From Liolophura sinensis (Eukaryota > Mollusca > Polyplacophora > Chitonida > Chitonidae), in the NCBI RefSeq assembly GCF_032854445.1, contig NC_088295.1, positions 53,303,249 to 53,367,248 of the forward strand: DNA of 64,000 bases, written 5' to 3'. Shown here one piece after another: positions 1 through 64,000 of the stretch. The translations under genes were made by a program, and so were the position numbers. The notes under the pieces were generated by a model. That model was not told the DNA's origin, made no database searches, and saw only the letters and a list, made by a program, of their open reading frames with translations. Numbering within the stretch: the first letter of the stretch is position 1; the number at the start of each line of letters is the position of its first letter.

Positions 1-723
1 AAGACAGGTGTGCCACGTGAACTGCTCTCTTGATTTGCCAGTCGTTTAGGTGTGACCACCGGGCTGGGGCGAATGGGCCTCCTAAAGGGGACCTCAGCTG
101 TGGTTTCCCTGATGTTCCTATACCGCATCTGTGATAGACTGGAATGTTGCCTCTCCACATGTCTCCGTACATCTGACAGGCGCTCAGACGAATAACTACA
201 CAGCTCCCAACTATGTTTCTGCTTGCGGTGTTTAGCAGAGATATGCTCTGCCATTTCCTCTGAAGAGTTAAATATCTCGACGCAAAACGGACACTTAGCT
301 ACAGGGTGCTGCACGACAGACTTCACTCTGACCATTTCTGCATGCGGTCTCCGTGACTGTTCACTCTGTCTGGCTGGAATCGAAGGAGCCTTGGCTTTTA
401 TGCTCTCATTAGTCACGTGGTACACACAGAAAGCCTCAAGGTACCCAGGGCGTCTGCGGATTCTGTTGCCTGGCCCTCCAGAAGTTCCGATTGCAGCGTC
501 TGTGCTGAGGGGCTCTCCACGGTCAACTTCAACTGTTGGTTCCCGTACTACCGGCTGGTATTCATATATAACTTCGGGTCTCTGGTGGCTCTTATTTGTG
601 TCTGATATTTCTGTGGGTCGGATGTAGGCTTTCAGTCGATCCGCATGGACTACCTTCGCTTTCTTTCCCATCTGAACTCGGTAGGTGGCGTCACTGTATT
701 TGTTCAGGGTGGTATACAGCCCG
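1..723 (-). pseudogene. Integrase C-terminal extension with two C2H2-like zinc fingers
   Basis: After the stop at 724-726 the same frame stays open to the window edge, about 240 codons. The first 40 residues complete the GPY/F-type module (TGLYTTLNKYSDATYRV, then VVHADRLKAYI). A disordered linker follows, then two finger-like units. The first, at about 225-290, is C-x2-C-x12-H-x4-H, beginning CPFCVEIF. The second, at about 150-215, has the same spacing and the finger phrase SERLSDVRRHVERQH, but its first cysteine position is tryptophan. The fingers may help choose or bind target DNA; this is inference. Confidence 0.7.
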
Positions 724-726
724 GTC

Positions 727-1806
727 TACCATTTCTGCAGCTTTGGTGACAATCCCTTCTTTCTCTGTGGAGTAAACAGCCAAATTTGGTCCCCAACTTG
801 AAATCTTTGCCACTTCAACTTAGTGCCATAACGACGTTTCTGTTTGTGCAAGGCAAATCCTAGGTGTTCTCGAGCTAGCTCGTGGACAGTCTGCAGGTTC
901 TCCCCTAACTTGTCAGTATAACCTTTATGCGAGAGCTCCGTCCGTCCAGGAGGTGATCCAGTTTCTAATTCGGCCGGTAATGTAACCTCCCGCCCCAGGA
1001 AGATATAATTTGGAGAAAATTTCGTCGTCTCATGATCTGCGACCCGGTATGCCATGCACAGGAGTTGTAGATCTTTATCCCAATCTTTCTGATTTGTGGA
1101 CACGTATGAGCTTAACATATTCTGTAACGTGCGGTTCATGCGCTCTACCATGCCGTCTGACTGGGCATGATACGGAGTAGTCCGTGTTTTGCGGATATCC
1201 AACATATCCCTCAACCGTGTCATCAACCGAGATTCAAAATGACTCCCTTGGTCCGAATGAATGATTCTCGGTACCCCAAAGCGGCAAACTACTTCGTCGA
1301 CCAGCACTCTAGCGACAGTTTCCGCCTGCATGTTAGGCAAAGCATGCGCCTCTACCCATTTGCTGAAATAGTCTTGAATCACTAGGATGTACATATTCCC
1401 GTTCACTGTCTTGGGTAATGGCCCCATTAGGTCCATCGCTATTCTCTCCATAGGCGCCCCGGAGCTCGTTAGTTGCATTGGTGCACGTGTTCGTTTTCCA
1501 TAAGGTTTCTTTTGGGCGCAAGTGGCACAAGATTCACACCATTTGTGGACATCTCGCTGGAGGCCAAACCAGTAGAATTTATGCCGGATCTTACTGATTG
1601 TTTTCGCAACTCCCAAGTGCCCACCTGCAGGAGAATTGTGACTCATTTCCAGGACTTTATTACGAAGGGAAAGCGGAACGACTAGCTGGTGTCTAGAGTG
1701 GCGGCTGTTTTCCTCAAACCACTTACGACACAAAATACCATCTTTCAGGAACAGTCGGTCCCATTGTGCCCAGTAAGATTTGACCTCCGGTTTCAGACAA
1801 GAAATG
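727..1806 (-). pseudogene. pol: Gypsy integrase (HHCC and DDE core)
   Basis: The HHCC zinc-binding module is present as H-x-N-S-PAGGHLG followed by CESCATCAQKK. The catalytic core follows with DLMGPLP, IHSDQGSHFES and a C-terminal glutamate in the SDGMVERMNRTL segment. The C-terminal part KLKWQRFQVGDQIWLF matches the start of the GPY/F-type module. A stop codon at 724-726 interrupts this module where the family normally has tryptophan. The open frame resumes directly after it. Confidence 0.92.
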
Positions 1807-2061
1807 CTATCCCAGTTCGGCTAGCAGCTCTTTTCGTGTGACACAATATTGTCGTTCGCTCTTCGTAAGTGTCCTACTTCCGTACGCCACCACACGCTCT
1901 ACGCCAGCTGTGCATTGCAATAGGACCGTGCCTATGCCATTGTTGCATGCGCCAGTGTCCAGAATGAATGTTTCTGCAAAATTCGGGTGGGCCAACACAG
2001 GGGTAGTGGTTAAAGCAGCCTTCAATTTTTCAAACGCCGCTTCGCAATCCGACGTCCACAA
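1807..2061 (-). pseudogene. pol: Gypsy RNase H, N-terminal part only
   Basis: The start WTSDCEAAFEKLKAAL and the segment FILDTGACNNGIGTVLLQ match the gypsy RNase H fold, with its first aspartate. The frame is shifted relative to the reverse transcriptase near 2060. It ends after KELLAEL, where the family normally continues for over 100 residues with the TDH segment. The next recognisable sequence is already the integrase N-terminus, so roughly 400 bp appear deleted at about 1810. Confidence 0.85.
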
Positions 2062-2062
2062 A

Positions 2063-3693
2063 AGGGTCTATGTTTCTCTGTGAGTCTATGTAGGGGTACC
2101 GCAATGCTTGCAAACGACTTGACAAACTTCCTGTAATAGGATGCTAGGCCCAGAAAGCTGAGCACCTCAGTCGCGCTCGTTGGACGAGGCCAATCACGGA
2201 CAGCCGTGACTTTATCTGGGCAAGGCCCAATACCCTTCTGGTTAACGACATATCCGAGGAAAGTGACGTCTCGGGCGAATACAAAGCACTTGTTATGCTT
2301 AAGACGTAACCCTGTCTGTTGCAACCTCTGCAAAACGCCCTCTAACCTTGCCAAATGTTCTCCAAAGTTCCGTCCAAACACTAGGATATCATCAAGGTAG
2401 ATGAGACATGTCTCCCATCTTAAGCCAGCGCACAACGTTCAAACGTGCTGGGAGCATTACATCAGCCAAATGGCAGTGATGAGTAGTGAAAGCTGTCTTC
2501 GGCCTATCGACAGGATTCATCTCTACCTGCCAGTATCCACTCCGAAGATCCATGGTGGAAAACAGAACGGATCCGGCAAGGGCGTCAAGAGAATCATCCA
2601 GTCTAGGGAGAGGATATGCGTCCTTGACCGTCACCTGGTTCAACCGGTGGTAGTCCACACAAAAGCGAAGACTACCATCTTTTTTCCTGACGGGTATAAC
2701 GGGGGAAGCCAAGGGGCTGTTCGACGGCCTTATTATGCCGCGTTCTAACATGCTGTCGACCTGTTTACTTACCTCCGCTCTTATTAGAGGAGAGACTCGC
2801 CTTGGCTGTTGCTTTAGCGGCCTAGCGTTACCGGTGTCTATTGTGTGTTGAAAGACGTCCGTGCGTCCCAGGGCTTCGTCGGCGTACGCAAACACATGTC
2901 TGTACTTTTGAAGCAGTTTTTCGGCCTGTGTCTTTTCTAATGGCGTTAAATTCTCTTGAAATCGTTGAATCATGTCCTTATTGGCTGATTGAGATGCGAC
3001 GTTCTCCTGCTCGTACAACCCTTGGCTAAATGGTACCACAGCTCGTATGGGTTCCAGATAAGCTGTGGTGGTTCCTTTATAGAGCAGTACTGGTTCAGCA
3101 CCAAGATTCGCCAACCGCAATGGCACCGTTACGTCTGGACGTGGCGATACCAGAGATGTGGCAACAAGAATTTCCCCTAAAGAGGACAACTTCTCGGCTG
3201 GTTCTACTAGGCCGAACATCAGATCATCAGACGATCGCTGCAGTTGGCAGCTAACAACAGCCTCATGCCTTGCCGGTATGGTGATGCTTTCTCTCAATGA
3301 TACTCTATTGCAAGTATGGCTGTCTCTCTCTAATAGGTTAACCCATTTCCGTCCAAACTTCATGGATCCATTTTCCAAATCCGACATGCACTTGTTTTCC
3401 CTCAGGAAGTCAAGACCGTGTATTCCTTGCCCACTGACTGCTGCCACTACAGCTTCGTGTCTAGTTTTCTGCCCAGAGAAATCTATTTCGAAACATCCAA
3501 ACCCTTTGGTTTCCAGTGGTGTCCCGTCAGCTAATACCAGTGTTTTCGACATCTTCTCCAGCTCTGGTCTGTCGGCTGGCGATAGTTTTTCGAAAAGATC
3601 ATTCGACAGGATGGTAACCGAAGCACATGTGTCCACGACAAAGTCAGCTTCTGTACCGTTGACGATAACACGAACGGCAAATCCTCTGTCCAC
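2063..3693 (-). pseudogene. pol: Gypsy pol: aspartic protease and reverse transcriptase
   Basis: The protease core reads FVVDTCASVTILS near 3640-3600. The usual D-T-G/S-A motif has cysteine at its third position, so the active-site loop looks damaged. The reverse transcriptase follows with SPLASPVIPVRKKDGSLRFC and the D-x-R-SGYWQ motif near 2480-2510. Around 2435-2475 a small deletion, an in-frame stop and a frameshift interrupt it. The next frame carries the catalytic box IYLDDILVFG near 2380-2410 and a normal connection region to about 2063. The family makes element DNA from RNA; this copy cannot encode an intact enzyme. Confidence 0.92.
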
Positions 3694-4099
3694 GTTGGCT
3701 AACGACCCCCGCCAAGTTTAACTTCCTTCAAGGAAGATAATGTTGACTTCTGGGATGTCGAATGACGGGTTCTGCCCCCCGTTGAATTATTATTTGCACA
3801 ATCTCGTCGGAAATGCCTCTCTTCGCCACACTGATAACACTTGGATGAACCCGGCATTCTTTCCCTTCTGCCAGTCTTTTTATGTGAATTGGACGGTCCA
3901 TCTTTGCTTTGAGCCAAGATATCCTTGACGATTTCTGCAATTTTTGTCTCGCAGTCCTTTCTCGTCATTCTCCTGGTTTGACTCTACGGCTCTGACACGA
4001 GTTGTCTTTCCACCTCTGCGTTCTTCTGCCTTCTGACATGCGTCAAGCTCGACAGCTAACTGAAGAGTTTCGTCAAAATTCTTGGGCCTGGTCCTTATT

Positions 4100-5523
4100 G
4101 AAAGAATATCGTCGTTAATTGTCTCGGTATTTACTAAAACAGGTCACCGTTACTTTTACGTCAGAAGCAATAAGGCTTTCTTTTGATCTACTCTTTATAA
4201 AGGTTACCACTCATGGGATGTTACATTATTTATTGAAATTACTTGAATTTCTCATTAATAACATCTATGTGAAATTCGGAGATACCATTTACCAACAGTG
4301 CATAGGTATTCCAATGGGTACCAATTGTGCGCTTCTTTTGGCAGACCTATACCTGTTTTCATATGAATACGACTGTATGCAGAAATTACTTAAAAGTAAT
4401 ATCTTTAAAGCTCGATCCTTTTCATTTACCAAACGGTATATTGATGATCTACTGGCGTTAAATAATCCCCATATTGCTGAAGCGGTGAAGGAAATCTATC
4501 CGCCTTCATTGGATTTAAAGGAGACAACAGACAGTCCTGATGGTACATCTTATTTGGATCTATATCTGTACAAAGACGGACAAGGTCTCCTTTCACGCCG
4601 CCTTTACGACAAAAGGGATAATTTCAATTTTGATATTGTAAATTGTCCTTATTTAGATAGCAACATACCAAAGGGTCCTGCATATGGCGTATACATATGT
4701 TGTAGCATTTGTCAGATCTTGCGTTAATTGTGATGACTTTAATCTGTGTCACAAGTTGCTAGTTCAAAAACTAGTTTGTCAAGGATACTCCATCAAACGC
4801 CTTCATTCTAAGTTTCTCAAATTTTACAATGAGTATAACACTCTCGTTGGCAGGTATGGACAGAGCGTTCAGAATCTCTGGCGATCTGCATTGTGATCAA
4901 CCACATAGACGGCGCTGTTATCCCTATGTACATACCTATCACGTACATGGTATTTCACAACATGGATGGCGCTGGTTGCCCAGTGTAACCGTCTATCTTG
5001 TATGTCATGTGTAACATCATAGATGGCGCCTCTTGTAGCATGAGATCTTTACATATTAAAGGGAAAGACGTAATCGTCCGTTACTTTTGAATCATAATCT
5101 GATCGGTTAGGGTCTGTAACGCTCGTCATTTTCAAACTGTATCTAATACCGCTTAACCTGGGACTAGGGGACGTAAAGGTAGCCATGCTAATTACATCAG
5201 CATGATGCCTTTATGAACAGTTGCAATTAAAGCGCGACTGAGATACTTGTTTAGCTGTTATTTGACATGGAACCCATTCACGGACTACGAATTTGAACTT
5301 TGATATGGAATTCATGCCTTGAATATTCATTGTCTGCCCAGCATCATTGAAAACTGATGACCGCTTCTCTCTTGTGTGTTATTTCTTATTTGTATAATTT
5401 CTTACATACCTTTGTCTTCGGGAGTTAGTGTTAAACGTTGTTGTGGAAATGGATCTTGCGATAATCGACTTGGAACGCCCTTTACGGACAACGAATGGTA
5501 TAGGAATGTCGGACTTTTGACGC
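4100..5523 (+). mobile_element. Penelope-like or related reverse-transcriptase element nested in gag
   Basis: This block splits the capsid-like part of gag (resuming near 4095 on one side and ending near 5527 on the other) and runs in the opposite orientation. It contains a reverse-transcriptase core and a 3' tail without a clear gene. A short match, CTTAT, occurs at both junctions and may be a trace of the target duplication; this is weak. The 5' part of the inserted element is missing, as in a 5'-truncated retroinsertion. The tail repeats the short phrase A-T-(A/G)-GA-(C/T)-GGCGC three times between 4899 and 5035. Confidence 0.7.
4119..4896 (+). pseudogene. Reverse transcriptase fragment, probably Penelope-like
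   Basis: The frame carries QQCIGIPMGTNCALLLADL followed about 40 residues later by RYIDDLLALNN, the second holding the Y-x-DD catalytic motif. A conserved tail with SYLDLYLYKD and YDKRDNFNF follows. A frameshift near 4690-4700 moves the rest of the domain, through VGRYGQSVQNLWR, into another frame, where it ends at about 4896. The fingers subdomain is missing and no endonuclease domain was seen. I recognise the RT type but not the exact clade. Confidence 0.75.
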
Positions 5524-6435
5524 TTATATTTGTACCCTCAGTCTCATCTCTGGGTCAGTCACAGCTTCTATGAACCGGTCTTTGGCCAGTGTATCCAAAA
5601 CCTCCCCTGGGGTGTTAGGGTAACTTAGTGTGACCAGCCTACGTATGGCCTGACCAAGTTCAAGGAGGGTTTCTTCCGGTTTCCGTCGCCTTCCACGCAG
5701 TTCAGATTTGTACAGCTCTTCCATGTTCGTCGGTGCAAATCTCTGACGTAAAGAGTTTACCAAACTTGAATAACTGGCTTTTGTTCCTCCACTGACAAAA
5801 GCTAGAATTGCCTGGGCGGGTCCCCTTAGACTAATGGCCAAATACAGCCCTAGCTGCTCATCTGTCCAGCCATTTATTTCCGCACATGCGTCAAAGTAAG
5901 TGTGGTAATCTATCCACGGGGATGATCCATCAGTAGCTGGGATAACCAAAGGCTTTCGTGTAAATAGAGGATTCCTAAGGGATTCCCCTCTCGCGTCTCA
6001 CCTCTTCCGGTCCCGATAATTCCACCCGTCCTCGTGGCTCCCGGGAGATCGCCGACAACTCTCCCACTAATTGCGTCAGCCTCCTATTGGTTGTAGCTAT
6101 TTCGTGGTCTAAATCTCCTACAACTCAGTCCAGCACCACCTGACAGATGAGGATGAGTACTTGACGGCGCTTGTCGGGAAGGTGCGTCCATTTCACTTCT
6201 TTCCGCATGAACTGGAATGGCAGACGTTCTTTCCCGTTCACCAAGGAAATCGTACAAGCCGGTCCGGCGTCCTATACCCGAATCAGTCGACACCCGCCGA
6301 CGTCTTTGAGTCACGTTTTTTGCAGAAAGGATCCACTCTCGTGTTCTTCTCTGTCGCTACTACGCAGTAGTTCACGCAGTGCGCTATCCATAGTTAGCGA
6401 TTCAAACCAATCTACACTGCGTCACCGACGATCTA

Positions 6436-6455
6436 ATCCCACTGCTGCCACCAAA
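6436..6455 (-). other. Primer-binding-like site next to the 5' LTR
   Basis: Just inside the LTR the minus strand reads TGGTGGCAGCAGTGG. This is where a tRNA 3' end would anneal to prime first-strand synthesis, and TGG is the expected start of such a site. The tRNA species was not identified. Confidence 0.5.
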
Positions 6456-6457
6456 TG

Positions 6458-7007
6458 TGTTACGGAGCCAGGTAACACAATATTATAAGGATCGTCCATA
6501 AAGCTTAATCCCCAGGGACAGACTTGTTTCGAGCAGGGGCTCCCGAGATTGATAGACGAACCAGAACATGCTGGATAAGTTTGCGACAGTTTTTTGAAGA
6601 TATATATATACAGAGAGGTAATGCGTACGCACCGGCGTGAGCACTCAGTCCGGCCCTCGTAATCAGGGCAGAAGCTGGCGTGATAAGCTCCGATAGCCTT
6701 CGGCAGGCTGTAAGCTTCGTTTAATACCCGCCAGGCGTTATTCAGGACTTTGCCTCAGTATCCTTACTCAGGAAGAGAGACGAGTTCTCCGAGCGAGCTC
6801 TGCAAGAACTGCCAATGTACAGCTTGACACGGCCTTATATAGGGCAAATCACGTGGTATAGTAACACAAGTAATGACATCTAGTGGTTCATTTACAGGGG
6901 AGATAACCCATACAAAGGAATTACAAAACAGTGGAGCATTCATTCACAAAACATATTATTGTAAACAACATAATACAAACATTTAATAATAATACGGAAA
7001 TATAACA
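6458..7007 (-). repeat. 5' LTR of the gypsy element
   Basis: Read on the minus strand the segment begins TGTTA and ends TAACA, the short inverted termini typical of LTRs. It is about 550 bp, holds a TATA box, and is followed within a few bases by a primer-binding-like site. Its partner LTR is outside the window, so the boundaries rest on the terminal motif and the primer site and have not been checked by LTR-LTR alignment. Confidence 0.75.
6833..6841 (-). promoter_or_regulatory. TATA box of the LTR promoter
   Basis: The minus strand reads TATATAAGG inside the LTR, with the gag leader downstream. Position and consensus fit an LTR core promoter. Whether it is still active cannot be judged. Confidence 0.5.
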
Positions 7008-7623
7008 GTAGGTCCACTACATCAACAGTTCAAGCAGTGGAAGAAATATTCTTCCAGTCTAACCAGTTTCCGAGAAAACTACATTTATCACTTGGACCTT
7101 CATCGCCGAAGTAAACAACTTCTATAGGCCATAGGCTACTGTTTACACTATTATACGGAAAACACCTTCGACGTTAGAGATCTAGAGTAAACGTGACGTC
7201 ACCGTGCTCTCGATAATGGAGAAGTGCTGAAGCTGTGTGAAGACGAAGTTTCATTAAAGCTTTACTGGGTTGGAAAAAGTTCTAATAAAATGTTTAATGC
7301 GGGTTTACGATACTTTCAATGGTAATCTTTCAGCGGACATAAACTTTAGTTAGGTGCTGTCTTTCACTTTATAGGGAAAGGAAACCATATAATTGAAGTA
7401 AGCTTTAGCATAAAGACCATTAAAACCTATCTGAACTGTATAAACTGTATCTGAAAACTTCTTGACTTATTTTTTTCAGATGTTTTTTTTCATCATTGAA
7501 TGCCACCAAATTGTAGACTGTAAGTTTGTCTTTATGAACCATATGGGTAAAGTATGCCGCCAAAGCCATCACACAACTTTTTCTCCACCTTTATCTATGC
7601 TTGTGTTATCTCTGTATCCACAG
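7008..7623. other. No gene seen
   Basis: AT-rich sequence flanking the LTR. No open frame with family similarity, RNA gene or long repeat was recognised. Confidence 0.5.
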
Positions 7624-7714
7624 CTGTCAGATAGAGGGTTACCTGTGACAAACCCGGCCCCTGTGGAAGCGCACCTCCAGGATCTCCAACCGCGCCGTAC
7701 TAATGCTAATCAAT
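7624..7714 (+). CDS. Orphan exon-like segment, product unknown
   Basis: A 91-bp open stretch is bounded by a good acceptor (TGTATCCACAG) and a good donor (AAT|GTGAGT). It reads LSDRGLPVTNPAPVEAHL and onward to NANQ, with more G+C than its flanks. I recognise no family and found no partner exon nearby. It could be a lone exon of a gene with long introns or a chance fit. Confidence 0.3.
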
Positions 7715-9640
7715 GTGAGTACCTTATCTTTCTGAACATTTTCAGTATGATGTCTAAAGCTGGTTGTACGTGTACGTGGATGTATGTACGCACATATGTT
7801 ACATTAAAACTATAAAATAAAATTGTCGTCTTTTCTGCGGGCCGTCTTTCCTTCTTGATCCATTAAATAACCTGCAATCGTGGACCTTTGTAATTCACGT
7901 GTTGTTTATTCATTTCGTTCTGCGCCGTCTTTTGTTTTCCTGACTGTTCCTGTCCGACTTTTAGCGCGACCGGTTTTACCGATGCTTCCATTACTCAGGT
8001 TGTACCATTCTGTACAACAGTAGGTCGTAGATCCAAAAGATGGCATTTGGAATCTTGATTTCAGCATATTTGACGAACGTTCTTTACATTGGTTTCATTG
8101 TTTTTTTCCCTTAAAGAACGTTCTTAAAAATAAAAAGAAGAAAGCCATTCTCCTTCTAAGGAATACCAGATCGTATTTGGTCGCAGTTACGTAAAGGCGC
8201 GTTTGGCGGTATGATTTACCATGAATGCTACTGTACAAGGTCTGTGCCCAAGAGTACTTGTAAAGTGTCGCTCGAGCATGTGCCGTGTATCTGCCGCGAG
8301 ACCGACTAAAAAGAATACCATTCTGAGGTTAACCAAACCACCGGCGAACAAGACCCGTTTTCAAACCATATATCATCTGTGGACTACGTCATTTGAGTTT
8401 CCGGTGTCGCAGTTGACTGACGAAGCCGAGAGTGCTTATTTGCCAAAGCATCGATTCTGATTTAAAACATAAACTAAAATGACTGTTGATTCCAGGAAAA
8501 TGGATATTGCCAGATTTAAAATGAGCGTGTTTTGGAACGGTGTGATTTTCAGGTCATTGTGTCTGACAACATAAATATGGTGCAAGGTGCCAAGGGGAAC
8601 TTCATACACACCTAAATATATTTCATTGGGATAAGGGGCGATTAGGAAAGAATTTGTTTGGGACGGTAGGAAAATAGAAATAATTTCCAGCACACATGTT
8701 TGACGTAATTATAAACTCAATGTTGTAAAACTGAACAACAAGCAAACAGTTGAAAACTGGCAAAAATCCAATTACCACAGAAATTGTTGTTTGGCGAAGG
8801 GCTGTAGGACAAAAACTATCCTATCGTCTCTCATTCTTAAATGTGAAACGTTATAATTAAATTTATTTGTCAACTTACGATGCTAATAAAATTACCAGAA
8901 AAAGGGTACGAAGTGTGTTTTAGATACAACGAGAGGTGGATTTCCCGCAATATGTTTTTAATGCAAAGTGATATTCATCAGCCTCGATGTGACCTGCATA
9001 TCATTAACGACAAATGCGAGACTACATGTTACCGATAACGGTAGCACTCTTGCCATACCACCAACTCTGAATTATCAATGAGGTCGCGTGTTCGAACCTA
9101 TCTTCTGCTGACCCAGTCACTAATTTTGCATGCCGTTCATGCCGCATGATATGTGTTACAATGGTCAAGATATATGACCATTATGTGGCGAATAACGCTC
9201 AATGCGCTTTCTCAAATGGGCACTGCAAGTGAGAGATATGATCGACCTATACTGTCGAACACTTCCAGTCACTTTCTCCAATGGTTTTTTCATCCACTGG
9301 GGCGGAAAAGGGGGCGAGGTGGCAGGCTGGAACATACAGCTACGCCCTGTTACGTACCAAACTGCCATGAGACAGGGCGTGTTTTCGCAAATGGTGGGAT
9401 ACGTGCCGTGAAAACGTGAAGGGAAATGCTGGAAACTATCCAAACGGGCTGTCGTGTACCAGTGCCAGTTTTCTCCATCCCACGACTTGGTTTTACCTAA
9501 AGAACGTACCTTTACTATTCTTTGCAGGCCAGTCTGATGGCAACATATTTATTGTGCTACCTGAACCGAATGCCATGCTGGCATGACAATCGGAGTAATA
9601 AGTATATCTTCATGCTACTATTTTTACAAAGAAGAGTAAT
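7715..9640. other. No gene seen; one short inverted repeat
   Basis: Mixed intergenic-type DNA. A 12-bp perfect inverted repeat (GAACGTTCTTTA and its complement) lies at about 8074-8127. Near 9080-9100 a GTGTTCGAACC phrase resembles a tRNA B box and may be a SINE relic. No coding frame is convincing. Confidence 0.45.
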
Positions 9641-9704
9641 GAGGTAACTCCAACAAAACATACAAGGCGATGGTGTATCACGTATGTTTTGTTGGAGTTG
9701 TCTC
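9641..9704. repeat. Inverted repeat (23-bp arms)
   Basis: Arms 9641-9663 and 9682-9704 are complementary except at two positions, with an 18-bp loop. About 50 bp downstream a near-copy of the right arm's tail (GTTGCAGTTGCCTCAATACT) recurs at 9754, suggesting a small hairpin element. Confidence 0.65.
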
Positions 9705-9823
9705 AATACTTTGCTGAGCCAGACATAGAATCCTGCATCGCCTGGTATCTATTGTTGCAGTTGCCTCAATACTGCACTTTGTGAAACTTGTCAGTGGAAA
9801 TGGAAATATCACCGGCTTTATTT

Positions 9824-9860
9824 ACCAGTTATATATATTTTTTTTATATATATAACTGGT
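9824..9860. repeat. Palindromic hairpin with 14-bp perfect arms
   Basis: ACCAGTTATATATA (9824-9837) is the exact reverse complement of 9847-9860, separated by nine bases, mostly T. It can form a cruciform or RNA hairpin. No gene lies next to it. Confidence 0.75.
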
Positions 9861-10427
9861 GTTTTAAGTTGTTTTCGAAATGGGTCTCCAGGTCATGGAC
9901 TTGGAACACCTCTTCATGGCATGCGAGCCAAATGTCGGGCTTTGCGCTTAGATTCAAGCTAGAAAGAAACATGAAGGATGTTATAGTTCTGACCTGACTC
10001 GGGATTGATCCCAGGACCCGTTTACGGTGTGGACACGATCGGTTCAGTTATGGTACTCCACGGGCAAAAGCTAGTGATAAAAGCTGTTATCCAATCCTGT
10101 GCAGTAAAAACAAAAACATAGGTATAATCAGGAATTATGTCACTGTTTCTGTACGTTGTGTAACTGTGCGTAAAGCCGGAGGAAGTTCAAAACCTCAAAC
10201 AAGCTGGTGGTGAACATTTTAATCCTTTGTGTTGCACGGGGACAAGTGGCTGAGTTCTTTGTAAGAGGAATTTCAGAACTCTCTGTTACAGTCCCTAAAC
10301 CACTAGTTGAACTAACAATCGATCCACAGATAGTGATGGAAAGTGTTCCCGTACGATAATTCTGGTTTCGCGACGCAAGTAATTATGGGCCACCTCTCTT
10401 AGTCTTCACGTGGATCTCAAATCTTAC

Positions 10428-10518
10428 CCCAGCCTTTTGTGTGTTTTCCACATGTTTGAAGTAAAACACGATGTAAGTTCGCCACCAGGGACCCGTCCAC
10501 CCATCTGGAGATTCCTCC
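10428..10518 (-). CDS. Orphan exon-like segment, product unknown
   Basis: On the minus strand an acceptor with a strong pyrimidine tract (TTTTCTTTTCAG) opens a 91-bp frame ending at GGG|GTAAGA. After one leading base it encodes 30 residues including GWTGPWWRTYIVFYFKHVEN. The aromatic-rich sequence between two good splice sites looks like real coding sequence. I do not recognise the family and no neighbouring exon could be joined. Confidence 0.4.
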
Positions 10519-11376
10519 CTGAAAAGAAAATGTGTGACACACATACCTTCATTTAAATACACCAACATTTATAGATATACAAGTAGATAAAAGGTAAAAC
10601 ACATGTCACTGGCTTCTTGAGGTTGTCCGGAGCTCTACGACTGGAGTTGTGTGGGAAAAGTATTGTAAACTCCACAATATAAGGGCGTCAAAAACAACCT
10701 TAGCCCTTTGCAACAGACTGTGGTGGGGGAATATGCCAGTTTCAGCGGCTGACAGCAATTTACATTTCCATTTAGAGAAATGATAACACACCATGGATGC
10801 CGAAGCTTAGCAAGATGACGGATCTAATTCGAGTGAAGCGCGAGAGGCCCACTCCGGCAACACGCCAATGCACGAAAAGGTCACTCCGCCCAGACACCAA
10901 AGAGCGAGAGACAAACTCCGTCTCCACGCCCATTGCACGAGATGGTTGCCCTAAAGAAAGGCAATTGTCAACGTGAGGAACAAAGATGACCATTGCCTCC
11001 GTTGCCGTTGGGAACTAGGCTCGGCCCTCATGGGTCGAGGATCTTAACCGGTGGATATATGATCAGTGCGAACGCGGAGAGCGCAAGCACTTCTGGGAGC
11101 GCTGCCTCCGCGGCTACTCGCGGTCACGCAGCAGAAACGGGAGATCAGCATGATGGACTCATTCACTCGGGCGCGGTGTATGTGTTTATCTTAAGGCTGG
11201 TTGGTATATCTGCCAGATGTCCTGCTTTTTAAGTCACAGCCAGACAAACTTCATAAACCTTGGTAGTTACAAGGTTCTTCATTGCAGTGTCAAGCCTGTC
11301 ATCCTTAGAATTCATATTTAACCTTCGCGAGTGCCAGGTCCTTTCGCGAAAATCGCCATCTATGAAATTACTTATC
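10519..11376. other. No gene seen
   Basis: The 10790-11180 part is richer in G+C than its flanks and has short open stretches on both strands, but none has family character or splice context. It may be a decayed coding or mobile sequence. Confidence 0.35.
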
Positions 11377-11888
11377 TCATCCCAGTTTTGGCAAACACGT
11401 ATGCCTTGTATACTTTCTTAGTTCTTTGGTGGTTTTTGGTATCGTCGTTTTGGGAATTGGCCATGCAATTATTAACTTGGTATGTCCTGTTGTTGGTTGG
11501 CGGCTGGTATACGAATACCTGTTTCCATGCATAGACTGAGAATAAAGTCGGTCGGGGACGCCTTCGATCGTCATGTTGACCTTTGTTATTTTGTGATTGT
11601 AGAAGACTTCCGTGTCTCTTTGCCATGGCTTCCCATTGTGTGCAGGATCTTCGAAGAGCAGTACGATGTCCGTCATGCTGCGAGCTCTCACACTGAAGCT
11701 TACTTTCCATGACGCGTCGCTTTTGTCTCTGATGACCATGCGGTGGATCCGGTCTTACATGATAGCGAGCTTTCCTGCATCAGTTTGTGGGGTACCCTGG
11801 CAAAGTCTGTTTGGGTGATCATGTCGTACTCAAGACATATTTTCGATTGTATAGCTGGCTCCTGGGTCTTCCGTGGCCTGTCACACAT
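11377..11888 (-). pseudogene. Degenerate coding fragment of unknown origin
   Basis: A minus-strand frame at 11377-11739 includes VSFSVRARSMTDIVLLFED and KITKVNMTIEGVPDRLYSQ, with the alternating pattern of a beta-rich protein. The frame can be followed upstream to about 11888 only through a stop near 11750-11760. After about 11530 the sequence loses protein character. It resembles the broken structural-protein genes of large DNA transposons or integrated viruses, but I cannot assign a family. No intact product is encoded. Confidence 0.35.
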
Positions 11889-14487
11889 TCGCTAAATGTT
11901 ATCTCGTACTAGAGTCAGCCCCCAGACCCGCATGGTATCGGCATAAATGGTTCTTAAGCAGTTCCAAATCGAATGGTAGGTAGAAATGGTTCTTCGTCAC
12001 TTGTTCCCCAGTGGGAATATGATTGTATTTCTATTTGCAGTAGAGTGAGATGTGGCAGGGAGTGATGCCTAGAAATGCCTCACACCCACCCTGTGTGCAA
12101 GATTCGAGCAGATGCCCGTTCTACGAAACAGTCGCAACTGCGCTTGGCGCAATTTCCATAACAACGTACAATGATGTGTCACCATGGCAAATATGCCTGA
12201 GGCAGCATTGCGACAGGTTTGTAGAGCGGGCCCCTGGTAGATAGACGACTGCGCCTTGTGACCTAGCTACCCGAGCACGGACATAATCAACAGACGCACA
12301 GGTGCTCCATTGGTACCGTCAAGAACACCCACGTGTGGCGGGGTTGATGACGTTCGTAGTGAACGCGGGTTTGTCAGTTGGAGGACACCACAATGGAAAA
12401 GGACCGGGAAAATGTAGGCAGGGTGCCGATCAATGGCAGAGATTTTGGACGTCGCTAACGACAATGACGAGGAATTAGTTCGACACATTTACATCTACCA
12501 CATGTTATTCTGTCTACAGGAGCCACATGAAATATAATTTGCCTACAGGCTGCCCAACGCATCGACCTCAAACTGACCAAAAGCTTATTATCCGCCCATG
12601 CACCAGGCGGACAGCTCAACACCACTTTTTGGGGGGGGAGTTATTGGTCTTGACAAGAGACAACTATGAGTTCAAACTATAGAAGGCTTATGTGTGATGA
12701 ACTCAACGACACATCCCTGCTTTCCGCAAAGCACCTGATTGTCCTGGGCGATTTATTTATTTATTTATTTATCTATTTATTTATGTCATCTGCGTTTTAC
12801 GCCATATATACTGAAGAATAATTCATTTATTCGATGTCGGTCAGCATTATGGTACGATGAAACAGGGATGAACTGGGATGAATCCTGGGCGATGGTTCTC
12901 AGCATCAGTATGTACAGTCAGACACAAAATTCGACTTAGAACAAAATTTGATGAAATGAAACATGTGGACATATTTATTCGACCTGAAGACGTTTGGTTA
13001 CCCCCAATCAAAACAGAGCCGTCACTCATGCCAGATGTAGATTCGACCTAATGACAGATCGACAAATGGAAACATATAATCACAATACAACTACATGTCG
13101 TGTTGGTGCACTTTATAAATTCTCTCCTGCCAAAGAGGCCACGAAGTACTGCCGTGTTACTATTCACTTCAGTGATGTGCGTACGTATCCCTGTCCTGAA
13201 GCTGCCCTGAAAGAGCTAACTTGTGTTCTGAGCAATGTGGAGAATTTAGTCATCGCCAAACTGCCAGATGATCTACATTGTTGTTTATACATTTGAAGAA
13301 TTCATCAATGCATAAACAATGCAAACGTTTTACTTTTCTAAAGTTTTCCATGTATTATAATTAAAACATATACGATGATAAATACAAGAATAAACAACTT
13401 TTGTTATCGTATTTATAGCTTATATCATCCTTGGCCATTGCCTTCATTTGCAAAAACTTAAAATACTAGTATTTTTTACTTCATTAATTTCCCATCTCCA
13501 TGCGCTTTTTCAAAAACTGAATAAAACCATTTATCATAAATAAATTTTGTCCCTTTTCTGATTAAGCAAATAACACAGTGACACATATGCAAATGCAAGA
13601 CATTTCTGTCTCTGTATTATATCAACGAGCAAATAATTTTCGTAATAAAATCATTGACATAGATCCTATTCTGAAAAAGATATCACAGACAAACTTACAA
13701 TCGCTTTGTGCTAAAAAGGCCTTTAAACTAAAAAAAAATCTGAATACTGGATATTCCATGCATCGGACGCACGCTTTTAACAGTGACATTTATGCCTAGC
13801 TACATTTATAGATTTGACAGTTTGTATCGCAACCGTTTGTACTTCATGGAGTCCTACCCTCTTTAATACAAACAAACAGCGTTTATTGTGCCCTATGTAT
13901 AACGTGAAACCCCTCTGGGCGTCAAAAAGCTTAATTTTTGTATTAGCATGATGCCAATCAGTCTTTTTTCTTTAATATATATTGCAGTACAGAATTTTGA
14001 CAGACGTTTTACTAATGTAATGTAGCTCTAAGAAGATTAAAACGTTATTTGTATCGCTTTTTGTGTACTTACCTTGAATATCAGAAAAGTTATACAGTCG
14101 GCGGTTCGCGGTAGGCGGTAGGCGATTCAAAGGGACCAGTTATTACTTTTTTAAACTTTAACATTCAAATATGTCTTATCCTAAGAAATATACAACAAAA
14201 AAATTTACACAACATACACCTCTTTTGATCCTCTTTCACCTGACATCACAGCTGACACCATCCAACTCCAGGAGTTAAATATTAACCAAATTCAGTAGCC
14301 AGTGGTTAAAACTGATCATTACATTTCAATTTTGTGTAAAATTCTTTGGAATAAGTCTATATGCATGATAATTCAGCATGATCCCTTCAATCTGCTAATA
14401 ATAATACCATTCACTTATTACTGCAATGTCTTATATTTAAACATGTTAATATTATACCCTCCTCTATCAGCCATGACCGTGATGGTT
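11889..14487. other. No gene seen; microsatellite inside
   Basis: AT-rich intergenic-type sequence with short open frames that lack splice context or family motifs. It contains the ATTT microsatellite annotated separately. Confidence 0.45.
12750..12784. repeat. (ATTT)n microsatellite
   Basis: Eight or nine tandem TTTA units with one TCTA interruption. It may be the tail of a decayed SINE, since SINE tails in this window end in AAATAAAT, but no SINE body is recognisable beside it. Confidence 0.85.
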
Positions 14488-14712
14488 AGCTGCCAGAGCG
14501 GAGCAATGACCCAGGGTAGAACCTCTAACCAATGCGGTCGCTTTGAGTTCAAGTCCAGCTCCATATGTGGGAAGGTCTTACAGCAACCTGCGGATAACAG
14601 TGGCTTTCCCCCGGACTCTGTCCGGTTTCCTCCCTCCATAATTCTGGCCACCGTTGTATAAGTGAAATATTCTTGAGTATGCGGCGTAAAACTCCAATCA
14701 AATAAATAAATT
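14488..14712 (+). mobile_element. tRNA-derived SINE, family 1
   Basis: It shares with the complete copy at 43971-44243 the B-box-like GAGTTCAAGTCC, the phrase CAGCAACCTGCGGAT, a central CCATAATTCTGGCC, and the 3' block ending AAACTCCAATCAAATAAAT. The tRNA-like head is diverged. Transcription would be by RNA polymerase III from the A and B boxes. Confidence 0.85.
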
Positions 14713-14878
14713 CAGCCATACATCTTAGCCATTAAATCTCTCCAAAGCTTTCGGTTAACCACAATGGCGTTTTTCAGCAGTCATCAGTAAACCGAGGATA
14801 GCCATTGTCTGTTGCATCGGTATCTGCGAGTTGTGAAATGAGTCGTTTTTAATTTACGATACAGAATGTCAGTAATAC

Positions 14879-15090
14879 AGCTAATGTAACAGTATTATCG
14901 TTAATAGCGAATATAGCACAGATTCTAGAGCTGAAAGTTGGCTGAGGACCACTGTGGGTTTTGAACGAGCAACCTCAAAGGCAGACACTATAACGCCAAT
15001 AACACATGTGAACGGTCTAGAGCACTCGACCAACAGGCCTTCCACAAAAATAGGCGGTAGTTGACCGGTGGTAGACTGTACATCGAACAT
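14879..15090 (-). repeat. tRNA-like repeat, family 4, copy 1
   Basis: Begins TAACAGTATTATCGTTAATAG and holds GGGTTTTGAACGAGCAACCTC, which reads as a tRNA T-arm/B-box region on the minus strand. The block recurs at 15179-15345 with similar order and spacing, so it is a repeat and not an isolated tRNA. Confidence 0.6.
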
Positions 15091-15178
15091 GCATTACCCC
15101 TCTGATGATCACAAATGACATCACTCCCTTAGGTGAATATATCAGACAGGTATAGATGTCATTTTAGAAAGTGGATTA

Positions 15179-15345
15179 AGTAACGGTATTATCGTTAATA
15201 GGGATTAACACTTTCTGAGTATAGCCCAGATTCCAATGGTGAAATTTGGCTGACCCCTGCGGGTTTCGAACCAGCGACCTCAGAGTCAGGCACCATATCG
15301 CCAGCAATAATAATCGCTAGAGTATCGCCGAGTGTGTTGTTACTT
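15179..15345 (-). repeat. tRNA-like repeat, family 4, copy 2
   Basis: Matches copy 1 from TAACGGTATTATCGTTAATAG through GGGTTTCGAACCAGCGACCTC and a shared CACCATATCGCC/CACTATAACGCC segment. GGTTCGAAACC on the minus strand is a good B box. No full tRNA cloverleaf was found. Confidence 0.6.
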
Positions 15346-15667
15346 TTCTGCTGACTTGTGTCATCAGTTAATCCTGTTTTTTCTTATCTCACTGTGGTTT
15401 ATTCGAAACATTCCATAATAAATGCATTAATATCATACTTAATTCCAGCTATACTTCTTATGGCTCTCAAATCACGAGCATGCGTTCCCTTTTCATAAGC
15501 TTTTGTGTTTTAAATATGGTTCGCTAGAAAAGGCGGATCAATTACTTGGTGCGCGATCGGAAAATTCAATGAAATTAAGTGAACTCATAAGCTTAGCTTT
15601 ATAGTTTTCAGAACCATAATAACGTAATCTATTACATCCCTACCGTTGGTTGTAAAATGTTAATATT

Positions 15668-15762
15668 CCGTCCACCAATGCGGTCGTTGTGAGTTCAAAT
15701 CCAGCTCATGATGGTTTCCTCTCCAACCGTGCGTGGAAAGGTGTGCCAGCAACCTGCGAATG
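15668..15762 (+). mobile_element. SINE family 1, fragment
   Basis: Only the middle survives: CCAATGCGGTCG, GTGAGTTCAAATCCAGCTC and CAGCAACCTGCG. The 3' half is absent, so this is a truncated copy. Confidence 0.8.
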
Positions 15763-17282
15763 GAATTTTTAAAAATTCAAAATTTTCGAATTTTACATGC
15801 ATATTTTATGTGTTGTCGGAATTAAATTATTATCCTGGATGCCCTTTGAATTTTTAAGAAACTTATTTTTATTATGCTGATCATTGCACATCCTTTCTAT
15901 CCTGTGTGAATGCCGCTTTGATCCTCGATCATTCATTCTGTCCCTTGTGAATGTCGCATTGAACGTGGATCATTCCTTTGTGTTAAAAGTGAACAGAGAT
16001 ACGACAATCTCTGTTGAATTTAGAGTAAAACTACCAAGATTACACCCCTCATCTGTAACTTTTGATGCTCAAAGAAGTGAAGACCTGCATGAATACGCCC
16101 TGGTTCATTCTCGCACTCCTGATCCGTCCTGTGACCTCCACGCGTCGTTGACTTCTGCTTTCCATTTTTGGAACAGTTAAAGCTATTTTTAGAATGTTTG
16201 TGGTTTAGGTAATCCCTTACATCAGACATGAGGTAAGACATTACATCACAGATGAAGTAATCGGCCGGCCAACAGACCGTGACCTCGCATTTATGCGTGG
16301 TATAAAAGAGCCCGATCTTGAATGAAATGGCGACAACCTAGGAACCTCTCGAGGATGACGGATCAGCCAGGGCTTCACACAGCAGCATTCAGCAGGTAAG
16401 ACCATGTGACATAAACATAAATCAGAGGATGACTGAGCCAATCAACACCCAGCTATGTGCTACAAGTGGCGTTAAAATCTTGTATAGGCCAGAAGAACAC
16501 TGGTTTATCTAATAGTTGTGCGCAGGTTTGTCATCAGTCCCTGTGCAGCACACATTTGTGTAGAAGGCTCTGCCAGATGTCTCAGTGGCTGAACCTCAAA
16601 GCTGCAGGCCCACAGCCTTCTGGAGTTAGCCCACGCTAAGCTGGATGGCCCACTTTAGCTGAGCTGTCTGGGATCAGCATTGATGAATAACATCGTTAGT
16701 ATTGTTGGAACGTAACAGTTTACTGTTTTCGATGTTTATAAGTCGCTATAGACATCCAAATGCCGCCACTAACCAAACTTGAACACAAGTCCGTTGCACT
16801 ATATATACTGACTGTATACAATAAGCAACCCAGCTGCCCCTCAAGCAAGAGCGATTGTTTCGTATAACGATTAGCGTTGTGTGTACACAACCTCCACGCA
16901 GCGTGCATTCTTAATTAAGTTTATACTGTACATGTATAAATGTGGTCACCACTTGTAGTGTGTCTTACACTTTAGTGTAACAAGATGTGCGAGTGCTTTT
17001 GCAACGGAAGCCGAGTGTAGTATCATCGAATCGTATGTAGTTTCGTGCCCAAATCCTTGCAAACAGACACGCTTTTTTCAAGCTGTGGTCTTAAGAAAAT
17101 CCGTTATCAGCAGAGTTAAAATGCACATTTACATTTACCATATCATTGTTAATCATTGTGGATTTAAAACGAAATCATTGAGTGTTGCTTTAACTGATGA
17201 CAAGCCTGCAGCTTTGTCCAAGTACCTGTCAATTGGCAGAAGAGTTTCTGTGCTAGTACCTCTGCTGAAGCCCTTTATTCAT
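15763..17282. other. No confirmed gene
   Basis: AT-rich sequence with short frames of no recognised family. A possible core promoter with a downstream donor is annotated at 16301-16395. Confidence 0.4.
16301..16395 (+). promoter_or_regulatory. Possible TATA promoter and first exon end
   Basis: TATAAAAGAG at 16301-16310 is followed about 85 bp later by CAGCAG|GTAAGACC, a strong 5' splice site. This is the layout of a short non-coding first exon, but no downstream exon could be tied to it. It may be chance. Confidence 0.22.
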
Positions 17283-17540
17283 TTTTTTATTTATTTATTT
17301 GATTGGTGTTTTGCGCCGTACTCAAGAATATTTCACTTATACGACGGTGGCCAGCATTATGGTGGGTGGAAAGCGAGCAGAGCCCGGGGGAAACCTACCA
17401 CCATCCGCAGGTTGCTGGAAGACCTTCCCACTTACGGCCGGAGAGGAAGCCAGCAAGAGCTGGACGAACTCACAGCGACCGCATTGGTGAAAGACTCATT
17501 ACGCTGCCCTAGCACGCTAACCAACTAAGCCACGAAGCAT
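17283..17540 (-). mobile_element. SINE family 1, near full length
   Basis: Minus-strand copy: at the left is the AAATAAATAAA tail, then the 3' block (CACTTATACGACGG on the plus strand), the central CAGCATTATGGTGGG, the reverse of the B box (GAACTCACAG), and the tRNA-like head to about 17540. Confidence 0.9.
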
Positions 17541-17541
17541 A

Positions 17542-17561
17542 CCCCCCCCCCCCCCCCCCCC
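17542..17561. repeat. Poly-C tract (20 C)
   Basis: An uninterrupted run of about 20 C directly at the 5' edge of the SINE at 17283-17540. Such runs are length-variable and error-prone in assemblies. Confidence 0.9.
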
Positions 17562-18234
17562 TTTATTCATAGGCCCAAATCATCGTCCATCCACCTTGAC
17601 GCTATGGTCCCTTCCCTTTCACAAGTAGCACTAAGCACACACCCACAGGAACAGGACCAAACAATGGCTTAATGGGTCGCACCAGTAAAGAGCGCATGTA
17701 TTCACTGCATGAATGTTTTTGGGCAGAAAACATTTCCCACTGTTCGTTGTGGAAAGACACTAGTACCCTTCAGGGATGACATTTTGCCTTTTTTTATTTT
17801 GATTGTACATTTTCTTATCTTTCCTCTCACTTTACCAAATAAACGAAATTCCAAATGTATAAATACCCTTAATTTGACCAAATGTATATTTTGAACAATA
17901 GTCGTGTTCTCTTAGTTATCACTGATTAGCGGATTAAATCATGACGGAGAATTACCTACTGTGAACACACACTCCTATGCTAAATGTTTATTAACTCTTG
18001 CTAGTGTTTGTCTATAGATGGTTTGCAATAGCAGCCGTCTTTGAGGTAAGCTTGTGTTTATTGCCCAGTGTATGCTCTTACCAGCCAAGGGCCTCTGCCC
18101 AACTTGTGACACCTCTAATAACAGACAACCAGTAGGCCATACTCAATCTTACTTCAAAGGTGGCTGTCATTGCAAACAACGTGTAAATTACAGCATTGTG
18201 GATCTTTCAGGATCCACGTTAACAAACACATCAT

Positions 18235-19725
18235 TAAAGGATTCCTGATTTAGCTACTTGTTTTAATTATAAAGATTATAAATTGTTTAAACAGAATGTT
18301 ACCGGGCAAGCCTCTGAGAAACGTAATTATGACTTTAAATCCATGATAAACAATAAATTTACTACCCTTGCTGATCTCCACCCGGCCGCTCGGTACAGCT
18401 CAGCGGGTGACGTCATACATGACCAACCCAAGTCTAACTGGCCTAAATAACCTGGGAATTTGGATCAAAACAACATCATTTTCGAGATGGATTCTAGCTT
18501 CACAGAAGCAAATATACTGTTGTATCAATTTGAACCCATAATGGATGACGTTGAAGTTCCGATTTATGACACTGACATCTCCGGTCAGACTTTACATTCC
18601 GAGTTTTCAGACGCTGGATTTCATTATTGCCAAGCAATTGCAGCCGTGCTGGCAATGTAGGTTGGTATTGAGGCTATGACTTTATCCTGTGTTACACCGT
18701 AAACCTACATTTCGTCTGTACATCAGATTTAATATTTACTATTCTTTCCTTCACTCAGCTTCACAAATAAATATTTCATCATTCATACCCGTATGCGATG
18801 ACAACTACCGGAACATGTTATTGCCGGCATTCGGAATAACATACGCCAGCGTGCATTAGGGGGCTATAGTCGTGTAACAATAAAAATTCATGTGCAATGT
18901 GGACGTTACTGTACAGAGATTTGCTATCTATCAGTTTTCAGCTCATTAAATAGTATTTTATAACTACTGTGTATAGGTGTCGTTCTGGAAATTGCCTAGA
19001 GATACCAACGGAATTGGAAAGTGTGTTGTGTAGGAAGTTAGCGAGGTTGACAGAAAAGCCTTGGAGGAAGGCCAGTTATCGTGTATGTCAACAATGGGGG
19101 GTTTCGGGCACATTGTCTGATTAAAGACGCCCTGGGTTGTGTCTGTCACCAGGGTGACTACGGTGGGTATCCTTCAGGTTTTAGTCGACTGTGGCCCCCA
19201 TAGTAGCCAAATCTTTCGAGTTCACCAGTATTCCTGTCGTAGATTTTTTTTGGAAAATGGCGAGAACAGATACGGCTGTGTTTGGTGGGTGTAAAACCCA
19301 TCCGTCTTGTGCTGTCAATCCACGCTTTTCTGAGGGCCAAATCGTCTGAAAACTTGAGAAAAAAAACTTGAAAACAACAAACTCCAGGTTTCTTCGACGA
19401 CCTGTTTTTCCAAACGTATGCAGAATAGCGAAGCATTTCGTGGAGAAATTCAATATGCTTGTTGTCACTTTTATGACTCTGTTAACCTTGAACTAAATGG
19501 CGCAGCTCTGACAACTTGTGAAGGTTGGATTTGTATGACGTCATTTGGCGGAGACTACCGAGTGTTGGCGGAAAAAATGCATAAACCCAGCCTGGTTATC
19601 TACTGATTTTAATGCGTTATTACTCAGATAGATGTACCTTTTTTCAATATTTGTGTACACTTACTATAACAATATACACAAGGGTAGCTAATTATGAATA
19701 AATAACCAATCTGAACACTAAACCT
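18235..19725. repeat. Dispersed repeat, copy 1 (carries a THAP remnant)
   Basis: Several blocks match 26497-27535 in the same order: TTTAATTATAAAGATTATAA, a GACTTTAAATCCA block, a frame with EVPIYDTDIS, then near the end AGCCTGGTTATCTA and GGGTAGCTAATTATGAATA. This copy is about 1.5 kb against about 1.04 kb for the other, which lacks the THAP segment. It may be a non-autonomous or decayed DNA transposon, or a segmental duplication. Confidence 0.7.
19158..19345 (-). pseudogene. THAP-type zinc-finger remnant
   Basis: The minus-strand frame includes LALRKAWIDSTRRMGFTP followed by SRICSRHFPKKIYD and HSRLKPEGYPP. This matches the second half of the THAP C2CH DNA-binding domain: W, the C-S-x-HF pair, and an R-LK-x-x-P end. 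The first half with the C-x2-4-C pair is absent, perhaps on a preceding exon, since a TTTTTTCTCAAG/TTTTCAG acceptor lies just before 19345. The frame stops soon after the domain. THAP domains occur in P-element-type transposases and host factors. Confidence 0.6.
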
Positions 19726-22663
19726 TAAATCAACCCACTGGGTGTGCGTTACGTCTTGTGTAAAAACGCCCTTCTACGTCCTTAACAATGAGCTACTCCC
19801 TAGGCGCTTTCAATCCATCCCAAGGAGGAGTTAGCTTTTTAGCCAAATGGATGGTTTAATGCTAGTGTATGAGTTAAAGGCCACTGGAGGAGGCAGAATT
19901 CACATTATAAAGTGAAGGAGTGACAGAGGACAAGCATAACAGCAGAATCAAATTGAATATATGCTTTTATTTTGTCAACATTACCAAAGTCTGAACATTC
20001 TACACATCAAGCATTACGAATGAATTGTACCATTTCGGTACATACTGATGGAGTGCTGGTATAAATCAAATTATACCATCAGAATTATTATTACATTCTC
20101 AAACAATCTGGGCCTACCTTATGGCATTAAAAGAAACTAGTTTATGCAGGAAACATCACTGCTCTTTGTTTTCCACAGGAAGCTCTGAACACTATCCAAA
20201 GGTTGAAGTTCTGAAATCGGTAGCTTTTTCAGAGAAAGTATTGGCCACCATGATACCGATGTGCACACAGACTGGGTGAGCTGTAACTCAACCTGTCCAC
20301 ACCAAACCGATACTACTGACAGTTGTCACTTCTTACCCTCTTCTAGTGGAGACACCTCAATACTGTTAATCAGTATCATGGTCTGTGGTATCTGTAATAC
20401 TGAAACACACAAGATGGCAGGCCTCTTTATGTTATTGTTCACACGAAGATATATTAACTTGACAAAGGTTTTTATTTTGCACAATGTCATTTAATTTATA
20501 GCATCAAATTGTAGAATTGAACCCAACTGTAATTTGTGACATCATTTTTTACAATTGAATTTTCTAATGTTGTGAAATTCAGTTTTTCCTATTTACTTTT
20601 GAACAGATTATGCTTTTGGTTTCAACACTTTTAGCATCACAAGTCCATATCAAGATCATGGTTCCATGTATTAAATCTCAGTACAGATATCACATATGAT
20701 ACGTATATCACATATGTCAAGTCTATCATACAGCCTCAATGGAACACTACTGTAGACACCAGATATGACACCTCATTCTGTTATCTTTCACAGGTATAAC
20801 CCATACTTGGCCTATCCCTTTATATATAGTACATATACCATGCATGCAAATAACCACACTAAAACTAATGATTTAATGTTTGGCATGACCCATGTCAGGA
20901 CAGAAACCTAAACATCAGCGTCCAATGGAGGCCATCTAACCACCAGACTTAGAAAACATGGGAATCTGTCTTAACTGGTAAAAGTTTTAGTTATGAATTT
21001 TTGTCAAATGACCTAATAAAGAAGTGACTGAATGTTCTTGGAAATTAAAGCAAGTTCCTCACTTCCATTACTCACTTAAAAACGCAACAGCAATGTGCAT
21101 TTGATGTTAAACAATTTGATGTAAAAAAAAAGGTCCTGTTGAGCAAGGAAACTAACTTATCTCCCCTTCATATAACTAATCACATCACTTCTTCTAAATT
21201 ATTAATCAAAAAAATGAAATCAACATCATAAACATTTTATGTTGCATTTTGTTGTGTCCTCATTTGCAAACTAGGATTACAGGTTTCGTACAGATATGTG
21301 AAAATGAAATTGAAGGAGTTTTCTAGGAGTATTTTGTCATTTTCAAGGCTAGTTTAAACATACCATGGTGCAAATCATAGACTTGATTTTAAGTCTGAAT
21401 TACAGATGCTTTAATTTGCATGCATGTATATTAAATAGTACGCTTGCTTTTGCAAGAAACATCTGCCCTTCATCTCTGTAATGCAACACATTCTTTGACC
21501 CGGCCTTGGCTCAGTCAAAAAAAAAAGTCACTTTAGCCACTCATCAGATTTTGTAGTAAATATTATTTTTCTTTAGCCATACTTCCTTAGCGCCCCTGAC
21601 TCTTGTAGGTCTCCTTCTGTGGTTCGTTTTTATCTGCCTTGGTGTAGCTGCTAGAATCAGTTTGGTCTCTTCCAGCTATATCTGGAGTTTATCAAATGTT
21701 ACACTTAGAACAATTGCCCTCAAAATAATGGACCAATGCTTAGCAGCATGTTTTTGTTTTTTGAGAAAAAAAATCAATCCTTTTTTCCACCTGTCTGTAG
21801 GATCCTAGTAAAATGTAATTTCCTCTATAAGAAAAATTTGTTACGAAATTAATTTGTACATTCAGTTAATTTAAATGCAACATTATGATCAGTACATTGG
21901 AATGACACAGTCTGACAGGGGAAAACCTGAGAGCATACACATTTATCTAATGGCACATATTCTGAAACATTTAATTTACTTCGGATCCCCCCAAAAAATA
22001 GTTTATTAAGTGGAAAGGTTTAAATTTTTCATAGGAGGTAACTTCATTTACAGGTGTCAGCTTGATTATTTCCCATGATATTTTTTTTTTTTTTTACAAC
22101 TGGCGATTTAACAAAAATGATTTCAAGTGTTATTTAATGTAAGTCAACTTGCAACAAAGCTGAACTCCCTTTGCAGATTTCCGTCAAGTAATCGCCATAC
22201 AACTGTGTTGTTGTTGTTTCGCCGAAATAACCGTTTGAAATAAAAGTAAGTGGATTATTTTCATAAGAAAAATTGCGAAAATGTGCTAAAAAAACTCTGA
22301 AAACTCTCATGGTAGATTTTGTACAACTTTTGGTTTTTGTCTTAAGTAAATTGTTGCCAAAAACAGTCGCATTTTTTCCCAAAATTGTTCTAAATGTTGA
22401 CAATGGCAAAGTGCGAGGGGAAGCCCTGATTATGGAAGAATTATCAGCGAGCTCCCAATATACAGACTCGGCGGTCAGCAGATAACATTTAAGTTCGGGA
22501 CAAACATTTTCAAGGAGTTTCCAGGAGTATTTGACTCTTTTAAGGACTTTCAAGTACCTAAAAGGAATATACATTATACTGACAGACATACTTATACTAC
22601 AATCTACATTCTAACCTAAATTAGGTGCCATACAGGAAGAATGATCAACAAATTGGAACTTAC
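19726..22663. other. No coding sequence proven; possible MRPL21 3' region
   Basis: AT-rich. Read on the minus strand it lies downstream of MRPL21, and an AATAAA on that strand at about 19965 could end its transcript. The missing last coding exon of MRPL21 should lie here, but I could not identify it. A 151-codon minus-strand frame (22134-22589) has no family character. Confidence 0.35.
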
Positions 22664-22767
22664 GTTTAAACTTGCGATGTCCTTTCCGGCGGATGTAGTG
22701 AAAGCGCACCTTCGGTACCGCTAGGGTCTTTTCTATCACTGTACCTTCAACTTTCACAACTTCACGG
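22664..22767 (-). CDS. MRPL21: MRPL21 exon 6
   Basis: Acceptor TTTTTCAACAG, donor AAAC|GTAAGT, 104 bp. It encodes REVVKVEGTVIEKTLAVPK and the basic HYIRRKGHRKFK end of the L21 fold. Confidence 0.9.
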
Positions 22768-25700
22768 CTGTTGAAAAAAAAAATACAGGTACTCACAGAA
22801 TAATCATGTATACTATAGTACATCCACAAACATACATGTATATCAGGTAAAAAAAAATGTTTACATGGTGTATATGGCAGCAAAATTAGGATGCAAAAAG
22901 TATCTTTTAAAGGACTGAGGAAATGTAACTGTGTACCTGATTGTAAAGGTTCAGTGTAAAAGTCATAAGGTCTGCAACATACAACAGTGAGTGGAAGAAT
23001 TCTTACAGGTACGCATTATCATCATATTTATAAGGTTCTGATAACGAAACACCCAGACTGCATGTGTAACCCAAAATCTAATTTGGCACAGGCCAAAATA
23101 AATACATGGCACAATGTGAGTAGCAGCAGATTTCACTTAATGGTCTCAGTGGTGTCAAATTTTATTGTGATTTTTGGTCATTGATATTTTTAAATCCAGC
23201 TATTTCACAAATGAACTGCATTGAAGAGCAATGATCCTGTCCGACCCCAAAAAATGATTTCAAGGTGTGCTTTAAAAAGTTGAAATTTGTTGGCAATGAT
23301 GTGTTTAGCTGCTGCAGCGTACTTGTTTCAAGGAGACAGTTTTAATTTGGAGTGAAGAAAACTTTTATAAGCTAGTCCAGGTATTTGGTGATAAATCTAG
23401 TGTAGATACTTACTCTAACAAGGGCCTCCCCACTAATGTGAAATCCTTACTGCCTGCTAGGAGCACCTGTGAATACCAAAAAAAAACTGAATCAATATCA
23501 ATTCTTGGCTTCCAACATTGTTTCAGCCACAAAATAGCCATGGATGTACAGGTGCTAGTCAACCATTACTGGTGTGCATGTCTGTAAATGTTAGGCAGCC
23601 AATGTACATAACAAATTTCAATAATTAAACTTGCCAGTTTTGAATTTCAAGAAATTGTAACTTTTACCTTTTCTAGTCTGATTCTATCTCCAACTTCTGG
23701 TACAAAAAATCCTTCCACCACGACAATATCATCTGTTGTAATTTTGTATTGTTTTCCTGCCACCTGAATGACTGCAAACAGTCGTCCCACAGCTTGATCC
23801 ACAATTGCTTCATTCACCTTAGTCACAACTCCTGAAATAAAAAAGTAGAACAGCCTACATGTAAAAAAGTTTTTTTTTAAAAACTTAAGAGAAAAATCAA
23901 ATTGACAAATGAAAAGAGGATTTGTAGAATTCAAAAAATTACATCATGTGAAAGCGGCACATGAAATAGACTTTTTATTCCAATACATGTCGCATTTGAA
24001 GAGATTTATGTGACAAATCGCATCATATGAACAAGGCATACCTGCATCATTGGGAAGTACCTCCTCTAATTCTGCATTTGTGTCGGTCGGAATTGTTTGT
24101 GTTACTCGAGGTACACTGAAGCAAAAACAAACATCTCATTCATAACATCACAGGAGCAAACTGATGAAACTTTCAATGACGTTCACCTACCCACCACACA
24201 TGCCATAAAGGGAATTATATCTTGTAACTCACGAACAGTAACCCTCTACCTATGTGAACAATGATTGGAGCCATTTCTGTACAAGTAGCTATACAAGTTA
24301 TCATGGATAACACTGGCTGGTTTTACTGTAGGTCTGGACAAAGTTCACACTTATAAATGGTCCATGGTAGTTGCACTGCTTTAATTCAAAATCCAAACTG
24401 AAGTAAAATCCAAAATTTAGAACACGTGAGATCTACCTGGTAGTGTTGGAGGTGTTGGATGAGCTGGTTCCTAATAATCGATTGTTATGCTGCAGCCAAT
24501 GTCTAGACATCAATTTGCCATTCCATACAGGAGAACTCAGCACTTTAATCCCACAGCTTTGGACATCATTTGTTAACAGTCTGGTAGCAGTTGTCAAACC
24601 TAGACATGGAGAAGAATGACTGAGTGAGCGAGTGAGTGAGTTTAACATCGTACTCAAGAATTTTTCAGTCATATGACGATGAAGGAATCCTTATTGTGCA
24701 TGTACGTGTAATGTGCCTCCTGGTCGCAGGACAGATTTCCACCGCTCTTTTATCTAGTGCTGCTTCACTGAGATGACATACCGAAGGCAAGTAAGCCGCC
24801 CCACCAGAGCCATTATACTGATACGGGTCAACCAGTTGTTGCACTATCCCCTTCATGTTGAACGCCAAGCGAGGAAGTCTTAGGTGTGACTCAACCCAGG
24901 ATTGATCCTGGATCTACCGCTCCCGAAGCGAACGCTCTACCAACTGTGCTATCTGGGTCTGTCTGACATGGAGAAGAACCCAACATTCAAAACACATACA
25001 TGTATATCTGTTTCATTGTACAGAGAATATGTCTATTTTAATTTTTTCCCACTGATACACTCTATAGTCTGTCCAAACATTTTGTTTTTTATTTATTTAA
25101 TGAGGATATATTTTTGATCCACCAATTTCATGCTCCTAAATCGTACAACTGTACAGTATTTTTCAGTATTTATGATTTTTGGATGTAACTGACAATGTGA
25201 CAGACCCTATAATCAACCAGGAGTCCAGGAGTAAATCAGCTAGGTATTGAGAAGGCTGATGTTTTAACAAGTGACCTTTGACCTCTTTGGATTGCTGGGT
25301 CAAACATATATATCTTGGGAAATGGATTTACTCTTATCCAAAAAGCATCGAAGGCTTAGATGGATTCTCTTAGACAGTGTTATGATCCATGCTGAAATAT
25401 AACAAGTTATAAGAATCAACAGGTGACACCTGGATGTGGTGTCATTTCTCTTAACCGTATAAATTTTAAATCTCAAATCAGAGGTTACTTGCCACAGTGC
25501 ACAAGCCGGCACTTCACTCACCTGGCCAGCAGACAATGAGGTGAAAAATAATATGGAAATTTTAGAGTATTGGGAAATTAACACGAATAGACATGCATTC
25601 TGATAACTATACCTGATAATACCTGTTAGACAACAGACCAATATGTGCAATATTTGTAAATTGTGAAAAGCAACAAAACCTGGTTTTAGACTTATGCTAG

Positions 25701-28208
25701 CAGGAACTTCCATGTTATTTAGAAACTATTTTCACCTCCATATCTGTGCGGGTAAAGGTTTCGTCTGTGGTCACGAGTAAAATAGTAAATGCCAGTCTAC
25801 CTGACATAATGCACAATGTGGTACAGTTTTGTCTTTGAAAGCATATACAAATTACACCCAGCCCATTATACATTTTAAGTTAAATCAGTTTTTGTTTCTA
25901 CATGTAAATTCCACGTCCTGAAGCTGTGGATGACAGACTGAGAGACTGAGACTGAGAGCCAAATACAGACACAAAATAGAAATACAGGTCCTCTGTAGTC
26001 AGAACATGTTGTACAATGTCAGGCTTTGAGCTGCGAGCATCTACAGTGTGTGTACTATTATATTTTGTTTTTGGTCAGTTTGAAGTTCCTGTGCTTTAGA
26101 CTGTATGAACAATAATGTTTATGATAACATGTACTGTGGCTGAGTTCAGTATTATCTTCTTCTATTCTTAATTACATGTACTGTAACTCAAGTTAGTTCA
26201 ACTCTCAGGAATTGGTGTAAAGCAAAGAACGGGTATTGGGTAGTAAAGGTCAGGTAAAGGTCAGTGAAATTTTCCTTGTGCTGGACTGAACTCTTCGTAG
26301 TGAGTTTGAGCTACATGTCATGTTCTAGCACATTATTCATTAGGAGACTCATGTCTGTGAAGGTTTCAATTTACTGAAAAATAATGATCCATTATCAGTT
26401 GTAAATGCTATATATCTTTTCTCATTCATAATTATAACTCCTAGATCTCACTGTGGAGGCATGTCAAGATATGTGACATCAGGAAAAAATACATGTTAAA
26501 GGATTACTGTTCAGATTTAGCTACTGCTTCTAATTATAAAGATTATAATCTGTTTAAACAGAATATTACTGAGAGGGCTTCTGAGAGACATAATAATGAC
26601 TTTAAATCCACCAGAACAATAAATTTACTGCCCTAGCTGATGTCCAGTTGGCCTCCCAGTATGGCTCAGCCGATGACACCCAAGTCTAGGTGGCCTAAAT
26701 AATCTGGGAATTCATATCAAATGATGTAATTTTCCACAAGGATTCTAACCACACACAAACAAATACACTGCTACATCTATTGGACGTCATAGTGGACTAT
26801 CCTGAAGTTCCGATTTATGACCCTGACATCTCTGACCATATTTCAGATCCTTGTCGACAAGGCATTTCCAACCGCACTGTCTGATAATATGGATGTGTAA
26901 GCAATAACTTACACTTGGCTCTCACGGGCCATCCTAAAGGACAATTGCCATCATGCCAACAATGCCACCTGTCATATAACCGTATCTGCTTTACGCACTG
27001 TCCATCACACATTGATGTTGGGAGGGATAAAAATTAATTGTCTGTCTGTACTCATAGTTGACTGAAATACTCATCTCTGCCAGATCTACCCTCTTCCGAT
27101 CACTGGTAAATCCAACAGACCTGAAAACTACATGGCCATCGCTGCTAGGCATCTAGTGCAACAGCCATGTTCATCTCGCAAGTTCTCCATAACCCGCGAT
27201 ACCTCGCAAGAAAATCATTAGGTTGCTCTCGGGTCATTCTGAAGTAAAGAGTCAATGTTACATGGGTTTGTTGTTGTTCACTTCAGTCAAGATAAGTTCT
27301 TTTGGTCAGAAAGACCCCGAGAGCAACCAAATAATATTCTCACAAGGTATGATTTAATTCGGCAGAAACTGCCTTGTGTTAGCAGAAAACAATGCATAAC
27401 ACCAGCCTCATTATCTAGTCATTTTAAGTTCCGTGTTACTGCGATTAATGTACTCTTTGTAATATTTATTTAAACTCAATTTAACAATATATAAGGGTAC
27501 CTAATTATGAATATATGATAAATCTGGACAGCAATCTGTGAAAAGGAACAGTCTCACCGGAACTTTTCGACTCTACTCACTAGACAAGTCAAGCTGATCA
27601 AAACACTTCCACGAAGCAAACCCTGCCAATTATGAATTCCTAAAACAAGAATTACAAACCACAGGATCTCTTATCAACTCATTGCCCAATCTGCCAAGTG
27701 AAAGTGGTGGTAGGCCATACTGTTGATCAGCCTGCATCACGAGTAGATAAGAGCTTCTATGTGCCTCAGCAGTGGTACTAGATCTGGTATTATCCAAAAC
27801 AATCATTTAAAGAACAACACATATGGCATATGTCGCTTAGCTTACGAGAAAACTGTCTTCTCAACAGACACGATGAGCACACACGGCGAATGATGGGGGC
27901 CGACATCTTGCTAATCAAAGTCTATTAAAAACTCGAACTAGAAAAATAAAGGCAGAGGTTTTGTATCTATGGCTGTTAAGTGTCGTCATTTTAAACGTTG
28001 TTGTTGCAGATATATTCTAAAGTGGCAAAAATAAATGAGGAGAATTGTAAAAGGGAAAAACAAAGCAGATAATGTGTAATATACTCGATAAAGTTATTTT
28101 AATCAGAGAGCCATCTTCATAATATTTACAGGTTAAGATTTTCACTCCAGCCTGGTCGTATTGCTCGAAAGCGAAAGTTTGAGGGAAGCGAAATGCCAAA
28201 GTTGCCAC
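22664..28208 (-). CDS. MRPL21: Mitochondrial ribosomal protein bL21m, multi-exon, last exon not found
   Basis: Exons on the minus strand: 28130-28208 (probable), 24437-24599, 24042-24115, 23668-23831, 23414-23466, 22664-22767. Each has GT-AG ends and all reading phases join, giving about 212 codons. The conserved L21 core runs from GRLFAVIQVAGKQYKITTDD through GDRIRLEKV and DFTLVGRPLL to VEGTVIEKT and an RRKGHRKFK basic tail. bL21m is a structural protein of the large mitoribosomal subunit that contacts rRNA. Human MRPL21 is of similar length. The last exon ends in a split codon before GTAAGT, so a short final exon of roughly 15-25 residues must lie below 22660. Confidence 0.9.
23414..23466 (-). 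CDS. MRPL21: MRPL21 exon 5
   Basis: A 53-bp exon, acceptor TATTCACAG, donor TTAGA|GTAAGT. It encodes VLLAGSKDFTLVGRPLL, the L21 strand pair after the RLEKV motif. Confidence 0.92.
23668..23831 (-). CDS. MRPL21: MRPL21 exon 4, L21 core
   Basis: A 164-bp exon, acceptor TTTTTTATTTCAG, donor AAAAG|GTAAAA. It carries the diagnostic GRLFAVIQVAGKQYKITTDD and GDRIRLEK segments. Confidence 0.95.
24042..24115 (-). CDS. MRPL21: MRPL21 exon 3
   Basis: A 74-bp exon, acceptor TTGCTTCAG, donor GCAG|GTATGC. It encodes the polar linker VPRVTQTIPTDTNAELEEV before the core. Confidence 0.85.
24437..24599 (-). CDS. MRPL21: MRPL21 exon 2
   Basis: A 163-bp exon with acceptor CTCCATGTCTAG and donor CCAG|GTAGAT. 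It encodes an N-terminal region rich in basic, Ser and Thr residues, consistent with a mitochondrial targeting segment. A SINE sits 17 bp upstream of its acceptor. Confidence 0.75.
24617..24965 (-). mobile_element. tRNA-derived SINE, family 2, with 14-bp target duplications
   Basis: The minus strand starts with a tRNA-like head (GATAGCACAGTTGGTAGAGCG, then GGATCAATCC) and continues through CTTGGCGTTCA and GGCGGCTTACTTGCCTTCGG to a CTCACTCACTCGCTCACTCA end. The identical 14-mer GACATGGAGAAGAA flanks it at 24603-24616 and 24966-24979. A second copy, cut by the window edge, starts at 63742. Confidence 0.93.
24980..26496. other. MRPL21 intron 1, no feature seen
   Basis: AT-rich sequence inside the proposed first MRPL21 intron. 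Short open frames lack splice context and family similarity. Confidence 0.45.
26497..27535. repeat. Dispersed repeat, copy 2 (shorter)
   Basis: Matches copy 1 (18235-19725): TCTAATTATAAAGATTATAA, GACTTTAAATCCACC, a broken frame with PEVPIYDPDISD, and the end GGGTACCTAATTATGAATA. The THAP-encoding segment is absent. It contains its own inverted repeat at 27217-27332. Confidence 0.7.
27217..27332. repeat. Inverted repeat inside the dispersed repeat
   Basis: Arms of about 26 bp (27217-27242 and 27306-27332), sharing GGTTGCTCTCGGG and its complement, are separated by about 63 bp. Confidence 0.6.
27536..28129. other. Part of MRPL21 intron 1, no feature seen
   Basis: No coding segment or known repeat recognised. 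The sequence contains the phrase GATGGGGGCCGACATCTTG near 27893. Confidence 0.4.
28130..28208 (-). CDS. MRPL21: Probable MRPL21 exon 1
   Basis: A minus-strand ATG at 28208 opens 26 codons (MATLAFRFPQTFAF...) ending ACCT|GTAAAT. The split codon fits exon 2 exactly. Support is phase and position only; the peptide is not strongly presequence-like, and an alternative first exon is possible. Confidence 0.4.
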
Positions 28209-28867
28209 GGCTTTTCTCGAGCGTTTACCAATGATGTTATCTACATTTCATTCTCTAATATCATGCAAAAAGTCAGTTACACAGTAAGTAGCAGTCTGTT
28301 GCATAGTGATATTAAGGTGTGGTACTAACAAAACATGGAATCTTTTGTCTCACGAAATGTTGTTGTTGGGAAGATAACTGATAACGCCTGCATCAGTACA
28401 TGTATGTGTGATCTAGAATATGATGCAAACAGAGATTTGCACACTTTGACTACAGAAATTTAGAGCATACTTACTCAGGCCTTCGGCATTGACATACTTA
28501 CAGGCTTTGTCTATACAGTATTTATACTGCCATTTACACGAGATAGATACTTTGGGTAAAATAAATCAATATTCACTACTGTGGTTAATGAAGTCTGTTT
28601 TTCTCACAGCCGCTATGTACATGTCAATCAACCGTCGCGGACGTTTTGGTTTGGTGACTGTTAATATAACAGCCCATTCTGTGTTGCATTTTCATCATGT
28701 ATGCAGTTTTTGAAATGGAATTTATAGACTGGAATTCACTGCATGTTAGAGCTAAGGGTTTATGTACTATGAATTACCAAGTTCTTGAAAGTTTGACTGT
28801 ACATCAAACACATGTAGGCTATGTATCTGACATTTCCCTCAAATGGCTCTCTGTCCTTTCATAACAG
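28209..28867. promoter_or_regulatory. Probable shared promoter region of MRPL21 and the helicase gene
   Basis: The interval separates the proposed MRPL21 start (minus) from the first helicase coding exon (plus). No CpG-rich core or TATA box stands out, and any non-coding first exon of the helicase gene was not identified. The assignment is from gene arrangement only. Confidence 0.3.
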
Positions 28868-28900
28868 GTCAGCATCACTCTGTGAGCAAGAACTATTGAG

Positions 28901-29213
28901 ATGAATGTGAGAGAGCTCTCAGACTCAGATAATTCTGATGATTCTGACTGTTTTGTGACGGGCTGCTCACAAAGTCAGACGAGGAAGCAAAATGTGTTGA
29001 TCCCACCAATAACACGCTACCTCAACAAAACGGCAGTGAGGAAACATGAGGCTGTTGAGTCCACCCAAACCCAGAGGTCTCAAGGGAAGGTTTACCACAT
29101 GGCAGTCAGTCAACAAACCAAACGAAAGAAAGAAGAAAACAAAAGAAGTGAATCGGGTGCTCATAATCAAGCAGTTGCGCCTTCAACATCAACAGGAATG
29201 CTCGAAATTATCA
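28901..29213 (+). CDS. SETX: SETX exon A: likely start codon, acidic/Ser N-terminus
   Basis: The acceptor TTTCATAACAG ends at 28867, and an in-frame stop lies between it and the ATG at 28901, so this ATG is the likely start if that acceptor is used. The peptide opens MNVRELSDSDNSDDSDC and is basic and polar later. The donor ATCA|GTAATA at 29213 gives phase 1, matching exon B. Confidence 0.65.
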
Positions 29214-32200
29214 GTAATAATATTCCTGTATTTTTCTTTAAAGTTTGATAATTTTAGTCAATCAGAGTTACTCAGCTGCTGCTTGACTCACTAGAAATTA
29301 TCATAAACAATATAGGGCCTAACTCCTCCATCTGCTTTCCAGAAATTATCACTAATAATATAAATGCTGTGCCCGGTTTCCACCCACCATAATCCTGGCC
29401 GCTGTAGTATAAGTGAAATATTCTTTAGTACGGCGTAAAATACCTATCAAACAAATAAATAAATTATTTTCCGCATTATGATAATATGCATGGTTTTTAT
29501 ACACTGTAATTCCTGTGTTCAAGTATTCAGTGCAGAAAGCATATGTTTGACACAAGTGAAACTTGTCATGTATTTGAGTCCCCTCAGTGCACATGAAAGC
29601 ACTTGTGTAATATATTTCAGGTGTACCATACCATATTTACCATATTTGTCCCAGTTGACCTTAATGTTACAGTTCATGACATCGCAATTAGTTTTCACCT
29701 GTGTGAAAGGATGGGGGACTTAGGAATGACAAGCACCTGTCTGTGCAGCACCTGTTTTATCTCTTTGCATCTACATTTACAAATGGAAGATATAAAATTA
29801 ACAACTTTTGTAGGAGATGCTTTCAACTTGTGGACATTTGGTGCCCTCCCAGATTGAGAGGTGTTGTTGAGTACACATTGAGTATGTTCACAGTGTGTTG
29901 ATTTTGCACAAAAGCGTTTATTTTTTGTATTAATTTTCATGATTTAATACTGGTTTTTTTTGCTTGTTGCAAGTGCGCATTTTGTGTAATTAAATCCTCC
30001 CACAAGTACAAACATGAAGTTTCAAAACTGAAACACTTAGACATTTTTCACACATACACTGCAAGCCGTTGCCATGTTATACCCAGCTGAGATGCATTTC
30101 GGTGTAATCCTTCTATTACACTGTAGTCTTCTTTATCATTTCTACTATCCTCCATGCACATATAATAAACAGAGGGAAAGATGTTTATATCTCTAGGTGT
30201 TGATAATATTAAGTTTTTAAAGCATGAGTTCAAACATTGTTAAACTCTTAAAGATTTTATGTTATAGATTGATATGGTTTTTGCATTGTTTAATTGTTTG
30301 CTTCTATTTCTCTTTGGACTTTTTTTCTACAGGTGACTTATCCTCTTCAGAAGATGATACAGAAAATTCCTACTTGGGCATCAGTGGGCTGGAAAAAGTG
30401 TGTGGAAAGCTGTTCTACAGAGGGGAAGAGATACATATGCCTGGTGTAGATATTAAAAAGCTGTGTAAAGTGGATATCGAGAAATTTCTCAGGAACATGA
30501 AAGAAGAGATGATCAACAATAAAGGAAATAAATCTGAGTGGGAACATAATAATACTATTGAGAATGATAGCTCCTCAAGTATTTCAAGCAGTAGAGAGGA
30601 GGAAGGTGATAAAACATCAAGTTCCAGCTGCCATGTTGTATTGTTGAATGATGAGGGCTTTCCTGCAGGAAAAAGTAAATTGCAGAAAAAAGGTGCAAAA
30701 AAAAACCCTAAGCCAAGAAAAGGGATAAAGACAGGATGGACAAATACTGGAGCTACATATAGCAGTGACTCTGAAGATGACCATTCATTTGATTTTGTAC
30801 GTTTAGCCAAGTCAAAAGGAGTAAAATCTGATGACACAAAAAATAATGCTGTTTGTGGAAGAGTGGTTAAACCTCATCTCACTGATCCCATGACTCCTCC
30901 CTCATCTGGGTGTCTGTCAAAACGTAGTAAACTGTCATTAAAGAAATCAAGAGGCAAATCTAAAATGGATGTAATTACCGATGATGAATCAAGATTTGTA
31001 TCCAGACATAACACAGATGTGCCAGGTGTAGTGCTGGAAACCTCAGATTCCCACCCAGATGAAACACCAAAGAAACTGGTTGAGAAAGTAAAGTCTTTGA
31101 AAGGGGAGTTGACTTATCATCTCCACTCAAGCAAGAGGCAAGCAAATCAAAATACTCCAAAAGATAAAAGTAGTATTTTTAATGCATTTATTAGAGCAGA
31201 TATCTCAAAGAAGACACCTTTAATGAAGGGGGCAGCTATAAAACTACCTTCAACATCTGCTAGTTATGTTGATGAAGTGGACAGCCAAAGATCTCTGAGG
31301 GCAGCAATCTTATCAACACAATTGCTCACTGACACCTTTGCTGATTCCCATACAAGTCCAACAGAAGGTTGTGTAAATCCAGCGGAAGGTCAACTTAATT
31401 CTGTAGAAGGTCAAGTAAATCCTGTAGAAGGTTATGTAAGTCCAGCAAAAGGCTGTGTTGTAGACAAAGGCTCTGATTCTGACAAAAGAATGGACGTTGT
31501 CAAGAAAGTGAAGTCAAGGAAACTGTCAAAGTATCGTTTTTCACAGTCAGAAGAAACATGTGATATAGATTCTGATATTCCTCTGAATAAATTGTATGCC
31601 CAATCAGGAGGACAAATTGGCAAAAAAGCCAATTTACCCACAGTGAGTGAGTTGTTACACCCAAAGACATCACTTGTGACAACTGATTCACCCGAAGTAC
31701 CAAGTAAAAAGAGGAAACTAGAATCAAGTACCGCAGTTACCAAGCAGATGTCCTGCCCTGACAGTGTACATTCTTCTGTAATTCTTGATGATGATGAGGA
31801 TGAAGGAGACAGTGACATCACTCTGCCTGCAGTGGATGAAAACCAGGCGTACGTTGTCCTGGATTGTGACAGATCTGTACAGGCTTCAGATGACCCCACA
31901 GTACTTGCCGTTTCACCTTCGATTTATGAAGACAGCATGGGTAGCTTCTCAGCCCAAAACAGCTTATTGTCAGATGTTACCACGAAAATCCAAGGTACTG
32001 ACCTTTCTAGAAATCAAGCAGATAATTCAGTGAGTACTTCTGATGCTCCAGGTAAGGAAACACTTTCAGATTCAGATTCTGAGGATCTTCCTTTAAGCTT
32101 TTTGAGTGGACAAGAGATCATACCATCCCAGTCAAAAACCGATGGTGATGTTCAACTCTCAACTATTGGTGAAGCACAATCTAGTGCTTCGCCGGCACAG

Positions 32201-35200
32201 GCCAGTTCCTTATCCCATATACGTAGGCCTGTACCATCCACTTCCTCTTGCGATAGAAAGGATCACCCTAAAACAAATGGCACAACTGCAAATCAGAATG
32301 ATGCTGGGAAGGATTCTGCCATCGTCAAGGATACTTTTCCAAGAAAAAGAACTATTCCATCGGCAGGAAGTATCCTACAGTCTGCATTGTCCCGCAGGGC
32401 GTTAAAGTCAAAGTCTGTCCAAAGACAAGACACGAAGCTTGAGGATGAAATGTCTACCACATGTGAACATCAAGGTAGAAGCAGAAGTAATATCCTTCCA
32501 TCCAACACTGATCCTCAGCCTATGGACACAGATGTCTTGAAACCAACAAATGGACATGCAGGTTCTGTGACCCAGACCTTGTGTGCCTCCAAGGTAAAAC
32601 CAGAACCTCTTGATGAGGAGTTTGATTCCCCCAGTAAGGTGTCTGAAATTGTGGATCATAAGGATGGAATACAAGTACCTGTGCAGCCTGAAGTGAAGTC
32701 TGAACCTCCTGATCAGACAGATAAAGAATTTAAGGGTTTCACTCAAGTGGACGAGGTTATCATGATATACGATTCCGATGATGAAGAATTGTTCAAGGAT
32801 TTCTCTCAGCATTCAAAAACATGTGAACATTCCGAGTCACTGTGTGCAAGATCTGATACAGCGATTGCTCTTGAGGCAACAAAGCCTTCGTGCCAAAACG
32901 TGCCAGATGATGTTTCAGAAATGAACCATTTGTATGAGAGTTCATCGAAATATCAAAGTAGGACAGAGCAGAATGATGAGGTAGGATCTTTTGATGAGGA
33001 GTATGATGAGTTTTTCAGCAGCCTGACTCAAGTTGACCCCTCCAACTACAGAGAAGAGGAAAGAGACAGAGATGAGGATGCACTAGAGGGAATGCCTTCC
33101 CAATCAGAAGCAGTGGTGTCCCCAGCTGATGAACAGTTTTTCACTGCATTTTCCAACCAAAATAGTTCTGACTCAAGCGAAGGGATACCATCCCTAGAAA
33201 CTCAACATTCTGAAAGGAAAGATGTACAAGTTAAAAGCAATGGTAGCAGATATTTTCTTAACAGTACACTTGCAGTGAAATCTGACACTCATGGAAAAAG
33301 CTTGGCCGAGAAGTTGTTTAAGGCAGTGGCGCCAAAAGCTGCTTTTCAGAAACCAGTGGAATCCCAGATTCCAACCATTGATAGCAACATGAAAGTAGAT
33401 ACAAGGACAGATGAGCCTGTTGAGATCGATGATGACTCTGATGATGACTTGTACATACTAGCTTCCCAGCTGGATCCAGGTAAGACACCTGTTCAGAAGA
33501 AGCTAGAGAAAGATGCACATTTAATGTCTAGCCCTAAGATTTCTGACGATGAAGATGACCCTTACTTTGCTGCCACACAGGTAGATTCTTCTAAGTTGTC
33601 AGAACGCTGCATGAAATATCTGGCCCAAAACGACAGTCAAACTGAAGAAGAGACTGATGACATGTATTTTGAATCCACACAGTTAGACACATCCACAGCC
33701 AACATGGAAGTTGAGGAAAAGAATCAATATATGGAGGCAACACAGATTGACCAAATCTCTGAGAAACACACAGTTACAAAAGCAGGAATTACAAATGATT
33801 ATGAGGCTAAATCTTTTCAACGTCAAGACAGCCATAAAAATTCAGATGAAGTAGCAAGTGGAGATGAGGATGAAAGGACTATACGGTCTCCTTATTTTAC
33901 GAAAAAGAGAAAAATTGAGAAGTCCAAGTCATTAAGTAAGGGAAGGAAGTACCAGCAGGTAGCAGTTCCTGGAATTCCATCTCTTTCATCATCTACAAGC
34001 CTATCCAAGACAATAACAGCAGTTCCTATTATAGATGCTCAGCCTTTGAAATCCCGAAAAGATATCAGACATGAAGCAAGCATCGCTAAGAAGTTCTGTT
34101 CGACGAAAGATAAAAAATTAGAAAAAAGCAGACCATTACCCAAACCTAAAGCTGTTGAAGAAAACAGGCCTAGATCTTCACCAGCCACATCTGGATGGCT
34201 GTCCAAGGGAAGGCTGCAAAGTTTGGATCAGAGGAAAAGGTCTAGAAGTGGTGACCTACTGAAAGACACCAGGCAAAAGTGTACATCTGAACAGTCCAGT
34301 CTCTCCCAGAATATATCGGCTGCCAAGTTCAAAATGTACAACCGGAAAATTTGTGACAAGTCTGTACATCAAGGCAGTCACAGAGAAGAGCCAAGGAATG
34401 CCAACACAGGTAAATTGTATTAACTCTTCATTCTCTGTTGTAAGGTTTAGTACAATCATTGAAGAAGATTCTTGTAATAAGGGGTTTCTGCAGGTGTCTG
34501 TTATCCATGTGAAGCCGGATTAACCCTTAAGCAAACAATTGCACATGATTGAGCAGTTGTGACTTGTTTTAGTCTTTCTTAAGCAAGGTGGAAATGGTTG
34601 GAGTTGGAATTTTTGCTGTGGTCATAGTATGTTAGTCAATTAAGTGGCTTTTACTAGCTAATTTAGTTAAATGTTGCTCACTTTGTAACTGACCATTGGT
34701 CATTGACCATAGAGGCACCCTTTGGTTTGTTTCTGGCTTCAGGTAAGGGGACTTGGCAAACACAAATTGGTTTTCTGTTGGGGTCTCCATCAATTTCCCC
34801 CCACCCATAAATCTAGCAGCCTTTGTATAATTGAAATAGCCTTGAATACAGCATAAAATAGCTGTGTAGTAAATAAAGAAATACCAGTTTGTATCAATGC
34901 TATATCAAGCAAATTTTTTATCTTAGTCTTTATAGAGGAAAGTAGTTTTTGTCAAGCTTTCAAGGTCTTGAATATGGACGTTAAACAAACAGTCAGGGAA
35001 TCAAGCTCTTAAATAACATTTGTTTCTGATAGATGTTTTATGTTGTTATGCACTCAAGAAACATTCCACATAAAGGATGATGAGAAATCTATAACATGTG
35101 TGAACGTAGGACGGTGAACAGAAGTGAAGGGAAAAATACAGTTCATTGCCATTTATCTAAACCTTGTGTTGTCCTCATGCGAGCAGAAAGTGGATTATTA

Positions 35201-38200
35201 TGCGGTTTCATTAATCAGGTACTTGGATCATCAGTAAGAGAACTTGCATTTATCTAAACCTTGTGTTGTCCTCGTGCCAACAGAAAGTGGATTATTATGG
35301 AGTTTCATTAATCAGGTACTTGGATCATCAGTAAGAGAACTTGCATTTATCTAAACCTTGTGTTGTCCTTGTGCCAACAGAAAGTGGATTATTATGGAGT
35401 TTCATTAATCAGGTACTTGGATCATCAGTAAGAGAACTTGCATTTATCTAAACCTTGTGTTGTCCTCGTGCCAACAGAAAGTGGATTATTATGGAGTTTC
35501 ATTAATCAGGTACTTGGATCATCAGTAAGAGAACTTGCATTTATCTAAACCTTGTGTTGTCCTTGTGCCAACAGAAAGTGTATTATTATGGGGTTTCATT
35601 AATCAGGTACTTGGGTCATCAGTAAGAGAACTTGCATTTATCTAAACCTTGTGTTGTCCTCATGCCAACAGAAAGTGTATTATTATGGAGTTTCATTAAT
35701 CAGGTACTTGGGTCATCAGTAAGAGAACTTGCATTTATCTAAACCTTGTGTTGTCCTCATGCCAACAGAAAGTGTATTATTATGGAGTTTCATTAATCAG
35801 GTACTTGGGTCATCAGTAAGAGAACTTGCATTTATCTAAACCTTGTGTTGTCCTCATGCCAACAGAAAGTGTATTATTATGGGGTTTCATTAATCAGGTA
35901 CTTGGATCATCAGTAAGAGAACTTGCATTTATCTAAACCTTGTGCTGTCCTCGTGCCAACAGAAAGTGTATTATTATGGAGTTTCATTAATCAGGTACTT
36001 GGATCATCAGTAAGAGAACTTGCATTTATCTAAACCTTGTGTTGTCCTCATGCCAACAGAAAGTGTATTATTATGGAGTTTCATTAATCAGGTACTTGGG
36101 TCATCAGTAAGAGAACTTGCATTTATCTAAACCTTGTGTTGTCCTCATGCCAACAGAAAGTGGATTATTATGGAGTTTCATTAATCAGGTACTTGGATCA
36201 TCAGTAAGAGAACTTGCATTTGTCTAAACCTTCTCTTGTCCTCATGCCAACAGAAAGTGGATTATTATGGAGTTTCATTAATCAGGTACTTGGGTCATCA
36301 GTAAGAGAACTTGCATTTATCTAAACCTTGTGTTGTCCTCATGCCAACAGAAAGTGGATTATTATGGAGTTTCATTAATCAGGTACTTGGATCATCAGTA
36401 AGAGAACTTGCATTTATCTAAACCTTCTCTTGTCCTCATGCCAACAGAAAGTGGATTATTATGGAGTTTCATTAATCAGGTACTTGGGTCATCAGTAAGA
36501 GAACTTGCATTTATCTAAACCTTGTGTTGTCCTTGTGCCAACAGAAAGTGTATTATTATGGAGTTTCATTAATCAGGTACTTGGATCATCAGTAAGAGAA
36601 CTTGCATTTATCTAAACCTTGTGTTGTCCTCGTGCCAACAGAAAGTGGATTATTATGGAGTTACATTAACCAGGTACTTGGATCATCAGTAAGAGAACTT
36701 GCATTTATCTAAACCTTGTGTTGTCCTTGTGCCAACAGAAAGTGGATTATTATGGAGTTTCATTAATCAGGTACTTGGGTCATAAGTAAGAGAACTTGCA
36801 TTTATCTAAACCTTGTGTTGTCCTTGTGCCAACAGAAAGTGTATTATTATGGAGTTACATTAACCAGGTACTTGGATCATCAGTAAGAGAACTTGCATTT
36901 ATCTAAACCTTGTGTTGTCCTTGTGCCAACAGAAAGTGGATTATTATGGAGTTTCATTAATCAGGTACTTGGGTCATAAGTAAGAGAACTTGCATTTATC
37001 TAAACCTTGTGTTGTCCTCATGCCAACAGAAAGTGTATTATTATGGAGTTTCATTAATCAGGTACTTGGGTCATCAGTAAGAGAACTTGCATTTATCTAA
37101 ACCTTGTGTTGTCCTTGTGCCAACAGAAAGTGGATTATTATGGAGTTTCATTAATCAGGTACTTGGGTCATAAGTAAGAGAACTTGCATTTATCTAAACC
37201 TTGTGTTGTCCTCATGCCAACAGAAAGTGGATTATTATGGAGTTTCATTAATCAGGTACTTGGGTCATAAGTAAGAGAACTTGCATTTATCTAAACCTTG
37301 TGTTGTCCTCATGCCAACAGAAAGTGTATTATTATGGAGTTTCATTAATCAGGTACTTGGGTCATCAGTAAGAGAACTTGCATTTATCTAAACCTTGTGT
37401 TGTCCTCATGCCAACAGAAAGTGTATTATTATGGAGTTTCATTAATCAGGTACTTGGATCATCAGTAAGAGAACTTGCATTTATCTAAACCTTGTGTTGT
37501 CCTCGTGCCAACAGAAAGTGTATTATTATGGGGTTTCATTAATCAGGTACTTGGATCATCAGTAAGAGAACTTGCATTTATCTAAACCTTGTGTTGTCCT
37601 CATGCCAACAGAAAGTGTATTATTATGGAGTTTCATTAATCAGGTACTTGGATCATCAGTAAGAGAACTTGCATTTATCTAAACCTTGTGTTGTCCTCGT
37701 GCCAGCAGAAAGTGTATTATTATGGAGTTTCATTAATCAGGTACTTGGGTCATCATTAAGAGAACTTGCATTTATCTAAACCTTGTGTTGTCCTCATGCC
37801 AACAGAAAGTGGATTATTATGGGGTTTCATTAATCAGGTACTTGGATCATCAGTAAGAGAACTTGCATTTATCTAAACCTTGTGTTGTCCTCATGCCAAC
37901 AGAAAGTGTATTATTATGGAGTTTCATTAATCAGGTACTTGGATCATCAGTAAGAGAACTTGCATTTATCTAAACCTTCTGTTGTCCTCATGCCAACAGA
38001 AAGTGTATTATTATGGAGTTTCATTAATCAGGTACTTGGATCATCAGTAAGAGAACTTGCATTTATCTAAACCTTGTGTTGTCCTTGTGCCAACAGAAAG
38101 TGTATTATTATGGAGTTTCATTAATCAGGTACTTGGGTCATCATTAAGAGAACTTGCATTTATCTAAACCTTGTGTTGTCCTCATGCCAACAGAAAGTGG

Positions 38201-41200
38201 ATTATTATGGAGTTTCATTAATCAGGTACTTGGATCATCAGTAAGAGAACTTGCATTTATCTAAACCTTGTGTTGTCCTCATGCCAACAGAAAGTGGATT
38301 ATTATGGGGTTTCATTAATCAGGTACTTGGGTCATAAGTAAGAGAACTTGCATTTATCTAAACCTTGTGTTGTCCTCATGCCAACAGGAAGTGGATTATT
38401 ATGGAGTTTCATTAATCAGGTACTTGGATCATAAGTAAGAGAACTTGCATTTATCTTGTCCTTGTGCCAACAGAAAGTGAAATATTATGGGGTTACATTA
38501 ACCAGGTACTTGGATCATAAGTAAGAGAACTTGCATTTATATAAACCTTGTGTTGTCCTCGTGCCAACAGAAAGTGAATTATTATGGAGTTTCATTAATC
38601 AGGTACTTGGGTCATCAGTAAGAGAACTTGCATTTATCTAAACCTTGTGTTGTCCTTGTGCCAACAGAAAGTGAATTATTATGGAGTTTCATTAATCAGG
38701 TACTTGGGTCATCAGTAAGAGAACTTGCATTTATCTAAACCTTGTGTTGTCCTCGTGCCAACAGAAAGTGTATTATTATGGAGTTTCATTAATCAGGTAC
38801 TTGGGTCATCAGTAAGAGAACTTGCATTTATCTAAACCTTCTCTTGTCCTCATGCCAACAGAAAGTGAATTATTATGGGGTTTCATTTATCAGGTACTTG
38901 GGTCATCAGTAAGAGAACTTGCATTTATCTAAACCTTGTGTTGTCCTCATGCCAACAGAAAGTGTATTATTATGGAGTTTCATTAATCAGGTACTTGGAT
39001 CATCAGTAAGAGAACTTGCATTTATCTAAACCTTGTGTTGTCCTTGTGCCAACAGAAAGTGTATTATTATGGAGTTTCATTAATCAGGTACTTGGATCAT
39101 CAGTAAGAGAACTTGCATTTATCTAAACCTTGTGTTGTCCTCATGCCAACAGAAAGTGTATTATTATGGAGTTTCATTAATCAGGTACTTGGATCATCAG
39201 TAAGAGAACTTGCATTTATCTTGTCCTTGTGCCAACAGAAAGTGAAATATTATGGGGTTACATTAACCAGGTACTTGGATCATAAGTAAGAGAACTTGCA
39301 TTTATCTAAACCTTTTCTTATCCTCATGCCAACAGGAAGTGAATTATTATGGGGTTTCATTAATCAGGTACTTGGATCATAAGTAAGAGAACTTGCATTT
39401 ATCTAAACCTTGTGTTGTCCTCATGCCAACAGAAAGTGTATTATTATGGAGTTTCATTAATCAGGTACTTGGATCATCAGTAAGAGAACTTGCATTTATC
39501 TAAACCTTGTGTTGTCCTCATGCCAACAGAAAGTGGATTATTATGCGGTTTCATTAATCAGGTACTTGGATCATCAGTAAGAGAACTTGCATTTATCTAA
39601 ACCTTGTGTTGTCCTCATGCCAACAGAAAGTGTATTATTATGGAGTTTCATTAATCAGGTACTTGGATCATCAGTAAGAGAACTTGCATTTATCTAAACC
39701 TTCTCTTGTCCTCATGCCAACAGAAAGTGTATTATTATGGAGTTTCATTAATCAGGTACTTGGATCATCAGTAAGAGAACTTGCATTTATCTAAACCTTG
39801 TGTTGTCCTCGTGCCAACAGAAAGTGTATTATTATGGAGTTTCATTAATCAGGTACTTGGATCATCAGTAAGAGAACTTGCATTTATCTAAACCTTCTGT
39901 TGTCCTTGTGCCAACAGAAAGTGAATTATTATGGGGTTTCATTAATCAGGTACTTGGATCATCATTGAGATAATGTGCCAGTCATAATTAATTCTATATT
40001 TAGCTTTATTTGAACCAAGTGACTCCTGTGACTATGTTGGTGATGAATCAAAACAGACATGTTAAACAAATGTGTCAGATAACAAGTGTATTTCGCCGAT
40101 TTTGTAGATCATGCTGTGATGCACAACACAGATGTGGAGCCGCCAGATGAAGAAACGGTGATGCGGATGGGTCTGCCTCTTCTTCAGCCATTGAACAGTG
40201 TGAAGAAGTCTAACGCTATAGCTGTGGAGCAGAGGTTCTCTTCCAGAGCCGCTAGTTTAACGCAGTCCTTGATGCAACCCATAGTCTCAGCCACATGTTC
40301 CACCAAGTCCAAACACCCGAAGGTTTGTGGGCTTCTCAGTAACTTAGAATGCGATATTTCCCATTGCCAGGCAGCATTTACACTATAAAATGTTAAGTCT
40401 CCTTAACATTAGCAAACACTGAAAGATTTGCATCTAGTTTTTCCACTAGTTGTCATTCCTTGTAGTTTTCTAGACACCTACATGTATGTTCGTGATGAAA
40501 TGTGGAATCGATCAAAAACAAAGATCACTATTCCGCTATAAAACGAGTGTAATCTTTCGAATATTTCACCCACATTATTTGAATTAACTTAAAATTAAAA
40601 ATGTCATCGTTTTTCATCTTGTATTGGGCGTTTAGCCTGTACTTAAGAAACATTTTCTTTTAGTGATGGTACCTCTCTGAATGTAAGTGAGAAGGTCCTC
40701 CAGCAACCTGCGGATGGTCGAGGGTTTCCCTCAGGCCCTGCCAGGTTTCCTCTTACCATAATGCTGGCCGCCGTCGTATAAGTAAAATATTCTTGAGTAC
40801 GACATAAAACACCAATCAAATAAATAAATAAATAAGTGATGGCAAGAAATCAGTGTTGTGAGTGGAGGAAAAACTGTGAAATATTTGACTGTGAACTTTA
40901 TCTTATATGCTCAAGCATGTGTCAATTTTGCGATCACAACAGTTTTACACGTTACATCTGACAGCACAGGATTTATTTCAGTCGACATTAGCAAGTAACA
41001 GTACACCTTCTGAGGGGGTCTATCAGGCAGGAAGTTGTGAGATCTCTGCAGGCCATGTGAGTGAACCAAAGGATCAATCCACATCAGATGTGAGAGGAAA
41101 AGACAAAAATTCAGGAAAGGACAACTCTGAGAATAAACCTGAAGAATCATCCAGAAATTCAAGTCAGGAGTGTGTTACAGCTATGAAATCTCAGATAGTT

Positions 41201-44200
41201 GACGCCATATCATTAGAGACTTCAATGGCAGCAGATGCTTCTAGTAGCAAACAGCCATCTAGGTCTGAGGACCAGTCAGGCAAGAGCTCCACCAATTCAG
41301 ACAAGAGCTCCACCAATTCAGACAAGAGCTCCACCAATTCAGACAAGAGCTCCACCAATTCTAGGAACTACTCAAACAGTAGACATAAATCTTATCGATC
41401 CAGACATCAGTCTGAACAATCTTCCAGACACCAATATGAAGGTTCGTCAAGTTCTGAATGCTCTTCTAGACAGCAGTATAAACATTCTTTAAGCTCTGGA
41501 CATCAATCCAAAGACTCTTCCAGATTCCCATCTGAGCACCCTTCTGACTCAAGACGTGAGTCTGAACAGTCTTCTAGACATCAACATGGACGCCCCTCAA
41601 CTTCTGGACATGGGTCCAAACACTCTTCCAGATACCGAACTGAACACTCTTCAGACTCAAAACATCGCTCTGAACAATTCTCAAGACACCAATCTGACCA
41701 CTCTTCACATTCTAGATACCAGTCTAAACAGTCTTCTGGCTCCAAAAACTCTTCACATTCAGAACGATCCACAAGTCATGGACACGCGTCAAAAAGCGAT
41801 GAGGTATCATCTTCGGAAAGGACATCTGATTCTCGCCACTCGAAACACGTTAGATTTGAGCAAAGTTCCACGGGTAATTCCATGCCAAGGTGTGAAGGCT
41901 CCTTGGGTTCAAAACAGTCCTCTACATCCAGCCTAGGGCAATATTCTACCCCCAGACAAACTTTTAACGGTGAGCCTACATCAGCTCCAAACCACCAGTC
42001 ACCACCGGTAAATGTTTTTTCCAATTCTGTTCAAACTTCAATTTCAAGACCTTGTACAGATTCAGACCAGAATTTGGATTCAAAACTAAGGACACGGTGT
42101 CAGAATGGTTCAGTTTTTGGAAGTGCAGTAAATGCTAGCAAGGAATCTACACCGGCAGCTTGCAATAGGGCAGTGGCCAGTGTCAGTAAAGTAAAGTCAG
42201 ATAGCTCCAACAGCATTCAGCCTTTGCCCGCAGGTGGTGCAACGCAACCCTGCCAAAGCAGCTTGCACACTTTCTTCAAGAAAATTCTCAAGTGGAATGT
42301 CTCATGGCTTAGAGAACAAAAAGGTAAGATCAACCTTAATTCATTAGCCTGACCTCATCGTTATATGACTGAAAAATTGTTAAGTACAATGTTAAAGCAC
42401 CAATCATGCATACATATACAGTGTACATTAGTCTGACAACACAGTGATCGCTTCAGTGGTTAGAGAGTCCCTCGAAGTCGGAAGACCCGGTATAAAACTT
42501 AGATTAGGTCAAACCAAAAACTTTGAGAAATGGTGCTTGTTGCTGCCTTGATTGATACTCAGCATTTAGAGGTTACAGCAAGGAAACAGGACTGGTTTGT
42601 CTGGTGTTGGTATAATGTGACTGGGGTGTCAAGCCCGGTGTCTTTACCATGATACGTCACATACAGTGAGAGTCAACATTGTTCCCCCAAAAAGTAGAAC
42701 ATGCTGTGTGCTACAGTTTAGATGTGGATGACTTGCAGTTGAAACTGCAGTAGATTGTTCAACATGATTAAAATGATTTAATACTTTCCACAACAGAATT
42801 CTGTAAGTATCCCATTTAAGTGATAAGGATAAAGGACAGAACTATTTTTGGAAATGCTGTCTAATTGATTTGGCAAGTGTGCTGAATATATTACAGGATA
42901 AGCTACTTTTAAGGGAGATAACTCTTTTGATAGCGAATGGTAGTTTCTTCAGCCGTAAGTGAGAAGTCCAGCAACCTGCGGATGGTGGTTGATTTCCTCT
43001 GGGCTCTGCCCCGTTTCCACCCACCATAATGCGGGTACGCCGTCGTATAAGTGAAATATTCTTGAGTACAGTGTAAAACACCAATCAAATAAATAAATAA
43101 ATTTTTCTTGGCATTACCTTGAGAATATGATATTTCCACCTTTAGCATGGTGCTGCAGTGGAGGGGGAGGGGGTGAAACTGCACCATACAAAATCAACTA
43201 AATACTGGCCTTGTCTCATTACATTCTTTCCCTCTGTCAGGTGATGGGCAGACTGTCCCCCCAGTGGTGGACATGAGCAGTGTGTATCCTCTGTGTGAAA
43301 CATACAGCTCCTACAGTGATTATGAAGATATCATGACCCCACTGCTTTTGTTGGAAACCTGGGAAATGGTAGGTGTCATAATTAACGTCCCAGGACTCTG
43401 CCCGGGCTCTTACAACCGTAATGCCGCCATCATATAAGTGAATTATTCTTGAGTACAGCACAAAACAGCCATAAAATATAAAGTAAAAAAAAAATGTAAT
43501 GACTGGTTGGAAATATTACCCCAGTACTCACTACTTGATGATTGTTTTAGCTCTGTTCCCCTGGTATTACATGTGTTCCTCATATGTCACTGTTCATGTG
43601 ATGATTGTTTTAGCTCTGTTCCCCTGCTATTACATGTGCTCGTCATATGTCACTGTTCACGTGATGATTGTTTTAGCTCTGTTCCCCCAGTATTACATGT
43701 GCTCGTCATATGTCACTGTTCACGTGATGATTGTTTTAGCTCTGTTCCCCCGGTTTTACATGTGCTCCTCGTATGCCACTGTTCACGTGATGATTGTTTT
43801 AGCTCTGTTCCCCCGGTATTACATGTGCTCCTCATATGCCACTGTTCACGTGGTGATTGTTTTAGCTCTGTTCCCCCGGTATTACATGTGCTCCTCATAT
43901 GCCACTGTTCACGTGGTGATTGTTTTAGCTCTGTTCCCCCGGTATTACATGTGCTCCTCATATGCCACTGGGGGCCTCCGTGGCTCAGTCAGTTAGCGCA
44001 CTAGCGCAGCGTAATGACCCAGAAGCCTCTCACCAATGCGGTCGCTGTGAGTTCAAGTCCAGCTCATGCTGGCTTACTCTCCAGCCATAAGTGGGAAGGT
44101 CTGCCAGCAACCTGCGGATGGTCGTGGGTTTCCCCTGGGCTGTGCCCGGTTTCCACCCACCATAATGCTGGCCGCCGTCGTATAAGTGAAATATTCTTGA

Positions 44201-47200
44201 GTACAGCGTAAAACACCAATCAAAAAAAAAAAAAAAAAAAAAATCATATGTCACTGTTCACGTGATTGTTTTAGCTCTGTTCCCCCGGTATTACATGTGC
44301 TCCTCATGTGCCACTGTTCACGTGATTGTTTTAGCTCTGTTCCCCCGGTATTACATGTGCTCCTCATATGCCACTGTTCACGTGATTAACTGGGACAGGT
44401 TTGAGGTAACTCTGAACTACTTGATGGTTGTTTTTGGTTCATTCTGCAGATATACCGAAGTTGGCGTGAGCAATCAAACCATCCATGTTTTATGAGCTTG
44501 CTTGAAGACCTTGATATCAATGTTGACCCAAAACATAAACTCATGAAATTCTACTGGCTCAGTAAGTTCATAATATTTATTTATTTTTTTGTTTTGTGTG
44601 TTTCTTTTCATATAAAAATAAAATAAAAAAAATAAAATAAAATATAAAATAAAAAGACTTACTTTTCCGTTGTTTTTCTAGCCAATTTTCTTTTAGAAAC
44701 TCAATTGCAGAAGAAAGTCTAGATGCCACTCCCAGTGTTCATGGACTGAAGTGTCCACCATACAGTTCAGTCATATCGGAAGTCTGTATAAGATAGCATT
44801 TGTGATATTCTGTACATTTAGTTGACCTGCGTCTTATGGTAGAATAAAGAAACTGTCAGATTATAAACTACATGTAAGCTACATCTGAGTCACACTCGTG
44901 TTTGTTCAAAGATCTTGCTCACCAATGTCCTCAAAGACAATTTAAAATGTCAAGCCTTTCTCAAGTAGTTGTCAGTTGTATTAGTCCATTTCGCCACATA
45001 CATCTACTGATCATTGATTTTGGTTCGTCAGTACATGTAGCTCTTTATACATATTCATATTGGACCCGCAGTTTGACCCATTGACCCATTGCATGTATTA
45101 ACAAATGATGTGTCCTGAAGCACATGGGCATATTGCCTGGACCATGTGAATGGAGAAGTCATTGTCCCTGGCAGTGGTATTGTTTTATGGCTAGAAAATA
45201 AGTCACGTTGGCGTTTCAGGAGCCTCGAGTCTCGCAAGTTTAGGCAGGATTGGATGGTGGGGACTCTCGCTAACTAACGTGGTTAAAAGACATGATTTTA
45301 TGGTATCTGCTAACAGAGATGTTGAGCTGACAGACATGGCTGTGAGAGGTGTATAATCAGCTGAGAAAGTATGGTAAAATCTCGCCTTTGAGCTGCGTTA
45401 GTTTGCGAGAGCCCCTATCCTGTCTCTGACTCGGCTTATAGAGTATATGCCAAAGATGTCCCATCCTTGGAGAATGTGTTGGGAAAAATCTTGGTCGTAA
45501 AACTGTCAAGTTTTTTTCTTGCTAAACTTCCATTTTCAGCTTGAGCAAATGAAACACATACATATTTAAAGCCATTTTGAGACAAAGATTGGAACTCTTT
45601 CTAGAATGTGTCAAGTAAAGGAATGTCTGAACTACCATAAGAAAAAGTCCTTCTTGGACCATTCTTGAGAATGGATTCATGTATTCTTATGAAGTTTGGT
45701 GGACTTCCATTAGGAAGCCTATCGAAAAAAACCCTTGTCATACAGTATTTTACCAATGTCTGACCTACTTTCTTTTGGTAAGAATTCATCTCTGGTTAGA
45801 ACGACATGTTCGATAGATTTTTACATATACATGTAGAGCTTTACAAACCTTTAAACTGTTTTGTGAAGAGCTGCAGAGCCAAAGGATTGTGGTTAGCACT
45901 GCTATATGTTTACATGTTTATTATATACAGTAACTCAGCCACAATTTTATGGCAGTTTTCCTGTTGGAATATTCCTGTTGTTTGAGTTGTTGTTTTTCCC
46001 CCCGGGCTCTGGCCGGTTTCCACCCACCATAATGCTGGCCGCCGTCGTATAAGTGAAATATTCTTGAATACGGCGTAAAACATCAATCAAATAAACAAAC
46101 AAATAAATCCTGTTGTTTGATCTGTAGTATAAAGGGTGATTATGTAATGTATGTAAAATTATATTTGTCAGATAAAATTGCACGCCATTTCACCTAAGGA
46201 CTGCAGAGTGATTTGTTAATCTTATGAAAATATGTAATTACCCAATTTATACTAAACACCTGTGTTTTGTTTGGGAACCTCGCTGGAGAACACATTCTGT
46301 TTTGCAGCTGTGACAAAACGCAATGCTGAGAGGATGATCTCTGCTGGGGACATGGTCATTGTTCATCTGAAGAAGAAAGCGACGAATGAAAATGATCAGA
46401 GCAAAGTGTATGAGGTGTTTGGCTATGTAGAGGCCTGTAAAGTCCTGGACAGCAATACTGCAAGGCATTGCCTCAACTACAAGCCCATCCTGAGTGAGTC
46501 AACAGTAAACATCTTCGTAGACAACATGTACATTTGCCTTTTTCTCGTGCTCCCCCATGCCTGGTACCATTAAACAGTTGACAATTACTCATGTACCTGT
46601 TTCCACAAATGGAGACCTCGAATCTACCACCAGTATGTTGTGAACATCTTTCCTCTCACTTGAGAAAGTTCATGAACAATTCTTAAGTATTGTACAGTCA
46701 AATAAAAATAAATAAATAGATAAATTAATAAGTACATTGACTAGTAAATAATATTTAATTCTGTAAAATACTTTTTTATATTATTCGCTGGAATTTATTT
46801 TTGCGGATTTTCTCCAAAAATATGTTCGCGGGAATTAATTTTATCACGAGGTAAAAAGATTACTTTCGCACCTACCGTGAGCAGTACTCAAACAGGTTTC
46901 AGTTCTTTTCAAATTATTGATGAATACATTTAAACACCTGGCAAAGTGACCTGTCGACTTTTGAGCAGTTCAACGCAAAACATGTGAATTCACCATTATT
47001 AGAAACCGCAAACATTGCCATAGCTGTCAAACGGCCCTTGTGTTGTTGTACACACTTCACAGGTTGTTAAAAGCTCACCCATTGGACCACAGGAGAGACA
47101 CAGCCAATGGGATAGCATGTATCCGAGGGACATTCATCAGAAGCCAGCATGTGCTGGCATCTACTTTTTTTTCACTTTATGGGCATAGCAAAGATTGATC

Positions 47201-50200
47201 AAACTAAAGACGAATAAACTCCCACTTTGTTTTATACCCACCAAGCCTTAGCACCAGAGTTTGTATATATTTAAACCATAATTTCCTTCCCAGCTGTTAA
47301 AAAATTTAGCTGACACGTCATGCTTTCTTAGCGCAACTCCTGTCACCCTGGCAAAGATTTCACTTCATTATTACTACTAACTGTAGTATTTGATTCAATA
47401 TTGGATATTTTTTTCGCTGGAATTATTTTTCGCAGTAAATTATTGAAATCGGCGAAAATTAGCTCCACGTGAAAATTAAGTACTTCACAGTAATGCTGGG
47501 ATTCAAAAACAAGTATCTGAATAGGTATATGTACTTGTAGCAGATATTAAAATGAGTTCAGTAAACTGTGAAAGGAAATCATGCATTCATTCCTTTCTTT
47601 TTTCTCTTTTGTTTCAGGGCAAGCTTTGACTGGTCCTGCTGAAGAGTTCCATTGTGTTAGGTTTCAGACGGTCACACGCTACAGGAAGATAACACCAGAT
47701 GTCACACTGATGAAAATTCAGGTCATTTTATATTCTCATTGGAGATGGGTTTTTTTCACTGGCTAACATCAGCTGAGACCTGGCTGTCTATTTAGATTCT
47801 CACTCTTGCATTTCAAATCTGTAAATTATTGTAACATTATACTGTAGTAATTGCTCATTGTGCATAGACCCGGATTTCGACTGGAACAAACACGATGTTA
47901 CAAAAATGAACAAAACTGCATTCCCTTTATCATTTTTTCCTTTATGTTTAAGTCATGAATATACAAATCAAAGTGTGATGATAGAAGTGTGCTTTGTTGG
48001 AATACTGTTTCCCAGATTGTGGCATCAGTCTCGACCTTTGTGCGACAGTACAAGGCCTTGTTGTACCTACCCTGCAGCCCTTTGGTCAGAGATATTCTGC
48101 GACCAGTCAACCTCAGTGTATTCACAGACTCCATCGTACGTGCTCGTGCCAGGGACCCACAGGTAAGTCACATGATGTACTGAGGGATTTCTGGTCAGGA
48201 AATGGCATAGTGATGAAAATGCAAAAATTTGTTGTGTGGGAGGGCTCAGAATATTGCACACTGTACATTTACCGTTGTTTTTGTCACCTGTGCACTCTAC
48301 CTCACGGTTGTGAAATGCTACTCCTCACATTTCTGCTGAGGAAGTAAAGTTTTTTGCATAGTCTGATGAAGTTAATGCCCTTGTTTTGATTTCCCCCACA
48401 GTCCAAGCTAAACGCTTCTCAGCAGCTGGCTGTGAAGATGGCGTGTCACATGTGTCTACAGCCCTTTAACATGCCCAGATTGACCCTCCTACAGGGTCCC
48501 CCGGGGACAGGAAAGTCACAAACCATCATACAGCTCATCAAGAAACTGAAACAGGTCAGTGGTAACCATAGAGCTCATCAGGACACTCGGACAGGTCAGT
48601 GACTAGGATCATTATAGAGCTCATCAAGACAAACAGGTCAGTGAGTAGGATCATCATAGAGCTCATTAGGACACACGAAGAGGTCGGTGATCTAATCAGG
48701 AGACACAAACAAGTCAGTGAGTAGGATCATAATAGAGCTCATCAGGACACACAAACAGGTCAGTGAGTAGGATCATTATAGAGCTCATCAGGACTCACAA
48801 ACAGGTCAATGAGTAGGATCATTATAGAGCTCATCAAGACAAACAAACAGGTCGTTGAGTAGGATCATTATAGAGCTCATCAAGACACAGGTCAGTGAGT
48901 AGGATCATTATAGAGCTCATCAAGACACAGGTCAGTGAGTAGGATCATTATAGAGCTCATCAAGACACAGGTCAGTGAGTAGGATCATCATAGAGCTCAT
49001 TAGGACACACGAAGAGGTCAGTGAGTAGGATCATTATAGAGCTCATCAGGACACACAAACAGGTCAGTGAGCTAATCAGGAGACACAAACAAGTCAGTGA
49101 GTAGGATCATTATAGAGCTCATCAGGACACACGAAGAGGTCAGTGAGTAGGATTGTTATAGAGCTCATTAGGACACACGAAGAGGTCAGTGAGTAAGATT
49201 ATAGAGCTCATCAGGACACACAGACAGGTCACTGAGTAGGATCATTATAGAGCTCATCAAGACACACAAACAGGTCAGTGAGCTAATCAGGAGACACAAA
49301 CAAGTCAGTGAGTAGGATCATTATAGAGCTCATCAGGACACACGAAGAGGTCAGTGAGTAGGATCATTATAGAGCTCATTAGGACACACGAAGAGGTCAG
49401 TGAGTAAGATTATAGAGCTCATCAGGACACACAGACAGGTCACTGAGTAGGATCATTATAGAGCTCATCAGGACACAGGTCAGTGAGTAGGATCATCATA
49501 GAGCTCATTAGGACACACAAACAAGTCAATGAGTAGGATCATTATAGAGCTCATCAAGACACAGGTCAGTGAGTAGTATTATTATAGAGCTCATCAGGAC
49601 TCACGAAGAGGTCAGTGAGTAGGATCATAATAGAGCTCATCAAGACAAACAAACAGGTCAGTTAGTAGTATCATTATAGAGCTCATCAGGACACACAAGC
49701 AGGTCAGTGAGTAGGATCATTATAGAGTTCATGAGGTCAGTGAGTAGGATCATAATAGAGCTCATCAAGACAAACAAACAGGTCAGTTAGTAGTATCATT
49801 ATAGAGCTCATCAGGACAAACAAACAAGTCAGTGAGTAGGATCATTATAGACCTCATGAGGTCAGTGAGTAGGAATACCATAAAGCGTATTGAGAAATCC
49901 ACAAAGTTAAGGAGATATGAAAAGGTCAGATAAAACCAGCGATGATTCTTGTTTGTTTTCTGACAACTCTTACTAGCAAGTTTCCCCCCAGTTTCCCTTT
50001 ACCCTTAGCCATTTACATGTACCTTCAGGTGCCTGTATTGTCATATATTTGAAATCAGATTCACACTGCAAGAAATACATCGTCAATATCTTGAGTAAAA
50101 GGAAACTGAATTTGTGAATTTCAGAATGTTTTGGGAATGAAATAAATATTTATTGTTCCAAGTAAAGAAAGTTATCTTGTAGAAATCTTTTGTATTATTC

Positions 50201-53200
50201 TTCAATATTAAGCTATGCTGTGGTATTACAGGAAAGTAACGGACAAGCTCGGATTTTGCTGTGTGCAGCATCCAATGCAGCATTAGATGAACTAGTGATG
50301 AGATTGCATCAGGAGCGTTCAAGAGACATTGGAAAGCCTGGTGGTGAGGATATAATATATTCTGTAGGGATTTAACAAGAGAGTTTGAAAAGCCTGGTGG
50401 TGAGGATATCATAAGAACGTGGATTATACCATGACACAACCCTAAGCCAGAATGTGGGTTAGGCGGGCAACTTTAGGAGAGTTAGGCCAGGACATAATTA
50501 ATTTAGACCAAGATGTGCGGTTAACCAGAACATAACTAATTTAAGTCAAGATATGGGTTAGACCAGAACATAACTAATTTAAGTCAAGATATGGGTTTGG
50601 ACAGGACATAACTCATTTAGATCAAGATAAGGGTTTGGACAGGGTATAACTAATTTAAGTCAAGATATGGGTTTGGGCAGGGTAAAACTCATTTAGATCA
50701 AGATAAGGGTTTGGACAGGGTATAACTAATTTAGATCAAGATAAGGGTTTGGACAGGGCATAACTCATTTAGATCAAGATAAGGGTTTGGACAGGGTATA
50801 ACTAATTTAGATCAAGATAAGGGCTTGGACAGGGTATAACTAATTTAGGTCAAGATATGGGTTTGGACAGGGCATAACTCATTTAGATCAAGATAAGGGT
50901 TTGGACAGGGTATCACTAATTTAGATCAAGATAAGGGTTTGGACAGGGTATAACTAATTTAGATCAAGATAAGGGTTTGGACAGGGTATAGCTAATTTAG
51001 ATCAAGATAAGGGTTTGGACAGGGTATCACTAATTTAGATCAAGACAAGCGCTTGGACAGGGTATAACTAATTTAAGTCAAGATATGGGTTTGGACAGGG
51101 CATAACTCATTTAGATCAAGATAAGGGCTTGAACAGGGTATAACTAATTTAGATCAAGATAAGGGTTTGTACAGAGTATCACTAATTTAGATCAAGATAA
51201 GGGTTTGGACAGGTTATAACTAATTTAGATCAAGATAAGGGTTTGGACAGGGTATCACTAAGTTGGATCAAGATAAGGGTTTGGACAGGGTATAACTAAT
51301 TTAGATCAAGATAAGGGTTTGGACAGGGTATAACTAATTTAGATCAAGATATGGGTTTGTACAGTGTATAACTAATTTAGATCAAGATAAGGGCTTGGAC
51401 AGGGCATAACTAATTTAGATCAAGATAAGGGCTTGGACAGGGCATAACTAATTTAAGTCAAGATATGGGTTTGGACAGGGCATAACTCATTTAGATCAAG
51501 ATAAGGGCTTGGACAGGGTATAACTAATTTAGATCAAGATAAGGGTTTGTACAGAGTATCACTAATTTAGATCAAGATAAGGGTTTGGACAGGTTATAAC
51601 TAATTTAGATCAAGATAAGGGTTTGGACAGGGTATCACTAAGTTGGATCAAGATAAGGGTTTGGACAGGGTATAACTAATTTAGATCAAGATAAGGGTTT
51701 GGACAGGGTATAACTAATTTAGATCAAGATATGGGTTTGTACAGTGTATAACTAATTTAGATCAAGATAAGGGCTTGGACAGGGCATAACTAATTTAGAT
51801 CAAGATAAGGGCTTGGACAGGGCATAACTAATTTAAGTCAAGATATGGGTTTGGACAGGGCATAACTCATTTAGATCAAGATAAGGGCTTGGACAGGGTA
51901 TAACTAATTTAGATCAAGATAAGGGTTTGTACAGAGTATCACTAATTTAGATCAAGATAAGGGTTTGGACAGGTTATAACTAATTTAGATCAAGATAAGG
52001 GTTTGGACAGGGTATCACTAAGTTGGATCAAGATAAGGGTTTGGACAGGGTATAACTAATTTAGATCAAGATAAGGGTTTGGACAGGGTATAACTAATTT
52101 AGATCAAGATATGGGTTTGTACAGTGTATAACTAATTTAGATCAAGATAAGGGCTTGGACAGGGCATAACTAATTTAGATCAAGATAAGGGCTTGGACAG
52201 GGTATAACTAATTTAGATCAAGATAAGGGCTTGGACAGGGTATAACTAATTTAGATCAAGATAAGGGCTTGGACAGGGTATAACTAATTTAAGTCAAGAT
52301 ATGGGTTTGGACAGGGTATAACTAATTTAGATCAAGATAAGGGCTTGGACAGGGTATAACTAATTTAGATCAAGATAAGGGTTTGGACAGGGCATAACTA
52401 ATTTAAGTCAAGATATGGGTTTGGACAGGGTATAACTAATTTAGATCAAGATAAGGGTTTGGACAGGGTATCACTAAGTTGGATCAAGATAAGGGTTTGG
52501 ACAGGGTATCACTAATTTAGATCAAGATAAGGGTTTGGACAGGGTATAACTAATTTAGATCAAGATATGGGTTTGTATAGTGTATAACTAATTTAGATCA
52601 AGATAAGGGCTTGGACAGGGCATAACTAATTTAAGTCAAGATACCTCCTATCATCACTCAGGAACATTTTGGACCAGTGGCTATCTGAACATGAACAAAA
52701 GCCCAGACAAAAGCCTGTGATTTGCCATGATTTTTCAATTTAGTTACAAATTCTACCAAATTTAGTCCATCCTAAACCTTGAATAAGCTATATGGCAGAT
52801 TTGTGCAGTGCCCACTTTAGAAGAGTCCATGTGTGCAGTTCTTTTACAAAGCAGCCACACTACGTTTGTAGAATGTGAATGTGAGGGGTTTTGTGAAGTA
52901 GTACGCCTACATGGTCCCTTATGAAGTCCACTCAGTTCTCCAAAGCAGTTTTCTATAACTCTTCACTATAAGTTTGTATTTATGTATGGTCTAAAACAGT
53001 TATCAATTTAAGAGATTACATAGTAAAAATTTTCTATAATGATTAAATTGAAAAGATCAGATTGACGCAGGGAACTAATATCATGTGCCATTTTGTACGA
53101 TTGCCTTTTTTTTTTTTTTTTCTCAAATTTTAGTCAAGGTTATCAACTTTGTGCGAACAGGCAGGTCTGAGAGTATGCATCGTCTCATTAGGAGCTACAG

Positions 53201-56200
53201 CTTAAATGAGCTGGTTCGGAATACTGCTCGGAAAAGTAAGTTTTGGGGAACCATTAGGGTTTTAGGCTTGTGTAGGAAGTTTTCATAGATTCGTAAGTCT
53301 AAGCCTGTCTAATGTGTGTGCTTTGTTGAAATGCCTCAATAAGTAAATACAAAGCTTCCAATGTTTCAGGCTCTTGATTTGGTGTATAGTATAATATGTT
53401 TACTCAGTAGAACCATGCCACCAAAGAGCTGTATGTTTTTATGGGTTTTTTTTTTTTTTTGGTCCATTTAATGTACTGTACTCTTTATTTTCTGGAATCT
53501 GTCTACATATACCATGCGCCTCTCCACATTGTATGTTCATATTACAATTGCTTCAAAGATTATGCTGTAAGATAGTAAGATAGTTTGTGCACACAACTGT
53601 TCCAGTTTCAGTACTCTGAGCTCCAAGTAAAAAAACTGCTCCTATTATGTTATTTAAGCTAAATGCACTGCTTTCCCGAATTTAAATTCATCGGTGATTG
53701 AAACTTTCTATTTCAGTGTAATGTGGGGGTACACTTTCTGTGTGTCCATCAGTCAGGATTTCTGTGCTTTGTTTATGTCTTATTAACTTTTAAATTAAAC
53801 TTACTGCAGCAAAATAATAGGTCACTCAGTGTATACAGGTATTGATTCTTTTTGTATGGCCTCCACCTGTTTTGGGGTCATCATGCATATTCTATCGTGT
53901 GCTCAGCTGATAACCTGATCTTCAAAGAGAAGCCTTGTTACCAGGCCTTAAATAAGCCCTACCAACCAATGTTCCCCTGTCTTTTTTTCTATCACGCGAC
54001 AGCGTGTTTAGTGCACTACCAGGTACAGTTCAGTCAAGACATACCATGTCCCAGAATCCCCAACAGTACTCTGATTTTCTGTAATGTAATTGGACAACTA
54101 AGAAACATGAATTTTAATATCTCTTTTTAAAATTGTTTTATACCAGAATATGCATGTATAGTTAATTCGTGATTGTGAATTCACAGGGCAGTTGCCCAAT
54201 CACACGCTTCAAACACTGGAGACTGAGAGGAATACAATGAACACAAGGCTGAACACTTTGACCAATCAGTTAAACACTCTACCAGACAACTGCAGCTCTG
54301 AAAAGGTGGGTATGACCTCATCTCTTGCTCTGAGACAGGGGATCCTTCCCATAAATAGTTGGCATGTCCACATTCCCATTAGTGGGTGTGTCCAGGTGTC
54401 CTTTTAAGGATGTCTCCACATTCCCATTAGTGGGTGTGTCCAGGTGTCCTTTTAAGGATGTGTCCACATTCCCATTAGTGGGTGTGTCCAGGTGTCCTTA
54501 TAAGGATGTGTCCACATTCCCATTAATGGGTGTGTCCATGTTCCATTTAATGGTTGTTACAAGTTTCCATTAGTGGGTGTCTCCACGTTTCTTTAAGTGG
54601 ATGTGTGAGATTCCTGTTCAGTGGGTATTTCCACGTTTCCATGAGTGGGTATGTCCATATTCCCATTAGCTATTATGTCCACATTAGCGGTTATGTCCAT
54701 GTAGACATTAGTAGTTGTGTCCACATTCCCTTAAGTGGTTATGTCCACCTACCCATTAACAGTTATATCCATGCAGACATTAGTGGTTATGTCCACATTC
54801 CCATTGGTGGTTATGTCCACATTCCCATTATTGGTTATGCCTACATTCCCATTAGCATTTATGTTCACATACCCATTAATGGTTAAGTCCACATTCCCAT
54901 TAGTGGTTATGTCCATGTAGGCATTAGTGGTTAAGTCCACATTCCCATTAGTGGCTATGTCCATGTAGGCATTAGTAGTTAAGTCCACATTCCCATTAGT
55001 GGATATGCCCACGTAGATATTTGTGGCTATGTCCATGAAGACATTATTGGTTATGTCTTCATTCACATTAGTGGCTACATGTATGTCCATGTTCCCATTC
55101 ACGGCTATGTCCATGTAGACATTAGCGGTTATGTCCATGAAGACATTATTGGTTATGTCTTCATTCACATTAGTGGCTACATGTATGTCCATGTTCCCAT
55201 TCACGGCTATGTCCATGTAGACATTAGCGGTTATGTCCGCATTCCCATTAGTGGTTGTGTCCAAGTTCCCAATCAGGGGTGTTATTGGGTTTGTCCAGAT
55301 TTCACAGTGTGATATAGGTAGTCATTTCGTTATTTATCTCACTAAAGACAGATAGGCAGACAGAACCTCAATAGAGTGTTGAAAAAAAGCATGCGCTAAA
55401 GGTGCGGTCAAGTCATGGTTCTTCTCGCAGCCAGTTCAATTTACTGAAATGTGTAACATATTTTAATAAATCGGTGTTGAACAGCTGTGGCTGGCACAGT
55501 GTCATCCCATTGTATCTGAGGGTCACAGAAAGTAAAAAAGTAGGAAATGAGAAAACATTTTGAGAAAAAAATCTGTAGGTATATTATGCTGTGTTGTTTC
55601 GCTATGAAAATAATTTCAACTGGATATGTAGTATGGTGTGCCTAGTGGTGCAAGAAAGGAAAAAATAAGTACCAAAACATTTATCTCTCTCTCTGCAGAG
55701 AGCAAGAAACAGTTGTCTTAATGTGAGATTAAGACAACTCCAATCTGAGCAGTCACATAATTTGTGACCATAATGTTTTCCACTCTATTATGGGTGTTTG
55801 CCCTCAGTTATTGAACGTGGTGGTAGTTGGATGATGGTTTTAAATTTTATTCGCACTGAAAGTTGACGAAAATACCTGTGTTAAGAACAAAAGACCATGG
55901 GAACGCTGCCCATTGGTCTTTTGGAATATTAAAGTGATGTGCATGCTCATGTATCAGTATCATTAGAACATATGGAAACCATCGGTTTACCAGATATATC
56001 TACTTTTTAGTTTGACCAGGATAGCCGCTGAGTTGTCTCTTCATAATTCCCAAGTTGCTTGTAGGTCTTTGAGCATTGCATATATTTAGTGAATTGCATT
56101 GCATGTATCTTTCCAGAGAGCAAGTGTTAGACGGGAACTTAACATGCTGCAGAACCGTAAAAAGTTCCTGGATCGGACAGTCAAGTGTCAATCAGTAAGT

Positions 56201-59200
56201 CTTGTATATGACATTCACGAGATTATTTACGTACTGTGTGTATATGCAAATCAACCTTTTTAACCTATTATGTAAATCAGTTTTTTTTTTCATTAGAATT
56301 TATGCATACAAATATTATGAAGCTGAAATTTCTTTATGATGCCAAAATTGTTTGTTTGTGTCACTAAAGATGCTAGCTCCCTGAAACTGTGGAATTTATT
56401 TCTCTACTCCCCATAGTTCTCTCAGAATGCTTCAAAATATTGGTTGTACAGGTGGCTGAAAAGGTTGAAGAATTTCGGTTAACTAGATGGGCAGCATGAT
56501 GTTTCTCTCGTACTTCTGCCGGACATGTCCTCAAAACCTGGACAAAGTCTAACCAAACTGAATTTTTGAGGGTTAAGCAGGCCCTGGCCTAGCGGTCAAG
56601 AAGATATGATGCAGGAGTTGTGGGTTCAGTTCGACCCTTACCTTGAGTTGCTTTGATTTCCTCCGCCTGTAGAAACCTGACTGCCAGCGTAGAAGTGAAG
56701 TAGGAGTAGAAATCTTGAGTACGACATCAACAATTAATCAAATATTAAATATACTGATGAATTTTTGACATTTTCTTCATTATAACCACCTTAAGGCAAC
56801 ACCATTTACAAGACAAATTACGGAATGTAAATTAACCAAATTTTGTTATAGTATCCCTTTATAGATCCCTAAAGTAAGTACATGTACGTGTACAATATAT
56901 GTCCTTGTCACCTCATTAGGACAGGAATTGTTTTTTTTTTTTTGCCACATTGTCTGCCAGATTGTGATTGCTTATCTTCACAATAGTTCACATATCTGAG
57001 TTATTCCAACAGATGGTATTGGCCCCCATTACACATGGTCATTGCAGGCTGGTAAGTCACCTGGATAGTTACAGTCAGCATAGTCTACAAATGTCCAGTG
57101 GTTAGAGACCCTTTTTATGTCTTGCTTTCAACCAGTCTTGTATCTCTATTAGTTATTAACATGTCCTGAAGTACTATTAGGGATCAACCAGTCCTGCATT
57201 ACCATTAGGGATCAACCAGTCCAATATCACTATAAGAGATCAATCAGTGCGAGATTCCTGTTAGGGATCAACCAGTCCTGCATAACCATTTATAATAGTG
57301 ATGACCCAGTATGGAACATTGTCACTTTGCTGATTACAACATCATCTTATTCTTCATGTCAGAGCGAGAATGTTGTCATGAGCCCAGCAGAAGAAGCCCA
57401 GGTCAGAACTAGACTGTTACTCGGGGCAGACGTCATCTGTTCTACACTCAGCGGCATTGGTAGCCCGCTTCTAGTGGACACCTTTACGAACAGAGCTGCC
57501 GACCCAAGGAGAGCCCAGACCAATCATTTCACCTGTGTCATTGTTGATGAGGTAAATGTCTCCCAGTCATTTCACCTTCGTCATTGTTGATGAGGTAAAC
57601 GTTGCCTAATCATATCACCTGTGTCATTGTTGATACTATAAATGTCTCCCAATCATTTCACCTGTGTTGATGTTGACGAGGTAAATGTCTGCTAATCATT
57701 TCACATGTGTCATTGTTGATGAGGTACACGTTTCCCAATCATTTCACCTTTGTCATTGTTGATAAGGTAAATGTCTTGCAATCATTTCACCTGAGTCATT
57801 GTTGATGAGGTAAATGTCTCCCAATCATATCACCGCTGTCATTGTTGATGAGGTACACGTTTCCCAATCATTTCACCGGTGTCATTGTTGATGAGGTACA
57901 CGTTTCCCAATCATTTCACCTGTGTCATTCTTGATGTGGTACACGTTTCCCAATCATTTCACCTGTGTCATTGTTGATGAGGTACACGTTTCCCAATCAT
58001 TTCACCTGTGTCATTGTTGATAAGGTAACTTTCTTCCAATCATTTCACCTGTTTCATTGTTGATGAGGTAAATATTTCCCAATCATTTCACCTGTGTTAT
58101 TGTTGATAAGGTAAATGTCTTCCCAATCATTTCACCTGTGTCATTGTAAATGAGGTAAACATCTCCCAATCATTTCACCTGTGTCATTGTTGATGAGGTA
58201 AATGTCTGCTTATCATTTCACCAGTGTAAATGTTTATAAGGTAAATGTCTTCATTTCGATTTACTGTACACAGCTGAATTTTTTCATTTGTAAATCTAAA
58301 AAATATCAACTTTTGACTTAGGTGTTACTTTTGTCTTCGTTTTATTACTATGGAGAATAAATATTTTTCTTAAAAATTCACATTTTTAGAGGCAAATATA
58401 GGTCCTGAAATACTACTTTTGGTTCTGAAACTTACATTTAACCAATAGGATATCATCCTACCTTTCTAAACGTCTAATAAAATACATCTATTTTATTTAT
58501 GCCATTTACATAAGAATGTGGGTGGCCTAATGGCTAAAGCATCTGCCTCGAAGTCAGGAGACACAGGATTAAACCCTGGGTCAGGTTATCAAAGACTTAA
58601 AAAATGGTACTAGTTGCTGCCATGCTTGGCACTCAGCACTGAGAGTACTGGCAACACTGTGCTGGCATGGACTCACCCGGCACAAGAAGACACAGTATAT
58701 GTAGACGCACCAAGTAACTCCACATCGTCATCACATGATTAAAAAGTTTTATGTGAAACCCCAAGCATTCCTTCATTCAAAGAGTGCATAATTTATGTAA
58801 TAAATGTCATGTTTGTGAATACTGAAAGACAATGTACCTCATCTAATATGCCAGAAACTTAAAAAAATTTGATGGTAGATTTTTTGAATTGAATGAGTGC
58901 ACTCATAATTATCAATTATAGTAGGTTTATGGCTGGAGCAGATAACAATGGCCAATGTGTCCTTGGATCTGCAAGCACCGTCTTTGGTGGCCAGATAGGT
59001 GCAGTTCTCTGCCAGTGAGAGGCCATCAAGCGCTAGTGGTGTCAAGACTGTGTGTCACACTACTGCTGTCCGGGTAAAATGGTACATTTTACGCATAAAT
59101 GACTTTAGTTGTACAGGTACATGTTTAGATGTGTACATGCCTGTGTGCTTAATGGTTTAGTCATTCATGAATGTACTGTTATTTATATTTTTTTTACGTT

Positions 59201-62200
59201 CAGGCCACACAGTGCTCTGAGCTGGATTGTCTTATACCACTACAGTTTGGAATAACCAAAATGGTTTTAGTTGGGGATCCAGAACAGCTCCCTGCCACAG
59301 TCCTCTCAAAGGTGAACAAAAAATATGTGTAGCAGGTCTGTCTGACTCTTTACTGTGAAGGTATATGATTTCATTATCCCTGCACGTATGTGTGCGCTAG
59401 CACTTCAGGGAATAGGGCCAGTAGTAAAAGTATGTTGATTTGGCACAATGTAACTTGCATACAAGGCCTGCAAACAAGGACACCATTCTAAATTTTTATC
59501 TGGATTTGATGATTTTTTTTTGTACTTTTCTCTCAGTGTTTCTGAAATCTTACAATTTCTTTAAAAATTCCTAACATTTCCAATAGTCACACCAAAACAA
59601 AAAATATACTGGCTGACCTGTCCAATTTTTTCTTATAGGGTCATGTTACCACTATTTCTTCTGTAATTTGGGACATCGGGTCTCCTCATTGTAGCCGTTG
59701 TATCGAGTGGGCATAAAAAAATGGGCCGTACTTTGATGCTGCATTGCTCCATTATCCTTTGTTCAAACCCTTGCAAACTTTGGACATTCAAATGGCATGA
59801 CTTTGGTAATATACTGACCAATTTTCAAGGTCATAGCTTGAGTAGTCTATACACAGGGTTAAAATGAAAACATAGCCTCAGAAACGCACCTTCTGGCGAC
59901 CCACATTGCATCACCTGTCGTGTCATGAGTAGAGTGTGGGCTTCACCTGTGTGACACGCATCAATCAAGTGTCGTCTGGAAAAATTGTCTGGCTCTAGTG
60001 TCAGAGAAACCCTTCTGCCAGATAGGCAAAAGTTTTGCTGAATCAAGATGCTTTTCTCTGCGGTGGACAAGGAAAAAGCTCACCTTTTCAAGTAAAACAA
60101 GGTAGAATATCATTTTGAAATGTCTGGAACATGCGTTTTTTACTCTCTTTTGATTTTGTTCCCATGAACAGAAATCTTAAAGGATGACATTGAAATTTTG
60201 TCTATATACATAGGACATAATGGCTTTTGAGTGTGTAAATTTTTAAAAGCTGATGGAAGAGGGTTTTAAAGATATTGAGCGTCAAAGTACGGCCCATTTT
60301 TTTTAATACCCACCTGATATATGTAATTCTAGCAAGAATATTGAGTTTCTTTTTTCTCACATTGTCAGACCATCTAATGAACAAGATACTTATATCTTTA
60401 CTTTTCTTAAAGGCTGATAAAGAAATGTAATAATCTGCTTTAAGCACTACTAATATCTGTCCCAAATTTTTAGAAGAATTAGGTATGTGCGAAAAAGAAT
60501 CTTTTAATGATCTAGTATTTAACTTACGAAAAGATTGTTCACTATATTCAGATTTAAATTCGCTAAAATCAGAGAGGGTATATATGTTTAAAATAGATTT
60601 CAAAAAAGATATTAATTTGTACACACTTGTGGACTAAAATAACAATAGAATAACAAACATAATTGTTCAAATCCACCGTGGCTTTTCATTGAAAATTTGG
60701 GCTCAATTTGCATCATGGCTTTGTTAAAAAAGATCTTAAAATGTCTTATTAATCTGATTATACCTTGACCGCAAAACCTTTTTTAACACTTCATTTTTAC
60801 CCCAGTTTCTATGTGGTGTCTGGTTTCAGAAAGCAGATGAGAATCAGTTTCGTCTGTCCCTTTTCGAGAGACTGTGCCGCTACTTACAGACCAAGTTCGG
60901 TGATCAGGAATTAGTCCTCTTCCTGGACACTCAGTACAGGATGGATGGCGAGATCTGTGACTTCCCTAACAAATATGTCTATGATGATAGACTTAAAACT
61001 GACCAGTAAGTACTACACATATAGTAACAGGGCTTCAGTCTTATTTCAGCCAATTGTTTGATCAAGGTTTTGTCAGTATTTTGTCAGTCTGTCCTTCTCT
61101 CCATCCACCCAAATACCTGTTACTGCCAATGGCTCTAAAATTTTTTGAAACACTATTTTCGAGTATATGAAATAAATCTAAATGTGTACATTGTATGTAG
61201 CTGTATATAACATTTGCTACTAATCATCTGCTTGCAACATTCAGTGACCTGGGGTAGATAGTCAACGGTAGTTTCCAACCTTTGTTAATTGCTTGTAGAT
61301 CTGTGCTAGATAGAAGTCAGACGTTCCCCCTGAAGCCTTACCTGGTGTTCGACCTTCAGTATGGTAGAGAGGTCAACCCGGGCGTTGGGTAAGACATTCG
61401 CTTATGAGACACGTAAAAGCCCAGCCATCCACAGCAGCTCTGTTTGCAATTGGCTGAATAACTGCCATTAATTCATGGATTGGAACATGAGACACACACT
61501 TATGAGACACGTAAAAGCTCAGCCATCCACAGCAGCTCTGTTTGCAATTGGCTGAATAACTGCCATTAATTCATGGATTGGAACATGAGACACGCACTTA
61601 TGAGACACGTAAAAGCTCAGCCATCCACAGCAGCTCTGTTTGCAATTGGCTGAATAACTGCCATTAATTCATGGATTGGAACATGAGACACGCACTTATG
61701 AGACATGTAAAAGCTCAGCCATCCACAGCAGCTCTGTTTGCAATTGGCTGAATAACTGCCATTAATTCATGGATTGGAAAAAAATTTTTAAATAAAAGCA
61801 GGTGTTCATTTAAGGATTGAATTACATAATCTGCTCATCTGGAATGTTCAACAAATTGTATTTGTCTCTATTTGTACATAAATGTGTGTGGCCTGAGAAA
61901 CTTTTGGAAATGTTCGAAATGTAACAGTGAATTCCTTACTGTCTGAAAATGGTATAGTGTAAATAGATGCTTGAGCACAGTGCATACCTCTGCTCATCTG
62001 GTCTTTGGTACACATTCGTTGAAAATTACAGGTCTTCTTTCAAAGTGATGAACATTTGTGTACATTATGAGGGAAAGTTCATCACTAACTTGCCAAAGGT
62101 TTGTAGTTGGCACCAGGACAATCAATAAATCAATCAGTGAATTGATTGTTGTAATATTAGTGTAATATCATTTTAATTGCAGCATTAACAGCTATTGAAA

Positions 62201-62436
62201 TAAATTCAAAAAAAAGAAAAAAATTATGCAAATATATATCTTGTACAAGCTTTGCATGTAAAGTTGTCTGCATATGTGTCCTGTTGCAGGATGATATCCA
62301 ACCCGTTGGAGGCAGAGTTTATTGTAGAATTCTGTGAGTATCTGGTCAGAACTATAAAGCTGAAGGAAAATCAGATCTGCATTATCTCCCCTTATCAGAA
62401 ACAGAAGACGTTCCTGAAAGGCCAGCTGTGCAGCAG
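28901..62436 (+). CDS. SETX: Senataxin-like superfamily 1 helicase, 21 exons, 3' end off the window
   Basis: Coding exons: 28901-29213, 30333-34409, 40108-40322, 40970-42323, 43241-43368, 44450-44561, 46308-46493, 47618-47721, 48016-48162, 48402-48554, 50232-50343, 53134-53235, 54187-54305, 55699-55722 (tentative), 56117-56194, 57013-57051, 57363-57551, 59204-59311, 60830-61005, 61299-61388, 62290-62436. All phases join, giving about 2,658 residues. Helicase motifs: GPPGTGKS, CAASNAALDEL, CSTLSG, VIVDEATQ, GDPEQLP, QYRM, ISPYQKQK. The family unwinds RNA-DNA hybrids (R-loops) and acts in transcription termination and genome stability. The final motifs (TVDSFQG- and NVALTRA-type) lie beyond the window. 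The N-terminal half is disordered, and the usual senataxin N-terminal domain was not found. Confidence 0.92.
29214..30332. other. SETX intron with a SINE fragment
   Basis: Contains a family 1 SINE 3' fragment at 29368-29463 and three diverged repeats of GAAATTATCA...AATAATAT just after the donor (29204-29360). No exon was recognised. Confidence 0.5.
29368..29463 (+). mobile_element. SINE family 1, 3' fragment
   Basis: Retains TGCCCGGTTTCCACCCACCA, the GTATAAGTGAAATATTCTTTAG block and the AAATAAATAAAT tail; the head is missing. Confidence 0.85.
30333..34409 (+). CDS. SETX: SETX exon B: 4.1-kb exon for the disordered region
   Basis: Acceptor TTTTTTTCTACAG, donor ACACAG|GTAAAT, 4,077 bp, uninterrupted. 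The ~1,359 residues are rich in Ser, Asp, Glu and Lys and look disordered. Features in order: a short hydrophobic patch (YLGISGLEKVCGKLFYRGEE); four tandem heptads of the type EGxVNPx at 31366-31452; NLS-like SKKRKLE (near 31704) and KKRKIEK (near 33903); SUMO-interacting-like VILDDDEDE, YVVLD and VIMIYDSDDEE; SUMO-site-like VKPEP and VKSEP; and six [ST]-Q-[VLI]-D motifs at 32741-33751 in acidic, aromatic contexts. Human senataxin also has a long disordered middle region, but I do not know these repeats from it. Confidence 0.9.
34410..35152. other. Start of SETX intron B-C
   Basis: AT-rich intron sequence with a diverged family 1 SINE 3' part at about 34786-34883. No exon seen. Confidence 0.5.
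35153..39975 (+). repeat. About 49 tandem copies of a 97-bp exon/intron-like unit
   Basis: The consensus unit has an acceptor-like CCTTGTGTTGTCCTCATGCCAACAG, an open stretch from AAAGTGGATTATTATGG to CAG|GTACTTGG and TCATCA|GTAAGAG (two donors), then AACTTGCATTTATCTAAAC, where TCTAAAC resembles a branch site. The unit divides into a 47-nt exon-like and a 50-nt intron-like part. Two units lack about 13 bp (near 38455 and 39218). Divergence between copies is only a few percent, so the array is young or homogenised. It fills most of the intron between exons B and C. Confidence 0.95.
40108..40322 (+). CDS. SETX: SETX exon C
   Basis: Acceptor CGATTTTGTAG, donor CCGAAG|GTTTGT, 215 bp. It encodes HAVMHNTDVEPPDEETVMRM and a Ser/Thr-rich continuation. 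Phases fit exons B and D. No domain recognised. Confidence 0.75.
40323..40969. other. SETX intron with a SINE
   Basis: Contains the family 1 SINE at 40683-40837; otherwise AT-rich intron. Confidence 0.55.
40683..40837 (+). mobile_element. SINE family 1, 3' two thirds
   Basis: Retains CAGCAACCTGCGGATGGTCG, CATAATGCTGGCCGCCGTCG, the ATAAGTAAAATATTCTTGAG block and an AAATAAATAAATAA tail. Confidence 0.88.
40970..42323 (+). CDS. SETX: SETX exon D: Ser/His/Arg/Gln-rich low-complexity exon
   Basis: A 1,354-bp exon; the start is set at the GACAGCACAG acceptor (a second acceptor 15 bp downstream is also in phase), and the donor is AAAAAG|GTAAGA. It holds four tandem copies of a 21-bp unit encoding SSTNSDK (about 41280-41360), then about 170 residues of SSRHQSE-like repeats. 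It ends with SLHTFFKKILKWNVSWLREQ, which starts the more ordered part of the protein. Such Ser/Arg/His-rich tracts occur in nuclear RNA-binding proteins and may drive condensation; this is inference. Confidence 0.82.
42445..42690 (+). mobile_element. tRNA-like SINE, family 3, copy 1
   Basis: Shares with 58515-58760 a TGGTTAGAGAGTCCCTCGAAGTCGG-like head, an AAACTTTGAGAAATGGTGCT block, GTTGCTGCC and ACTCAGCA, in the same order. A diverged A box is visible; the B box has decayed. Confidence 0.65.
42951..43102 (+). mobile_element. SINE family 1, 3' two thirds
   Basis: Has CCAGCAACCTGCGGATGGT, TTTCCACCCACCATAATGC, the CGTCGTATAAGTGAAATATT block and an AAATAAATAAATAAA tail. Confidence 0.9.
43241..43368 (+). 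CDS. SETX: SETX exon E
   Basis: Acceptor TTCCCTCTGTCAG, donor GAAATG|GTAGGT, 128 bp. It encodes VYPLCETYSSYSDYEDIM and TPLLLLETWEM, matching the senataxin segment just before the helicase core where a Y-x-DY...PLLLLxT pattern is conserved. Confidence 0.88.
43386..43492 (+). mobile_element. SINE family 1, diverged 3' fragment
   Basis: CTCTGCCCGGGCTC, a CATATAAGTGAATTATTCTTG block and GAGTACAGCACAAAACA mark a decayed 3' end, starting about 17 bp past the exon E donor. Confidence 0.7.
43535..44392 (+). repeat. 63-bp tandem repeat, about nine copies, split by a SINE
   Basis: The unit runs GATGATTGTTTTAGCTCTGTTCC, then CGGTATTACATGTGCTCCTC and ATATGCCACTGTTCACGT. About seven units precede the SINE at 43971-44243 and two follow. 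Because 63 is a multiple of three, long spurious frames appear on both strands. The start of the unit (CTACTTGATGATTGTTTTAG) resembles the tract before exon F (CTACTTGATGGTTGTTTTTGG...CTGCAG), so the unit may derive from that acceptor region. Confidence 0.92.
43971..44243 (+). mobile_element. SINE family 1, full length, with target duplication
   Basis: A complete copy: a tRNA-like head with A box (GTGGCTCAGTCAGTTAGCGC) and B box (GAGTTCAAGTCC), body, 3' block and a pure A tail of about 23. The target duplications are 43958-43970 and 44244-44256 (TCATATGYCACTG, one mismatch). It is inserted in the 63-bp array, so it is younger than the array. Confidence 0.95.
44450..44561 (+). CDS. SETX: SETX exon F
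   Basis: Acceptor TTCATTCTGCAG, donor GGCTCA|GTAAGT, 112 bp. It encodes IYRSWREQSNHPCFMSLLED and DPKHKLMKFYWL; phases fit E and G. Position corresponds to the region before the helicase beta-barrel. Confidence 0.82.
44562..46307. other. SETX intron F-G
   Basis: AT-rich intron with an A/T-rich simple stretch at 44575-44655 and a family 1 SINE fragment at 46001-46107. No exon seen. Confidence 0.5.
46001..46107 (+). mobile_element. SINE family 1, 3' fragment
   Basis: Starts within the GGCTCTGGCCGGTTTCCACC segment and runs through the 3' block to a tail with CAAATAAACAAACAAATAAA. Confidence 0.9.
46308..46493 (+). CDS. SETX: SETX exon G: start of the ordered helicase region
   Basis: Acceptor TTCTGTTTTGCAG, donor CCTGA|GTGAGT, 186 bp. 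It encodes AGDMVIVHLKKK and VFGYVEACKV, the pattern of the 1B beta-barrel (G-D-x-V...-G-x-V) found in UPF1/senataxin helicases. Confidence 0.88.
46494..47617. other. SETX intron G-H, no feature seen
   Basis: AT-rich intron sequence without recognised repeats or exons. Confidence 0.5.
47618..47721 (+). CDS. SETX: SETX exon H
   Basis: Acceptor TCTTTTGTTTCAG, donor ATTCAG|GTCATT, 104 bp. It encodes EEFHCVRFQTVTRYRKI and continues the beta-barrel; phases fit G and I. Confidence 0.78.
48016..48162 (+). CDS. SETX: SETX exon I
   Basis: Acceptor CTGTTTCCCAG, donor CCACAG|GTAAGT, 147 bp. It encodes IVASVSTFVRQYKALLYLP and SPLVRDILRPV, corresponding to the senataxin segment that precedes the Q-motif region (S-LVTTxRxxKAL-like). 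Confidence 0.9.
48402..48554 (+). CDS. SETX: SETX exon J: Q motif and Walker A
   Basis: Acceptor GATTTCCCCCACAG, donor AAACAG|GTCAGT, 153 bp. It opens with LNASQQLAV (the N-x-x-Q motif) and carries the ATP-binding loop GPPGTGKSQTI at 48495-48524. Its final bases and donor are amplified in the next intron. Confidence 0.96.
48555..49870 (+). repeat. Tandem array (~42 bp x about 31) derived from exon J end and its donor
   Basis: The unit reads ATCATTATAGAGCTCATCAGG, ACACACAAACAG, then GTCAGTGAGTAGG. It matches the exon J end (ATCATACAGCTCATCAAGA, AACTGAAACAG) plus the GTCAGTGG donor. Each unit keeps a CAG|GTCAGT or close variant. Some units are shortened. Confidence 0.93.
49871..50231. other. 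Rest of SETX intron J-K
   Basis: Unique AT-rich intron sequence leading to the exon K acceptor. Confidence 0.5.
50232..50343 (+). CDS. SETX: SETX exon K: motif Ia
   Basis: Acceptor GTGGTATTACAG, donor CTGGTG|GTGAGG, 112 bp. It encodes ARILLCAASNAALDELVMRL, motif Ia of the UPF1/senataxin group (usually C-A-P/x-SN-A-A-x-DE). Confidence 0.96.
50333..50409 (+). repeat. Direct repeat duplicating the exon K 5' splice site
   Basis: AAAGCCTGGTGGTGAGGATAT occurs at 50333-50353, spanning the exon end and donor, and again exactly at 50389-50409 inside the intron. Confidence 0.95.
50440..52645 (+). repeat. Tandem array of a 37-38-bp G-rich unit, about 57 copies
   Basis: Consensus: ATTTAGATCAAGATAAGGG, TTTGGACAGGG, TATAACTA. 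A higher-order period of about 375 bp appears three times (marker GGGTTTGTACAGTGTATAAC near 51350, 51728 and 52107). The transcript-sense strand is G-rich (about 10 G to 3 C per unit). It fills most of the intron between exons K and L. Confidence 0.95.
52646..53133. other. Rest of SETX intron K-L
   Basis: AT-rich intron ending in a long pyrimidine tract before exon L. No other feature seen. Confidence 0.5.
53134..53235 (+). CDS. SETX: SETX exon L
   Basis: Acceptor with a long T tract (CTCAAATTTTAG), donor GAAAA|GTAAGT, 102 bp. It encodes VINFVRTGRSESMHRLIRSY and SLNELVRN, matching the senataxin/UPF1 segment that follows motif Ia (hhRhG...-h-Lh). Confidence 0.92.
53236..54186. other. SETX intron L-M, no feature seen
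   Basis: AT-rich intron with a poly-T run near 53445. No exon or repeat recognised. Confidence 0.5.
54187..54305 (+). CDS. SETX: SETX exon M: coiled-coil-like stalk
   Basis: Acceptor GTGAATTCACAG, donor GAAAAG|GTGGGT, 119 bp. It encodes a charged helix (LETERNTMNTRLNTLTNQL), in the place of the 1C stalk insertion of this helicase group. Confidence 0.85.
54340..55290 (+). repeat. Degenerate tandem array of 20-27-bp units after exon M
   Basis: The theme GTTATGTCCACATTCCCATTAGTG and variants recur about 40 times. The first part (54360-54520) has a 57-bp higher unit with CCAGGTGTCC and AAGGATGTGT. The array starts about 35 bp past the exon M donor. It produces spurious repeat-coded frames on both strands. 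Confidence 0.9.
55291..55698. other. Rest of SETX intron, no feature seen
   Basis: Unique AT-rich intron sequence ending in a TCTCTCTCTCTGCAG acceptor. Confidence 0.5.
55699..55722 (+). CDS. SETX: SETX exon N1, tentative 24-bp micro-exon
   Basis: Acceptor TCTCTCTCTCTGCAG is strong, and the donor would be CTTAAT|GTGAGA. It adds eight residues (RARNSCLN) without shifting frame. The donor sits in a perfect hairpin (AGTTGTCTTAA...TTAAGACAACT). If it is not used, exon M joins exon N2 equally well. Confidence 0.4.
56117..56194 (+). CDS. SETX: SETX exon N2: second half of the stalk
   Basis: Acceptor TATCTTTCCAG, donor CAATCA|GTAAGT, 78 bp. It encodes RASVRRELNMLQNRKKFLDR, a basic helix in the stalk position. 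Confidence 0.82.
56195..57012. other. SETX intron with a decayed SINE
   Basis: A tRNA-like segment at 56580-56745 (GGCCTAGCGGTCAAGA, then GGGTTCAGTTCGACCC, ending CTTGAGTACGACATCAAC) is a diverged SINE related in its tail to family 1. No exon seen. Confidence 0.5.
57013..57051 (+). CDS. SETX: SETX micro-exon between N2 and O
   Basis: A 39-bp in-frame segment (MVLAPITHGHCRL) between acceptor TTATTCCAACAG and donor GCTG|GTAAGT. Both sites are strong and the phase is 0 on both sides. It could be constitutive or alternative. Confidence 0.5.
57165..57295 (+). repeat. Short tandem repeat, about four copies of a 30-bp unit
   Basis: The theme TAGGGATCAACCAGTCCTGCATTACCAT recurs with variation in the intron before exon O. 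Confidence 0.8.
57363..57551 (+). CDS. SETX: SETX exon O: motifs Ib-like and II (Walker B)
   Basis: Acceptor TTCTTCATGTCAG, donor GATGAG|GTAAAT, 189 bp. It encodes ADVICSTLSGIGSPLL and ends HFTCVIVDE, the Mg-ATP-binding Walker B; the next residue, A, comes from exon P (DEAT). Its last bases and donor are amplified in the following intron. Confidence 0.97.
57552..58250 (+). repeat. Tandem array (~43 bp x 16) derived from exon O end and its donor
   Basis: The unit is CCCAATCATTTCACCTGTGTC, ATTGTTGATGAG, GTAAATGTCT. It copies the exon O bases that encode NHFTCVIVDE plus the GTAAATGTCT donor. Sixteen intronic copies follow the true exon end; several change the donor to GTACACG or GTAAACG. Confidence 0.96.
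58251..59203. other. Rest of SETX intron O-P with a SINE
   Basis: Holds the family 3 SINE at 58515-58760; otherwise AT-rich intron. Confidence 0.55.
58515..58760 (+). mobile_element. tRNA-like SINE, family 3, copy 2
   Basis: The A box region GTGGCCTAATGGCTAAAGC and B-box-like GGATTAAACCC mark a tRNA-like head. The body shares AAAATGGTACTAGTTGCTGCC and CACTCAGCA with the copy at 42445. Confidence 0.75.
59204..59311 (+). CDS. SETX: SETX exon P: rest of motif II and motif III
   Basis: Acceptor TTTTACGTTCAG, donor TCAAAG|GTGAAC, 108 bp. It encodes ATQCSELDCLIPLQFGI and MVLVGDPEQLPATV; GDPEQLP is motif III. Confidence 0.97.
59312..60829. other. SETX intron P-Q with an inverted repeat pair
   Basis: AT-rich intron. 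Arms of about 35 bp at about 59705-59741 and 60277-60315 are inverted copies (core GGGCCGTACTTTGA), marking a roughly 600-bp palindrome-flanked segment. No exon seen. Confidence 0.5.
60830..61005 (+). CDS. SETX: SETX exon Q: QYRM motif
   Basis: Acceptor GTCTGGTTTCAG, donor GACCA|GTAAGT, 176 bp. It encodes FRLSLFERLCRYL and LDTQYRMDGEICDFPNKYVY; QYRM lies at 60932-60943. UPF1/senataxin relatives usually have QYRMHP; here D-G follows. Confidence 0.97.
61006..61298. other. SETX intron Q-R, no feature seen
   Basis: Unique AT-rich intron sequence. Confidence 0.5.
61299..61388 (+). CDS. SETX: SETX exon R
   Basis: Acceptor ATTGCTTGTAG, donor GTTGG|GTAAGA, 90 bp. It encodes SQTFPLKPYLVFDLQYGREV, matching the WPFxPYLVFD segment of senataxin. 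Confidence 0.95.
61389..61790 (+). repeat. Four tandem copies of a ~98-bp unit directly after exon R
   Basis: The unit begins CTTATGAGACACGTAAAAGC and includes CAGCAGCTCTGTTTGCAATT and CATTAATTCATGGATTGGAA. The first copy starts about 10 bp past the exon R donor. Copies are nearly identical, so the array is recent. Confidence 0.95.
61791..62289. other. Rest of SETX intron R-S, no feature seen
   Basis: Unique AT-rich intron sequence. Confidence 0.5.
62290..62436 (+). CDS. SETX: SETX exon S: last exon seen
   Basis: Acceptor GTCCTGTTGCAG, donor AGCAG|GTGAGA, 147 bp. It encodes NPLEAEFIVEFCEYLV and ICIISPYQKQKTFL, the second RecA-like domain (the I-x-PYxxQ motif). It ends with a split codon, so coding continues past the window. 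Confidence 0.95.
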
Positions 62437-63497
62437 GTGAGAAAGTTATCTCCCCTTAGCGGCATGTCAGTTCATAAGCTTAACCCAATTGACATTGCTT
62501 AGGAAGTAGTTTTCTAATTGGCTGTTGGCAAATCTGTGTTTAAATCATGACAGCCTTGTTTTCGCTAACAGGTCACTATTTATGGACCAAGGTTTTGGGG
62601 AATCCCTCGCTGACATATGTACAGTGTACAGCAGTATCATCGTTATCAGATTCCCCCTCCCGTAACCTAACATTGGTTCTTAAAGCTAAAATAAGTCTGT
62701 GCAATAAATTTAATTTCCTTCAACCCAAACAGGCGTATTGTTTGAAGGTTAGTTGAATGTTAATTTTTTGCTGTATTGATTGGCCAACAGTTTACTGAAA
62801 ATCTCTCATTTTAAGAATTATTCCCTAATTACATTTCGTGGGTTATGGTTGTGTTGTCCGTCATGTTCACCTACGTATTCATCATATGTGTCAAACCTGG
62901 AAGGGATTCCCTCACTGCAAAAATGAGACATACTCTCCCAGCACATTTGATGTCATGGCACTGTAATGCTTCTGACAGGAGACTACTCATGCAATTCCAC
63001 TATCCCTGGCAGTCTTAAATTTTTAATGTAGCACCACTGCCTGGAGAATATCTCAGTCGATGAAACAGCGTCAAGTTGAACTAGGAAGGTAGTCAGCACT
63101 AGACCCTATGTTGCCAGGGGAACAAGGGTCTAGGCACTGGATAAACCTGCATGTCTGTATAATGGGTTGAGGGAGCCTTTTTGATGGGATCGGGTGGTTT
63201 CCTCTTGGCTGAACCCACTTCCAACCATAAACCTGACCTGTCTTGTATAAAGCTGTGGGCTGTAGACTAGCATTAAATTAACGTTCAGTCAGGATGACTC
63301 AAAGCTGGGTTGGATCCAGATTTGCCCAATTGATGACCTTTTGCGTTTACATGTACAGTGTGGATTGTTTGATGTAAGCGTGTCTCAAGACAACAGTATT
63401 TTCTAGTGTAATGCTGGTTTATTATTAAATTATTCAGGAATATGTAGTAAAGCAGTAGTGAGATAAATAAGTCACACCTCAAACCCTCGCCCATTTT
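62437..63497. other. SETX intron after exon S
   Basis: No exon for the expected next helicase motif was found. A diverged SINE-like tail is possible at 63170-63290. Confidence 0.45.
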
Positions 63498-63736
63498 GTT
63501 TATTTATTTATTTATTTGATTGGTGTTTTACGCCGTACTCAAGAATATTTCACTTATACGATGGCAGCCAGCATTATGGTGGGTGGAAACCAGGCACGGC
63601 CTATGGGAAACCCAAGACCATCCACAGGTTGCTGACAGACCTTCCCACGTACGGTTGAAGAGGAAGCCAGCATGAGCTGGACTTGAACTCACGGGGACCA
63701 AATTGGTGAGAGACTCCTGGGTCATTACGCTGCGGG
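63498..63736 (-). mobile_element. SINE family 1, head truncated by a second SINE
   Basis: Minus-strand copy with a TTTATTTATTTATTTATTTG tail, 3' block, body and B-box region. Its tRNA-like head stops after CATTACGCTGCG, where the family 2 SINE begins. Confidence 0.92.
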
Positions 63737-63741
63737 ACCGG

Positions 63742-64000
63742 CCCGGATAGCACAGTTGGTAGAGCGTCCGCTTCGGGACCGGTAGATCCAGGATCAATCC
63801 TTGATCGAGTCACACCTAAGACTTTAAAAGAGGAAGTTGTAACTTCCTCGCTTGGCGTTCAGCATGAAGGGGATAGTGCAACAACTGGTTGACCCGTATC
63901 AGTATAATGGCTCGGGCGGGGCGGCTTACTTGCCTTCGGTAAGTCGTCTCAGTGAAGCAGCACTAAATAAAAGAGCGGTGGAAATCCGTCCTGCAACAAG
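63742..64000 (+). mobile_element. SINE family 2, cut by the window end
   Basis: Same family as 24617-24965: GGATAGCACAGTTGGTAGAGCG head, CTTGGCGTTCAGCATGAAGG, GTTGACCCGTATCAGTATAA, CGGCTTACTTGCCTTCGG. It carries about 15 extra bases (AAAGAGGAAGTTGTAA region) relative to the other copy. Confidence 0.93.

Follow-up and report, generated by a model that had tools for sequence, protein, structure and literature searches.

Tandem arrays in introns of a chiton Sen1/senataxin-like helicase gene and in other genes, some of which repeat splice junctions

A Sen1/senataxin-like helicase gene of the chiton Liolophura sinensis carries tandem arrays in many of its introns, and the initial annotation of the locus took them for minisatellites seeded at the splice sites of this one gene. 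This raises the question of whether such arrays are bound to the gene and to its splice sites. The gene lies in a stretch of 64,000 nucleotides (the window; positions are those of the window and all features lie on the + strand) from a genome published under the name Liolophura japonica, later corrected to L. sinensis. Its 18 exons from exon B onward join into a single open frame (0 stops in 2551 codons); exon limits were placed visually at AG and GT, with the open frame as their sole check. The large exon B (30263..34409; 30263 is not a fixed 5' limit) shares this frame with the next 17 exons, among them exon E (43241..43368), exon J (48402..48554) with the Walker A region GPPGTGKS, and exon O (57363..57551) with the Walker B motif CVIVDE. 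The gene product contains an AAA_11 + AAA_12 helicase core (E-values of 1.7e-53 and 4.6e-23). Among solved structures it is nearer to Sen1 (Helicase SEN1, 8e-41) than to Upf1 (3e-27), IGHMBP2, DNA2 or AQR; one structure that ranks above SEN1 (8ftm_A, 7.7e-42) is named only as a 5'-3' RNA helicase-like protein.

TRF detected minisatellites in 8 of the 17 helicase introns within the window, i.e. in the introns after exons B, E, J, K, M, O and R, which had all been listed before, and in the intron after N, which was missing from that list. The claim that the rest of the window is array-free held in window 1-30000, where TRF found no array with a period of at least 10 and a length of at least 60. 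Array B (35150..39964), with 49.9 copies of 97 bp (TRF), is located in the intron after exon B, 740 bp from the donor and 143 bp from the acceptor, and has 48 units which each hold an acceptor-like site, a 32-nt pseudo-exon and a donor-like site. Array E (43536..44387) consists of 6.9 copies of 63 bp and 2.4 copies of 60 bp, is divided by a SINE-like insert and ends 62 bp upstream of the acceptor of exon F; the resemblance to this acceptor that had been noted before was no better than chance (25 for its own acceptor against a best swapped score of 26; rank 2 of 80). Array M (54364..55271, 24-bp unit, TRF) begins 58 bp past the donor, not 10-35 bp as had been claimed, and shows no copy of the junction. 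Array N (57128..57280, 5.5 copies of 28 bp, TRF) lies 82 bp from the acceptor of exon O. Array R (about 61391..61779, TRF limits 61401-61779; 3.9 copies of 98 bp) is indeed close to its donor; it begins 3-12 bp past it and excludes the donor itself. Pieces of arrays B and O, searched against the genome with very common words skipped, matched only themselves (all 14 matches of a 401-bp piece of B lay inside array B, and O gave a single match), which argues against a dispersed satellite or transposon as the origin of these two arrays. Derivation of the 97-bp unit of array B from an exon was rejected as well, its best match elsewhere in the window or downstream being low (26).

The arrays after J, K and O had been described as including the donor. 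This is true for J and O. Array J (48524..49861) belongs to a family of ~46-bp units and its first copy takes in the final 31 nt of exon J together with the donor; TRF set its limits at 48569-49861, and alignment moves the start back into the exon, 31 nt upstream of the donor (48555). Array O (57520..58250) comprises 17 copies of 43 bp, the first of which holds the last ~31-32 nt of exon O and the donor. The 38-bp array of intron K (50487..52643, ~57 copies), which is G-rich on the sense strand (GC skew 0.42), begins 143 bp past the donor (TRF) and does not include it. The exact 21-bp duplicate reported for K does exist, separate from the 38-bp array: the segment from -24 to +14 around the donor has one extra copy 56 bp downstream (50320..50413), in which 34 of 38 bases are identical, including the exact 21-mer (score 56, best swapped score 25).

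To score such junction copies, each splice site was compared with its own intron and with swapped introns, and a repeat was called at a score of at least 50. Three of the 17 helicase donors in the window (J, O and K) were repeated in this way, and exon T, just outside the window, added a fourth with a score of 84, against at most 23 among 77 others. All repeated junctions of the helicase gene are donors (4/20: J, O, K and T). The donor of R reached 39, owing to the adjacent array. The repeat unit does not span an exon-intron boundary in arrays B, E, M, N, R and the 38-bp array of K. Over the helicase gene in the window and the myosin/kinesin sample described below, 5/77 donors and 4/80 acceptors scored at least 50, as against 0/5,852 and 0/6,320 swapped cells; none of the 12,172 swapped comparisons reached the scores of the repeated junctions (one acceptor cell at 40, none at 50). 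These totals omit two exon rows in the array-less loci L030 and L054, and adding the usable exon gives 5/78 and 4/81.

The arrays had been seen as a feature of one helicase gene. This explanation can be ruled out, as such arrays were also found in sampled myosin, kinesin and SNF2 loci. The sample comprised the best 30 of 81 myosin matches and the best 30 of 132 kinesin matches, with ten SNF2 stretches hand-chosen from 58 matches as a replicate. Exon matches with an internal stop were excluded, which left 72 unique exons from 107 exon-in-locus rows (shared exons are repeated); splice-score limits (4 for donors) retained 66/72 donors and 69/72 acceptors, and sites with a visible intron below 100 bp (edge test) or 150 bp (junction test) were excluded. 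The surroundings of the 60 myosin and kinesin exon matches contained 45 arrays covering 14.6% of 178,411 bp, and the SNF2 loci (n = 10) contained 8 arrays covering 10.9% of 24,000 bp. Arbitrary stretches at 20 hand-picked round-number positions contained 8 arrays, or 7.1% of 60,000 bp, so that array density near exons was ~2 times that of these stretches. No array at all was seen in 33/60 myosin/kinesin loci, and at least 20% array bases in 13/37 locus groups (60-kb bins, in which one gene may count twice). The surroundings of the helicase exons, whose windows overlap, were richer (mean 28% vs 14.6%, Mann-Whitney p 0.002), and this share was exceeded by 11/37 myosin/kinesin locus groups in 60-kb bins.

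Junction copies, too, were present outside the helicase gene. In the myosin/kinesin sample 6/123 junctions were repeated in the adjacent intron, namely 2/60 donors, both from a pair of neighbouring exons at a single myosin locus (on C12), and 4/63 acceptors. In the SNF2 replicate none of 12 donors and 14 acceptors scored at least 50; one donor reached 46. Outside the helicase gene, SNF2 included, 6/149 or ~4% of sampled junctions are thus repeated, most of them acceptors, and the rule that donors are the sites of duplication does not hold there. As a control, 14/61 random intron 60-mers reached 40 in their own intron versus 22/3,660 in swapped introns; this shows that array membership is common for intron DNA and is not itself a junction test. 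By coverage, junctions were hit less often than the intron interior.

We consider it likely that the arrays arise from a genome-wide tandem-duplication process which is not bound to the helicase gene, with selection, acting on splicing and on the reading frame, as a filter. A segment of ~20-120 bp would first be duplicated once, a stage that may still be visible at exon K, and would then expand by slippage or unequal exchange to a locus-specific array. Where the segment straddles an exon-intron junction by chance, as it may have done at J, O, K and T and in other genes, every copy would receive a splice site; the gene would still function if the exon-proximal donor or acceptor is used and the remaining copies stay intronic. 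Copies within exons would survive only where the unit preserves the frame. The three exonic arrays found by TRF (from 31357, 41276 and 41495) have periods of 21, 21 and 108, all multiples of 3, and two of them are the in-frame repeats of exon D (41276..41692; 4.1 copies of 21 bp and 1.8 copies of 108 bp). Intronic periods include 97, 46, 38, 28, 43 and 98 (TRF). What was observed is the arrays themselves, their junction content, their presence in three further gene families and the single-locus matches of B and O; the duplication mechanism, the use of the first donor and the selection filter are inferred.

According to a second explanation, which we regard as possible but rather unlikely, splice junctions are true hotspots, at which co-transcriptional splicing, a U1-bound or stalled polymerase or R-loops near exon ends lead to breaks, whose repair by tandem duplication would seed arrays at the junctions of transcribed genes. 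In its favour, arrays are ~2 times denser around exons than in arbitrary stretches and an array edge was found within -60 to +60 in 6/18 donors and 7/19 acceptors, where uniform placement predicts 2.15 and 2.24. This nominal 3-fold excess shrinks to 1.5- to 2-fold if array length is allowed for: under the length-aware null, 13/37 sites stand against 8.9 expected (p 0.04; taken separately, p 0.29 for donors and p 0.048 for acceptors), and within 20 bp there was no excess (7 vs 6.9). For complete introns the count was 9/13 vs 4.2 (p 0.002), with 10/13 of these introns coming from the helicase gene, which was chosen because of the finding. The first SNF2 arrays past a donor begin at +4, +53, +60 and +275 (the donor of the +53 case scores 3.9, the limit being 4), and in the helicase introns downstream of the window arrays start at about -23 (T-U) and +36 (U-V) of the donor, while S-T is array-free. 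The mild edge excess may be real or may reflect the fit of long arrays into introns. Against this explanation, both donors and acceptors are affected. R-loops as the common cause, proposed before together with a feedback by the helicase, find no support: the GC skew of the sense strand is mixed, being positive in 27/46 arrays of other genes (mean 0.066; ~45-46 arrays by de-duplication) and in 3/8 arrays of the helicase gene. Random seeding, in turn, has to face array edges that are closer to splice sites than expected under uniform placement, a hint at more than chance.

The observation made in the initial annotation was largely right and is confirmed in part, and its interpretation is partly supported: J, O, K and T do copy their junctions, but a restriction to one gene, a donor rule, intron gain and the link to R-loops and feedback are not supported. 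Of the two observations that were named as speaking against it, arrays common in other genes were found, and a lack of enrichment at splice sites was not clearly seen, a 1.5- to 2-fold excess being left.

The copies raise the further question of whether the arrays have a function. Array J contains 21 decoy donors with a score of at least 6, of which 13 equal or exceed the real donor, and array O contains 10, of which 8 do so; their density is 16.1/kb in J and 14.3/kb in O versus 2.0/kb in introns outside arrays. The 18-exon frame stays open with the exon-proximal donors, and use of the J and O decoys would break it: an in-frame stop precedes 10/10 decoys in O and 20/21 in J, and the remaining J decoy shifts the frame. 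As judged from the predicted products, these decoys would be harmful if used. They could, in principle, be kept as splicing regulators, e.g. as decoy exons or U1 sinks which lower helicase output by nonsense-mediated decay, and the strength of the decoys, the stops or frameshift that they would all cause and the pseudo-exon-bearing units of array B fit this idea. However, other introns are filled by arrays with few or no decoy donors (0-3 in the 38-bp array of K and in M, E, N and R), and we consider regulation very unlikely.

Even less probable is that the arrays are intermediates of intron gain, as had been suggested. In the model of Rogers an intron is gained by tandem genomic duplication of a segment containing AGGT (PMC3087553), for which a potato RdRp case has been described (PMC4974935), and the duplicate is the new intron. 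The J and O units start and end at AG|GT and therefore each unit is a potential mini-intron, and of the four acceptors repeated in other genes, two (L021 and L035) belong to exons that likewise begin with GT. But the acceptors of introns J and O are located 370 and 953 bp beyond the arrays; because of this the arrays sit within the introns and do not delimit them, the introns are not bounded by two copies of a duplicated segment and they need not derive from the arrays. An assembly artefact is hardly credible, since, difficult as arrays are to assemble, the PacBio HiFi assembly, with 28,010 annotated protein-coding genes, amounts to 609.5 Mb where k-mers gave an estimate of 609.7 Mb (PMC11068029), the units are diverged in most arrays and a SINE-like insert lies inside array E.

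The chiton arrays are a known kind of phenomenon, previously described in amphioxus and in human CBS. In amphioxus, minisatellite-like tandem duplications of exon/intron boundaries, called mirages, are reported for Adh3, troponin C, the globins Gb6 and Gb9, and PGBD5; the authors of the globin study proposed them as a source of new introns, transcript data suggested regular splicing and copy number differed between haplotypes (PMC3087553, PMC3902484). As in these accounts, the chiton J, O and T units and one K copy span the exon-intron boundary, the copies carry splice signals, and several genes per genome and both 5' and 3' boundaries are affected. Unlike the mirages reported from this chordate, the chiton arrays occur in a mollusc, many of them touch no junction and minisatellites are in general common in the introns; the mirages are known with transcripts and haplotypes, the chiton arrays from the sequence of one assembly. 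The 31-bp VNTR of human CBS (c.1444_1467+7) has 16-21 copies (PMC2630376). From its name we read 24 exon and 7 intron nucleotides and a donor per copy, as in J and O; this VNTR is polymorphic and confined to one gene, whereas the chiton arrays are present in several. More copies of it are reported to go along with lower enzyme activity (PMC5188458, citing Lievers 2001). Intronic minisatellites are also reported from other lophotrochozoan genes, namely a length-polymorphic 27-bp minisatellite in intron 3 of an abalone TSSK1-like gene and a minisatellite in intron 1 of an earthworm metallothionein gene; the accounts considered here do not describe them as splice-junction copies.

The occurrence in a mollusc suggests that junction minisatellites extend beyond cephalochordates. 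In the chiton genome the spliceosome must pick among many equal donors, which is also a warning for gene finders, since each of these units makes a plausible splice site, and the arrays are material for testing whether tandem duplication feeds the gain of introns and exons. Chiton junctions, donors and acceptors alike, may even be preferred birthplaces of minisatellites, with several percent of them multicopy and array B as a reservoir of nascent exons; we put this forward as a speculation with the odds against it. If true, chitons would be, beside amphioxus, a second animal lineage in which the birth of exons and introns from tandem duplication can be watched.

The window is located at C1:53303249-53367248 in a genome of 609,464,459 bases in 632 contigs, contig 1 comprising 96,433,062 bases. 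The chiton HiFi assembly published as Liolophura japonica is described with 632 scaffolds, the longest 96,433,062, and a total of 609,495,693 (PMC11068029); the species name was later corrected to L. sinensis (PMC12441733). On the + strand, the 18 exons B-S of the helicase gene (limits set by eye) gave 2551 codons with no stops. SETX appears a fair name by family, since AAA_11 and AAA_12 domains lie within the last 650 residues of the product and the closest informatively named solved structures were Sen1 helicases, followed by Upf1. Putative exons T, U and V, also delimited by eye, were found in the 10 kb downstream (L062), V being the least certain. Within exon B, positions 32735-33751 encode six (T/S)Q(V/L/I)D-type motifs mid-protein (FTQVD, LTQVD, ASQLD, ATQVD, STQLD and ATQID), which resemble short linear motifs.

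Of the 17 introns that separate exons B to S, 8 carry a minisatellite. All seven intron arrays of the initial annotation (after B, E, J, K, M, O and R) were present, but its list was incomplete, since an eighth array follows exon N. In J and O the first repeat unit starts ~31 nt inside the exon, and the junction aligned with a later copy from -31 to +60 in both (scores 93 and 137). The K junction (-24..+14) has one imperfect second copy 56 bp on (34/38 identical), from which the large 38-bp array of K differs in sequence. The R array starts 3-12 bp past the donor. At exon T, outside the window and not part of the original finding, -23..+29 is repeated with a score of 84, the best of 77 other introns reaching 23. 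Junction alignment revealed no likeness above chance between the M and E arrays and their own donors, B and N were not outstanding, and the claimed resemblance of array E to the acceptor before F was no better than chance.

Array E is split at 43971-44243 by a SINE-like element with an A-rich tail, which may resemble molluscan V-SINEs; similar pieces recur in the window, e.g. near 40690-40830, 46000-46110 and 63490-63730. In array B (35150-39964), 48 units of 97 bp carry AACAG, then a 32-nt stretch, then CAG|GTACTTGG. As judged from sequence, these would be an acceptor-like site, a pseudo-exon and a donor-like site; 32 nt being indivisible by three, inclusion of one copy would shift the frame. 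Three more arrays (periods about 50, 53 and 53) lie at L062 6036-8156, past the putative stop codon of the helicase gene, putatively in 3' UTR or intergenic DNA.

The junction test aligned the 60 bases around each splice site to at most 1.5 kb of the adjacent intron and, for the swapped control, to the introns of all other sites. The donor and acceptor sets each included 17 SETX sites; sites outside this gene were predicted by a simple matrix, which recovered 17/17 donors and 15/17 acceptors on the helicase gene. A score of at least 50 was reached by 5 of 77 donors (the SETX donors O, J and K plus two from a single myosin locus on contig C12) and by none of 5,852 swapped cells. Among acceptors, 4/80 reached this score, at the myosin/kinesin loci L037 (98), L021 (78), L035 (74) and L025 (69), compared with 0/6,320 swapped cells; none of the 17 SETX acceptors did. 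Since own junctions reach score 50 and no swapped cell does, the junction repeats are genuine, and they occur at both intron ends and also in other genes.

Under uniform placement, array edges within 60 bp of splice sites were about three times too frequent (donors 6/18 vs 2.15 expected, p 0.015; acceptors 7/19 vs 2.24, p 0.004). Long arrays in short introns, however, necessarily approach intron ends. A length-aware null gave 13/37 vs 8.9 (p 0.04, with p 0.29 for donors and p 0.048 for acceptors taken separately) and no excess within 20 bp (7 vs 6.9); this null is too strict, since introns are truncated at 1.5 kb in the loci. For the eight window arrays by themselves there was no significant excess (4 lay within 60 bp vs 2.8, p 0.29). 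In complete introns only, 9/13 arrays lay within 60 bp vs 4.2 (p 0.002), ten of the 13 being from the helicase gene (T and U added) and examined because of the finding; in other genes, 2 of 18 complete introns held arrays. A 1.5- to 2-fold excess of array edges near splice sites is likely; the proposed seeding at splice sites is not supported as a strict rule.

Arrays were counted at a period of at least 10 and a length of at least 60. The myosin/kinesin loci (60 exon matches, the best 30 of 81 myosin and best 30 of 132 kinesin) contained 45 arrays in 178,411 bases (14.6% of bases), ten SNF2 loci 8 arrays (10.9%) and 20 arbitrary 3-kb stretches 8 arrays (7.1%). The helicase stretch 34410-62289 reached 40.5%, a value to which the 4.8-kb array B contributes heavily; in exon-centred windows as used for the other genes, its mean was 28%, which 11 of 37 myosin/kinesin locus groups exceeded, 33 of the 60 loci having no array. 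Carrying arrays is a common condition, of which the helicase gene is one of the richer examples, and arrays are not peculiar to it as had been supposed. No such array was found in window 1-30000, which contains at least Gypsy-like pieces. These candidate Gypsy-like retroelement pieces, at 726-3717 (-), comprise two open frames, one encoding an integrase that bears an H2C2 zinc finger and the other the domains of an aspartyl protease and a reverse transcriptase; a 202-aa open frame at 4119-4727 (+) with a YIDDLL motif, by eye a putative reverse transcriptase fragment, had no match in Pfam.

Stages from a single extra copy to a long array are present side by side in the helicase gene and may form one series, from K through the short array R (four units) to arrays O, J and B, which are long (17, about 27 and 50 units, respectively). 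Slippage or microhomology-mediated duplication would be the ordinary candidate for the first duplication; the suggested involvement of R-loops found no support. Exon and intron arrays could stem from one mutational process with the reading frame as filter, since the periods of the three TRF arrays inside exons (21, 21 and 108) are each divisible by three and those in introns are not so restricted. Array J contains 21 decoy donors of score at least 6, of which 13 match the true donor in strength; array O contains 10, of which 8 are at least as strong as theirs. Their use would give a stop in 20/21 and 10/10 cases, respectively, and a frameshift for the remaining J decoy, so that the full protein requires the exon-proximal donor, which is probably the one used in both. 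Array O (57520-58250) also carries 12 antisense-strand donor-like sites of score at least 6.

The chiton junction arrays are the same kind of thing as the amphioxus 'mirages', minisatellite-like duplications of intron/exon boundaries reported for Adh3, troponin C, globins and PGBD5, in which 5' and 3' boundaries are hit, copy number varies and the data suggest regular splicing (PMC3087553, PMC3902484). The human CBS VNTR (c.1444_1467+7) is described with a 31-bp unit in 16-21 copies (PMC2630376), more copies going with lower activity (PMC5188458). Intronic minisatellites are known from abalone and earthworm (PMC6905558, PMC12783039); a limited text search of open-licence literature returned no earlier case of junction-spanning arrays in molluscs. 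In sum, the observation of minisatellites at splice junctions of the helicase gene largely stands with these corrections, without its gene-specific and R-loop readings. The chiton arrays add a mollusc case to a known kind and, in a sample of three gene families and the helicase gene, are apparently widespread in the chiton genome.
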